Shown: piece after piece, positions 1 through 64,000 of the stretch | Layout: the number at the start of each line of letters is the position of its first letter | Position numbering within the stretch: the first letter of the stretch is position 1 | From: Acorus gramineus | Lineage: Eukaryota > Streptophyta > Magnoliopsida > Acorales > Acoraceae | Length of the DNA: 64,000 nt | Assembly (NCBI GenBank): GCA_030737835.1 | Contig: CM060854.1 | Span: forward strand, 20,291,356 to 20,355,355 | Direction: 5' to 3' | Made by a program: the position numbers and the translations under genes | Notes under the pieces: model-generated | What the model was told of the DNA's origin: nothing | Database searches by the model: none | Seen by the model: only the letters and a program-made list of their open reading frames with translations

Positions 1-691
1 ATTTAAAAGCAGACCCCCCCCCCTTCAATATATAGTCAGTTACATTTTATAAAAATGTCAAACATTTTTTTCATTGTGAGTTACATTTAACAAATGTTAC
101 ATGAACTATTTGTTACATTTTCATAAAAACTGTTACATTACATAAATGTAGCATAACAGTTACATTACTTAAATGCTTTACATTCCATGCAATATTTAAA
201 CAATTTAAAAACATATCTTCTCTTTAATAATCAGTTACATTTTATGGAAAATGTCAAACACTTTTTTCGTTGTGTGTTACATTTAACAAATGCTACATTG
301 AGTTTATGAAAAAATAAATTATGTTACATTCTTCAATCTGGGCTATACAAAAAACAGAAAAACATCATATTCAAAGCCAAACACCAAATGTCAAACCTAA
401 ACATTATATATGTCAAACCTGATCCGATAGACATAAAGATAAAATCCAAATAAAAAAAAAAATCAAATCCGTGACTTCAAATTCTTTCGAAATAGAAATT
501 CAGATTTGCTACTAGGTGCTCTTCATGAAAAAATCAGTTCTGAGAAAAAAATGAATGAGTTAATAATGAAAAAATAGGAATTCAATTCAACATTCCAAAA
601 AAAGAAAAACGTTAATTAATGTTGCATGGATGCAAATATGAAAATCGTAATTGCCGCATGATTTGGGGGATTGGTTTACAAAATGGTATAA
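1..691. other. AT-rich intergenic sequence with a duplicated TTACATTT-rich segment
   Basis: No gene is visible. About 80 bp at 30-110 recurs at 230-310 with few differences; both copies carry repeated TTACATTT/TGTTACAT words. The rest is AT-rich with homopolymer runs. Confidence 0.6.
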
Positions 692-700
692 TAGGAATTC

Positions 701-1633
701 GGGTGGCTCTATTTGAGCCTCTCTGATTTGTAAGTAAGCTCCCTTTAAATGGATTTTATTGTTAAAGATCCACTTAAATTTTCCTCATAAGTACGCTCTC
801 TAAAAAATAAGTTCACCTAATTTTTTTTAATTAACATTCTTTTAATAAGCATACCGTACGCCCTATCTTGTGTATATATAGGAGTTTAATTTTTAATTTT
901 TTTTAGCCCATGTTTGGAATGAGAATAAACCCCCGGATAACCCCAGATAGAAATTTTGTTGTGTTTGGAAAGCCCGGATAACCCCAGATAAAGTATGTCA
1001 GAATAAACTGGTATAAAGTGGTATATGGATTCTAATCAACCCCTAGAATAAAAGTTATCCTAGGTTATTCCACCCAAAGAATATGTGGGTCCACTATCAA
1101 ATCAACTGTCATCACCTCTTATAAATCACTTGTCAAATCAACTATCATTACTTTTTTACTTTTTATAAATCCTTATCCATACTTTATTCACATTTTACCC
1201 AAACAACAAAACATTTATTCTTACGTTTATCAACGAGAATAATTCAAAACACAACCAAGTACAAAATCAATTTATCCTTATTTATACTCACTTATGCCGG
1301 AATAACTGTATGCCCAAGAATAAGTCCTATTCTGTATCCAAACGAGGGCTCGTTTAGGATTTTGAGGATTTGTGTGAATATGTGCAGAAACAATGGATTT
1401 TCATATTATTTTTATATTTACATTAATTTTTTTTGTTAGAATATGTTAATTAGGGCTTTGTAAAGGGAGACAGGCAGGAGTGGGGGAGAGATTTTGATAT
1501 GAAAGGGGCTTGCTTATTATTTACATATGAGGTTAATATATGAGGGATTTGTACATTAAATGATTAAAATGTGAGGGGCTTACTTACAAGAGGGGCTTAC
1601 TTATAATTTAGAGGGGCTCAAATAGAGCCATCC
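701..1633. mobile_element. Mutator-type MITE with 9-bp target duplication
   Basis: The ends are inverted repeats: GGGTGGCTCTATTTGAGCC at 701 and its near-complement finishing at 1633, with similarity running about 55 bp inward. The 9-bp direct repeat TAGGAATTC flanks it exactly (692-700 and 1634-1642). Nine-bp duplications are the hallmark of the Mutator superfamily. There is no coding capacity. A second MITE (905-1350) sits inside. Confidence 0.85.
905..1350 (+). mobile_element. Nested MITE (family with copies near 30275, 37375 and 38755)
   Basis: The termini are AGCCCATGTTTGGA and the complement of AGCCCTCGTTTGGA. The interior (TATATGGATTC, then AATATGTGGG, then a TATAAATC-rich part) matches segments at 37375-37610 (same orientation), 30275-30662 and 38755-38955 (opposite orientation). 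I see no clear target duplication, so the superfamily is uncertain; the termini would fit hAT-like or unclassified MITEs. Confidence 0.6.
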
Positions 1634-1642
1634 TAGGAATTC

Positions 1643-2087
1643 TCATTTGCCACCTCATGAGACATGTGATGGGGCATATAAGTTGGGGCTTAAAAAATAT
1701 TATTTTTAAAAAAAAATGAAAACACATGTGGACTAAAATTAGGGTTAAAATTGAGGTTGTATGTAACATTATCCATATCCATGAAAGATTATCCCTAACA
1801 TCTTCCTTACATAATTAACTTTTATAAATCAAGATCCATTATAAAGTTGTTATCATGTTAATGAGACTCCTTGTTTTTTTTTTTTTTTTTGTTAGAGTAA
1901 CTTTCTTTTGTCAAACAATAAGTTAGAGAGCGTCAAGTATATATGGGATGATTTTTTTTTTACTTAATTTGATAGTTTTTACAGTGACATGCTTTGATAT
2001 GATGACTTGAAATCCCCCGTGTTTCAAATGCAGTGGACCCCAACACACAAAATCTGATGTCTAATCATTTCGTTGAAATTTTAGAAA
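1643..2087. other. Intergenic sequence, no gene seen
   Basis: AT-rich sequence between two MITEs, with poly(A) and poly(T) runs (for example near 1874-1890). No supported feature. Confidence 0.5.
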
Positions 2088-2096
2088 ATTAAAATA

Positions 2097-3083
2097 GGGC
2101 CAAGATATACTCACTACCAAACTCACTACCCAAAATTAGCAAAATATCGTTATTTATTTTATTTTTTTATCTCTCTTTTTCACTACCCAGTTCGACAGTA
2201 TCCAGTCAAAGTCTTTTTCACTAAAACGACATATGTCCATCGATCTGCCTGAATAAGTGTCGACAGAGGCCTAGTTGAATTATGTTTCACTAGGACAATA
2301 AAGATCCATCGATATGTCTGAGCAAGTGTCGACATGGATGTGTCAAACCGTTCAAAACAACAACTTTCTTCTAAGAATCAATCACTTATACAATCATTTA
2401 AGTACTTACGAAAAACAAACATGTTATTTAACTCATTTAAGTCTTTTTGAAAATCATTCACATATATATTTATTTAAGTATAAGAAACAAAAATATCAAA
2501 CAAAAAGTTATTTGAACCAAATAAACAGTAAACATTTCATATAGACAAGAAACATTATTTTCTTTTCTAAACAATTGGAGTCTCATGTCAAAAGTATATG
2601 GAATGTTTCTTGATATTCCACTTGTGTATATGGAATGTTTAATGTTTATTTCACTTATATGACTGTTTGTTTTTTCATTTTTACACCTTGTATTTAAATG
2701 ACAAAATAGGTGAATGATTTTCAGAAGAACTTAAATGACTTAAATGGAATTTTTGTTTTTTATAAGGATTTAAATGAATGTATAAGTAATTTAGTTTTAG
2801 AAGATATGTGATGTTTTGAAGGGATCGACACGTCCCTGTCGATATTTACTCAGACAGATCGACGGACCTCTGTCGTCCCTGTGAATCAGATTTTGACTAA
2901 GTCCTTGTTGACACTTGTTTAGACATTCGACGGACCTCTGTTGTCCCAGTGAAGAAGATTTCAACTGAGCGCTGTCGAATTGGGTAGTGGAAAAGGGAGA
3001 CAAAAAAATAAAATAAATAATGACATTTTAATAATTTTGGATAGTGAAAAAGATTAAGTTGGGTAGGGGAAATAGTTTTGCCC
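2097..3083. mobile_element. Mutator-type MITE with about 260-bp terminal inverted repeats
   Basis: 2097-2355 matches the reverse complement of about 2815-3083, including a distinctive part with GTCGAC words and a TTTATTTTATTTTTTT tract. The 9-bp direct repeat ATTAAAATA flanks the element exactly (2088-2096 and 3084-3092). Short open frames inside are fragments of the repeat. Long inverted repeats plus a 9-bp duplication indicate a non-autonomous Mutator-like element. Confidence 0.88.
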
Positions 3084-3092
3084 ATTAAAATA

Positions 3093-3882
3093 ATGTTATA
3101 CATCTCACATTCTCATATTCTCATGATTATCAAAATGAAAGTTGAAAAGGTCAAAACATTCAACTCAAATTTTACATTGTTTTTTTTTTTTAATGTGTTT
3201 TAGGTTAAACAAAACAAATAAAATAAAATATAGTAAAAAATGATCTGGGCCTAGCTCAGACTTGGCCCGCTCGAGCTGAGTCCATGGGCAGGCTAGGGCT
3301 TGAAGCCCCTTAGGCTCGAATGAGCCCGGCCCATGGCCAATCCAACTTTCAAGCCATGTTTACAGTGATTAAATTTTGTAACGATGTATATACTTTTCTA
3401 AATTTATAACGAGGTATACAAGATTGTATGTTGATTGGTAAAAAAAAATTGAGTAGAATAGCGCCCTTACCCAAATGATTAGATGTTATAGTGTATGGTC
3501 TTGATAGCACTGTTAGATGTTTCTTCTGCTTTGACATATTTTTATGAAGTATATACAAATACGTTATTTTTTGGGTGTGAAATATTATATTCGATTCATT
3601 GGGTGTATATAATTCATTTTTTTAAAAGTATACCTATTTAAAAAAAATAAAACAGATGGGGATTATAAAAATGATTGCATGTAACTGCATATAACATCAT
3701 TCATTTATTGATCAATTGAATGATCTAGTACAATTCATTCATTGTACATATAATATCTAAACAAAAAAAAGTTCAAAATTACTTCACACCATAAATTACG
3801 ACTTATTTTTTCCAATCCAATTACAACGTTGCATTACAAATACACTAGATAGATCAAAGAACCACTCAATACACACTCAAAT
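3093..3882. other. 3' flank of RLP1, with a short GC-rich patch
   Basis: About 3460-3882 is homologous to the region downstream of RLP2 (31110-31640) and, in part, to 15850-17790, so it belongs to the duplicated RLP unit. The stretch 3690-3770 is the uninterrupted version of the site that holds a SINE-like insertion at 31372-31432. A GC-rich patch at 3245-3345 uses GAGCCCGGCCC-like words resembling the foldback family at 20584 and 55194, but no element boundaries are visible. Confidence 0.6.
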
Positions 3883-6756
3883 TCAGTTTCTTTTCATCAC
3901 TTTCAATCTACGCATAGAGAGAACATAAGCCACATATACCTTATCTCCCAATTCATCCAGAAAGAGGAAATATAGAATCCTCCAGTCTTTTTTGAACAAC
4001 AAAATACCCCAAACCATCCAACATCCCAAGATGAATCCCAGCATGACGCCGAGGAAAAGCCATAGCATTTCTTCGTCTGCTGTGTTGTCTTGATTGATGG
4101 ATGCAGGGCTTCGTGGCATACCATGACCCAAGCAATCTTTCGATGTTGGAGGCCCACATAGATCATAGTTTCCCTCGTAAGATTTATCATTGAATGTTTG
4201 AAGTTGAGAGCCTGTTGGAATTCTCCCCGACAAGTTATTGAAAGACAAGTTCAAGTCATCCAAAAAATTGAGCTCGGACAGGCTCGAAGGAATCGGTCCA
4301 GTGAGATTGTTTCTTGATAAATCGAGAGACAACATGGAATTCATATCACCGATCTTTGCGGGGATTTTTCCTGTCAAATGATTTGCAGACAAGTTCAGGC
4401 TCTGTAACCCAACGAGATTAACAATACTTTCGGGGATCTCTCCATCCAGGGAATTGTTGGACAAGTCCATGTTGTTTGCGAGTGCGAGTGTGTTGGTGTA
4501 GACCAATTCCAACCCATTCCTGACTAGTAACAAACTAAAAAATTCGTAACTTTGTATGTAAATCACTGTACCATTGAAATCAGTCAGTGCACTTCCGTTT
4601 GGACGTCTAACCATGCCTCTGAAATTACCAATGCACTTTGGTATAGATCCCACCAAATGATTGTTTGCAAGGTCCAATATCTGGAGAGAAGAAAGATCAC
4701 AAATTTGTTGAGGAATAATCCCACTAAAGTTATTTGATCGCAGCTGGAGGTATTTCAAACTGGGAAAGGTCTCCCATATCCTGGAAGGAATGTTTCCATG
4801 GAAATTATTCTGACTGAAATCAATCATAGCCAACTTCTTACAGTGCTTTAAAGAAGAAGGGAATTCTCCAGAAAAATTGTTATTCTTCAATTGTAATGCT
4901 CGAAGTTCAGTATGCAACATCATACTCGGTAACTTTCCATGGAGGTTATTGTTTGCCAATTTGACAACTAGGAAGCCCGTTAAATTCTCCAAACAGTGAG
5001 GTAGCTCTCCCGACAAATGATTATCGGACAGATCGAGAACTCCGAGGTTGTGAGCTTTACATATGTTTGGGGATATGATTCCATTTATACTATTATTTGA
5101 AAGATCTAACAACACTATTGTTTGGTTTTCATGATTGTCAAAGATAATGGGTCCTGAAAATAAATTACCCTGTAGATAGAGAATATACACATTGGTAGGA
5201 ATGGGAGGTAATGGACCTTCAAACTGGTTTGAACTTAGGTCGACTACTCCAAAGATACTAGATGTAAAGGACAGGGGCAACATCCCTCTAATCTGGTTGT
5301 TTGAGAGATTCAAATAACTAAATTGGGTTAAGTTCCAAAAATAATTTGGTATGACATCTGAAATCCCTGTGTTGGATAAATCAAGATGTTCAAGCTTCTC
5401 ATGTGCTAACCATTCAGGAAATTTAGGATCCAATAGTTTACAAAATGATAAGTCAACATATTTGAGATGAAATGGAGGAACCCAGTTTGAAGTAACATTG
5501 AAGGACAAGGAATTATGACCAAGGGAAAGTTGTTCTAGTTTAGTGAGTTTGGAAAAGTGATCTTCAGAAATGACACCATACAATAAGTTATCAGTAGCAC
5601 GAAGAACACGTAACTCTGAGAGTTGTCCAATGTTCTTGGGAATTGTACCGTTTAATTGGTTGTGACTTAGATCTAGATGCGATAGGAATGACATCCTTCC
5701 AATAGATGCTGGGATACATCCTGTAAAACTATTATTTGACAGACCAAAAGCAGTTAAATTTTTGAACTGCTCGAACACATCAGACAAATTCCCTTCAAGT
5801 TCATTGGAACCAAGATAGAGGACCTCAAGGGAGACCAAGTTTCTCAAGGTATTGGGAATTGGACCATGAAAATTGTTATAGCTAAGGTGGAGTTCTGTAA
5901 GGGAGCTTAGATTGGAGAACCAGCCAGGTATAGAATCAAATAGGTTTCTAGAAAGATCGAGGACAGAAAGATGAGTAATATTAGCATACTGATGCCCAAG
6001 GGAACTCGGCAAGCTACCAAGTTGACAATTCTCTAACCATAGAGTAGATAGAGTAGTTGGGAGAGTGCTGATCATCTGGAACCAGTCGGAAGACTCAGAG
6101 AGGTTCACATCCCTCAAATCAAGATGCTGCAAACTGGAAAGGCCTGACAACCATTTTAGGCTTTTAGCGTTGACTTGATTCTCCCAAATAGAAAAATATT
6201 GCAAGCATGACAGGTTTCCTAGCTGTTGAGGAATTGCACCACTGAAGGAATTCCAAGAAAGATCCAGATGTCTCAATTCTGACAGCGACCCAATGAAGGG
6301 AGGGATGGGTCCTCCAAAGGAATTCCAAGAAAGATCCAGATGTCTTAATTCTGACAGCGACCCAATGAAGGGAGGGATGGGTCCTTCAAAATTATTCCTG
6401 CTGAGATTTAAATAATATAGATGTTTGAGATCAAGCAAAGAAGAACCCACTGTACCTCCCAAATAGAAAACAGTGTCCCAATTATTGAGATCAAGTTTCA
6501 CAACGTGGGCCGTTTGGTTGTCACAGCCGATGCCTTCCCACCGGCAACAGTCTTCTCCGTGCCATGAAGAGAGACGATGCCTGGGATCATACAAGCCTTC
6601 TTTGAATTTGAGGAGGGCCTGCCTTTCAACCTCCAAGCAAGAGGTGTTGTTGGAGCCAGGACTGCAGAGAGACAGGTTGACTGTTCCCACACAAAGTATA
6701 AACCAGATCAACCAAACCAAAGAACCACCTGATGACATAAGGTTGAACTCACTCAT
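3883..6756 (-). CDS. LRR receptor-like protein, EIX/Cf type (RLP1)
   Basis: Predicted plasma-membrane receptor without a kinase. It is 957 residues from the chosen ATG at 6756: a hydrophobic signal peptide (about 1-31), a cysteine-paired LRR N-cap ([15 protein letters not shown], then [16 protein letters not shown]), about 30 extracellular LRRs of the LxxLxLxxNxLxGxIP type broken by a short island, a C-terminal cap ([11 protein letters not shown]), an acidic stretch (about 890-897), one membrane segment (about 898-921) and a 36-residue basic tail. This order is typical of plant RLPs that detect microbial or apoplastic ligands and signal through partner kinases. The frame is open up to 6897, but a TATA-like run at 6802-6815 and the signal peptide favour 6756; 6783 is the alternative. 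There is no intron. Two adjacent LRRs are nearly identical (6245-6388). RLP2 is a decayed paralogue on the same strand. The ligand is unknown. Confidence 0.94.
6245..6388 (-). repeat. 72-bp tandem duplication of one LRR unit inside RLP1
   Basis: The unit starting at 6245 repeats at 6317. The two 72-bp copies differ at only one or two positions (for example CTCAATT versus CTTAATT). Seventy-two bp is exactly 24 residues, one LRR, so the frame is kept. RLP2 has only one copy at the matching place (about 36490-36560). Confidence 0.9.
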
Positions 6757-6801
6757 TTTCACTATATTCTGAATATACTGCATCTCCTTGCCCACATTGC
6801 C

Positions 6802-6815
6802 TATATATATATAAA
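6802..6815 (-). promoter_or_regulatory. Candidate TATA box of RLP1
   Basis: On the minus strand the run reads TTTATATATATATA, about 45-60 bp upstream of the ATG at 6756. Transcription starting about 30 bp downstream would begin near 6783, which argues for the 6756 start codon. Inferred from position only. Confidence 0.5.
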
Positions 6816-7505
6816 TCTTGGAGTATAGAAGGGGTTTGGGTATTATTAATCTTGTTGTCTGGACCCGGGGACGGAGAGAAATTTCAATATTCAACAACCC
6901 TCTGAGCAGTTACAGATTAGAGCCCAACATCGAAGACTTCAAGTCCATGGCAGAAGACTTTTTTACCCAAAAAAAAATAATTTCCATGGCAAAAGACTCA
7001 AAGCAGCGTTTGCAAAAGACTCAAAGCATATAAAGTTGTTATGTATCTGGGCCCAGGAATCAATGCGAACAAACAATAATCAGAGCACTACAATTAAGAT
7101 TTCCTAGTCAATGGAAGATTTGAGTGAATAATTATCGAGTGTTGTTACAGAGTCTTTTTTTCATCCCCATTTCCAGTGATGTATATCTCGTTAACATCAT
7201 ATACTCAGTTTAACGAAGTATATATCTTTTTAGAAATTTTTCACATTTTCAATAAATGGATCCATTCAATTATATTTACATCATATAAAATTAAAAGCGT
7301 ATACATAATTAGATGAGATACATTATTTTTAAAAAATTCAAAACGTGTGTGGATTGGAACTGAGTCTGAAGAAGGGGGGATGCATGTATTATTATGCATA
7401 ATTATATGGTGGAGATGATATGAAAAAAAAAAGTAGCGCTGATACTCTCAGTCCATTTTACAACCCTATATAAGTGTATAATGTAATAGGACATTATATA
7501 TTCTA
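6816..7505. other. 5' flank of RLP1
   Basis: No gene is seen. The region shares blocks with 17791-18140 and 37600-37800, for example AGTCAATGGAAGA followed by a GATACTCTCAGTCC-like block, showing it is part of the duplicated RLP unit. Confidence 0.6.
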
Positions 7506-8247
7506 GGGTTTCTTGCATGTATACAATAAAAAAATATGGTATTTATTTTTATACCACTAGAAATATCATATTTATTTTTATACCATTAGAATTTTTCTTA
7601 ATGTAAAAATGTGCCCCTCTTTTATCATTTTTAACCAAAATGAACCTTAACTATAGTTAGTTTTTAACCAAGAAATAAAAATGACAAAAATAGCCTTAAC
7701 ATATAATATTTTTTGTCATAATGTACATAATTAAACATCATAATTTAATTAATTTTATGTTCTTTCTAAATCAGTCATGAGTTATTCAACCTTATCCCTT
7801 CATTCCTTGTCTTCCAATCAAGATCTAATTTTTTTTTAAATTTGTATTTTGTAATATATATTATTAATTGTTCTCAAAATAATTTTATTTTATTTTTAGT
7901 AATGTAAGTATTAATAATCATTATATCCTTGCTAATAAATAGTTTGTATGATTAATTTTTATGTTTTTGGATTTTAGATGAAATTTATCATTTCCATGCT
8001 AAAATTAATATTTTTATTTTTATAAATATTGTATTTGGTAAGGTTAAATATGCAAAAAAAAAGAGAGGGTAATTTAGTCTTTTCTTCAAGACTTTAACGG
8101 TTTTAGTGAAAATTTGGATGAAAGTTAACTAGGATGGTAAATATGCATAAGTTCTACATATTTCAATGGTATAAAAATAAATAGGTTATTTGGAGTGGTA
8201 TAAATTTAAATAGCACGTTTTTTAAATGGTATACATGCAAAAAACCC
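7506..8247. mobile_element. Mutator-like MITE in the RLP1 upstream region
   Basis: About 100 bp at the left end (from 7506) is the inverted counterpart of about 8150-8247; both include GCATGTATAC and TATTTTTATACCA blocks. The flanks share a degenerate 9-bp repeat with core ATATTCT (7497-7505 and 8248-8256). The homologous sequences near 18105-18140 and 37755-37800 lack this block and read straight through, so they act as empty sites. Confidence 0.75.
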
Positions 8248-8663
8248 CATATTCTCCTAGCACGGTGTATGAAATTTAATTTTTTTTTTTTCAAAGAGAG
8301 AGAAATGTGTTAGTTTATCTAAATATATAATTTATTTTTTGTAGTAGTGTGTTCTTCGATACAGCAGTTTATATTTAAAAAAAAAACAGTAAGTATTGAA
8401 GACAATGTTACAGGACATATCAATTAAAAGAAAAATCACTGAGCTTGGATTAAGTAATGAAACAGTTTTCTTGCGTATTTGGGACGGCTTTGCATTAAGT
8501 CCACTGTGTAAACTCTGATAGATGGACATTTGAAAAGAATCCTAGAGTTTGTAAATATATAATAAGGCACAAAACCAAGAAAGCAGTGATGTATATAAAG
8601 CAATGATGTTGGACTGTTTTGAGTGATGATATCATAAACTATTGATTGTGTTTTAAGCCTAAT
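8248..8663. other. Continuation of the RLP1 upstream duplicated sequence
   Basis: No gene is seen. 8412-8560 resembles 18781-19020 and 37915-38060 (GAGCTTGG, then a TTTCTTG, GGAACGGCTTTG-like part), again upstream-flank sequence of the RLP family. Confidence 0.5.
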
Positions 8664-9227
8664 TGTTAGAATAAGAGAAAAATAATAATAATAAGACCTA
8701 ATTATGAGAGAGGGACTCAAGTCCTTTATATAATAGTATAAAATTGAATTACACGTGTAACACAATAATATAATATACGTTTAATCTAACACAATAACAC
8801 CACATCTCAAATTCTGAAGGGTAGAACCATTAGAGTTTGCATAAAAATGATAAACCAAAATCTTATCCTAATAAACACTTCCAATCATCGAAAAACGAAG
8901 TCTTTTTTGCAAAATGCAAATGTTGATATTCTCATGGTGTCTTCTACTCTATTCTCGCGACCTTTAGGTTGTCTGTGCATTTTAGAATTCGGAGGTATCA
9001 AAAGTCCCCCCCCCCCCACTCCGATTGAAGACTCCTAGATCAGAGTGGGGAAGATGAAAGAGAAATTTTTGTGAATCTAAGATTTTTTAAGTGGCTCTGA
9101 TATCACGAATAAGAAAAAAAAATAATGAGATCGACTTAATTCTATTAGAGAGGGACTCAAGCCCCTTCATATGATAATACATAATAGTGTTGTAGGTGTA
9201 ATACAATAATACATTTGTAATCTAACA
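8664..9227 (-). mobile_element. TRIM-like miniature LTR retrotransposon
   Basis: Two direct repeats of about 125 bp, at 8664-8791 and about 9106-9227, share GAGAGAGGGACTCAAG and end in AATCTAACA (TGTTAGATT on the minus strand). Just inside the right-hand repeat the plus strand reads GCTCTGATATCA (9094-9105), one base off the complement of the initiator-tRNA-Met primer site TGGTATCAGAGC, so the element points along the minus strand. The interior is only about 310 bp and does not code. Size, LTR length and primer site match TRIM elements. No convincing 5-bp target duplication is left. Confidence 0.72.
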
Positions 9228-9229
9228 CT

Positions 9230-10730
9230 TTAATAATAATAATAAAGTTTTATTATTTGATTAATTGTGGATAATTTGTGAGAGAAATGATAGAAGGTTT
9301 GAGTTCATGTCAAATGAAACATTTTTCTTGACATTTGAAAAGAATTTTAGACTTTGTAAAATAGATATATAATAAGACACAAAACCCAAGATTTGGATTA
9401 CTTGGGTGATGATATAAACTATATTAAGATAAATAACGATTTAAGTATAAATAAAGAATAATAATTTTTTATTTGATGGTGATTTTAATCATAATAATAA
9501 AGTTTTTGTTGTTTGGTTGATCGTGAATAAATTGAGGATAAAATATTAAGAAGACATGGAAAAGGAATTATAAATGTAAAAATTGAATTTAAATTATGTG
9601 ACACTCAATTTTTTTACATATCAAATATGGTCTCATATACTTTATTAACCCCCTCCACTAACTATAACATGTACATATCTTGTTGAAAAAAATTTATATT
9701 TTTTAATAAATATTATCATTCAATTAATTGAAATATATATTTTATATTTTATAAAAGCAAATATCTTATTAGATGAAGTATATAACTTTTATAAAATAAA
9801 TACATAGACAAACTTTGGAGTACTGAAAATACAACTGAGTAAAAATTATCTTTTTTTGTTTTTCCAGTTATTGTTGATAAACATCATATCATGCTTTGCG
9901 GAGCATTTCTCCGAATAAATCAAAGCTATTATTTTCTCTCCTACTCCACCCAAACAAAATCTATTATAATAATAAATTTTTTATTATTTAATTGTTCATC
10001 CATAAAATTTTGAGGTCAAGTCAAATGAAACATTTTTCTTACGGCTTTGCATTCTTTCCTTGGAACATTCATTCAAGTCTCTCTCGGACTCACTACTAGA
10101 CATATTGTATGCTATAGACTTAGAAAAGAATCCTAGACTTTGTAAAATAGATATATAATAAGACAAAAAAACCCAAGATTTAGGACTGCTTGGGTGATGA
10201 ATATAAACTATTTTAAAATAAATAACTATTTAAGTATATAAATAAAGAATAATAATTTTTTATTTGATGGTGATTTTAAACATAATAATAATTTTTTTGT
10301 TGTTCGATTGATAACGGATAAATTAGGGATAAAATGCTAATAAGATGTGGATAAAGAATTATAAATGTAAAAAATGATTTTGAACTTTGTGACACTCAAT
10401 TTTTTTACGTCTCAAATATAGTCTCATATATTTTGTTAACCCTTCACTAACTATAACAAGGTGCATATATATTGTTGAAAAATTCATATTTTTTCATAAA
10501 TGATATCATTCAATTAATTGAAGTATATATTTTATGTTTTATAAAAATAAATACCTTATTAGATGAAGTATATAACTTTAAAAAAATAAATACATAAACA
10601 TTTTCCTTTTTGTTTTTACAGTTATTGTTGATAAACATCATATCATGCTTTGGAGAGCATTTCTCCCAATAAATCAAAGTAGTCATCTTCTCTCCTTCTC
10701 CACCCAAACAAAATCCTTGAGAATGTGGAT

Positions 10731-10735
<5 letters not shown>
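9230..10735. repeat. Tandem duplication, unit about 750 bp
   Basis: About 9230-9975 and 9976-10735 align along most of their length: TTTGTAAAATAGATATATAATAAG-type blocks at 9355 and 10138, GTGACACTCAATTTTTTTAC at 9598 and 10389, and a GATAAACATCATATCATGC block at 9877 and 10629. Divergence is moderate, so the duplication is not recent. No coding potential. Confidence 0.75.

Positions 10736-10766
<31 letters not shown>
10735..10766. repeat. (AT)n microsatellite
   Basis: A pure AT dinucleotide run directly outside the left inverted repeat of the MULE. It blurs the left edge of that element. Confidence 0.9.
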
Positions 10767-10770
<4 letters not shown>

Positions 10771-10776
10771 TGGGGC

Positions 10777-11040
10777 TCTCCGACGGACGCCCGTTTTTTA
10801 AAATTTGCGGACGAGTAGAAGAACACGGAATGGAGGGCTGTGATTAAATTCCGAAGAAAACCAAAAGTCCACTGATTTGTGCTCTCATTTAATGCAATCA
10901 CAGTCTTAACCAACCCCCAACCCAACCTAGTTAAAACAACCCAACGGAACCAGCCCTCCCCGAAAACTGAAACCGTTAAAAAACCCTCCCTCAAATTGCT
11001 GATCAGCCCTCCCCAATGGACGCCGCTGCCCTCCCCGACG
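10777..11040. repeat. Left terminal inverted repeat of the MULE
   Basis: Matches the reverse complement of 15572-15835 with scattered substitutions. It includes the CCAACCCCCAACCCAACC and CCCTCCCTCAAATTGCTGAT blocks. Apparent reading frames here (for example on the minus strand at 10683-10994) are mirrored in the right repeat and are not genes. Confidence 0.88.
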
Positions 11041-11105
11041 GAGAGACTCTCCGCACAGAGAGAGCCTCAAAAGAATCCTAAAAAACCACTTTTTTTAAAA
11101 AAAAA

Positions 11106-11300
11106 ATGGAGAACTACAAGCACCCATCATGGAGGATCCCCAACGGCAACGGCTTGGTTCACCCCACCAAGTCGGTACACGATGACGTCTTCGGTGGTCC
11201 CCCGAAATTCGTTGCCGCCCCTTACATGGCACCCATGGCGGCGGCGGTGGGGAGGGTCGACGACTACGCTGAGATCTTCGGAGGTTCCGGCGAGGGATGT
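11106..11300 (+). pseudogene. Captured exon fragment resembling the N-terminus of an auxilin-like protein
   Basis: A plus-strand frame starts with ATG at 11106, just inside the left inverted repeat. It encodes a segment with DDVFGGPPKF and then VDDYAEIFGG. From memory, this pairing is characteristic of plant auxilin-like J-domain proteins that help uncoat clathrin vesicles. Only the N-terminal part is present; no J domain follows and the frame ends near 11343. The GC-rich codon use differs from the surrounding AT-rich DNA, as expected for a captured gene piece (Pack-MULE style). The family call is recognition by motif and was not searched. Confidence 0.55.
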
Positions 11301-11344
11301 TCATGGAGGTTAAGAAAGAAGGTGGGATTTTGTTTATGGGTTTG

Positions 11345-12509
11345 ATTTTTTTTTTTTATGTTCAGTGAACACTGAAAAAAGGGTTTTTTTTCCCCTTCTT
11401 GTGTTTATGGGTTGTTTGGTTTTTTTTATGGAATTGTCTTTTTAGCTGAAGAAAATGAAAATATGAGCTTTTCACAACTGATGTAAGAGTTAAAATTTTC
11501 AGTCACTGAAGAATGACTAAGACATTTTAAGGATGTGTTATAGGAAGTGAAATTGTGATTTGTCAAACAATGTGTGATACAACTTTTCTTCATTTTTAAT
11601 TGAGTTTCTTTACATGCAATTGATGAGTTTATGCTCTGATTGGAATACTTTTTTCAAAAAAAAAAAAAAAACTTTTTCAAGATTGTTACAATATGAACTA
11701 GAACATAACATCCATACAGACTGAACATGAACAGCTGACTTGAATTATGAAAACAGAGACACTTCCTCAGTTTATTATAAATAATGGTATATGAATTTGC
11801 TCATTGAGCTTCGTATTTTACATCGGCATTGTTTGGTCTCCCTGGGTTTTGCAGATCATTGTGCTAAGCAAACATTGTGTCATAGGTCAATCACATATGG
11901 ATAAGTATGTCCAAATGAACAGGTTCACTGGAGAATTAATTATATGGAGCACTGTTGTATGAAAGAAAATTGAATTAACAGTTCAACCTGAGCCTATCAT
12001 TCAGCATGTTGTAGACTTGCTATATGTAGCTGTATTTAATAGTATGTTCATAATAACTTTGTTTTTAAAACCTTATCAAAACTAAACCAACAAAAAAAAA
12101 CTTTGTTTTGCTTTTTGCATAGCCAAACAGGCATGATATTAAAATTCACCAGGAGTTCTGCTCTCAGATAATACATGCTACAAGGGATTTGAAAACATCT
12201 ATTGATGGATTTGTTTTCCAAAGGTTTTTTCTCTGCATTCAGATGACTTTTGCAGTGAAGTACACAAAAAAAAAAATTACACATGACATTGTCAATGCCA
12301 CAAAAAGATTGTGCCAACATCCTTTTAACAGGAAAATTATACATGCTACAAAGGAAAATTACATGCTACAAAGAAAATGCCACACAAGTAAAAATCTATT
12401 GATGGATTTGTTTTCCAAAGTGTTGAGTTCTTTCTTTAACTTTCTTGGGATAAACCTGCATTAAAATTTTAAAAGCATGGTAGTGGATTAGCTTTCTTTA
12501 GCTTTCCAA
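11345..12509. other. Noncoding interior of the MULE, downstream of the transposase gene
   Basis: AT-rich, with many T runs. A segment with TCTATTGATGGATTTGTTTT occurs twice (about 12198 and 12397), a partial duplication about 200 bp apart. It may hold the 3' untranslated region or further exons of the transposase gene, which runs toward it. No convincing extra exon is identified here. Confidence 0.5.
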
Positions 12510-12559
12510 TCAAATACTAGTGAAATAGAAACATTGAAATAAAAGAGTATAACAATTAC

Positions 12560-12630
12560 CTAAGGATGAAACACTGTCATCATCTCTATTAGAACAACTT
12601 GGATTTGCATCGTTATTGCAAGGAGAAGAC
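12560..12630 (-). CDS. Possible second coding exon of the FAR1-type gene
   Basis: The first-exon frame reaches a stop at 12700-12702 that overlaps a good splice donor (TCG then GTAAGA, exon ending at 12704). A 73-nt AT-rich intron ends in TTTAATGTAG at 12631. The next 71 nt continue the frame with no stop and end in TTAG followed by GTAATT, another possible donor. If that donor is unused, the frame stops at 12510-12512. Skipping this intron would keep the 729-residue form. Inferred from splice consensus and frame continuity only. Confidence 0.4.
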
Positions 12631-12699
12631 CTACATTAAAGACAAATAATACATTTCAATACATTAAATAAAAATCAATGAATAATAAATGTCACATTC

Positions 12700-14889
12700 T
12701 TACCGATTACTAAGCATTGGACAGTTTCTTTTATCGTGCAATTGTCCAACTTTTCCACACCCATGACAACGCCTCAGTTTATCATTTCTCTTTCTGTTTG
12801 CAATCTCCTTTCCTCCTTTTAACCTTTTTCCACACCCCTTTGCCCTGACTTGATTTGGATCACTAAAACTGACTTGAGTATTACTTGTATTCTGTGTAAT
12901 TGGATCAGCACTTCCACTACCAACCACATGTTTGGTCTTCTCGAGCACATTATCCAACGCATCAGTAAAGATCTTCCTTGCATCTTCACTTAACAGGACC
13001 TTATCAATCACATCCGAAGCATGTTGGAATAATCTGCTCCGTTGCATAAGTAGTGATCTATCATCAGTTATCTCTGTACCATCTTCAGCTACGACTCTCT
13101 CAGACTTTGCAGTTTTGGTCCATCTCTTCAAGATGTACTGATTCGATAAATGGACAACATCATGCATTTTGTTCAAATATGCTAAAATGTGCTTACATGG
13201 GATTCCTGCACTCTCAAATTTTTTGCAGCTGCATGAAACAAAATTCAAACCTTTTTCATAAATAATTTCTCGCACTTTGTACTTCTCATCATTGGTTTTT
13301 TTAACCTTATACATGCAGTGATGCTGATTCTCATGGACAAGTTCAAATCTGAAATTGAAGCTTTCCCACAACTCATCTTGAAATTTATAGAAATTCTTAC
13401 GCGTATAAATTTCAGGCATTTGCCTTCCCATCTCCATTGGCAACTTCAACACGGGCTTCTCATTCACATCAATATGATCAGCCATCAGTTCTTCATGCCA
13501 TTGGCGTACAAGTCCCCTATTAAATTGAATCATAAAATCCACTAATGAATTTTTCTTAGACACATACCTCTTGAAGAAGGAATGAGAACTTTCCGCTCTT
13601 TGGCTACTTGACATTCCGGCAGAGAATACATTATTCACATATGCAGGTACCCATGCCGAACGAATTTCATACATTGACTGCATCCACCTATTGTCATTAA
13701 GCCCACTTTTCTGAACAACCTCCATCCATGATGAGTCAAACTCTTCCCTTGTCTCTGATTCCCATATGCACTTTTGGAAGTACCTGTAATAATCCCTGTA
13801 TTTGACTGCATCCAGCTTCTCAGAGAATTTATTCAGGATGTGCCAACTGCAGTACCTGTGAAAAACATTTGGAAGAGCTTGGGAAATGGCTTTAGTCATT
13901 GCTGGATCTTGATCAGTGATAATCATTTTGAGGGAATTGCCTGGCATAGCTTTCTTGAATTGCTCAAATAGCCAAATAAAAGAATCTGTTGTCTCATCAC
14001 ATAAAAAAGCACATGCAAAAATGATTGTTTGGCCATGATTATTAACCCCCATCAATGGTGCAAATATCATCCCATATCGATTCGTGTTGTATGTTGTATC
14101 AAATATAACTACATCACCATAGAATCTGTAAGCACGCCTAGAGGTTGCATCAGCCCAAAAACAATGAGTAATTCTTTGTTCATTATCTGACTTGATTTTG
14201 AAATAGAAAGACGAATTCTTTTCTTGTTCTAAAAGAAAATGCTCATGCAACATATCTCCATCATGCCCCTTCATCTCATTACGTTGATCTCTTTCATAGT
14301 TATAAATGTCTTTTTGTGTACACCCAATATTTTCTATTCCTCCGGCTTGCATCTCAAGAATGCTAAATTGTTGATGTGTTGGTACATTTACTGAGCCAAG
14401 CTGTTGGGTTAAGGATTTTTGGACACTTGAAACACTACGGTGAGATCTTAACAGATGTACCTTTCGTGGGGTTGCCAATGGATGGTTGTGACTCTCAACA
14501 AATACAGTCACTACAAATGTGCCAGATTTGGACTTGACAACTGCAATCTTTGCCTTACAATCCTCTTTTATTATGCCCCGACGCCTTTTTTTCTGATTAA
14601 CATCTTCCCTAGAATATGTTCCTTCTTTATAGCACACATACTCCTTCCTTAAGACTTCATTAGTGTCCCTACTCTTCCGACTCGAATGAATTCGAACACT
14701 AAATCCAGCTTCTTTTGCATATTTGTTGTAGAACTCATGCACATCATTTAGTGTTTGAAATTCTTTTCCTTTTGTAGGCTTCAATTCATAATTTACTTGA
14801 GGAGTGTAAACAACATTGCAAGAATTTGAATCTAACTCTTCTTCATGTTGGCTGCATTCATTCTCCACTCCCAAGTCCAGATTATCCAT
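12700..14889 (-). CDS. FAR1/FHY3-type MULE transposase
   Basis: The 729-residue protein has the full FAR1-family order: a FAR1 DNA-binding zinc domain (about 48-138, with C86, C111, H134 and H136), a MULE-type DDE domain (about 255-390) and a SWIM zinc finger (about 550-570, CSC, then CKH). A C-terminal CCHC zinc knuckle follows (C708, C711, H718, C723). The catalytic acids expected of the superfamily appear retained: D264 in FDTTY, D326 in ITDQD, and an acidic residue in the EEFDSSW segment (E382/E383). There is no internal stop. The gene lies inside long inverted repeats, so I read it as the element's own transposase; a domesticated FAR1-related regulator is the alternative. The start at 14889 is the first ATG after stops. 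A downstream exon at 12560-12630 is possible. Confidence 0.92.
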   Translation of the reverse strand: MDNLDLGVENECSQHEEELDSNSCNVVYTPQVNYELKPTKGKEFQTLNDVHEFYNKYAKEAGFSVRIHSSRKSRDTNEVLRKEYVCYKEGTYSREDVNQKKRRRGIIKEDCKAKIAVVKSKSGTFVVTVFVESHNHPLATPRKVHLLRSHRSVSSVQKSLTQQLGSVNVPTHQQFSILEMQAGGIENIGCTQKDIYNYERDQRNEMKGHDGDMLHEHFLLEQEKNSSFYFKIKSDNEQRITHCFWADATSRRAYRFYGDVVIFDTTYNTNRYGMIFAPLMGVNNHGQTIIFACAFLCDETTDSFIWLFEQFKKAMPGNSLKMIITDQDPAMTKAISQALPNVFHRYCSWHILNKFSEKLDAVKYRDYYRYFQKCIWESETREEFDSSWMEVVQKSGLNDNRWMQSMYEIRSAWVPAYVNNVFSAGMSSSQRAESSHSFFKRYVSKKNSLVDFMIQFNRGLVRQWHEELMADHIDVNEKPVLKLPMEMGRQMPEIYTRKNFYKFQDELWESFNFRFELVHENQHHCMYKVKKTNDEKYKVREIIYEKGLNFVSCSCKKFESAGIPCKHILAYLNKMHDVVHLSNQYILKRWTKTAKSERVVAEDGTEITDDRSLLMQRSRLFQHASDVIDKVLLSEDARKIFTDALDNVLEKTKHVVGSGSADPITQNTSNTQVSFSDPNQVRAKGCGKRLKGGKEIANRKRNDKLRRCHGCGKVGQLHDKRNCPMLSNR

Positions 14890-15571
14890 TTTAGTATAAA
14901 CTAAAAAGCCAAAAAAAAAGAAGAATAAGCTCCAAACTCTTATATGAAAAAAGCTTCAAACCAAAATAAACAGAGACATTTTCAAATGACAAAACTCAAG
15001 TAAACTCATCAATAAAATTAACGCATGAATTACATGTCTCCTTAAAACATTCAAACCAGAACAAAAAAAAACAAAAAGTCCAACATTTTTTTTCACATGC
15101 CATGTTCATGTTTTATTTGTTGAATTAGGTGATTAAAAGTGGCTTAGTGAGAACCAGAAAATGGAGTTGATGTTTATAATATCATAACTGTTATTAGCCT
15201 TGTAGCAGGGCTCAGAGTACACCTTCAAAAATCTAATACAATGAATCATAATATTCTAAAAAAAAAAAATTTAAAACAAGATCCATAACATTCCTAATAT
15301 CTGAGTTCTTAAAATATGTCTCCAAAAAAAACTTCAAATGACAAAAACTCTTATATGAAAAAAAAATCAAATCACAAACTATATTTTCTTGACAGGCAAT
15401 GTTCATGTTCATAATCCACCCCCAAAAAAGCCCTAGATTAGAAAGAAAAAAAGCCCTAGATTTACTATACCAGTCACCATGGAGTGTTACACCAAACCTT
15501 TGCGTGATCTATCGATCGGGAAGGGTGATCGGCATCGGGAGGGACCGTCGGGGAGGACTATCGGCGTTGGG
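14890..15571. other. 5' region of the transposase gene
   Basis: AT-rich leader and promoter region between the transposase ATG and the right inverted repeat. Transcription would run leftward out of the right repeat. No specific promoter element could be fixed. Confidence 0.45.
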
Positions 15572-15835
15572 GAGGGGGAGCGGCAACGGCGTCCATTGGG
15601 GAGGGCTGATCAGCAATTTGAGGGAGGGTTTTTTAACGGTTTCAGTTTTCGGGGAGGGCTGGTTCCGTTGGGTTGTTTTAACTAGGTTGGGTTGGGGGTT
15701 GGTTAAGACTGTAATTGCATTAAATGAGAGCACAAATCAGTGGACTGTTGGTTTTCTTTGGAACTTAATCACAGCCCTCCATTCCCTGTTCTTCTACTCG
15801 TCCGCAAATTTTAAAAAACAGGCGTCCGTCGGAGA
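15572..15835. repeat. Right terminal inverted repeat of the MULE
   Basis: Inverted partner of 10777-11040, ending in GGCGTCCGTCGGAGA at 15835. The plus-strand open frame across it (15399-15887) mirrors the minus-strand frame in the left repeat and is not a gene. Confidence 0.88.
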
Positions 15836-16419
15836 ATTATTGCAACAAATGGGGATTGTAAAAATTATTGCATATAAATGCATGTAGCATCATTTATTTA
15901 TTAAACAATTGAATAATCCATAATAATTCATGGGAAAATGACAAAAAAAGTCTCATAAAAGTTAGAAATATATAAATCATCAATTTTTTTAAATTATACC
16001 AAAAAGTCTTATTTCACAATTTTGAAAACACAAAAGACTAATCTACCCTTATATATTAAATCCTTAACATATTCTATACATTTTAATTTTGTTAAAATAT
16101 TTCACACATTCTCGTGGAGAATTCTTTTTTACTCTAAATTCTTTATGATTAGGTGGACTTTATGAGATATATGCTAATATAGTTTGAGTTTTTTTATAAT
16201 AAACTCCATTAAATGTATGCTTCTTTAAAAAAATAAATATTTAAACTAATTTGAGTTTTTTATTATAAACTAATGACACCATAAAAATATCTGAATAGCC
16301 AAGTAAAAAAAATGTGAATAAGTATTTAGACTACTAAAATATCATCTACTGTATTGGGGTACAACACAGATTTAAATTACATATTATGGTTATACATAAT
16401 AAAAAAGATAAACAACATC

Positions 16420-16465
<46 letters not shown>

Positions 16466-17790
16466 ACACATAATATGATATGTAATAACAACACCTCTAA
16501 GGGGATTGATTTGTGTCATGTAGAGTGAGATTGTTGTTTTATAGAAAAAACAGGTGTTTGGTGTGAAATAACCTAAAAAGGGTTTGAAGGATGTTAAAGA
16601 TCTAATTACATAAGGGTAGATTAGTCTTTTGTGTTTCCAAAATTAGAAAATGTGGATTGTAAAAATTATTGCATATAAATGCATGTAGCATCATTTATTT
16701 ATTAAGCAATTGAATAATCCATAACAATTCATTCATTCTACATATCTATCTGTTATCTAACCAAACGTTTTATGTTGTATTCGTTCCATTGTGTGTTACA
16801 TTTTCAGTTCCAATTTTATCATTAGTTATACCTTAATTTTTAATTTTATATTAAAGGTAAGAATGGAAAAAATAAATATTTTTAATATTTTAAAAGATAA
16901 TGTGAGATATTTATGAAATCTATCTTTTTAATCTATCTATCTATATTAATGATATATTGAATAAATGGTAGTGATCGTTCCACATCATCATATATATTTT
17001 TCGTTATTATTATTTTTTTATTAGATTTAGATTGAGATAATCATATAATATATGTGATAAAAACTAATTTCAGGTCAAATATGAGTTTTACGTTTGATCT
17101 CACTTTTCATCATACAGTAGTCATTTGAAAAACAATATATTACACGGTCATAAATATTTATCAAAAAGCTCTTTCCAACTAGATATTGATCACCCCAATC
17201 GGGGCTATCCTTGAAAAATTATGAATTTTTAATTCTTGATTTTTTTTTTGGTATATATGCCCCTAACAAATCACACTTTTATAAAATATTCATGATTATT
17301 TGTTATTTTCAATAATATTATTCAAAATGGTTCAAATTGTACATGAACATTGTTTTTTTTAATAAATTCGAGCGATATTGTTGGTTTGAGAGTTTCAAAT
17401 TGGGTATTTTTAAAATATACGGTTGGTGTAGGGATATATATGCAAAAAAATCATTTTCAGTTGTAATATATCTTCTTTATGTGTAATTTCATAATAAATT
17501 TTACAAAATTTTTATTTAATAATTATTAAAATTTTTATCATATTATTTATGTATATAAAACATCGTATATCATATCGCATATAAATGAATTAAAAAAAAA
17601 TTGAGGATACTGATTGTGGGTAACTTTTGTAATATATATATATTTTTATTTTTATTTACACGTATGTCGTGCATGAGGGATGTTAAGGCTTGACTGTGAA
17701 TTTAAAAAACAAAAGGAATTTCAAAAATTACATATCTCACCACAAATTATGATTTATTTTTTCCAATCCGATTACACCGTTGCATTACAA
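15836..17790. other. 3' flank of a third, deleted RLP locus, with an inserted foldback segment
   Basis: 15852-15930 and about 16650-16735 are direct repeats of about 80 bp, both matching the RLP1 and RLP2 3' flanks. Between them, 15933-16647 has inverted ends (16010-16075 versus 16580-16645, sharing AAAAGACTAATCTACCCTTA). A TA microsatellite lies at 16423-16461. The remainder to 17790 is AT-rich flank ending in GTTGCATTACAAA, the same sequence found just downstream of RLP1. Confidence 0.6.
16423..16461. repeat. (TA)n microsatellite
   Basis: A pure TA run inside the foldback segment. Confidence 0.9.
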
Positions 17791-17850
17791 ATCTTGGAGC
17801 GTAGAAGATGTAAAGGCTTTATTAAATCTTGTTATCCGGGCCCAGGTATA
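17735..17850 (-). other. Scar of a deleted RLP gene
   Basis: The left half (to about 17790, ending TGCATTACAAA) matches the sequence immediately downstream of the RLP1 stop (3775-3840). The right half (from TCTTGGAG) matches the sequence immediately upstream of the RLP1 start (6816-6870, including the GTAGAAG, TCTTGTTATCC-like part). The two flanks are directly joined with AAAT shared at the breakpoint, so the coding region of a third paralogue is missing (about 2.97 kb by RLP1 coordinates). Confidence 0.78.
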
Positions 17851-18292
17851 TAGATGTTTCGTTACATAACCCCCCAGGGGTACTTAATTACAGTCTTACA
17901 GATAACATGAGTCAATGCAAGCTAACAATATATAAAACACTTAAGACTTACAAGTCAATGGAAGACTTGGGTGAATAGTTCTATGGTGGAGATGGCGTAA
18001 AAAAAAAAAAAAAAAACTACTACGTTGATACACTCAGTCTGTTTTTCAATTCAGTCTACAGTTTAAAAACGGTCTTCTAATTGCGTATGAGTGTATATTG
18101 TGATAGTACAATATATATTCCACTAACACAGCATATGAAAAATTAAACTTTGTTCATTTTTTTCAAAAGAAAAATGATTGTTTATTTAAATATATATTTT
18201 ATTTTTATAACAAAATTATTTAAGTGAATGAGTGTATATTTAAAAATAATAATGACTAAAATGGGGTTACATTTAACAAAAAAATAAATCAA
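17851..18292. other. 5' flank of the deleted RLP locus
   Basis: Homologous to the RLP1 upstream region (6990-8420) but without the MITE at 7506-8247. No gene is seen. Confidence 0.6.
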
Positions 18293-18780
18293 CAGGGTCA
18301 ACAATTCGACTGCAGTCCTTGGACTGCAATCTGATCTCTTCGTTCTATTCGACAGGGTCTTCTTAGTTTAAAGGAATGGAAAGCATCACATATCCTATGT
18401 GAAGGGAACTCATCTGCTGACCTGATTGCTTTATTCCAATCTGTCAGAAGAGAAACAATCCTCTACCCTTCCACAATTTGGTCTGAACTTCGAGCAGCTG
18501 TTACACAGGACAAGACTGGATGACACCCATTTTTTTCTCCCTTGTGTTCACAAAAGGCAGATCTTCTTGTTTTGATCTTATTTCATATATGGATTACAGA
18601 AGATGTTTAATGATGGTGAAGGGATGCAGGTCGACCTGGCTTCGACTTTCCCTCCTTCGTTATCAATAAAGTTTCCCTTGTTGTACTTATTTTTGTGCAT
18701 TTTCATACTCTTTGTAAAGTTTGTTTCTCCACGAAAATACAAAAATTGATTACCAATAAAAAAAAAAGAAAAAAAAAAGA
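18293..18780 (+). mobile_element. 5'-truncated LINE, RNase H end and 3' tail
   Basis: The plus-strand translation gives KEWKASHILCEGNSSADLIA, like the C-terminal RNase H part of plant LINE ORF2. A 3' UTR and an A-rich tail end at about 18780. AAATCAA occurs on both sides (18286-18292 and 18781-18787), fitting a target duplication. RLP1 (about 8420) and RLP2 (about 37915) upstream regions lack the insert. Confidence 0.7.
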
Positions 18781-19149
18781 AAATCAATGGAGCTTAGGTC
18801 AAGTCCACTGTGAAAGATATGTGGGTGATGAAAGTCACCATGGCAGAAGACTTGGGGTCAAGTCAACTCAAATCGAACAATTTTCTTGTGTATTTGGAAC
18901 GGCTTTGTGTGTCTTTCCAATTGAAGATTCAATTTTCTTGTGTATATGGAACGGCTTTGTGTGTCTTTCAATCTCTATCCGACACGGTGGGACATATTGT
19001 CTAGATAGACTTCCGAAAATAATTTAATTAAGACCCGTGGATAGATAATAAGACACGGAACACCCATAAAGAAAAGTTCAGGCGCCCGTGTGGACGTGTG
19101 GTTTAATAATATAACTATTCTTGTGATTGATAGCAATTACAATACAGAT

Positions 19150-19660
19150 ACCTGTATGACGTGGAACATAAGGTCAGAATAATAAAAAATAGATGAGAAT
19201 AGCTAAAAAAAGTTATTTGTTTTGATAGAATTAACCCCGATAGTTATGTCTAGATAAGCTAGGATAAGGCCTGATAACTATTCTAAAGAAATGTTGGAAT
19301 TGCTTATCAAGGCTTATCTATGCCAATGGATAAAAATACTCTTCTCTGTCATTTTAAAAAAATTATCTCACCTAACAGACTCACACAGATTTCAAAAACT
19401 GTCATATCTATCAAATCAATCATATATCTCTCATACTATTCCCAGGCAGTATAATTGTCATTTAAAAAATCATAAACTCTTATTCATTTATTATCAACCA
19501 TTTATCATCACTTTATCCAAGGTGAACCAAATAAAAAAAAAATCATTTTTACGTTTCCCAATGAGAATAACAAAAAAGACAACCAAACAAAAAGTTGTTT
19601 ATTCAGCATGGATTGTTATCTATTTCAGTATAGCTATCGGGAGCGAATAACCTAATATCA
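19150..19660. other. Insertion of about 510 bp in duplication unit 1
   Basis: Other copies read ACAGATAAGGAATAAGC without a break (21116 and 57868). Here about 510 bp intervene. The interior has TATCAAGGCTTATC and many AT-rich parts. No inverted ends are clear; the element type is not recognised. Confidence 0.45.
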
Positions 19661-20583
19661 AATTTCATAAGGAATAAGCAATTAATTCCACTATTCAAAT
19701 AAAGGCTAAAGAAGTGGTTAAATAGGTTAGATGAATGAACACATATTGTCTAGCAAGATACAGTTATTACATTGATTTAAAAAGGGAATTAACGAGTGCA
19801 ATTTAATCAATTGGGTAGTCTTGGAATCATCGTTTAATGATTTTGTTATATTGTGGATTTTGGATGAACATCGTATCATTTTTTGTACTTGGGTAGTCTT
19901 GGCAACATCGTTTGAATGATTTTCTTATATTGGGTAGTCTTTTGAGGTTTTGCTTAATTAAGTTTATACCTTTGAGATCCTTCAAATTTGGTCTGAACTT
20001 CGAGCAGCTGTTACAATACAGCTGTTAAACAGGACAAGACTGGTGTTCCCTTTGTCCGCAAGAAAGGATGACACCCATTTTTTTCTCCTGTGTTCACAAA
20101 AGGCAGATCTTCTTGTTTTGATCTTATTTCATATATGGATTACAGAAGATGTTTAATGATGGTGAAGGGATGCAGGCCGACCTTGCTTCAACTTTCCCTC
20201 CTTCATTATCAATAAAATTTACCTTGTTGTCCTTATTTTTGTGCATTTTCATACTCTTCGTAAAGTTTGTTTCTCCACAAAAATACAAAAAATGATTACC
20301 AATAAAAAAAAAAAGAAAAAAAAAATCAATGGAGCTTAGGTCAAGTCCACTGTGAAAGATATGTGGGTGATGAAGTCACCATGGCAGAAGACTTGGAGTC
20401 AAGTCAACTCAAATCGATCAATTTTCTTGTGTATTTGGAACGGCTTTGTGTGTCTTTCCATAAGATTCAATCTCTAGATATTGTCTAGATAGACTTCCGA
20501 AAATAATTTAATTAAGACCCATAAAGAAAAGTTCGGGCGCCCGTGTGGACGCGTGGTTTAATAATATAACTATTCTTGTGATT

Positions 20584-21092
20584 AGGGCTGGTAAACGAGC
20601 CGAGCAGCTCGGGCTCGGCTTGGGCTCGGCTCGGTTAAAGCTCACTCAGGCTCGTTCGATTAGACAAACGAGCCGAGCTTGAACAATTTTTAAAGCTCGG
20701 TTTGTAAACGAGCCGAGTCCGAGCCGAGCCCGAGCCTAGACGAGCTCGTTTACTTAACTGAAAAAAGGTTAACGAGCCAAGCCCGAGCCCGAACTTATGT
20801 TACTTTCACATGTATAAGGTGTTGTGATTTATGAAATGTGACTTCTTAAATGCTAAACAATTTTTAGCTAAACGAGCCCGAGCCGAGCCTTGATTCGAGC
20901 TTCAGCTTGGCTTGTTTAACAAACGAGCTGAGCCGAGCTTTAACCGAGCTTTTCACGAGCCCAACGAGCCGAGCTTGAACACAAAATGAAGCTCGTTCCC
21001 TAGCCGAGCCGAGCCCGAGCCGAGCCTGATATTAAACGAGCCGAGCCTGAGCAGGTCAAAGCTCGACTCGTTCGGCTCGTTTACCACCCCTA
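20584..21092 (+). mobile_element. GAGCCGAGC-rich foldback element
   Basis: The whole element is an imperfect inverted repeat of GAGCCGAGC/GCTCGGCTCG words with a short unique centre. The termini are AGGGCTGGTAAACGAGC and the complement of TAGGGGTGGTAAACGAGC. CTTGTGATT is duplicated exactly on both sides (20575-20583 and 21093-21101), a 9-bp, Mutator-like duplication. The duplicated unit at 19107-19150 shows the site without it. A second copy is at 55194-55682. Confidence 0.88.
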
Positions 21093-21412
21093 CTTGTGAT
21101 TGATAGCAATTACAATACAGATAAGGAATAAGCAATTAATTCCACTATCCAAATAAAGGCAAGATACACATATTGTCTAACAAGATACAGTTATTACATT
21201 GATTTAATCAAGGAATTAACGAGTGCAATTTAATCAATTGGGTAGTCTTGGAATCATCGTTTAATGATTTTGTTATATTGTGGATTTTGGATGAACATCA
21301 TATCATTTTTTGGACTTGGGTAGTCTTGGCAACATCGTTTGAATGATTTTGTTATATTGGGTAGTCTTTTGAGGTTTTGCTTAATTAAGTTTATACCTTT
21401 GAGATCCTTCAA

Positions 21413-22204
21413 ATTAATTTTTATTTTTGTGGACAAATTAACATGTTTTATGACTTCCTATATTAACTCTCTAGCAAATTTAATTTATTTAGTATTTTTT
21501 GGGGCAATTAATCATGTAAACGTGTCATGGTACATTTGCTCTCTAGCAAAGTTACTTTATTCAGTACTCCACGAGTCAAGGAATTTAAATTGGAATTAAA
21601 TTTCAAGAAATTTGGATTGTTTGGGTGTTCTTTGGAATTGATAGAGGAATTGCTATTGAAGGTTAATGTAAAAAATTGTGATAATTTTTTTGAGTGTTGA
21701 TACACACAGCTCGTTTTACAGCTTATTTTACAGTCCTTTACGCTATGATAACGTAGTATATACTGCACTAACATAGTGTATACTATACTATCATAGTATA
21801 TACTACAGTCCATTTTTTTCATTTTTTCACTATGAAAAAAATACACTAATGTATCTCAGTATATATTTCATTTCATATAAATAACATTCACTTCAAAGGG
21901 TGAGTGTATAATTATATATAAAAAAAGGGGGATGGACTGCAATTGGGGCTGCAAATGGGGCTACGTGTATCTTTTTTCAAATTTATATACAGAATGAACC
22001 ACATATTATGTGCATTTCAAACTTGATAGACATAAGGCTTGAAATCTAGGACCTCATTTATATATTTTTCTAAAACCGATTAGAGATTTCATGTAATTTG
22101 TGCATTGTTTCTAAAACCGATTAGAAATTTTTGAAGGAGAAATTGTGTCTAGGCTTTTCAAAAATGAATGTAAATCTAGACGATAATTAAATGCATCACC
22201 ATAA
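21413..22204. other. Intergenic sequence, no gene seen
   Basis: AT-rich. 21690-21910 resembles the repeated RLP-upstream cassette (TGATACACACAGCTCG, then ATAGTATATAC words). No coding support. Confidence 0.5.
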
Positions 22205-22471
22205 TATGTAATTTTAGTAGTCCAAGAGCTTGAACTGCCCGATGGAGGGTGAACTGTCCAGATATTTCAGCCTTTTAAATATCTTTTGGATATCCAGTCA
22301 GTCCATAGGGAAATACGGTTGTGAAGGATTTTCCAAAATCGGACACCCGCTGCTCCCTGATTCCACTCTTTGATAGATTTATACGGCTTGTAGATAGATG
22401 CCCAAGCAATGTGGTGAATTTTCCTGGTGGCAGAATGTCCTTGCCAAAGGAATGTTTGAAGAACCATTTCG

Positions 22472-22805
22472 ATATCACACATTAGCTTGCTAGGAAGACA
22501 GAACGAGGAGGTCCATAAAATATGAAATGAAGAGAGCACTGACTTAATAAGTTCAATTCTTCCAGCTCGGGATAGTGAGTGACCTTCCCAAGATTGAATA
22601 CACTTCCAAATCTTGTCAATAAGAGACATGCAATGAGAATATCACACATTAGCTTGCTAGGAAGACAGAACGAGGAGGTCCATAAAATATGAAATGAAGA
22701 GAGCACTGACTTAATAAGTTCAATTCTTCCAGCTCGGGATAGTGAGTGACCTTCCCAAGATTGAATACACTTCCAAATCTTGTCAATAAGAGACATGCAA
22801 TGAGA
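22472..22805. repeat. 167-bp perfect tandem duplication inside the LINE
   Basis: The block starting ATATCACACATTAGCTTGC at 22472 repeats at 22639 with no difference that I can see. ATATC is present at both edges, suggesting a short-homology origin. It breaks the LINE frame. Confidence 0.9.
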
Positions 22806-23224
22806 ATATCTTAATGAACCATTCAATAAAGGGAGCCCACAGTATCTAACCGGTAGGGAATGTAGAGTAATATTTAGAATTCGGCAAAAAGCTTTGATTG
22901 ATGGACTGTAAGATGAAAAAATATGGCTCTTAGATGTATTCATGGAGAGACCCGAAGAAGAAGCAAAAGAGCAGAATAAGTCCTTTAATGCTGATGCAGT
23001 GCTTGGTTGGTGTCAGTGAATACTAACAAGTCGTCCGCGAAGCATAGATGGCTAACATTGAGTGAGCCTTTGATCAAATGGACCAATCTTTCCAACCTCA
23101 GCAAGCTTGTTAATCCGCATAGAGAAGGAATCCATAACAAGAATGAAGAGGAGAGGAGATAAAGGTTCACCTTGACGTATCCCACAAGAGGAAGAAAAGA
23201 GTCCCGCTGGAGATCCATTAATCA

Positions 23225-23266
23225 AGACAGAAAATATTGGTGTAGAGACAGAAAATATTGGTGTAG
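23225..23266. repeat. 21-bp tandem duplication inside the LINE
   Basis: AGACAGAAAATATTGGTGTAG occurs twice in a row. It adds seven residues in frame. Confidence 0.9.
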
Positions 23267-25179
23267 GGACGCATTCCATACATAGAAAAATCCATTTATC
23301 ATTGAAATTTCATTTCTTTAGAACCTGTTCCAGATTAGCCCAGCTGATGCTATCGAATGCCTTCTTTAGATCAACTTTAATGCAAGCTCTTGAAGGACCA
23401 TGGTTGATATATTTAATCAATTCATGTGCGAGGAGAATATTATGATGGATGCTGCATCCTTTAATGAATGCTGATTGATCCGGGCTAATTAGCTTTGGAA
23501 GAAGAGGATGGAGTCGCAATGCCATGATTTTGTTGATGAGTTTATAAAAGGTATTGCACAAAGATATTGTTATGTTTGTATCACTTTTGAGTGATTAAAT
23601 ATCATGTTTTTATTTATTTTTTAGAGTTCAGGCGTTCAATTTAAAAATATAACCGCATATCGGTGATCCTAGTATCTGCTTTGACTTACTTGTAAATTTT
23701 CGTTGCGTTCTAACATCATTTTAAAAATTATACAGTTCCAAATGGTATCCGTGTTTAGCTGTTATTGGGTTTTGGTTGGTTCTTTGATTGGGTGGGTGGT
23801 GACTCTAGACAAGTATCATCCCATTCTCCAACCCTTGGTTCCTAATGTCTCTATTAGAGGTGAGTGTAAGCCTAAGTATACCCCCCTCCTTACCTAATCA
23901 CACCAAACCCATTTGTACCTCTTTTGCCCCCATCTCACACTCAAAACCCTAAATTGAGTTTACTCTCTCTCTCCCCCCCCCCCCCCCCCTTTCATTCTCT
24001 CTAGGGCAGCCCCCTTTGTGTGTGATTTTTGGTGGTGCAAGTGAAGATGAAGAGAAAAAAATGAAGGAAGAGTGAAAAGGATGGTGAGTATGTGTGTGAA
24101 CCTTGTATTTCCCCCCACCTCCCTCTTCTTCTCCGTGGAATTCTTTTGACCTCATTGTTATTTTGGCTTATATGAGGGTGCTGATCTAGTGGTGGTTATG
24201 GCTATGCATGTGTGATGACTTGATTGCTTGTGGTGGTGGTGGAATCCCTTGTGTGCATCCTTTTCCCCTCTTCTTCTCATGGTATGTTTGTTTCCCCTTT
24301 GTGTCATGTGGGTGTTTGTGTTTATGCTTCAATGAAGTATGAGTGTTGTTATCTAGTGCTTTGGATGGGCAGAAAGGATGCATAGGTGCTGTTTTATGTG
24401 TTTTCCCCTTTTCTTTGTTGTTGGGAGTTTTATGTTGTAGTAAGGCATATTTCAGTCTTATAACAATCCTTGTAAAACTAGTACTTAGAGACATAATTTT
24501 AGGATTGTGTCCTCATATGATATGATCATACATATGTCTAGATTATATAAATGAAATTTGGTATCATAATATTATCTGTCTTGTAAGTTAGAACTTGATT
24601 TGCATGGACTGTTCAGATTCGCGTAGGAAATGATCAGTTTCTGAAAATATTTTATTTCACCCATGTAGAGGCCAAATCTGTCACGCCCCGGGCGTCCCCG
24701 AGACGCGGCAAGTGTATATAAAATATCAGAATCTACACAGGAGGTCAATAATATCATACAAATGACACACAGACAACAAAAGCAGGGCTGACATGATATA
24801 TACACCAAATGCGGATAACTAAAGACTGAATCTGTAATCAAAACACACTACAGACTCCATACATAATCACATGTCCTGTGAGAGCCAATATACATACAAA
24901 GACGTCCAAATACAACACAAACGCGTGCCCAACCACGGAAAATAATACATACTGGTACAAGGGATGCTGATAGTCTCTGCAACTCGCGGGACGTGGCGCT
25001 ACTCCGCTACTGATGAAGTCCCTCGGGGAGCTCCTCCTCTGGATCCAACTCAGATGACACTGAAGAGAAAATATTATGCGAGGGGTGAGCCACACGCTCA
25101 GTGAACGGCACAACCCATGCATCACAGACAATATTGACCACAACCAGATATCCTTATAATCCACAATTCATATCACAAC

Positions 25180-25540
25180 TCAAAGCCGTGGGTTGCTCAA
25201 TCGCCAACCCACTACACCCTCACCCTCACCCTTCAATGGGCGACAAAGGATATTGGGACTGGCTACACATAACCAGCGGGTCGCTTCCGCCAACCAGCCA
25301 CACCCTCACCCTCACCCTTCAATGGGTGACATAGGATATTGGGACTAACTGCACCAAAAACCAACGGGTTGCTTCCGCCAACCCGCTACACCCTCACCCT
25401 CACCCTTCAATGGGTGACATAGGATTTTGGGACTTACAAGCATCCAATCACAACTCCAGTGGGTCGTTCATCGCCAACCCACTATACCCTCACCCTCACC
25501 CTTCAATGGGTGACATAGGATTTTGGGACTGACTAGGCTG
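25180..25540. repeat. Four-copy minisatellite, about 88 bp, within the young solo LTR
   Basis: Each unit includes ACCCTCACCCTCACCCTTCA and a GGGTGACATAGGAT-like part. The related LTRs at 32141 and 46665 have only one unit (about 34300-34350 and 47160-47235). Confidence 0.85.
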
Positions 25541-26404
25541 TTGGTCACCCTTGGTCCACCGATAGTCTCTCCTCCACTCCGTAGGCCGCCCGGTCTACTC
25601 CCACATTCAGCACAGTCCGTCCTAAATCAGGAGGTGCCTACTGATGGGAGCCCTCTGTCAGGAAGGCCTGTCTAACGCTGGGGTAGTCTCTACCGGATCC
25701 AACGAAGGGAACAGAACAGCCTACCCATCGCATATGATCCACTTGGATCCGCAGACGGCACATTATAACAACACTAATGTTCTGAATTCCTCAGAACCCA
25801 CCAGGGCGCATAACTACGATGCGGGGAACATGCATAAGGTTATAACAAGGGTGGAATATCATTGGAGGAAAGAAACTCGGGAGGGCAGCGTGAGTTCCCG
25901 TTATAGGGCACCCCGACAACCAAACAAGGAACACGGTGTACCCTAACCCGGGTCTCACCGCTGTCCTCGCAAGGCCCCTCCCCTATAATATTCACTATAA
26001 CATGCAATTTTAACAAATACTAGCATTTAATTTAATAAATAAACTAGTAGGGCACATGCATCGGTCGGGCTTCCTAGCATGGAAACAGGGGACATGCTGC
26101 ATGGCTCATACACATCCTAAGGGTGCAAGTCCCTAACATGCAAAGTCTAGGGTAACATGCATTCTACAATTAAATCATGCTCGCATGATATACAAATTAC
26201 AACATGCCAATATTCATCCATGGTGCCCCAGGAGAGGTCGGTATACGCCCAAGTGCGTATAACACCTCTCTACTGGGTTGGATTGTCCCACTCACCGGAA
26301 TCCGGGTCGTCACGCGACCGTCCGTCTAGATCTGCAAGACAGACATTCAATATGGTGAGAAACCACACAATTTATACATAAAAATGCATAGAAATACCCA
26401 AAAC

Positions 26405-27540
26405 TCGGATAAGCATGCATACGGGCTCGCACGCATGCGAGCACGCACGTACACACGCGAGTCCGAGTGCCCCGACACCTACCCGAACCCTCGGGCAGCC
26501 ATTCGCATGGCCCCCTGCATGCGCACGCACGAATGCGCACGCACGCACACACCCCGGCACCATCGGCGCACTGCCGCGCGCTTGCCCGCGAGCCCAGACG
26601 CGCACCCGCACGCATGCGCACGCTCGCGCGCGCCCACGTGCACCGCGCGTCCAGCCCGCGCCCCTCGCGCAGCACCCCGCGCACTGCCCCAGCACGCCCC
26701 AGCACGCCCCAGCACGCGCACGCACGCGCATGCACGCGCGCGCGCGCACTGGTTCCCTGCCCAGTGCCCAGGCGCACTGGCCGCGCGCGCGCACGCCTGC
26801 GCGCCCCCGCGCGCGCGCGCCCGCGCGCACTCCCGCGCACACCCCCGCTCGCGCCAGCAGCCGCGCGCACCCGCGCACCCACTCTGCGCGCACCCGCGCA
26901 CTCGCGCGCGCACGCACCCGCGCACGACTGCGCGCCCGACTGCGCCCGCCAGCGCCCAGCACCCGCCACCCGCGACCCAGCGCCCAGCGCCTGGGACCCT
27001 CACTTAGCGTCCACGCGCACGCCCGTGCAACACGCGCCTGGCAGCACGCGCCCAGCGCGCCTGCCAGCCTGCCCGCGCTGCTGCCCGCGTTGCCTGCCTG
27101 CGCGCGTCGCCGAGTGGCCCGAGCACCGCTCGCCTGCACGCCCGGGGCACTGCCCGTCTGATGCCCGAGCGCCCCTGCACCCCCCGAGCGCACGCCCGCG
27201 CGCACGCGCTCGCGCGCCCAGCAAACTGGTGCCCTGCTCCCAGCCTACCCAGCTAGCCCTGCCAGCCTAGCACCCGACTAGCCCTGCACGCCCAGCACCA
27301 GCCCGCGCGCACGCCCGCGCGCACGCACGCGCGCGCCCTACCAGCGGCCCTGCCCGCTGCGCCTGCGGCTGCTGCGCCTGCTGCTGCTGCCCTGCCATCC
27401 TGCCCGAGCCCGAGCTCCTCTACCACCCACCTCCGACCACCGCCACAGCCTCCGACCGCCTCCCACAGCCCTCCGACGGCCACCCACCGCCGCCAACCGC
27501 CTCCCAACCACAAAACCACCCCCCTAGCATTCATCTAAGC
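26405..27540. repeat. Extremely GC- and CpG-rich core of the solo LTR
   Basis: About 1.1 kb of GCGCGC, CACGCACGCGC and GCCCGCGC words, against an AT-rich background. Long open frames occur in most reading frames because stop codons are scarce. The protein readings are low-complexity Arg/Ala/Pro or Cys/Gly strings, so this is not coding. Matching shorter cores lie at 33040-33560 and 47990-48540. Confidence 0.88.
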
Positions 27541-29875
27541 AAGAAAAAGAGGGAAAGGGGGCTTACCAAGGGGAGGAGGGGAAGTCCGGTGGCTCTCCGC
27601 GCGCCGAAACCTTTCTCAAAGGCTCTCCTACGCCCCGATCTACCTCCACCGCCGAGATGGCTCAAATCAGGGACGAAGAGAGGGCGGACGGACGGGAAAA
27701 ACTCGCCGGAATTGGGATTTGAAAACACCGGAGTGTAGATCGGGACCCGATCTACACTTCCTAGGTTTTAGGTTTTAAGCTTTGAGGGGTCTAGGGGGCT
27801 CAAAAGTGAGAAAAATGGGTAAGGGGAGAGAGGGAGACCATTGGGGGAGAAGATGAATAGTGCCAAGCACTTTTTAAATCCCACTTATATAACCAGCGAC
27901 TTAAAAACCCAGATACGCCCCGGAACTGTGAAATTTCGGGAACGTTACCGGAATTCGATGAAATTTTCGTGAGAGGTCTAAAATGACACCAGGACACCAA
28001 ATATGCAGTTAGATTTCCAATCGGAGTCCTCTAGCTCAGGACGATAGCTAACAGTCCAAAAATTAGCGGTTCCGATCGAAAACCGAAAAAAAAATAAAAA
28101 ACTGCCAGAACGCTCCAACGGTTACCAGCAGGCTAAAAAGTGACACATATATAACAAAATCAGATTATGATGTCTTCACAAATTATGATCCTAACATGTC
28201 AAAGAAAGTTTTTGATTTATTTCAGAATTATTGGATGTGTATTTGGTGCTGTAGAGATTAAAGTTTAGTGCTGGTTGTAGTAGATGCACCAGTTTTATTT
28301 GATTGTGTGTCAAAGAGCTATTATGCATGATGTGAGAACCATCAAGAGTTAGTGTCTTCATGAAGTTGGCTTGTATGTGTGTCAGGAGATTTCATATTTT
28401 AATTGAGCATCATTGGTTGTGTTTTGCAGCTTTCGTTGATAGAACTCGTGATGATCCAGGTAACGGTGAGTTGTTCGATCGACCCAGTTAGGAAGCGCGT
28501 AATACACGTAGCCGTGCTCCATGTATTCTAAGAGCGCCGTAGTTATGTAGTATTCATATAATGGACGTATTATTAGGATTATAACTTACCATGTTAGATA
28601 ACGCATACTATATATATTTATAATTTGTATTTTGCGTAGACAATTTATATCGCACCCATTACTTGTTTGTCCACCATAATACATGCATAAATAACTGTAT
28701 TTTTATACAACTATTGCTAGCATAATATTGTATCTTATGTATCTAGTATTATAGAATATGGTATGCCATAGGTGGTTCGTGTATCGAATTTGCTCCATGA
28801 TTAGTTAAATATGTGGTATGCTATTTATCATTAAGTGTGTATAGTTCCATACTTAGCTTTGACATATTATAGAATGTTAAAACTAAATACTTGAATATTA
28901 AACCTTGCCTATCAGTTATAGGCGTGTGTAGGACCCGCCTTTGGGGTCATGCTAGGACATTATTCAGTTGTGAAAATAGTTAAGCTTCCCGCATCCGAGG
29001 GGCTGCAACTTTATGGGAATTCACGAGAATTCGATAGCGTATCGGTAATGGCTAACCGATGGTGGAGGATTTATAAGGGTTATATTGTGAGTATAGTGTT
29101 TCTTTTACAAATTATCGTGCGTCGAAGTTGTCCAATGTCGAAGCTTTCCTGCGTGGTGTTGCCATGATGTTGGAAGGCCACCAGGAAGAGGGCTACCTGG
29201 AAGAGGGCTACCGGATGATGTAGGGCGTTAGTGTATTGATTTCTCCCAAAAGTCTCTTGTCATCCCTATGGGCAAGAATGAGGGCGTAGTGAGGGCACAG
29301 TGAGGGCACGTCATTGCGTGATGTTCTATTATTATAGGTTATTCCATGTCTTGGTTGGAACTATTATTGTACTATTGATGTGATATAGATGCGGTGTGTG
29401 GCTTCTTACCATTCACTGAGCTTGTAGCTCACCCCTCGTGTATTGTTCCTCCACCAAGAGTTGAGTTGATCTTGAAGGAGAAGCTCCGTGAGGTGCAATT
29501 CCATTAGTTGTTGCAGCGTCCAGTCTTTTGGTTCTTCGAGCGTGGGACCGTCAGCATTCCTCTTACCTGTATGTTATGGTATTCGTGCTTGAGGCACATG
29601 TCATTATTTTTAGTTGATTTTGACTAGACTTGGCTCTCACAGGACAATAATTGTGTTAATTGGATCTGTAATATTACTTTGGATTATAGATTTATGTCAT
29701 TTTACGCTTCCACACTTTTTGATAAGCTATCTATTATTATTGCTTTGTTAAACCAGATATGTCATATGTTAGATCATCGATGTATCCCTTGGAGTCATTA
29801 TTGACCTCTTGTATTGATCATCTGATATTTTTATATATTGCTACGATCCGAGGACAGCCGCTCCGGGGCGTAACA

Positions 29876-30274
29876 TATATGGGCCTATACTGATCAAGAG
29901 AATCTGCAGTAAGAGATTTAGGGATTAGTGAATGGTTGACCTGCCGGAGGAGTTTCCCCTTTTGAAAGAAGTGATTGATAGCATTCAAGAGATCCTCTTT
30001 GATCAACTCCCAAAAAGTTTGATAAAACTTTGCCAAAAAGCCATCTGGTCTCAGCAAACTCAAAGCTTTCATCTGAAAAAGAGCAGCCCGTACTTCAGGT
30101 TCAATTGCAAGGGAGCATAGCACAATGCTTTCAACCTCTGAAACACCTCCAAAGGAGAGTGGAAAGGGTTGAGCAGGTGACGAGTTCTGGTTGAGGAAAC
30201 ACCTCCAAAGGAGAGTGGAATCTGCTTTTAGTTGAAGATGAATCGAGTATCAAAGACAGAATTTTCCATGTCAG
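29876..30274 (-). pseudogene. LINE ORF2 fragment, upstream part of the split LINE
   Basis: Minus-strand pieces give AKFYQTFWELIKEDLLNAIN and SLDQYRPI, the reverse transcriptase region just before the piece at 23567. A segment with AAACACCTCCAAAGGAGAG is repeated at 30147 and 30198. Traces of the LINE may continue beyond the MITE at 30275-30662. Confidence 0.85.
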
Positions 30275-30662
30275 ACTACCCCTGTTTGGATATAGAATTA
30301 AGTTGTTATAATGTTTATGACTATTCTAGTATAAATATGGATAAAGTGAGTTTTTATTTGGTTGTGTTTTGAATTATTCTTGTTGAAAAACGTAATAATA
30401 TAGTTTTTGTTGTTTTAATAAAATGTGAATAAAGTGTGTACAAGGATTTATAAAAGGTGAAAAAATATTGATGATTGATTTGACATGTGATTTATAAGAG
30501 GTGATGATAATTGATTTAACAGTAGCTCAACATATTCTTTGGGTGGAATAACCTAGGATAACTTTAATTCCAGGGGTTGGTTAAAATCCATATAACACCT
30601 TATATCAGTTTATTCTAACATACCTCTACCATTATACACCCACTCATCCAAACAGGGGTAGT
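30275..30662 (-). mobile_element. MITE with perfect 16-bp inverted ends
   Basis: The termini are ACTACCCCTGTTTGGA and its exact complement. The interior matches the MITE at 905-1350 in the opposite orientation (for example the CATATTCTTTGGGTGGAATAA block). No clear target duplication. It sits in or next to LINE sequence. Confidence 0.75.
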
Positions 30663-31371
30663 TGGGTTGCCTCAAAAATCTAAAATGCTTTGAAGTTCTT
30701 ATGACATGACTGCATTAAGATGAACCCTAAAATCAGAGCTCTAATTCTGCATTTGATTTTCCTGAAGTGTGCTGATACACTCAGTCCGTGTCTACAGCTT
30801 ATATGCAGTCTCCCAACCATCTATACACCATGATAATATAATATGCATTGCGTTATTATAGTATGTGAATTAATTTTTTATTTTTCAAAAAACATGTACT
30901 CGTACTGTATCTTAGTGTATACATCAATTTTTATAATAATATATATTTAAATGAGCGAGTGTATAATTTTTATTAAAAAAAATTAGTTAGGGATTAGAAA
31001 AGCCTGCACATAAGTTTGGACATATCTTTTTCCTTCATCACAAGTGAGTTTTTGTGACTTGGCAATTCTACGAACTCAGATATTCCATTCTAGTCAGATT
31101 AACCTATATGGTTAGATGTTATAGTGAATGACATGATGGTCTTGATAGAAACGTTAACAATGCTTAGATATTGTGTCGACATATTTTAATGAATTATATA
31201 CAAGTATGTTATTTTTTGTGTGAAGTATTACATTTGATTGATTGGGTCATTTTTTAAGAAGTATATGTATTTTTAAAATATAAAACTGAGTGATTATAAT
31301 AAAGATTACATATAATTGCATGCAACATCATTCATTTATTAATCAATTGAATGATCCAGTACAATTCATTC
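30663..31371. other. RLP2 3' flank and repeated cassette
   Basis: 30770-30990 carries the GATACACTCAGTCCG cassette seen near RLP1 (7440), the deleted locus (18030) and 37690. 31110-31371 matches the RLP1 3' flank (3460-3740). No gene. Confidence 0.6.
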
Positions 31372-31432
31372 TTTTTTTTTTTTGTGAGTAAAGGCGGGTT
31401 CAAACCCGCGACCTCCCCTTTGGGGAGGGTGC
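31372..31432 (-). mobile_element. Very short SINE-like or tRNA-fragment retroposed insert
   Basis: 61 bp: on the minus strand a GC hairpin (CCTCCCCAAAGGGGAGG), a tRNA T-arm-like hairpin (GCGGGTTTGAACCCGC, covering a Pol III B-box-like motif), a short spacer, then an A run. The 18-bp duplication ATCCAGTACAATTCATTC flanks it exactly (31354-31371 and 31433-31450). The RLP1 flank at 3690-3770 has the empty site. A poly(A) tail plus a long target duplication indicate LINE-driven retroposition of a tRNA-related RNA. Confidence 0.82.
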
Positions 31433-31613
31433 ATCCAGTACAATTCATTCATTGTACATATATAATATCTAAGCAATAAAAAAAAAAATCAAAATTACAC
31501 ATCACACCATAAATTACAATTTATTTTTTCCCAATCCAACTACAACGCTGCATTTCAAATATACGAAAGACATGTAAATCAGAGAACCACTCATACACAT
31601 ACTCAAATTCAGT

Positions 31614-34600
31614 TTCTTGTTGTCGCCTTCAATTTGCGCATAAAGAGCACATAAGCCACATATACTTTATCACCCAATTCATTCAGAAAGAGGAAATATA
31701 TAATCCTCTAGTTTCTTTTGAACAACAAAATACCACATGCCATCCAGTATCCCAAGATGAATCCCGACATGCAAAACCATAGCATTTCTGACCATTCTCC
31801 ATTATCTTCCTCTTCATTATCCTGACTAATGGTTGCAAGGCTTCGTGGTGTAATATTATCTGGGCATTTGTTGGAGGTTGGAGGCCCACATAGATCATAA
31901 TTTCCAATATAAGATGCATTAGTGAAGGTCTGAAGCTGACTGCCTGTTGGGATTCTCCCTGACAAGTTGTTGAAAGACAAGTTCAAGTCTTCCAAAAAAT
32001 TGAGCTCAGACAAGCTTGGAGGAATCAACTCGGAGAGATTGTTTCTTGATAGATCGAGAGACAACATGGATTTCATATTACCAATCTTTGTCAGAATTTT
32101 TCCAGTCAAATGATTTTCAGACAAGTTCAGACTTTGTAACTGTTATATATGTGTCACTTTTAACCTTCTGGTAACCATTGGACCATTCTGGTAGTTTTTC
32201 AATTTTTTTCGTTTTTCGATCGGAACCGCTAAAATTTTGGACTTTTAGCTATCATCCTGAGTTTGAGGACTCCGATTGAAAATCTAACTGCATATTATGT
32301 GTCCTGGTACCATTTCAAGCCACTCACGAAAATTTCATCGAATTCCGGTAACGTTTCAGAATTTCGCAGTTCCGAATCGTATCCGGGTTTTGACCGAGCG
32401 AAAAGTCATTGGGAGACTTGACTTGGTCAATGTGGGCCCATGACTTGGTCAAATGTTTTTGGCTTTTAGTGTGGTTGGGTTGACTAGGGTCAAACCTCAC
32501 TTAAACCTCCCCTAAACCTAGCTTAAACCTAATCTAATTTCAAGTGAGTGTGTGTGTGTGTGTGCCTTAAATAAAATCCCACGCCTAGGTATAGTGCCCC
32601 CCACTATTCATCATCTTCTCCAAAAATTTCTCTCTCTCTCCCTCTCTTTAAATCCCCATTTGGACCTACTTAGAGTGTTCAAAAGAAGAAGCCCTAGAAG
32701 GAGAAAAGATAGGTATTGTCCCGATCTATCTTCCGGTGGTTTCGTTTTCGAGTTTCCTCTTGTGTGACCCCCTCTCATGGCCCCTTTTCTCCTCAGATTT
32801 CAGCCATTTTTAGGGCTGAAGGAGGGCTTGGTGGTGGTGGCCTTGGAGGTGGTGTTTCGGTGCGCGAAGAGCACCCGATCTCCTTCCCTTCCCTTCCTCT
32901 CCTTAGGGTAAGCTTTCTTTCCTCCCATTTCTTGTTTAGATGCATGTTAGGATGTGTTTTTGGGTGTGCTAGGGGAGCTTGGTGGTTTGGGGGTTGTTGG
33001 GGGGCTGTTGGTGGCTGATGGAGGTGGTTGAGTTCGGCTCGGGCAGTGCGGGCTCGCTGGCGCGTGCGCGCAGGCAGGCAGCGCAGGCAGGCAGGCAGGC
33101 GCGCTGTCGGGCGAGCTGGCAGGGCACGCGCGCGTGCGCGCGGGCGTGCGCGCGGGTGCTGCGCAGGGGGCGCAGTACGCGGGGCGAGCGGGTGGTGTGC
33201 GGGTGCTGCGCAGGGGGCGCAGTGCGCGCAGGGCGAGCGGGGAGTGCGTGCGGGGCACTGCGCTGGGGCGCAGTGCGGGCGGGTGTGCGCGCGAGGCGCT
33301 GCGCTGGGTCGCAGTGCGCGCGGGTGCATCCGGGGCTGGACGCGCGGTGCGCACGGGCGCGCGCGTGCCTGCGCCGGAGCGGGCTGGGCGTGGCAGCGTG
33401 TCCGGGCATGCAGGCAAGGGGCTCGGCAGTGCGTCTGGGCGCACGGGCTGGGGCGCGGCTGTGCGCCCGGGGCGGGTGGCCGTGCGCATGGCTGCCCGGG
33501 GGTGCGGGAGTGAGTCGGGGTGCTCGGACTCGCGTGCGTACGGGCCGTATGTACGCTTGTCCGAGTGTTGGGTATTTTTAGTGTATTTTTGTATGTATTT
33601 GTGTATTTTACTCACCGTGTTAAATACCTGTCTTGCAGAGGTATTGGTGAGTGGGACAATCCAACCCAGTTGGGAGGCGTATATGCTCTTAGGCGTGTAT
33701 CGTCCTCCCCTGGGGCACCATGGTTTAATATTAACTTGTATAATATGTAATCCATGCAGGCATGATTGTTTTGTAGTATGCATGCCACCCTAGATCTTGT
33801 ATGTTAGGGACTTGCACCCTTAGGATATGTGTAAGAGCCATGCACCCTGATAATATGTTTTCATGCTAGGAAGCCCTGACCTATGCATGTATCCCATTAG
33901 TTTAAATTATTTTAAATCAAATGCGAACTTATGGTATTTTGCATGCCTTAGTAAATATTATAACCTGGTGGTTATTATATATGTTCCCCGCATCTTGGTT
34001 ATGCGCCCTGGAGGAATTCTGAAGAATTCATGTCATTAGAGTTGTTGAGATGCGTTGCCGACGGATCCGAGTGGATCGTATACGTGTGGATAGGCTGTTT
34101 CTTTTCCCTTCGTTGGATCCGTATAGAGACTGCCCCAGCGTTAGACAGGCCTTCCTGACAGAGGGCTCCCATCAGTAGGCACCTCCTGATTTGGGTTCGG
34201 ACTGTGCTGAATTGTGGGAGTAGACCAGGCGGCCTACGGAGTGGAGGAGAGACTATCGGTGGACCAAGGGTGATTAACAGCCTAGTCAGTCCCAATATCC
34301 TATGTCACCTATTGGAGGGTGAGGGTGAGGGTGTGGTGGGTCGGCGATGTAGCGACCCACTGGATTGTGTAGTTCCTGCCACTTTGAGGCTTTGAATAAT
34401 TAATTGTGGTTAATATGAATTGTGATGCATGGGTTGTGCTATTCACTGAGCGTGTGGCTCACCCCTCGCATATTTTTCTCCAGTTATCACGGAGTCGGAT
34501 CTGAAGGAGGAGCTCCCCGAGGGATTTCATCAGTAGCGGAGTAGCGCCACGTCCCGCGAGTGTTAGAGGCCATCAGCATCCCTTTTTGATTGTATGTATA

Positions 34601-36880
34601 TATTTCCGTGCTTGGGCACCCGTTTGTATTGTATTTGGATGTATTTGTGTATATTGGCTCTCACAGGACAGTTGATTATGTATCGAGTCTGTAATATGTT
34701 TTTGATTTACAGACTCAGTCTTTTAGCTTCCGCTATTTGTGTATATATCATGTCAGCCTTGCTTTTGTCTGTGTTGTCATTTTAAGCTGTTGTTTAGAGT
34801 ATGTTATTGACCTCCTGTATAGACTGCTGATATCATATATACCATTTGCCGCGTCCCGGGGACGGCCGCCCTGGGGCGTGACAGTAACTCAACAAGATTC
34901 ACAATACTTTCAGAGATCTCTCCATCCAGGGAATTGGTGGACAAGTCCATATGTTGTTCACGAGTCCGAGTGTGTTGGTGTAGTTCAGTTGCAATTCATT
35001 CCTGACTATCAACAAATTAAATTTGTAATTTCACTTGAAGATCTTATTGTACTTTGATAGTATCACAAACCCTCGTATAAATGCACTTCCATTTGGACAT
35101 CTAGCCATGCCTCCAAAATTACCAATACACTTTGGTATAGATCCCACCAAATGATTATTTGCAAGGTCCAATATTTGAAGAGAAGAAAGATCACAAATTT
35201 GTGGAGGAATAATCCCACTAAAGTTATTTGATCGTACTTGTAGGACTCTCAAACTGGGAAGTGTCTCCCATATCCATGAAGGAACATTTCCATGGAAATT
35301 ATTGTGACTAAAATCAATCATGACCAAGTTCTTGCAATGCTTCAAAGAAGAAGGGAATTCTCCAGAAAAAATTGTTATTATTCAATTGTAATGCTACAAG
35401 TTCAGTATGCAACATCATACTTGGTATCTTTCCATGGAGGTTAAATTCTCTAAACAATGAGGTAGCTATATAGCTCTCCCGATAAATGATTATTGGACAG
35501 ATCGAGAACTGTGAATTAAGTTTTACATATGTTTGGGGATATGATTCCATTTATATTATAGTTTGAAAGATCTAAAAAATGCAGTATGAAGTAACTATGT
35601 ACGGATGATAAGTTCCAAAAATAATCAGGTATGATATCAGATATCCTTGTGTTGGATAAATCAAGATGTTCTAAATTCTCATGTGTCAACCATTCTGGAA
35701 ATTTTGGACCCAGTTTGCAAAATGATAAGTCAACATATGCGAGATGAAATGGAGGAACCCAGTTTGAAGTAACATTGAAGGACAAGGAATTAAGACCAAG
35801 GTCTATTACTTTAAGTTTAGTGAGTTTGGAAAAGTGATCTTCAGAAATGACACCTTGCAATGAGTTATCATTAACATAAAGATTGCCTAACTCTGAGAGT
35901 TGTCCAATGTTCTTGGAAATAGTACTGTTTAATAGGTTTGAACTCAGATATAAATCCAATAAGAATGACATCCTTCCAATAGATGCTGGGATACATCCTG
36001 TAAAACTATTATTTTGCAGATCAAGAGTAGTTAGATTTTTGAAGTTCTCGAACACATCAGACAGATTCCCTTCAAGTTCAGTGGAGGCACGATAGAGGAC
36101 CTCAAGGGAGACCAAATTTCTCAAGGTATTGGGCCCTGAAAATTGTTATAGCCAAGGTCGAGTTCTATAAAGGAGCTTAGATTGGAGAACCAACCAGGTA
36201 TAGAATCAAATAGATTATCAGAAAGATGGAGAAGAGACATATGAGTTATATTAGCATACTGATGTCCAAGAGAACTCGGCAAGCTATCAAGTTGACAATT
36301 ATGTAACCATAGTCTAGATAGAGTAGTTAGGAGAGTGCTGATCATTTGGAACCACTTGGAAGACTCAGAGAAGTTGACAAACCAAGGTGCTGCAACGAGG
36401 AAAGGCCCGACAACCATCTTAGGCTTTTAGCGCTTAGACAAATTGCTAGCATGACAGGTTTCCTAGCTGTTGAGGAATTGCACCCCTGAAGTAATTAAAA
36501 GAAAGATCCAGATGTCTCAATTCTGACAGCGGCCCAATGAAGGGAGGGATGGGGCCTTTAAATTGATTCAAGAGGATATCAAAATAATATAGATGTTTCA
36601 GATCAAGCAAAGAAGAACCCACTGTACCTCCCGAATAAGGTAAATTAAAATGGTGCCCATGATTATTGAGATCAAGCTTCACAACATGGTCTGTTTGGTT
36701 GTCACAGCCGATGCCTTCCCACCGGCAACAGTCCTCTCCGTGCCATGAAGTGAGACGATGCATGGGATCATATTGCAACCCTTCTTTGAATTTGAGGAGG
36801 GCCTGCCTCTCAACCCCCAAGCAAGAGGTTTTCTTGGAGCCAGGACTGCAGACACAGGTTGATTGTTCCCACACAAAGTA
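31614..36880 (-). pseudogene. RLP2, decayed paralogue of RLP1, split by a solo LTR
   Basis: Same strand and layout as RLP1: LRR N-cap ([14 protein letters not shown], about 36780-36830), LRR blocks at 36121-36780, 35516-36124, 35031-35460 and 34889-35030, then the C-terminal LRRs, cap ([11 protein letters not shown]) and membrane segment at 31700-32140. Defects seen against RLP1: a 2-nt loss before the N-cap that shifts out the signal peptide; stops near 36430-36446; a frameshift near 36120; a deletion of about 210-230 nt near 35590; one extra A near 35375; a roughly 36-nt loss near 35445; the 2,743-bp LTR at 32141; and TGG to TAG at about 31708. It cannot make a receptor. Fragments could still be transcribed. 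Confidence 0.93.
32141..34883 (+). mobile_element. Solo LTR, 2,743 bp, inside RLP2
   Basis: TGTTATATATGTG to GGGGCGTGACA, with the exact 5-bp duplication GTAAC (32136-32140 and 34884-34888). The RLP1 sequence at 4380-4430 shows the uninterrupted reading. It is the opposite orientation of 24679-28156 and 46665-49407, and by my coordinates exactly as long as the latter. No internal retroelement domain. The GC-rich core is at 33040-33560. Confidence 0.92.
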
Positions 36881-39800
36881 AGAACCACATCAGCTAAACC
36901 AAAGTTTGGTATGGTCAAATGATTTTGTTTTCAGCCTTTGTTACCATCAATCTTTTTATACTCTCAAATGCACTCTTATACATCTCATTAACCCCTCCAC
37001 CCACTGTTACAAAGTATATACCTCATTAAAAAATTTCACAATTTTATATACGATACCACATTATTACACTGTATAACATTAGACGGTTGTAATAAAGTCA
37101 TGGCGCTCAATTGACAGGATTTAATATATAAACTAGATTAAGAAGTTAGAGGTTTATTCCTAAAAACAAGACAAGATAAATTTGAGGTTATGGCGTAGGA
37201 TTTGTTACATGTCTTGATAGATTCCTCCTCTACAAACGTTATGCTTTGGGATTGTCGCTTGAATTTGAATAAAATTTTAAGGTGCATGCCTACCACTTCA
37301 TCCAGAAAAAAAAAAAAAAAGGTAGCTATGATAAACTTCGTAAGTCTAATAAGGCCCTAGATAGCTTCAAATTGGGTGTTTGGATGACTGAAATAAATAA
37401 GAATCTGTATGTCTTAACTAATATAAAGTGGTATATGGATTCCAGTCAACTCCTGGAATTAAGTTATTCCAGGTGATTCAACTCAAAAGAATATGTGGGC
37501 CCATTGTCAATCAACTGTCATCGTTTCTTATAAATCAACTGTCATCATTTTTTCACTTTTTATAAATCATTTTCCACACTTTATTAACATTTTATCCAAA
37601 AAATGTAACAAAAACTTTTAAGACTTCCAATTCAATGGAAGACTTGGGTGAATATGTAGTTATATATGGCATAAAAAAAGGTTGTGTTGATACATGCAGC
37701 TGTTTTGTAGTTTCATTTATAGCTTAAAAACAGTCTTCCAACCATCTATAAGTGTATATTGTGATAGTATAATATATATTCCTCTAGTACAACATATGAA
37801 AATTAAAGTCATCTGTGTAGATTATATTATTCATAACAGTATTATTTGAATAAACGATGCTACATTTCAAAAAAATAATAAGGATTAAAGACGGGGTTAG
37901 AGGATATCTCATTAAAAAAAAAAAAACAATGAAGCTTGGGTCAAGTCTACTGTGAAAGATATGGGGTGATGAAGTCCATACGGCAGAAGACTTGGGGTCA
38001 AGTCAACTCAAATCTAACAATTTATTTGGAAGGGTTTGTGTGTCTTTCCATTTGAATATTCAATCTTTCCATCCGACATCCGACACAGTGGGTCATAAGA
38101 CGCGTGGATGTTGGAGAAGATGCCGTGATTAGGATTGAGATTTCGATGGAATCCTTCAAGTCGTGAGTCGTTCTCTTGAAGACAATATTTACCTTTAAAG
38201 GTGCTGTAAATCCGTCTTCAGAATGACTTGAAGTAAAATTCCACTAGCGTTTGTACCAACAATGATAAATAAAATGTTGATGAAGAACCCAAGTGAATCA
38301 AAACCTTATTATTATGTTCTGCAGAAACTCAATACTAGAACAAACTTTCAAAGTGGTTTGAATGGTTGGAATCAATGCCTATCAATAGACATTGGAATAC
38401 CTTTTCAAGGTATCCCATGAGTCTCAATCACCTGCAATTTGGACCGTTGGATTTTCAGTTACAAGATCGACGGTTCATATTGATCATCATCTGATGCGTC
38501 CTTTCCAATGGCACCCCTAGATCATTGTAACTATTTCTTGATCAGTCTGATGGTGCATGTTGCATTTGACTTGTCCACCTTTTGGACGGTTCAGATTGCA
38601 TTTGATGAGAATGATCTCCACCATTTGATTAACCAAAAGGAAAAGGCTACAGCTCCTAACGACGATGCGCACGCATGCGAACGGTGCTTAGGCATTATAT
38701 TTGATGTGATGAACGTTGATTTGACAATGATTTATTTGATGTGATGAACGTTGATTTGACAGTGAGCCCACATATTCTTTGGATGGAATAACTTTAATTC
38801 TACGATTTGGTTAGAATTTATATACCACTTTATATCAGTTTATTTCAACACAGTTTATCCTTGAGTATTCCCTGCATCCAAACAACAAAAAACATTTATT
38901 CTGCTTTATCCTCACTTATTCTCTGGGCTATTCTATATCTAAACGGGAGTAAGTATCTGTGTGGATGTGTGGTTTAACAATATAAGCTATTCTTGTGGTT
39001 GACAACTATTACAATATAATACATATACAAGGAATAAGCAAGTAATTTTCTATTTTATTGTGTTTTAAATGTTATAATAAATTTTTTATTTGATTAACCA
39101 TGAATAAATTGTGAATAAGATTAATTTGTATAAAAAATTATAAAATATAAAAAATGGTTTGACATGTGGGGTTTATACAATTTCACATCTATAACGATAC
39201 TCACTATTTATAAAAACAAACAAAATTTTGAGTTTTTTCACCTTTATTTCATCAAATTCTCCACCTATTTCACTATCCAAGTAAGGGCTAAAGAAGTGGG
39301 TTAAATAGGTGAGATGAATGAACATATTTAGTGTCTAGCAAGATACGGTTATTACATTATATTGATTCAGTAGTCTGTAGTCTTTTTTTGCAACCTTATC
39401 TGTAGTCTCATATACTGTGTTATCGTAATGTTTAATGTAAAAAAAAAATTCATTTTTTCAAGCAAAGATAAATATTATTGTATTTCAGTATATATATTTT
39501 ATTTCTATAACAGTGTATATTTTAATGAGAGAGTGTAATTTTAAAAAAGACAGTGTGGACTGCGATTTGGACTACAGAAGGACTTGGCCCAGTTGGGCAT
39601 ATCATTTTTCTTGTAACTTAATTTGCACTCATCTTGTAGTGTAAATTCACCACTAGAACTTGTTCTTTGCAAGTGGAAGCATCATTTTCTTCATTTTACT
39701 TCGTTATTGATTGTTTTTATAGATTGCACAACATCATAGATAATCCGAAAGGAAAATGTTACCCTCAATAGTCTGTCCATGTTTTATTTAAAAAAATATA

Positions 39801-41223
39801 TATATATATATGTACTTTTATAAAATAAATAAAATATATGTTCTAAATCATTTAAGAAAATATGAAAAAATTTCAACTAATATATACAGAAGTGGGGGCT
39901 ATCGGAATATATAAGACTGCATTAATTTGGGATTGAAAAATGACAATATCAAAACGTTTAATCCAAAAATTCAAATTCTTTTCGTGTAATTCAATTCAAC
40001 TTATATCATATCCAACCCAAACGTGGTTACTAAATGCCCCTATTGATACATGATTTTGAGAATGAATAAATAATTTTTTATTGTAAGCTTTTACAAATAT
40101 AACAAAAGCATATTACCTTTTTGCATTTCTAACCCATCATTCGCTTCCAAATACACTTAAAATGTATTTGGACAAGTGTTTCTTGTCAAATACACTTTTA
40201 AGTGTTTTCATCGCTTTATTGTCCCACTCTTAATGTCACAATCATAATAGAGAACATGTATCCTTTAAGAGATAGAGCATGGCCTTTTAAAATGCGATAA
40301 TAAAGTTAAAAAGAATCAGATATTCCTGGAGACATACTATCCATACCAAGCAAGAAGTGTATAGAGCAAATATGCTTCTTAACATATTAAAACTAGTGAA
40401 AATAAATTTTAAAAATGGAGTATAATTTTTTTTTTTAGATCACAGAGAGAAAGGGTTTGCTAGCTTAAGAAATATTTGTTCCATGCATTGTGAATGTGGA
40501 ACACTGAAAGAAATGATGGAGAAAGAATGAAAGACAATAAGGAAAAAAAAATGAAAAATAAAGCTCTCATGGAGATTGAAAAGATCAATACATCACTATA
40601 ACTTAGAGTGGAACAACAAAGTGCCAAAAGAGAAATGAAGAGGTGAATAATTGGGTTGACAGAGATGATGAGAACATTCTTTTTTTTTTTTTATAGGGGA
40701 ACACTGAATTAAGTACATTTAATAAAATATATTTGTAAGATTTAAAAGGTTGCATGGAATTGAAAAACATTCATCAGTATTAAAACTATAAAGATTATGG
40801 ATTCAGTGCATAACATATAGTTGGATACCACTGCAAGATTATGCATTGAATTCTATAATCCATGAAAGTTAAGTCCCACATTATTCAAAATTAAATCACG
40901 AATTCATATATTTTGCATTGCACACGTAAACCCGTGTTGGTAGCAAATATTACATTATCAATGATATATACAACTCAATGATAAGAAAACATAGCATTAT
41001 ATTCGTTTTCAGCATAATGTCAAATATATCCCAGTAGGATTTGAACTTTGGTTCTCAAAGAGGAGGTGTCTCTCTACCATGAAGCCTATGATTTTCGGGA
41101 CAAGAAATTATTATCTTTGATTGTTTCAAAGAAAAAAAATTATAGAATGGCATATGAAAATTACATTCATAGTTTATGTTAATTAATCGCTTTCATTTAA
41201 CTTCCAGTTAGTTAGTGATTCTC
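36881..41223. other. RLP2 upstream region and duplicated intergenic sequence
   Basis: No gene is seen. It contains truncated MITE copies (37375-37610 and 38755-38955) related to 905-1350, the RLP-upstream cassette (37640-38100), and 39470-40150. The last block recurs at 63230-63900 and in part at 42990-43320. The small open frame at 38508-38744 matches nothing I recognise and lies in sequence without clear coding bias. Confidence 0.6.
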
Positions 41224-41660
41224 AATTCGTTCAATCAAATCAATGAACGTATCGACGAGTTGCTCGGCCAAGCTCCTTGAGTTGCCCCTCATCGCCCGCG
41301 TAAAGGTGAGCACGACTTATCGTGTAACCTCCGTGGACTGCAAGTGATACTACTCGATGAACCTATTGAAGTCACAACTGATGAGACCCTTGAGTTCCAG
41401 TTTGTCAATCATCTTACAACAGGGTCCAAACTCCTCGGTGGGGCGTGCTTGTTTAGGTCGGGGTGAGAGGGACTTGGCCCACGGGCGGCTCTTGGGCTGC
41501 CTTTGGTGGTGACGGGCTCGTTGACGGCCGGTATGCGTGACAGTGTGGCCTATGGGCTGGTGGTCTACAGATATGGTTAAGTTGCTTAGGATTATCAACC
41601 ATTTTGGGTTGGCCGGTTTGCATTGTGAATTGGGCTTCCTGTATCTCACTCTCTTCTCTC
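41224..41660 (-). pseudogene. Unrecognised coding remnant, possibly retroelement gag
   Basis: GC content and frame use rise here. Minus-strand pieces read KMIDKLELKGLISCDFNRFI and, in another frame, RSLAEQLVDTFIDLIERIEN. A diverged homologue is at 53230-53410. The first piece loosely resembles sequence after a gag zinc knuckle, but no knuckle is present. The frame is broken by a stop and shifts. Function unknown. Confidence 0.35.
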
Positions 41661-42419
41661 ATCTATGCCAAAATATAAATAAATATTTAGAAGAGATTGA
41701 ATTTTTAATATTGGTACATATACCTAACATGGCAATTAAGCAACAGATATTGGATTGTACATGTCAAGGTCTGAATCTTTAGATCACTCTAGTTCAACCG
41801 TGTTGATCTCTTCCGTTTGTAAATAGAGCATGGGAACAGTTGTGATTGGGTCTTTAAAAGAGGGATCGAATAAGTAGAAAAGTTATCTTCTTCTTCCCCA
41901 TTGAAAAAACTAACCCAATCCTATTTTCAAAAACCTGTCAGGCTTACATCTATATCTGCCATAAATACAGCAACCAAAGAGAGTCATTTTAGACTTTCGT
42001 TTTGCTGACCGCAAATCTAATAAGGCTTTATTGTATCCGGGAGTGACTTTAATGATAATTTCTACAATAACTTCGTTTAAAAGTGGGAACAAATATTGCT
42101 TAAGGAAAACGTATTCGCTACGTGCCTTGAAGTCTCAAATTGTTTTTTTTTGTTCCATTCATCATTTTCCAAGACTTTGTGGAGTTTGTGTTAGCCAATA
42201 GGAAAATGTCACATAAACGGCAAAAACACAATTCCAATAAAAATGTCACATACAATTCTGTTATGGACTGGTCACCCACGTGATAGCTCCCATCGAGACG
42301 ACAAAAAACTAATAGCTCTACTCAGAAATTCAGCATATGTATGGATATGGGCATCCATTATCAAAGTGCTGAGGCTGCCTCGGGTAAAATGTGAATAAAC
42401 AGAGCTCACTTGTACACCA
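41661..42419. other. Intergenic sequence, no gene recognised
   Basis: AT-rich with short open frames only (for example 41910-42092, minus) that I cannot link to any family. Confidence 0.5.
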
Positions 42420-43006
42420 CTTCACATGCTTTCCCTCCCTAGGTACTTCAATCTTGGAAAAAAAGATCCTTCATTTTCTGCTAGTCCAAACAATGTGGTC
42501 CCTTTGGCTGGAACGCAATAATAGGCTGTTCTCGTCATCACAATGCTTCAAATCTGCCCTGGTGCGTAGAATCCTTGCGGTCACTAAATGGGCTTTCAAG
42601 GGGATGAGTTTTGTTGACATCGTTTCTTCTCTTTCCAAGGTCCTCTGTGCGATTTTCAACTTCACTTTAGAGAAAAAGCTTAAGCTCACCAAAGTAAATT
42701 TAGATGGATCAAAGGTGGACGATCGCTATGCATTAACAATGTGTTTGATGTTCCCTCTCCTCTGTTTTAGCCGGTATTTTCCTTCAAGAGGATAAATTCA
42801 ACTAAGAAGCTGCTAACGGGTTGTCTCCACTGTTTGGTCTTCACTCTCCTCTGTTTTTTGGAAGTTCATTTTGAGCTATACAAAATGGTTGGGGCTCCCC
42901 TGTTCCCCAACCATTGTGCACTTTGTTATACTGGTTAATTGTTGTACATGTATAAGCTCTTGGAAAAGGAATCAAATACTCAAATTTACCAAGCCAAAAA
43001 AAAAAA
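42420..43006 (+). pseudogene. LINE ORF2 tail, with 3' end and A-run
   Basis: The plus-strand translation includes MWSLWLERNNRLFSSSQ and, further on, KLTKVNLDGSKVDD. This is the pattern of a plant LINE zinc-binding RT-associated region followed by the start of RNase H. The frame then stops. A 3' UTR ends in an A run near 42994-43005, beyond which duplicated intergenic sequence resumes. 5'-truncated. Confidence 0.72.
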
Positions 43007-43689
43007 AGTGTTCAATCCGAAAAACTGAAATTCTTTTTGAGTAATTCAATTCAACTGATATCATATCTAACCCAAACCTGGTTTCTAAATGTCCCTAACG
43101 ATAGATGATTCTGAGAATAAAAAAATAATTTTTGATTATAGGCTTTCTGCAAATATAACAAACGTATACTACCTCCTCATTACAATGGTGGCCAGGAAGG
43201 ATTTTGCATTTCTAACCCATCATACGTAAATTAACGGGTTTTAATGATGGACAACAGATCAAATTGCGCATAGTTAAACATGAAAATGATATGTTCAGCT
43301 ATGTATGCAGGCAGTCACTTACAACTTTCATTATTTTATAAAAAAATATATACAATCGTCTATTGATATACATGATATTATAAAAAATGAAATATACACT
43401 AAGGTACACTATTGTATTTTTTTCTTATGAAAAAAATGAAAGAATGTAATTTTTTTACATTGGGCTAACAATGCAAAGTTCAATATTCTTGTCTGAAGTG
43501 CAAACGAAACTACAAAACAAACCAAGTGATCAGCGCTCATTTAAACAAAGTTCAATATTCTTGTTGGGGTTGAACCACATATTCTTGCATGTTTCAACTT
43601 TTGGTTTTTATCTTCGAATAAAGACATATACAATCAAGCTCGTTATTTAGTTCCACCTTTAGCTTGAGGGATGGGTATAGACAGACATT
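43007..43689. other. Duplicated intergenic sequence
   Basis: 43010-43230 matches 63670-63890 and part of 39960-40140. 43320-43470 matches the AT-rich cassette at 39480. No gene. Confidence 0.6.
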
Positions 43690-44376
43690 CTATATTCACT
43701 GCTTTGCACATCAACTTCAACTAGTATTGCGGTAACAGAAAATCATGTTGATGTCGGATTTCATATTAACATGGTTTCTAATGTTCAAAATATTGTTGCA
43801 ACTTCATGTAAAAGGAATGATGCTCTTCGAAATTTGTAATTGCTAAAATTACTGAATCAATCCATAGTGGCGAACTCACAATTGGGCGAGGCTTGAATAA
43901 AGAGACTAACCTCAAGTGACATGGTGATACATGTTGAGGCACACACTATGGTACATTATTGAGCTTTATTCTCATGTTTCCTTCTAAAATTGAAGTACTT
44001 CAAATTGTGGTAGAAGGTGGCTCGAACGCTAAACAACGATATGAAGCATTTGGTCTATTAGAGTTAATTCAAACGTTTAAGTTCACATTCGTCGTACATT
44101 TGATGAAAAACATATTGGGAATCACTAATGAATTTTCAAAGGCATTGCAAAGGAAGGAAAAAGATATTGTGAGTTGTATGGCTTTGCTTAATGTATCTAA
44201 GGAGAGAAGATGGTTGGGAAGCTATTTTCATGATTTTCTTTATTTTGTCAAAAACATAGTATTGATGCTTCTATAATGGAGAATAAATTTGAAGCTTGAG
44301 GAAGATCGCGACATAGAGCAGAACAAATGACTTATGATCATTACTATCGGATTGAATTGTTTTACACAATCGTTGA

Positions 44377-45073
44377 TGTAGAAACCCAAATCTGTCACAC
44401 CTTAGGATCCATTTAAAAAGACCATACCGCCTCGGCCCATGACATGGGGCCATAAACACACCACCATCTCAGGTCGGGCTAATAAACAGTCTGGTCGAAC
44501 TCCCGACTAGACTTGGGTGAATGGGGGCATATTCCTGTCCGACTTGAATCAAAAGCACGGAGTCCGCATCGGCGAAATATTAGTAACCCCAATGAATATT
44601 CCCTGACAGAGTGGCTGTAATAAATGGTCAGAAGATAGTTACAAGGCATTGATCCCAAGATCCTACGTGTCGACCGATCCATGAGCAACGTGGAAGATTC
44701 CATCCCATGATATGCTCACACCTCCATTGAAATAAGCACACCCCTCCCACTATAAATAGGAGGGTATCCCCTTCATCAGGAAGAGGAGAGACTTCTTCTT
44801 CCCCCAAAAATGAGAACCCTAGACCCAAGTTTGAAATTCCATTTTAATGGAGATTGGGCTTCACCGTCAGAGGTTCCCACCAAAAAGGAACTACGTGTGG
44901 CTTGATCCCTCAAAGAAGGTATGTAGGCAGCCTGATTTACATGAGGTTCAGTCCAGACAAACATCCACCAAATCGCTCCACCGTCGTCGTCTCTTCACGG
45001 ATCTACCCAAACCAAGCCTGGAACGCCCTCGAGTCCGGCCTATTCAAGGAGGAGGACATTTTCACCTCCCAAA
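44377..45073 (+). repeat. 5' LTR of the LARD-like element
   Basis: TGTAGAAACCC at the start, a TATA box (TATAAATAGG, 44751-44760), then a conserved block GAACTACGTGTGGCTTGATC (from 44888). It is about 90% or more like 51078-51792 by eye. Confidence 0.88.
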
Positions 45074-45369
45074 AATGGTGCCGTTTGTGGGAAGCGGGAC
45101 AAAAAGCCATTTCCCTAAACAAGATCTGGAAGAGATGGTGAAGATGAGAAGGGAAGCATATTAGTTGGGTTTCAAAGATGAGCTGATGCTGGGGGCAAGA
45201 TCCCCTTCCATCCCAAGTCTCAAACGAGACATCCCAATGAAGAAGGGCAAATCTCGAGGAAGACCACCACATCAGATTAACCTCTACCTCCTCTTGTAGC
45301 TGAAGAAGAAATGTTCGAGAGAAGAGGTCACGTGGAGCCACGGAAGCCATCTTTTCAGATCTGGTCTTC

Positions 45370-46000
45370 CCTACATATTAGGTTTTCTCTGCAGGGCACC
45401 TTTTTTGGTCTTCCCTTCAGGCCACCATTTCTGGTCTTCCCAGCATACTAGGTCTACCCTACAGGGCACCTTTCTGGTCTTCCTTGTAGACCAACTCTTC
45501 CCTACAGAGCACCTTTTTTGGTCTTCCTTGCAGGGCATCTTTTCTGGTCTTCCCTTCAGGCCTCCATTTCTGCTCTTCCTAGCAGACTAGGTCTACCCTA
45601 TAGGGCACCTTTTCTGGTCTTACCTGCAGACCAAGTCTTCCTTGCAAGGCACCTTTTCTAGTCTTCCTACAGACAAGGTCTTCCTTACAGGCCACCTCCT
45701 CAGGTCTTTTCTTCAGGCCATCCCTTCAGGTCTTCTCAACGGACCACATCTTCAGGTCTTCTCAATGGGCCACCCCTTCAGGTCTTCTCAACGGGCCATA
45801 TATTCAGGTCTTCTAAATGGGCCACCCCTTCAGGTCTTCTCAACAGGCCATATATTCTGGTCTTCTAAATGGGCCACCCCTTCAGTCTTCTCAACGGGCC
45901 ATATATTCAAGTCTTCTCAACGGACCATCTTCAGGTCTTCTCAGCGGACCATTTTCAAGTCTTCTCAACGGATCATCCCTTCAAGTCTTCTCAACGGATG
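45370..46000. repeat. Degenerate CTTCTC/GGTCTTCC repeat array
   Basis: Units of roughly 30-57 bp built on GGTCTTCC, TTCAGGTCTTCTCAA and GGGCCA(T/C). Part of the internal region of the LARD-like element. Confidence 0.75.
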
Positions 46001-46011
46001 GGACACCTTAA

Positions 46012-46664
46012 GCCGCACCCATCTGTTATGGACTCGAGGTCGTGCATAAAAATAAGCCGTACTCGTCCATCTGGGAATAAGAGTTGCGCACCCCAAAAGC
46101 CGCACCCATTTGTTATTGACTCGAAGTCGCGCATACAAATAAGCCGTACTCGTCCATCTCAGAATAAGAGTTGCGCACCCCAAAAGTCGCACCTATCTGT
46201 TATGGACTCGAGGTTGCGCATACAAATAAGCCGTACTCGTCCATCTCGGAATAAGAGGTGCGCACCCCAAAAGCCGCACCCATCTGTTATGGACTCGAGG
46301 TCGCGCATACAAATAAGCCGTACTCGTCCATCTCGGAATAAGAGGTGCACACCCCAAAAGCCGCACCCATCTGTTATGGACTCAACGTCGCACATACAAA
46401 TAAGCCGTACTCATCCATCTCGGAATAAGAGGTGGGCACCCCAAAAGCCGCATCCATCTGTTATGGACTCGAGGTCACGCATACAAATAAGTCGTACTCA
46501 TCCATCTTGGAATAATAGGTGTGCACCCCAAAAGCCGCACCCATCTGTTATGGACTCGAGGTCACGCATACAAATAAGCCGTACTCATCCATCTCGGAAT
46601 AAGAGGTGTGCACCCCAAAAGCCGCACCCATCTGTTATGGACTCGAGGTCGCGCATACAAATAA
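46012..46664. repeat. 87-bp minisatellite array, about 7.5 copies
   Basis: The unit starts GCCGCACCCATCTGTTATGG; copies begin at for example 46273 and 46360. The array resumes at 49413 after the solo LTR. Because 87 is divisible by three and the unit lacks stops in some frames, both strands show long open frames encoding a 29-residue repeat. I do not take these as genes. Confidence 0.9.
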
Positions 46665-49407
46665 TGTCACGCCCCAGGGCGGCCGTCCCCGGGATGCGGC
46701 AAATGGTGTATATATGATATCAGCAGTCTATATAGGAGGTCAATAACATACCCTAAATAACATCAAAAATAACAACACAGACAATAATGAGGCTGACATG
46801 ATATATACACAAATAGCGGAAGCTAAAAGACTGAATCTGTAATTCAAAGACATATTATACACTCGAAACTTAATCAACTGACCTGTGAGAGCTAATATAC
46901 ATACACGACATCCAATATAATACAAATGTGTGCCCAAGCACGGAAATATAATACATACAATCAAAAGGGATGTTGATAGCCTCTAACACTCGTAGAATGT
47001 GACACTGCTCCGCTACTGCTGATATCCCTCGGGGAGCTCCTCCTCCAGATCTGACTCAGATAGCACTGGAGAAAAATATATGCGAGGGGTGAGCCACACG
47101 CTCAGTGAATAGCACAACCCATGCATCACAATTCATATTAACTACACAAACCAGTGGGTCGCTCATCGCCAACCCACTACACCCTCACCCTCACCCTCAA
47201 ACTGGTGACATGGTCTTTTGGGACTGACTAGGCTGTTAATCACCCTTGGTCCACCGATAGCCTCTCCTCCACACCGTAGCTCGCCTGGTCTACTGCCACA
47301 TTCAGCACAGTCCGAAACCAAATCAGGAGGTGTCTACTGATGGGAGCCCTCTATCAGGACGGCCTGTCTAACGCTGAGGAGTCCCTACACGGATCCAACG
47401 AAGGGAAGAGAAACAACCTATTTACACGGATACGATCCACTTGGATCCGCCGACACCGATCTCAACTCTACAAATGTCATGAATTCTTCAGAATTCCTCC
47501 AGGGCGCATAACTAAGATGCGGGGAACCACATATTTTAACAACAAGTGATAATATTTTCTAAGGCATGCTCACATTTAATTTAACTGAATTAAACTAGGT
47601 GGGAACATGCACAGGTCGGGGTAAGGTGTCTAGGCATGCATAGGCCTCTAACATGATGTAAGGGTGCGTATCCCTAGCATACAAAGTCTAAGGTGGCATG
47701 GATATATCATATTTATCATGCATGCATAGCTAAGGTGGCATGGATACAACAAAATATTCATGCAAGGCATAGTTTACAATTTATACTAGCTAATATGCAA
47801 CTATGGTGCCCCAGGGGAGGGCAATACACTCCTAAGTGTATAGAACGCCTCCCTACTGGGTTGGATTGTCCCACTCACCAATACCCGGGTCGTCGCGTGA
47901 CCGTCCGTCAAGATCTGCAAGACAGGTATTCAACACGGTGAGTAAAATACATAAATACATACAAAAATACACTAAAAATACCCAACACTCGGACAAGCGT
48001 ACATACGGCCCGTACGCACGCGAGTCCGAGCACCCCGACTCACTCCCGAACCCCCGGGCAGCCGTACGCACGGCCACCCGCCCCGGGCGCACAGCCGCGC
48101 CCCAGCCCACACGTTCAAACGCACTGCCGAGCCCCCTGCCTGCATGCCCGGACACGCTGCCGAGCCCAGCCTGCGCGCCCAGACACACCGCACGCTCGGG
48201 CGCACGCACGCGCTCACCCGTGCGCACCGCGCGTCCATCCCCGGATGCACCCGCGCGCACTGCGCCCCAGCGCAGCGCCCGCTCACCCTGTGCGCACTGC
48301 GCCCCTTGCGCAGCACCCGCACACCACCCGCTCAACCCGCGTACTGCGCCCCCTGCGCAGCACCCGCGCGCACGCCCGCGCGCACGCGCGCGTGCCCTGC
48401 CAGCTCGCCCGACAGCGCGCCTGCGTGCCTGCCTGCCTGCGCTGCCTGCCAGCGCTGCTTGCCTGCGCCGCCTGCCTGCGCGCACGCGCCAGCGAGCCCG
48501 CACTGCCCGAGCTGAACTCAACCACCTCCATCAGCCACCAACAGCCCCCCCCCCCCCCCCAACCACCCCCAAACCACCAAGCTCCCCTAGCACACCCAAA
48601 AACACATCCTAACATGCATCTAAACAAGGAAAGGAAGGAAAGAAAGCTCACCCAAGGAGAGGAAGAGAAGGGGAGGAAGAACGGGTGCTCTTCGCGCACC
48701 GATTTGCCACCTCCAAGACCACCACCACCAAGATCTCCACTCAGCCAAAGAGGGGCTGAAAACAGAGGAAAAAGGAGGTTATGAGAGGGGGTCACACATG
48801 AGGGAACTCGAATCCGAGACCACACAAAGGTAGATCGGGTCCTCACCTATCTTTTCTCTTCTTAGGGTTTTTGGTTTCAACCACCCTAACTAGGTCTTAA
48901 GGGGGAATAAAGAGAGGGAGAGAGAGCTTGAGAAATTTGGAAGAGATGATGAATAGTGGGGGGCACTATACCTAGGCGTGGGATTTTATTATGCTCACAC
49001 ACACACCACACACACTCACACCCACTTATACTTAGGGCTAATTAATTAGGTTTAGGTTAGGTTTAGGTGTACCAACCACACTAGAAAACAAAGGAGTTGA
49101 CCAAGTCATGGGCCCACATTGACCAAGTCAAGTCTCCCAAAGACTTTTCGCTCGGTCAAAACCCGGATACGATTCAGAACTGTGAAATTCTGAAACGTTA
49201 CCGAAATTCGATGAAATTTTCGTGAGTGGCTTGGAATGGCACCAGGACACATAATATGCAATTAGATTTTCAATCGGAGTCCTCAAACTCAGGATGATAG
49301 CTAACAGTCCAAAATTTTAGCGGTTCCGATCGAAAAATGAAAAAGTTAAAAAACTGCCAGAATGCCCCAATGGTGACCAGAAGGATAAAAGTGACACATA
49401 TATAACA
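46665..49407 (-). mobile_element. Solo LTR, 2,743 bp, nested in the LARD-like element
   Basis: TGTCACGCCCC to ATATATAACA on the plus strand, with the exact duplication AATAA (46660-46664 and 49408-49412). It interrupts one unit of the 87-bp array. GC-rich core at 47990-48540. Same family as 24679, 32141 and (older) 23568. Confidence 0.92.
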
Positions 49408-49439
49408 AATAAGCTGTACTCGTCCATCTCAGGATAAGA

Positions 49440-49900
49440 GGTGACGCACACCTAGCCGCAATGGCAACCAAGACGCACTCCAATGGGACGGGGCACGGAC
49501 GAGGTCGCGAGGAGTTAAAACTCCACTTGCTAAATGAATTTCACCTTGTCACCTATCAGGTCAAGGGTCGTGAGGAGCTCCACTTTATTCACTTATCGGG
49601 TAGCACTCGAGTCTCTCCGGACTAAGGGACGCGCACTAGCCGCAACAGCAACCAAGACGCACTCCAATGGGATGGGGCACGGATGAGGTCGCGAGGAGTT
49701 AAGACTCTGCTTGCTAAGTGAATTGCACCTTGTCACTGATCAGGTCAAGGGTCGCAAAGAGCTCCACTCTATTCACTTATCAGGTAGCACTCGTGTCACC
49801 CCGGACTAAGGGTCGTGCACTAGCCACAACAGCACAATTAAGACACTCTCCAATGGAATGAGGCACGAATGAGGTCGCGAATACAAATAAGTCGTACTCA
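49440..49900. repeat. 184-bp tandem repeat, about 2.5 copies
   Basis: ACCAAGACGCACTCCAATGG recurs at 49467 and 49651, with a more diverged third start near 49835. Internal region of the LARD-like element. Confidence 0.82.
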
Positions 49901-49919
49901 TCCATATCGAATTGGAGGT

Positions 49920-50870
49920 AGAGCAGGTCTTCCATTCTGGTCTTCCCAGAAGATAAGGTCTTCCATGGCAGGTCACCTATGCAGGTCTACCATGTCGTTC
50001 ACTTTTTTAGGTCTTCCTTGGCAGTTCACCTTTTCAGTTCTACCCTGCCGTTCACCTTTTCATGTCTTCCGTGGCAGTTCACCTTTTCAGGTCTACCCTG
50101 CCATTCACCTTTTTAGGTCTTCTGTGGTAGTTCACCTTTTCAGGTCTTCCCTGGCAGTTCACCTTTTCAGGTCTACCCTGCCGTTCACCTTTTCAGGTCT
50201 TCCCTGGCAATTCACCTTTTCAGGTCTTCCCTGTAGTTCACCTTTTCAGGTCTACACTGCCGTTCACCTTTTCAGGTCTTCCCTGGCAGTTCGCTTTTTC
50301 AGGTCTACCCTGCCGTTCACCTTTTCAGGTCTTCCCTGGCAGTTTGCCTTTTCAGGTTTACCCTACCGTTAACTTTTTCACGTCCTCCTTGGCAGTTCAC
50401 CTTTTCAGGTCTACCCTACCGTTCACTTTTTCAGGTATTCTGTGGTAGTTCACCTTTTCAGGTCTACCCTGCCGTTCACCTTTTCAGGTCTACCATGCCA
50501 TTCACCTTTTCAAGTCTTCCTTGGCTGTTCACCTTTTCAGGTCTACCCTGCCGTTCACTTTTTCAGGTCTACCATGCCGTTCACCTTTTCAGGTCTTCCT
50601 TGGCAGTTCACCTTTTCAGGTCTACCCTGCCGTTCACCTTTTCAGATCTCCCTTGGCAGTTCAACTTTTTAGGTCTACCCTGCCGTTCACCTTTTCAAGT
50701 CTTCCTTGGCAGTTTGCCTTTTCAGGTCTACCCTGTCGTTCACCTTTTTAGGTCTACCCTACTGATGACCGTTGCAGGTCTACCCTGCCTATCACCTTTT
50801 TAGGTCTACCCTGCTGATCACCTTTTCAGGTTTTCCTAGTAGGTCACCTATTCAGGTCTTCCCTGTCTTC
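49920..50870. repeat. About 26-27-bp alternating minisatellite
   Basis: Alternating units CAGGTCTACCCTGCCGTTCA and CAGGTCTTCCCTGGCAGTTC, each followed by CCTTTT, over about 950 bp. Open frames encoding FTFSGLP-type repeats are a by-product. Confidence 0.9.
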
Positions 50871-51077
50871 CATGTTAAAATTAGAAAGAAGTAGAAAAGT
50901 GTTACCTCGACAAAAGACAGATGAGAATTCAATATGCGAGGTCCCAATATTTGATCTTCTGCTCTCCCGATCCCCGAAAGACCAAAAATCTGAAGATTTG
51001 GTCTAATCAGTAAGAGGACTCCTCTTAAGTCTGTTCTTCTGCTCTCCCGATCCCCGAAAGACCAGAAGAGGGGGCAT

Positions 51078-51792
51078 TGTAGAAGCCCAAATCTATCACA
51101 TCTTAGAATCCATTTAAAAATGCCATACCGCCTCGGCCCATGAAATGGGGCCATAAACACACCATCATCTTAGGTCGGGCCAATAAACAGTATGCTCAGA
51201 CTCCCGACCAGACCTGGGTGAATGGGGGCATAGCTCTTGTCCGACTTGAATCAAAAGCACAGAGTCCGCATCTGCGAAATATTAGTAATCCCAATGAATA
51301 TTCCCTGACAGAGTGGATATAATAAACTGTCAGAAGGTAGTTACAAGGCTCTGATACCAAGATCCTACGTGTTGACCAATCCAAGAGCCACGTGAAAGAT
51401 TCCATCCCATGATATGCTCACACCTCCATCGAAATAAGCACACCCCCTCCCACTATAAATAGGAGGGTATCCCCTTCATCAAGAGGGGACTTCTTCTTCT
51501 TCCCCCAAAAAAGATAACCCTAGACCCAAGCTTGAAATCCCATTTTAATGGAGTTTGGGCTTCACCGTCGGAGGTTCCCACCAAAAAGGAACTACGTGTG
51601 GCTTGATCCCTCAAAAAGGGTACGTAGGCAGCCTGATTTACATCAGGTTCAGTCCAGACAAACATCCACCAAATCGCTCCACCGTCGTCTCCTCTTCCAC
51701 CGTCGTCATCTCTTCGCGGATCTGCCCAAACCAAGCCCGGACCGCCCTCGAGTCCGGCCTATTCAAGGTGGAGGACATTTTCACCTCCCACA
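51078..51792 (+). repeat. 3' LTR of the LARD-like element
   Basis: TGTAGAAGCCC to CCTCCCACA. TATA box at about 51454-51461; the conserved GAACTACGTGTGGCTTGATC block begins at 51589. Slightly longer than the 5' copy because of an extra CTCTTCCACCGTCGTC-like segment. Confidence 0.88.
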
Positions 51793-52078
51793 GTTGACAT
51801 GCAATTTCAAGAGCTCAACAATTGTTTTAGTGAAGTAACTAGTGATTTACTTCTTTGCATGGCTTGCTTGTGCCCCAATGATTATTTCTCATCTTTTGAC
51901 AAGCAAAAATTAAACCATCTTGCAGAATTTAACCTCGTTGAATTTTCTGAAAAAGATTTCTTGATTCTTGATAGTCAGCGTGAAACTTATGTCATTGATA
52001 TGCGCTCTAGTATTGAATTTTCACAAGTGAATGGGATTAGTGATCTAGCTATAAAGATGGTTGAGATGAAAAAGAATA

Positions 52079-52534
52079 GGGATTTTATTTTTAAGTCCCT
52101 GTAAACATGCATATTTAGGGATAGGTCCCTCACTTCTTGATATTTCTTTTTTAATCCCCATATTCAATCGCCTATTTGGTTTTTAGTCCCTCCATCAAAC
52201 GTCCGTCCATACACCGTTAATTTGTGAAATATGATTTATTTTTAAGTCCCTATAAACTATGTTATTTAGTGATTAGTCCCTCCATTCTTTATATTTTACA
52301 GGGACCAATCACTAAATAACATAGTTTACAGGGACTTAAAAATAAATAACATAGTTTATAGAGACTAAAAAATAAAATCACATTTTACAAATTAATGGTG
52401 TATGCACAGAAGTTTGACGGAGGGACTAAAAACCAAATAAACGGTTGAATATGGGGACTAAAAAAGAAATATCAAGAAGTGAGGGACCTATCCCTAAATA
52501 TGCATGTTTACAGGGACTTAAAACTAAAAATCCC
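52079..52534. mobile_element. Full-length foldback element with 9-bp target duplication
   Basis: 456 bp, almost all inverted repeat: the first and last 110 bp or so mirror each other (AAGTCCCTGTAAACATGCAT) and the middle mirrors as well. AAAAGAATA is duplicated exactly (52070-52078 and 52535-52543). Ends GGG...CCC plus 9 bp fit a Mutator-type foldback. It interrupts the hAT-like pseudogene in frame. Confidence 0.92.
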
Positions 52535-52782
52535 AAAAGAATATTGTGTATCCACATGTTTATTTACTCATTACATTGGTGCTTACACTACCGTATGCTA
52601 CAGCTACATTTAAGACAACTTTTTCTACTATGTATATTGTGAAGAATAGGATGCGCAACCGGATGGAAGATGAATGGTTGAATGACTATTACAGCGAAAA
52701 TGATATTTTTGATAGCTTTGATACCAAAAATATCATGCGGCGTTTCCATAATATGAGAAGTCATCGAGGAGTACTATTGTAA

Positions 52783-53859
52783 AAACATTTCTTTGAAATT
52801 ACTGAATGACATTTTGCAATAATCTTTTTGGACAATATATATCTATATTTGTTTTTTTTATTCAGTTATTTTGGAATATCTGAAGTGAAGAAAAATTGAT
52901 GATTTCACATTTGTCATTTATGCTCGACCCCCCCCCCCCTAACTAGATCCTGGCTCTGCCACTAAGTATAGTAAATGATAATAAAATAATCATGTATCAA
53001 ATAAAGAGATATAGATTGTGTTAAAAGTTGAGATAAAACAAACACAAGTGTATCAAAGCCCTTTATCATCTTGATCTTGGTTTTGGGAAATTTTACATTT
53101 CAACGAACGTGTGGTCTGAAAATTTTACATTTCAACTATGCGTTCATGTCCCCTTCATATATATTTAGAATGACACAAAAAAACTGATAATCCATGATGT
53201 ATAAGTTCATCATTCATGATTTAAATTGAATTTTATTTCACTTCTATTTAGTTAGTGATTCACGGTTCGTTGACAAATGTGTCAACAAGTTGCTCCACCA
53301 GGTTCCTCAAGTCGCTCTTGATCAATTTCATCCTCGATGGATTGTAGTGGTACCATCCGACGAACTTCTTGTTGAACTCCCTGAACCCTCGAGTTTTTTT
53401 AGTTACGATCACGGTTTTTTTAAAAGTGTGATCAAAACAGCCATGATCAACGTCTAAAATTGTAGTAGTGGATATAAATGTTTACAATATAAATAAGAAA
53501 TAAGTAATTTTATATTTGATTGTGAAATAATGAAGTTTTTATGAATAAATTGTGGATAAAATGTAAATAGATGTGCATAATGAATTATAAAATGTAAAAA
53601 ATGATTTGATTTGTGGGGCTAATACAATTCCAAGAGAGATTGAAAATATGAATACTAGTTTATTCACATTTATTCAGATATAGCTATACCCACTTTATTA
53701 TTTATAAACAAATAAATTTTTGAGATTTTCACTCCCATTTTATCGTATTCTCCACCTCTTTTACTATCCAAGCAAAGGCTTCAGAAGTGAGTCAAATAGG
53801 TGAGATGAATTACTGAACATATATAGTTTCAAGCAACCTAAAGTTATTGCGTACATTAA
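52783..53859. other. Intergenic sequence with one unrecognised coding-like patch
   Basis: Mostly AT-rich. On the minus strand 53230-53410 reads FNKKFVGWYHYNPSRMKLI and LRNLVEQLVDTFVNEP, homologous to the remnant at 41224-41400. 53470-53850 resembles 39020-39370 and 57840-58260 (duplicated intergenic block). Confidence 0.5.
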
Positions 53860-54764
53860 GGTCCCGTTTGGATCGTGTCATTTTGGGATAGAATTTAATT
53901 CCATGTGAGATTACCAGAAAAATGTATAAAATTCAGTGTTTGGTTGGTGGTAATCTTGACGGTAATTGTGAGCCCCATTGGAATTAAAATCCATCCATAT
54001 GGGAAAATATGGTGGAATCATATTCCCACCATTTGTGGTGGTAATCTCAAATTCTACCAAGAGTCTTAAATTAGATTACTATTATACCCTTTACAAATTA
54101 ATGAAATTACTATGTATATCCCATCTAAAATAAATAGCCTCTTCTTTTTTTTCCCCACTACCCATATAATGGGTTTATATAGTCATTTTGATTTTTTAGC
54201 TAAAACATTCTGTTATAATTTTTATATGTGATGTGAAAAATCTTAATTGTGTATTAGATATTAATTTATATTTTTAAATTTAATTTTTATTTTTGTAGAT
54301 GGGTTTAGATATTATTATAATTGGTATAATATGTGATGTGTGATGTGGGTTTAGGCCTAAAACAATATCTCTGAATCCTAACTAATAAATTGGTTATTTA
54401 GTTTTTAGGGGAGTTCATAATATTCAACTGATTTAGAAAAATTACTATTATCATATGTTTAATTAAATAATTGGTTATTTTATTTATTTGCATTCATTAA
54501 TTATTTATAAAAATATTTTTTATTATTATTGTAATATAGATAAAGAAATAAATTTTACAAGTATATATATAATAGTAAGGATATCTAAGACATTTAAATC
54601 AAATTCCTTATCATTTTTCATGTATGAACAAAACACTTAAGAATGATTCTTTGGAGAAATCGACTAGCGAACCAAATAGTCTGATGGAATCTGGATTCCT
54701 GGTAAAATAATTCTTGGTATACTGATTCCACCAAAAAAAAAAATGAGACGAACCAAACGGGGCC
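53860..54764. mobile_element. PIF/Harbinger-type MITE
   Basis: The ends are GGTCCCGTTTGGAT and the complement of GGCCCCGTTTGGTTC. The 3-bp duplication TAA lies on both sides (53857-53859 and 54765-54767), which is typical of PIF/Harbinger. 905 bp, no coding. Removing it restores sequence like ACATTGATTCAAT found elsewhere in the window. Confidence 0.75.
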
Positions 54765-54767
54765 TAA

Positions 54768-55193
54768 TTGATTCAATCACGGATTCACAACAGAAAATCT
54801 CAACAAAAAATTCTCAATAATATCCACAACTAGCACATCTAACGTGACGGGTTATAATGTAGGGAAAATACCCAAAACAAATCATGCATCTTAAGTATTG
54901 GAAATACCCAAATTAACCATTTTTAAAAAATTCTACCTAAAAAAGTCTTATTTTACAATTTTAAAAAGTAAAATGATTTTATTACCCTTTTGTTATCAAA
55001 TATTTAAATATTATCATACATATTTAATTGTTTAACACCCCAATTAAGAGTATATCTAAATATACCATTAAGAGTTGAATCGTAAAAAATTAAATTTTTT
55101 GTTATAAAAAATTATTTAGGGGTCCTCAGACTTTTTTTACTTTTTTTATGTCCCTATCTCTAAATCTTAGAGCAGTTTAGATCCAATGTAATT
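54768..55193. other. Intergenic sequence, no gene seen
   Basis: AT-rich. 54860-55030 resembles the left arm of the foldback segment at 15933-16080 (AAAAAGTCTTATTT, CAATTTT blocks), perhaps a fragment of the same family. Confidence 0.45.
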
Positions 55194-55682
55194 TGGGGTG
55201 GTAAATGAGCCAAACGAGTCGAGCCTTAACTTGTTTAGGCTCGGCTCAGCTTGAGACCGAACTTAATTTCGTGTTCAAACTCGACTCGTTTGGCTCGTGA
55301 AAAGCTCGGTTGAAGCTCGGTTCGGTTTGTTTGTTAAACGAGCCAAGCCGAAGCTTGAACCAAGACTCGGCTCGGGCTCATTTAGCTATTAAAAAAAAAA
55401 AAACCTTGTTTAGCATTTGAGAAGTCACATTTCACAAATCACAACACTTTATACATGTAAAAATAATATAAGCTCGGGCTCGGGCTTGGGCTCGGTTTGG
55501 TTTTTTTTCCTTTTTTATTTTAAGTAATGAGCTCTGTATAGGCTCGGGCAAGGCTCGGGTTCAATTCATTTATAAACCGAGTTTTAAAAATTGTTCAAGC
55601 TTGGTTCATTTGTCTAAATAAACGAGCCTGAACGAGCTTTAACCGAGCCGAGCCCGAGTTGCTCGGCTCATTTACCACCCCT
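55194..55682 (-). mobile_element. GAGCCGAGC-rich foldback element, second copy
   Basis: Inverted relative to 20584-21092. Ends TGGGGTGGTAAATGAGC and ...TTTACCACCCCTA. The flanks AATGTAATT (55185-55193) and AATGTAATC (55683-55691) are an 8-of-9 duplication. The shared unique centre (GTGTTGTGATTTATGAAATG in the other copy) confirms the family. Confidence 0.85.
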
Positions 55683-56589
55683 AAATGTAATCCATTCCAT
55701 CATATCTTTCCATTTGCATATCAAAATTGCCCCTTCAACCCATTTATTTTCCTAAACCATCTTCTTCTATCAATGCACATTCAAACCCCTCTTCTCTTCC
55801 TTCCCAACTGTCACTCTCTTCCATTTCTCCTCTCCAATTGCTCATTTTTTCCCCACCAAATCATAGGAGAACAAAAATGGAACAAATGATTCATTGTTTC
55901 CGCCCCAGTCGTTCGTTCCATTGTTCCTTATGTGCTTCTACATTAAAACCCAAAAGGCCCTCTCTTCTTCTTCTCCATTAGAGAATCCAGTGGTAGGTAT
56001 CAAGAAATCTTGTATTTTTATTAATCATTTTTTTTATTGGTTGTGTAATCCTAATCATAGCTTCTAAGATTTACTTTTGTTTAATTTCTTATTAAAAGTT
56101 TCAATTTTTTTGTTAAATGAAAGTTAATCCGAAGTGGGTATTCCTTGACACTCAATATTTTTGTCTTTACGTAGAGTTCTGACGCATGAAAACCATTCCA
56201 TCAAGTGTCATCTCAATTTTTCTTTCTCAAAAACAAAGATTCAATAAACATTCAGAATTTGAGGTGGGTTTTTCTTCAAATCCATATTTACTCACTATTG
56301 TGTCCCCACTATCTCTCCATAGGCTTCTTTTTATGGCCAAAGTTTGGTTTCCACAATAAACATCTAGAAGCTTTGATGGGGATGCAGGACAAAGATAAAT
56401 TGTTAATTATATTGTTTTTTGTCATGATACCAATGATTAAATAATATAACAATGTATTCAAATGGTTTAACAATGTACCCATAGTGATTAAAAATGTACT
56501 ATGTTATATTAACAATGTACTATATATTATTTTTAATAATGTATTACAATGATTTATGTGTTTCATTGTATCACATCTAAACCTACAAC
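55683..56589. other. Region without a recognised gene
   Basis: A CT-rich part (55700-55980) has short overlapping open frames without recognisable motifs. 56440-56540 is a run of ACAATGTAC-type words that recurs at about 57160-57250. Confidence 0.45.
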
Positions 56590-56960
56590 GGGAATGAATT
56601 GCAGGATGTCCAACAGTGTTCAACTGAATCTACCTACACCAGTACCTACATCTTTAGTATCCATGAATATTGTTCACCATATTTTCGGACATATTTGTAC
56701 CACAATGCATACGCCGCATCAACCTTACTTGTCATAGGTGTTTAGAGGACGGAGAAGGAGGAAGAATGCAACATATGCATCAAACCTCCTTTAACGAAAA
56801 TCAAGCCAGGGAGAGAAGAAAAAAAGGATTAAGTCATAGGCAGATATGAATGCAATGTCATTATTTCGTTGTTCGAGATGCATGGGCTTTTGACACAAAG
56901 AAAGACATATAGAAATCCAATTGCAGTTGAAGAATGAAGTCGCTCGTCCAATTCGAAAAA
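56590..56960 (+). pseudogene. Relic of a MURA-type MULE transposase C-terminus
   Basis: Plus-strand frames give EYCSPYFRTYLYHNAYAAS, then PPLTKIKPGREEKKRI and CSRCMGF-stop-HKERH. This follows the usual end of MuDR-type transposases: a post-SWIM YC..YF segment, a basic linker (normally PGRPKKKR), then a CCHC knuckle. A stop replaces the knuckle glycine and frames shift. It is a different type from the FAR1-like transposase at 12700. Confidence 0.55.
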
Positions 56961-58520
56961 CAATAGTTTGCTTTATGACTTTCCTTTTGTCATGACCGAA
57001 TATCTATTTGTGATAATTCAAATTATCTTGGATTTTGTATGTATTAATTCAGAATATCATGTATGCTTATTGCATATTGAGTGGATGTTGATTTGATGAT
57101 GTTTAAACTGTTTTGAATGTATATATATATAGAGTAGGATTTTATAGTGTACTTAGATTGACTAAAAATGTATTGATATTGATTAAAAGTGTACCCATGT
57201 TGGTGATAGGGTATAGAATTCCTATAATTGGTTAACAGTGTATACACAAGTTTTGCACTAGAACATATTATATTAAAACAAGATGCATTTATTGAGTGCA
57301 TATTGACCTGATGGTGTTTAAACTATTTAAATATATACATGATAGAATGCTATAATATACCTATAATTGTGTATCATATCCACCAAAAGATCAAGACAAT
57401 GACATTCAGACATGAACACCATAATTTGTCAAATGGCTTTACCTTAGAGACATTGACCTTCTTGAACTGCATGGAAGCATTGCAACAACTTCGTTTCCTC
57501 TTTGCTCGAACTGCATAAAGCAAAGCAATGTTAAAAATGCAGAGAGAGCTGATATGGAAAATGCTAATAAACAGATAAATCAATGATAATTAAAATATGA
57601 GCAAAATATGAGCATAAATCCGAACACTAATAAGAATTTATTGTAGACAGCCTGCCAGAGGAATAGTATGTGTGCTTTCAATCTTTCCAATTTGAAGATT
57701 CATCTCTGAAGATTTCAATCTCTCTATCCGACACAGTGGGACATATTGTGTAGTGTGGACTCTCATATAGATAGACTTTTGAAAAGAATACACGTGGACA
57801 GATAATAATACACGGAACACCTCAGAAAGAAAAGATTAAGCTATTCTTGTGATTGATAGCTATTACAATACAGATAAGGAATAAGCAATTAATTTTTTTA
57901 TGTTATAGTGTTTTAAACATAATAATAAAGTTTCTGGTATTCGGTTGACTGTAACTATGTTGTGAATAAAATGTGAATAAGATTTGCATAAAAAAATTAT
58001 GAAATGTAGAAAATGGTTTGTCATGTGACGAGGTTTATACAATTTAAAGAGAGACCAAACATATCAATACTAGGTTATTCACATCTATTCCTATATAGCT
58101 ATACTCACTAATTATTTATAAAAGCAAACAAATTTTTGGGTTTTTTTACACTTATTTTATCATATTTTTCAGCTATTCCACTATCCAAATAAAGGTTAAA
58201 GAAGTGAGTTAAATAGGTGAGATGAATGAACATATATTGTCTAGCAAGATACAGTTATTGCGTAATTTAATTTAATCACTTGGGTAGTCTTGGAATCATC
58301 GTTTGAATAATTTTGTTATATTGTGGATTTTGGATAAACATCTTATCATTCTTTAGACATGGGTAGTCTTGGCCGTTTGAATGATTTTGTCATATTGTGG
58401 ATTTTGGATAAAACATCTTATCATTCTTTGGACAACATATCTCTCTTCCCAAACAAAATCAATTATAACGTGTGGATTTAAATTTGTTTTATATATTTTT
58501 TTTCAAACAAAAAGAATTAT
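56961..58520. other. Intergenic sequence ending in the duplicated cassette
   Basis: No gene is recognised. 57381-57590 has an open frame on the minus strand of unknown meaning. 57640-58440 matches the block at 18880-19950 and 21100-21400 (CCGACACAGTGGGACATATTG, then the GGGTAGTCTTGG repeats). Confidence 0.55.
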
Positions 58521-59250
58521 TGTAGGGTCAAAAAATGAGGCCCACTAACTATGCTCTATGTATTTGCGGTCCATGACCCGATTGGCGAGGGCCCATGACC
58601 CGGATCGTCTACCATTGGTGGATCCAGCCTGCCAGCCCATCAAAACCCAACGACCGAACACAATCTCAAGTGAAAAACTCTTCAATCTAGTCAAAGATTG
58701 TCAATGGTTGATTTCCTGGATTGATACAAATCTACCAAATCTAAGGACATCATGAATCTGATCCTCTAGGATTGTAGTGATATCTCGTAGATATGAGATT
58801 AATCATCAATTAATCCTTGAATCTCAGCAGATCCTAGGCATTAACAAGAGGATAATGACTAGGATCCTGCAAATCTATAAAATTTATCCCCTAAAATCTG
58901 GGATTCCTTCCGATCTGTCTAATAAGAAGGAATTCCAAGAAGATTCTAGGGTCATCCAGAATTACACTATAAATAAGGAACCAATTATCCCTATTAAGGG
59001 GATTTTTTTTACTAGATCCCTACACCAAAAAAGATGAACTGCGTGTGACTTGATCCCTTTACAAGAGTACGTAGACAGCTTGAGAGGTCACATCAGGTTC
59101 AGTACAAATCAAACCAAACCCGGATCACCCTCGAGTACGGTCCATTCAACGAGAGGAGGATCGCCGGCAACCAGACGGTACCCGTCGTTGGAGACAGAAG
59201 CGGACGGATTCTGACGACCCAAACTCAGTACGTCATTTTTTGCCCCTCAA
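58521..59250 (+). repeat. 5' LTR of the second noncoding element
   Basis: Starts TGTAGGGTC, TATA-like CTATAAATAAGG near 58968, the conserved GAACTGCGTGTGACTTGATC block at 59036, then a GTACGTAGACAGC stretch. Confidence 0.87.
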
Positions 59251-59689
59251 ATTTGGCGCGCCAGGTAGGGACGTCACAAACACGAGGGCATACTCGTGAT
59301 CATGCCTCAAAAAAAAAAATCCTCCGACCGCGCCGACTCCAGTGACCCAGCCGATCCAAGGGAACTCCTCCTCCTAGCCCGGTGTAACTCTGGAGTGGTG
59401 CCACCTCCAAACGTCGACAAAAATCCATCTCATCCTTTCCAACCTTGGATTCAAGGATTGACGGACGCAGAGAACGACTGGGGTGCATCTCCACATTGGA
59501 GATCTCTCATATCTAACTTGATATTAGACCGTTCTGATATTTTTCTGATCATAATATATTATCTGTTGATAACTTGATAATATATTTCATTGCTCTCTTC
59601 TTTGGTTCATCTCGTCGGTCCAATGAACCCGATCCGGCAAACCGAACTTGGTCTTGAATCAAACGATCGGACCCTCGACGCGCCTCCCC

Positions 59690-60180
59690 CGTCACCTCGG
59701 CCGGTTGGCTCGCCACCTCCGCCGGTCGTCACCAGATGGGCAGATCTCCTACGGTCACCGCTGCAGGTCGGCTTCTCGTCTCGCCACCTCCGCAGGTCAT
59801 CACCTCGTCGGCGTGCCTCCTCCGATCACTCCGACAGGTCGACTCCTCATCTCCCCACCTCCATAGGTCGTCAGCTCGTCGGCGCGCCTCCTCCGATCAC
59901 CTATGCGGGTCGGCTTCTCGTCTTGCTACCTCCGCAGGTTGTCACCTTGTCGGCGCGCCTCCTTTGGTCACCTCTGCAGGTCGGCTCCTCGCCTCGCTAC
60001 CTCTGCAGGTTAAAACCTCGGGGGTGCGCCTCCATTCACCTCTACAGGTCGGCTCTCTGGCTCACCACCTATGGAGGTCGTTATCTCAACAGCGCGCCTC
60101 CTCCGTTCACCTCTGTCGATCTCCTTGGCTCGCCCCTTGAGGCCGCCACCTCAACTCGCCACCTCAACCCACCTCCTCGG
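59690..60180. repeat. About 70-bp CT/CG-rich repeat array
   Basis: Degenerate units built on CACCTCCGCAGGTC, TCGTCGGCGCGCCTCCTCCG and GGTCGGCTTCTCG, about six or seven copies. Overlapping open frames (for example 59590-60351) result from it. Confidence 0.8.
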
Positions 60181-60409
60181 CGACATCCTCGCACAGTTGT
60201 TTGGCCTCGCATGCTGTCCGTTAGCCATTCCCAAGAGGAACTAATGAGGGTAGCCCATGCCGAGCGATTATTTAAACTCGGGGCTGCATCCAAAAGCTCC
60301 AATGAAATGGTCAAGGCTTGTGGCAAGGGGAATACAAGCTCTGCGCGGTAGGTCCACGAAAGTTGTGAAGGCTTATATACTGCATTCGGTCATCTCCCCC
60401 TGAAGACGT

Positions 60410-62290
60410 GCGGCGTCGGGTCAGGTCCAGCACCTGCTGCCCCCTCCCCCCGTACTGACGGCAGTGGAGAGACCATATCAGACCTGGTCTAGCTGCATGT
60501 GTGCAACGCGTAGAGTCGAATACCAGCTACTCCGACAACCCCAGTACGCATGGTTGGATGCAGACTGCACTTCCTCCAAGGGTGACGCGGCTCAACCGGT
60601 TCAAGCAGGAGGAAGGGGTTCTCTCCCCCCGGATATGTACAGCATCGGGTCAAGCCCGGCACTGACGGCCGCGGAGAGACCATATCGGATCGGGTCTAGC
60701 TGCGTGTGCTCAACGGGTAGAGCCGAGTACCAGCTACTCCCTCACCCCCAGTACGCGTGGTCGGATATAGACCGCACTTCCTCCAAGGGTGACGCCGCTC
60801 AGCCGGTTCAAGCCAGAGGAAGAGGGAGTACCCCATAGGGTGACGCCGCACAGCCGATTCAAGCCAGGGGTACAACCCAAAATCCCATAGGATGACGCTG
60901 CACAGCCGGTTCAATCCAGGGATAGACCGGGTCTAGCTGCGCGTGCGCAACGGGTCGAGCAAAGTACCAGCTACCCCCTCATCCCCAATACGCGTGGTCA
61001 GATACAGACCGGTCTTCCTTCAAGGGAGACGCCGTTCAGACTGTTCAAGCCGGAGGAAGTGAACTTACCCCATAGGGTGACGCCCCACGGACTGTTCAAG
61101 CCAGGGGTGGTTCGAAAACTATCTATTGGGTCTTCTCAACCGAGTGTATAACAGTGGATCGGGACAGGCACCTGCTGCCTCCCCCCTTCGTTCACTGGGC
61201 CATATGCAGACCAAACTAGACCGGGTCTCACTGTGCGTGCGCAACTAGTCGAGCCGAGTACCAGCTACTCCCTCACCTCCAGTATGCGTGGTCGGATACA
61301 GACCAAACTCCCTCCAAGGGTGACGCTGCCAACCGATTCAAGCCAGAGGGAGGGGGAGGGTCCCACAGAGTGACGCTGCCAGCTAGTTCAAGCCACGGGC
61401 CTAACCCAAAAACCCCACAGGGTGACACTGCTAGCCGGTTCAAGCCAGGGATGCAGACTGGACCCCATAGGGTGACGCCGCAAGCCGGCTCAAGCCCGGG
61501 TCATAGATCGGACCCCAAAGGGTGACGCCGCACAACCGGTTCAAGCCAGGGATAGACTGGGTCTAGTTACCTGTGCACAACGGGTCGAGCCGAGTATCAG
61601 CTACTCACTCACCCCTAGTATGCGTGGTCGGGTACAGACCACACTTCCTCAAAGGATGACGCCTCTAATGGCTCAAGCTCAAGGTGACTCACTTGCATCG
61701 CCCCGTTCGACCACATCGTACAAACGACTTTGGCCAAGGGCGACTTACGAATTCAATCTCCGAGAGCCACGCCGTCCAACGATTCACTCTGGCGAGATTT
61801 ATATCGACTCCCACATGGCACATCACCCTTGCGGCCAGAGCCAGGGGGCAACATCTTATCTTGTAGGAAACGCCACCTTGTGGTTCATGCCTAAAAAGAC
61901 AACATGTCACTAAGGGATATGCGACTCACCATTGACATGTATTCCACGAACCTACCCTATAGGGTGACACCGGACAGTCGGATGAAGCCAAGAATAGTTC
62001 AAGACTCGTCCCTAAGGGTGACACTGTAGAGACAGTTCAAGCCGATGAGACGCAGCCCGAACCCTGCATGACCACGCCGTTTTGGCGTTCAAGTCAGATG
62101 GACAGACCAACCTCCACAAGGTGACACCATCTTAATGGTTCAAGCCCGGGGGCAACACGTTGTCATGCCCACGACTCAAGTCCAACAAAAAGTGCATCAT
62201 CAAAGGCCACGTCGCCCAAACGACTCAAGCCTGCCATGAGACGGACCTCTACAGGTTAACACCATTCTGACGGCTAAAACCTAGGTCCAA
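60410..62290. repeat. Complex degenerate repeats (GGTGACGCCG...GGTTCAAGCC)
   Basis: A short unit CCCCATAGGGTGACGCCG, then CAGCCGGTTCAAGCCAGGG, occurs many times. A longer unit with GAGTACCAGCTACTCCCTCA and ACGCGTGGTCGGATA occurs about five times (near 60530, 60730, 60965, 61258 and 61595). Confidence 0.82.
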
Positions 62291-62498
62291 GCAATACTGA
62301 AGCGATATCTTGTCACGACTGACGAACATCAAATCTCCACGAAACCCCACCAACCGTCCAAGTTTTATTTACGGTGCGCGGGGAACAACGATCAATCGTA
62401 ACAGAACCTGCACCGACCGACACGTGCCACCTCGGGTATGTTTTTCCCATCCGATAGGAGGATCTTTGATCCCTATCGGATGGAAAAATGGGAGCATT

Positions 62499-63226
62499 TG
62501 TAGGGCCTAAAAATGAGGCCCACCAACTATGCTCCACGTACTGGTGGCCCATGACCCGATTGGCAAGGGCCCATGACCCGGATCGTCTACCATTGGTGGA
62601 TCCAGCCCGCCAGCCCATTAAAACCCAACGACCAAACACAGTTTCAAGTAAAAAACTCTTCAATCCAGTCAAAGATTATCAATTGCTGATTTCCTGGATT
62701 GATACAAATCTACCAAATCTAAGGACATCATGAATATGATCCTCTAGGATTGCAGTGATATCTCGTAGATATGGGATTAATCATCAATCAATCCTTGAAT
62801 CTTAGCAGATCCTAGGCATTAACAAGAGGATAATGACTAGGTTCCTGCAAATCTATAAAATTTATCCCCTAAAATCTGGGATTCCTTCCCATCCGTCTGA
62901 TAAGGAGGAATTCCCCAGAAGATTCTAGGGTCATCCTGAATACACTATAAATAGGGAACCAATTCTCCCTATTGAGGGAATTTTTTCGACTAGATCCCTA
63001 CACCAAAAAAGATGAACTGCGTGTGACTTGATCCCTTTACAATGGTACGTAGGCAGCCTGAGAGGTCACATCAGGTTCAGTGCAAATCAAACCAAACCCG
63101 GACTACCCTCGAGTCCGGTCCATTCAAGGAGGAGGATCGCCGGCAACCAGACGGTACCCGTCGGAGGAGACAGGAGCGTACGGATTCTGACGACCCGAAC
63201 CCAGTACGTCATTTTGTACCCCTCTA
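62499..63226 (+). repeat. 3' LTR of the second noncoding element
   Basis: Starts TGTAGGGCC, ends near CCCCTCTA. Strongly similar to the 5' copy; the GAACTGCGTGTGACTTGATC block begins at 63014. Confidence 0.87.
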
Positions 63227-64000
63227 ATTATATTATTATATATCAGTATATACTTTATTTCATATAATAACATATATTCCAATAGAAGAGTGTATAATTT
63301 TAAAAAAGCCAGTGTGGCGTGCGATTTGGACTAAAGAATGGGTTGGACATATCAATTTTCTTGTAGTGTAAATTCACCACGAGAATTTGTTCTTTGCAAG
63401 TGGAAGCATCATTTTCTTCATTTTACTTCATTTATTGATTGTTTTTATAGATTGCATGGCATGGGAGATCATCCCAAAGGAAAATGTTACACTTGCGACT
63501 CATCTTATATTTATTTTTTTAAGAAAAAATCATATATGTATGTACCTTTATAAAATAAATAAAATAAAATATATATTCCAATATCAACTAATATATACAT
63601 AGGTGTGTGGGCTATCAAGTTATATAAGACTGCATTTAGGATTGAAAAATGACTGAGCATTGAAGCATTCAATCTGAAAACTTAAATTCTTTTCATGTAA
63701 TTCAATTCAACTGATATCATATCTAACCCAAATGTGGTTTGATTTCTAAACGCCCTAATGATAGATAATTTTCAGAATGAAAAATTAATTTTTTATTATA
63801 AGCTTTCTACAAATGTATACTACCTTCTTATTAGAATGGTGGCCAGCAAGGATTTTGCATTTCTAATCCATCATACGTAAATTCGATTTGATGATGGACG
63901 TATTCAGATAAAAAGAACCACAGATCAAATTGCACGTATTTAAACAAGAAAATGATATGTTGGGCCTGTGTGCAGGGCAGTCACGTATCATTGTTTTTTT
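63227..64000. other. Duplicated intergenic sequence at the window edge
   Basis: 63230-63530 matches 39480-39770, and 63660-63900 matches 39950-40150 and 43010-43230. No gene. Confidence 0.65.

What the first reader, a model, noticed from the sequence alone, without database searches (positions are those of the whole stretch)
10777..15835. Apparently complete Mutator-like element with an intact FAR1-type transposase
FAR1/FHY3 proteins are known descendants of MULE transposases, and in annotation such genes are usually filed as light-signalling factors. Here a full-length FAR1-type frame with retained acidic catalytic candidates, SWIM finger and CCHC knuckle sits between inverted repeats of about 265 bp. 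That points to a living or recently living element and not a domesticated gene.
Basis: partly seen in the sequence, partly recalled or inferred. Interest (0 to 1): 0.75.

Follow-up and report, generated by a model that had tools for sequence, protein, structure and literature searches.

The report
Recently inserted, end-damaged FAR1-type Mutator transposon
A plant jumping gene of the Mutator type, whose enzyme is a cousin of the light-signalling FAR1 proteins, jumped fairly recently into a TA-repeat, carries a copied piece of a host gene, and has since lost the tip of one end; it belongs to a known kind of element.

Summary
The inverted repeats (97% alike), the open FAR1-MULE-SWIM frame and other genomic copies are real; the coordinates and 'complete' are not. 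The right end at 15835 lacks the last nine bases and the TA tract: this copy is end-damaged. No 9-11-bp duplication was found; sister copies sit in TA microsatellites. Four related sites without the element have a TA-rich tract at the same point, and the nearest differs by three substitutions in the flanks, so the insertion is recent. The element is a mosaic: left end plus a copied auxilin-like gene fragment (5'UTR, exon 1, start of intron 1), joined to a transposase module found at 96.7-98.5% identity in other elements, some with very different terminal repeats. Transposase dN/dS is 0.19-0.30 in the 9 deep pairs: a lineage kept functional while transposing, not one domesticated gene. It is a new member of a known kind: TA-microsatellite-targeting MULEs with Jittery-like transposase, such as Medicago AutoMuTAnT.

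The parts
10734..10767 (.). (TA)17 microsatellite, the left part of the target site
   Evidence: I5; related sites without the element have a TA-rich tract here
10768..11036 (+). left terminal inverted repeat (type A), true end CAGTGGGGCTCTCCGACGGACGCCC
11038..11654 (+). copied host-gene fragment: part of the 5'UTR, exon 1 (with about 133 bp missing; ATG at 11106) and start of intron 1 of an auxilin-like gene at C6:3.94 Mb
   Evidence: the parent's J domain matches PDB auxilin J domains and, below cutoff, Pfam DnaJ
11761..11768 (.). left mosaic junction: type-A/host-fragment module meets the transposase module within 8 shared bases
12159..15050 (-). transposase module shared at 98.0-98.5% with elements on C2, C5 and C7 that have other terminal repeats
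12560..12630 (-). inferred second transposase exon (GT-AG borders by eye; no transcript seen)
   Evidence: sequence; inference
12700..14889 (-). FAR1-type MULE transposase: 729-aa open frame plus stop; inferred splice donor just before the stop
14991..15584 (.). segment that in two type-D elements (C9, C79) lies within their own long inverted repeat; single copy here
15575..15584 (.). right mosaic junction, 10 shared bases
15575..15835 (-). right terminal inverted repeat (type A), lacking the outermost nine bases
15836..15852 (.). right junction: target sequence resumes without a TA tract

Best explanation
A 5.07-kb Mutator-like DNA transposon with a FAR1-type (Jittery-like) transposase. The transposase is inferred to bind the ends (outer block CAGTGGGGCTCTCCGACGGACGCCC...TTTGCGGACGAG) and to paste the element into (TA)n microsatellites, where its sister copies sit. 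The type-A form arose when an element holding a copied auxilin-like gene fragment became joined, at short shared sequences, to the transposase module of a related element (type D). The window copy inserted recently into the TA tract of one unit of a local repeated region that includes a leucine-rich-repeat gene, and has since lost its last nine bases and the right TA tract. It is probably immobile in cis now but may still make transposase. Shown: ends, copies, related empty sites, host-gene copy, mosaic structure, truncation. Inferred: binding, splicing, order of events, loss of mobility.
For: Ends: 11 pattern matches, 0 in control; 8 of the 11 are directly preceded by TATATA and 2 by TATATA with one mismatch (searches compared); the eleventh (C6:15.2 Mb) follows a CA/TA tract. 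Empty sites: 4 of 5 fetched paralogous flanks have no element and a TA-rich tract at the insertion point (pure TA in L063 and L064, with a short TGTTTCATT stretch in L061 and L062); the fifth (L065) holds an unrelated insert in the same tract. Closest, L061: 2 mismatches and 3 gap openings in 602 columns on the left, 1 mismatch in 134 on the right. Transposase: Pfam; dN/dS 0.19-0.30 in all 9 pairs that involve C3:10.45 or C5:19.1 Mb. Host fragment. Mosaic: transposase module 98.0-98.5% (C2, C5, C7) and 96.9% (C126, part held), while type A, B and D ends are 54-59% alike over their first 250 bases.
Against: No transcript, siRNA, methylation or excision data. The 6 pairs of close copies have at most 7.3 synonymous differences and give dN/dS 0.29, 0.64, 0.81, 0.83, 3.57 and one undefined, so recent constraint on the window's own frame is not shown; 4 of its 5 private codon changes are nonsynonymous, one in the SWIM finger. 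One of the two deep members (C5:19.1 Mb) has itself lost E433. The direction and order of module exchange are not resolved. The near-identical empty site could reflect gene conversion or excision and not a young insertion. Jittery itself was not compared.
Confidence: 0.83

Rival explanations
1. A domesticated FAR1/FHY3-like host gene flanked by a local inverted duplication.
For: Open frame with FAR1, MULE and SWIM domains; deep dN/dS well below 1.
Against: Dispersed copies with the same ends in microsatellites; four related sites without it; close copies broken by stops or frameshifts; private changes mostly nonsynonymous.
Confidence: 0.02
2. A copy whose own transposase no longer works and which was moved by another copy's enzyme.
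For: Private nonsynonymous changes, including R566K inside the SWIM finger; an element on C2 has both ends and an open frame and could supply enzyme in trans.
Against: The frame is open and the acidic candidates D264, D326 and E433 are kept (their catalytic role is recalled). The private changes may postdate the insertion.
Confidence: 0.3
3. The missing right tip is an assembly error and the real element is complete.
For: At least one stretch of this assembly is doubtful: the C10 copy is scrambled over element positions 3401-4400 (197 substitutions in 986 aligned columns).
Against: The window's right flank is 98.5-99.3% identical to the related sites from its fourth (L062: ninth) base on, with no disturbed sequence around the junction.
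Confidence: 0.08

Closest known systems
AutoMuTAnT / MuTAnT of Medicago truncatula (PMC4486113; parts 1 and 2 of 4 of the text read)
   Same: MULE of about 5 kb (4,873 bp) with a Jittery-like transposase between long TA tracts; G-rich tip (GGGG); a quarter of the copies lack much of one or both terminal repeats, and tips vary.
   Different: Different terminal sequence; five exons and 833 aa; 9-nt duplications reported for the copies outside perfect (TA)n, none seen here; no copied host gene mentioned in the parts read.
gSaTar / AgS-MULE of guayule and Micron/rSaTar of rice (PMC5907723; passages only)
   Same: Microsatellite-associated MULEs; AgS-MULE1 is 5.3 kb with 400-bp terminal repeats.
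   Different: Mostly short non-autonomous elements; FAR1 does not occur in the text (0 occurrences).
Jittery of maize (PMC9569675 and PMC3903597; passages only)
   Same: Active MULE placed in one clade with FAR1; cDNA of three exons.
   Different: 3.9 kb; its sequence was not compared here; TA targeting not seen in the passages read.
Pack-MULEs and MULEs with multiple terminal repeats (PMC3310237; passages only)
   Same: Host gene fragment between terminal repeats; extra terminal-repeat sequence inside an element.
   Different: The gene-carrying elements described there are Pack-MULEs; here the fragment sits in an element with an open transposase frame.
FAR1/FHY3-related domesticated genes (PMC2528002, passages on Jithouse genes)
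   Same: FAR1-type N-terminus, transposase core and SWIM.
   Different: Described there as single-copy without terminal repeats; this one is multicopy with terminal repeats and related empty sites.

Membership tests
Mutator-like element (MULE) | MULE transposase domain | tested here: met
   PF10551, 1.5e-28, 99.6 bits against cutoff 27.6
Mutator-like element (MULE) | long terminal inverted repeats | tested here: met
   about 260 bp, 97%
Mutator-like element (MULE) | 8-11-bp target-site duplication | tested here: inconclusive
   none at the window copy; in a TA tract a duplication cannot be told from the repeat
Mutator-like element (MULE) | dispersed copies and empty sites | tested here: met
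Jittery/FAR1 clade | N-terminal FAR1 domain together with SWIM finger | tested here: met
   PF03101 and PF04434 above cutoff; the MULE survey PMC6446971 lists these for its Jittery group (passages)
Jittery/FAR1 clade | placement beside Jittery in a transposase tree | not tested
   no Jittery sequence was held; placement is inferred from domains
TA-microsatellite-targeting MULE (MuTAnT-like) | insertions flanked by (TA)n | tested here: met
   4 of 4 other full-length type A/B copies have TA tracts on both sides, some imperfect; the window copy on the left only
Pack-MULE | host gene fragment with a parent elsewhere | tested here: met
   parent at C6:3.94 Mb
Pack-MULE | non-autonomous, no transposase gene | tested here: not met
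   open transposase frame inside; so not filed as a Pack-MULE
Domesticated FAR1/FHY3 gene | single copy, no terminal repeats | tested here: not met
Active autonomous element | transposition or excision observed | not testable with these tools
   no reads, accessions or assays

The most novel reading that the evidence does not exclude
One FAR1-type transposase lineage serves several sets of terminal repeats that are only 54-59% alike over their first 250 bases, and the elements trade whole modules (ends, copied host sequence, transposase) by switching at 8-10-base homologies, so that terminal repeats turn over faster than the enzyme; one C6 element even has a type-A left end and a right end that resembles type B.
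Probability: 0.35. Interest if true: 0.5.

Novelty: new member of a known kind. Interest (0 to 1): 0.33.

Why it matters
It is a clear case of a FAR1-type frame that annotation could file as a light-signalling gene and that is a recently mobile transposon, with related empty sites to show it. The set of elements that share one transposase module but differ in terminal repeats gives a concrete test of how transposon ends evolve and what sets microsatellite targeting.

Tried and rejected
Local inversion or domesticated gene: rejected. A canonical duplication of 7-12 bases, with end positions varied by 12 (six best candidates listed per element): for the window five lay inside the repeat itself and one was a 7-base, one-mismatch pair away from the ends; for the four sister copies the six listed were all TA-type. 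PDB search with the transposase: nothing significant (best E 0.84). Pfam with the copied exon alone: nothing. Counting further relatives with a looser terminal pattern: with 2 mismatches the control is as frequent as the pattern (67 against 68), so only the rows with 0 or 1 mismatch at already known ends were used. Dating from the two arms was not used, because the arms of one element differ about as much as arms of different copies (2.7% for the window; 1.5-5.8% among the six arms). Aligning the copied exon with its parent failed because the fetched stretch began inside exon 1; redone. Reading the ends of the C3:4.95 and C7:0.27 Mb transposase elements failed: the stretches held contain no TA tract of six units and no terminal motif.
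Full report
What was claimed and what is there. The inverted repeats are real: 10777-11030 against 15582-15835 at 97%, 261 columns at 96.9% by BLAST. Between them lies a minus-strand frame of 751 aa without stops, 729 aa from the ATG at 14889. Pfam gives FAR1 (3.3e-24), MULE (1.5e-28) and SWIM (1.4e-7), all above cutoff. The acidic candidates D264 (DTTY), D326 (TDQD) and E433 (RAESSH) are present; that these are the catalytic residues is recalled, not tested. The C-terminal CHGCGKVGQLHDKRNC has CX2CX6HX4C spacing. A cousin on C5 (19.1 Mb) has QRVKSSH where the others have QRAESSH, so it lacks E433.

The genome. The window is C8:20291356-20355355 of an unnamed 398.6-Mb genome in 137 contigs. 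The left arm matched 22 places (by the tool's own words a lower bound for repeats). A second copy with both ends lies at C10:2.42 Mb; three longer elements (6,031-6,079 bp) lie on C2, C5 and C7. In these three the region of element positions 1392-4283 is 98.0-98.5% identical to the window's, but their ends (type B; arms of about 550 bp in the C7 and C2 copies) match the window's over only about 108 bases at 78-80%. Over the first 250 bases global alignments give 58% for A against B, 54% for A against D and 59% for B against D; ten shuffles of D against A gave 38-52%. The overall likeness of A and D is therefore weak, and the relation rests on the conserved outer block seen in the alignment.

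True ends. Compared with the sister copies, the window's left end is CAGTGGGGCTCTCCGACGG at 10768, after (TA)17. The right end stops at ...CCGTCGGAGA (15835) and goes straight into ATTATTGCAACAAATGGGG; the four sisters continue with GCCCCACTG (C2: GCCCCACTA) and a TA-rich tract. The 19-base terminal pattern with up to one mismatch has 11 matches in the genome, none in the reversed control, and none at the window's right end. Eight of the 11 are preceded by TATATA, two by TATATA with one mismatch, one by a CA/TA tract.

Related empty sites. A search with the right flank scored 40 of 1346 candidates; 13 listed places match it nearly in full at 87-100%, the window itself among them: 12 on C8 between 19.98 and 20.40 Mb and one on C75. 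Five were fetched. Four (L061-L064) match the left flank, run through a TA-rich tract without an element, and continue into the right flank; the tract is pure TA in L063 and L064 and holds a short TGTTTCATT stretch in L061 and L062. The fifth (L065) has an unrelated GC-rich insert of roughly 0.6 kb in the same tract. Outside the tract L061 differs from the window by 2 mismatches and 3 gap openings in 602 columns on the left and by 1 mismatch in 134 on the right; L062-L064 by 18-20 mismatches on the left. The insertion therefore postdates the split of the window's unit from L061's, unless gene conversion or excision is the cause. The window's nearest gene, 3883-6909 on the minus strand, is a leucine-rich-repeat protein with an LRR N-terminal domain; 'receptor-like protein' is my reading, and that the C8 places are a tandem cluster of such genes is an inference from the flanks alone.

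Copied host gene. Element positions 271-887 match C6:3.945-3.946 Mb at 86% and 80% in two pieces, with about 133 bp of exon 1 missing from the element. The parent's first exon begins MEDYKHPSWRIPNGNGLVHPTKSVYDDVFGGPPKF. Further along lie a long charged frame and a J domain (frame) that matches PDB 3ag7 at 4.9e-19, auxilin J domains at 3.7e-8 and weaker, and Pfam DnaJ only below its cutoff (21.5 against 27.8 bits). The name 'auxilin-like' rests on these; the whole gene model was not built. The fragment lies against the inner edge of the left terminal repeat (repeat ends at position 269, fragment begins at 271), on the strand opposite the transposase. It is shared with elements at C6:15.2 Mb (99%), C10:2.42 Mb (98%) and C4:19.03 Mb (86%), so the copying is older than the window insertion. 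The C2, C5 and C7 elements carry positions 614-1001 in inverted order beside the transposase.

Mosaic. Positions 1-1001 follow the C6:15.2 Mb element, which then diverges. Positions 994-3134 (to the edge of the stretch held) and 4224-4817 follow the C126 element at 96.9% and 95.8%; C79, C9 and C93 match in part. In C79 and C9, positions 4224-4817 lie inside an inverted repeat of 0.76-0.79 kb. The two joints share 8 and 10 bases. The C6:15.2 Mb element has a type-A left end and a right end that by eye resembles type B. Five type-D ends were found with up to two mismatches allowed (all have 0 or 1), none in the control. Which module moved into which element is not resolved, and the mechanism (switching at short homologies) is inference.

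Selection. Six transposase frames were compared; C3:4.95 Mb only over its 380-codon open piece, and C93 only to about residue 709, where its frame leaves the family sequence (the remaining part lies about 7 kb away on the same contig, so a nested insertion is likely). All 9 pairs that involve C3:10.45 or C5:19.1 Mb give dN/dS 0.19-0.30. The 6 pairs among close copies give 0.29, 0.64, 0.81, 0.83, 3.57 and one undefined, with at most 7.3 synonymous differences, so they say little. Of 5 codon changes private to the window, 4 are nonsynonymous. A protein search of the genome scored 61 of 1479 candidates and listed 66 matches; of the 5 rows covering 1-729, four have no stop (window, C2, C3:10.45, C5:19.1 Mb) and one has one (C3:4.95 Mb). 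The frames of the C5:8.28, C7:11.67 and C10:2.42 Mb copies are broken. In the C10 copy positions 3401-4400 hold 197 substitutions in 986 aligned columns, against 0-5.5% per 200-base bin elsewhere, in a pattern of short compensated slips; an assembly fault is as likely as decay.

Known context. MuTAnT (PMC4486113, parts 1-2 of 4 read): 218 copies, 204 of them in perfect (TA)n, and one 4,873-bp element with a Jittery-like transposase between TA tracts. Passages only were read of the guayule/rice SaTar paper (PMC5907723), grapevine MULEs (PMC2528002), the MULE survey with a Jittery group bearing an N-terminal FAR1 (PMC6446971), maize/rice MULE clades with Jittery and FAR1 together (PMC3903597), the Jittery cDNA (PMC9569675) and MULEs with extra terminal repeats (PMC3310237). 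A search for papers with MULE, auxilin and captured listed one, unrelated by its title. So each property (FAR1-clade enzyme, TA targeting, copied host fragment) is known; the combination in one element was not seen in the listings, which cover open-licence papers only.

Noticed in passing
G000, many contigs (rows at 39-43% identity): A second FAR1/MULE-type family about 41% identical to the window's, with many near-full-length open frames at separate places; probably a larger family.
   Followed up: no
15847-15931 and 16648-16732: 85-bp direct repeats (96%) flank about 0.7 kb that holds an inverted pair (16018-16070 / 16591-16644, 91%) and a TA tract at 16422-16462; part of it is a dispersed repeat in the genome.
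   Followed up: partly
L065 (C75:202950-203880): An unrelated GC-rich insert with inverted ends, roughly 0.6 kb, in the same TA tract of a paralogous unit: equivalent tracts have been hit by two different elements.
   Followed up: partly
L023 (C10:2.42 Mb copy), element positions 3401-4400: Dense compensated slips and homopolymer runs confined to 1 kb of an otherwise about 98%-identical copy; possibly a poorly polished stretch of the assembly.
   Followed up: partly
C93:285322-295315: A type-D-like transposase copy appears split in two parts about 7 kb apart, as by a nested insertion.
   Followed up: no
26310-27738, 32793-33793, 47836-48846: GC-rich blocks with overlapping open frames on both strands; 32793-33793 and 47836-48846 share near-identical stretches of translation.
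   Followed up: no
45360-46664, 49443-50865, 59709-60115: Minisatellite arrays with units of 26-87 bases (and 184), several overlapping long open frames.
   Followed up: no
6245-6390: 72-bp tandem duplication, a multiple of three, inside the leucine-rich-repeat gene 3883-6909.
   Followed up: no
L025 (C6:15.2 Mb), about 964-4023: About 3.1-kb element with a type-A left end and a right end that resembles type B: unlike ends on one element.
   Followed up: partly
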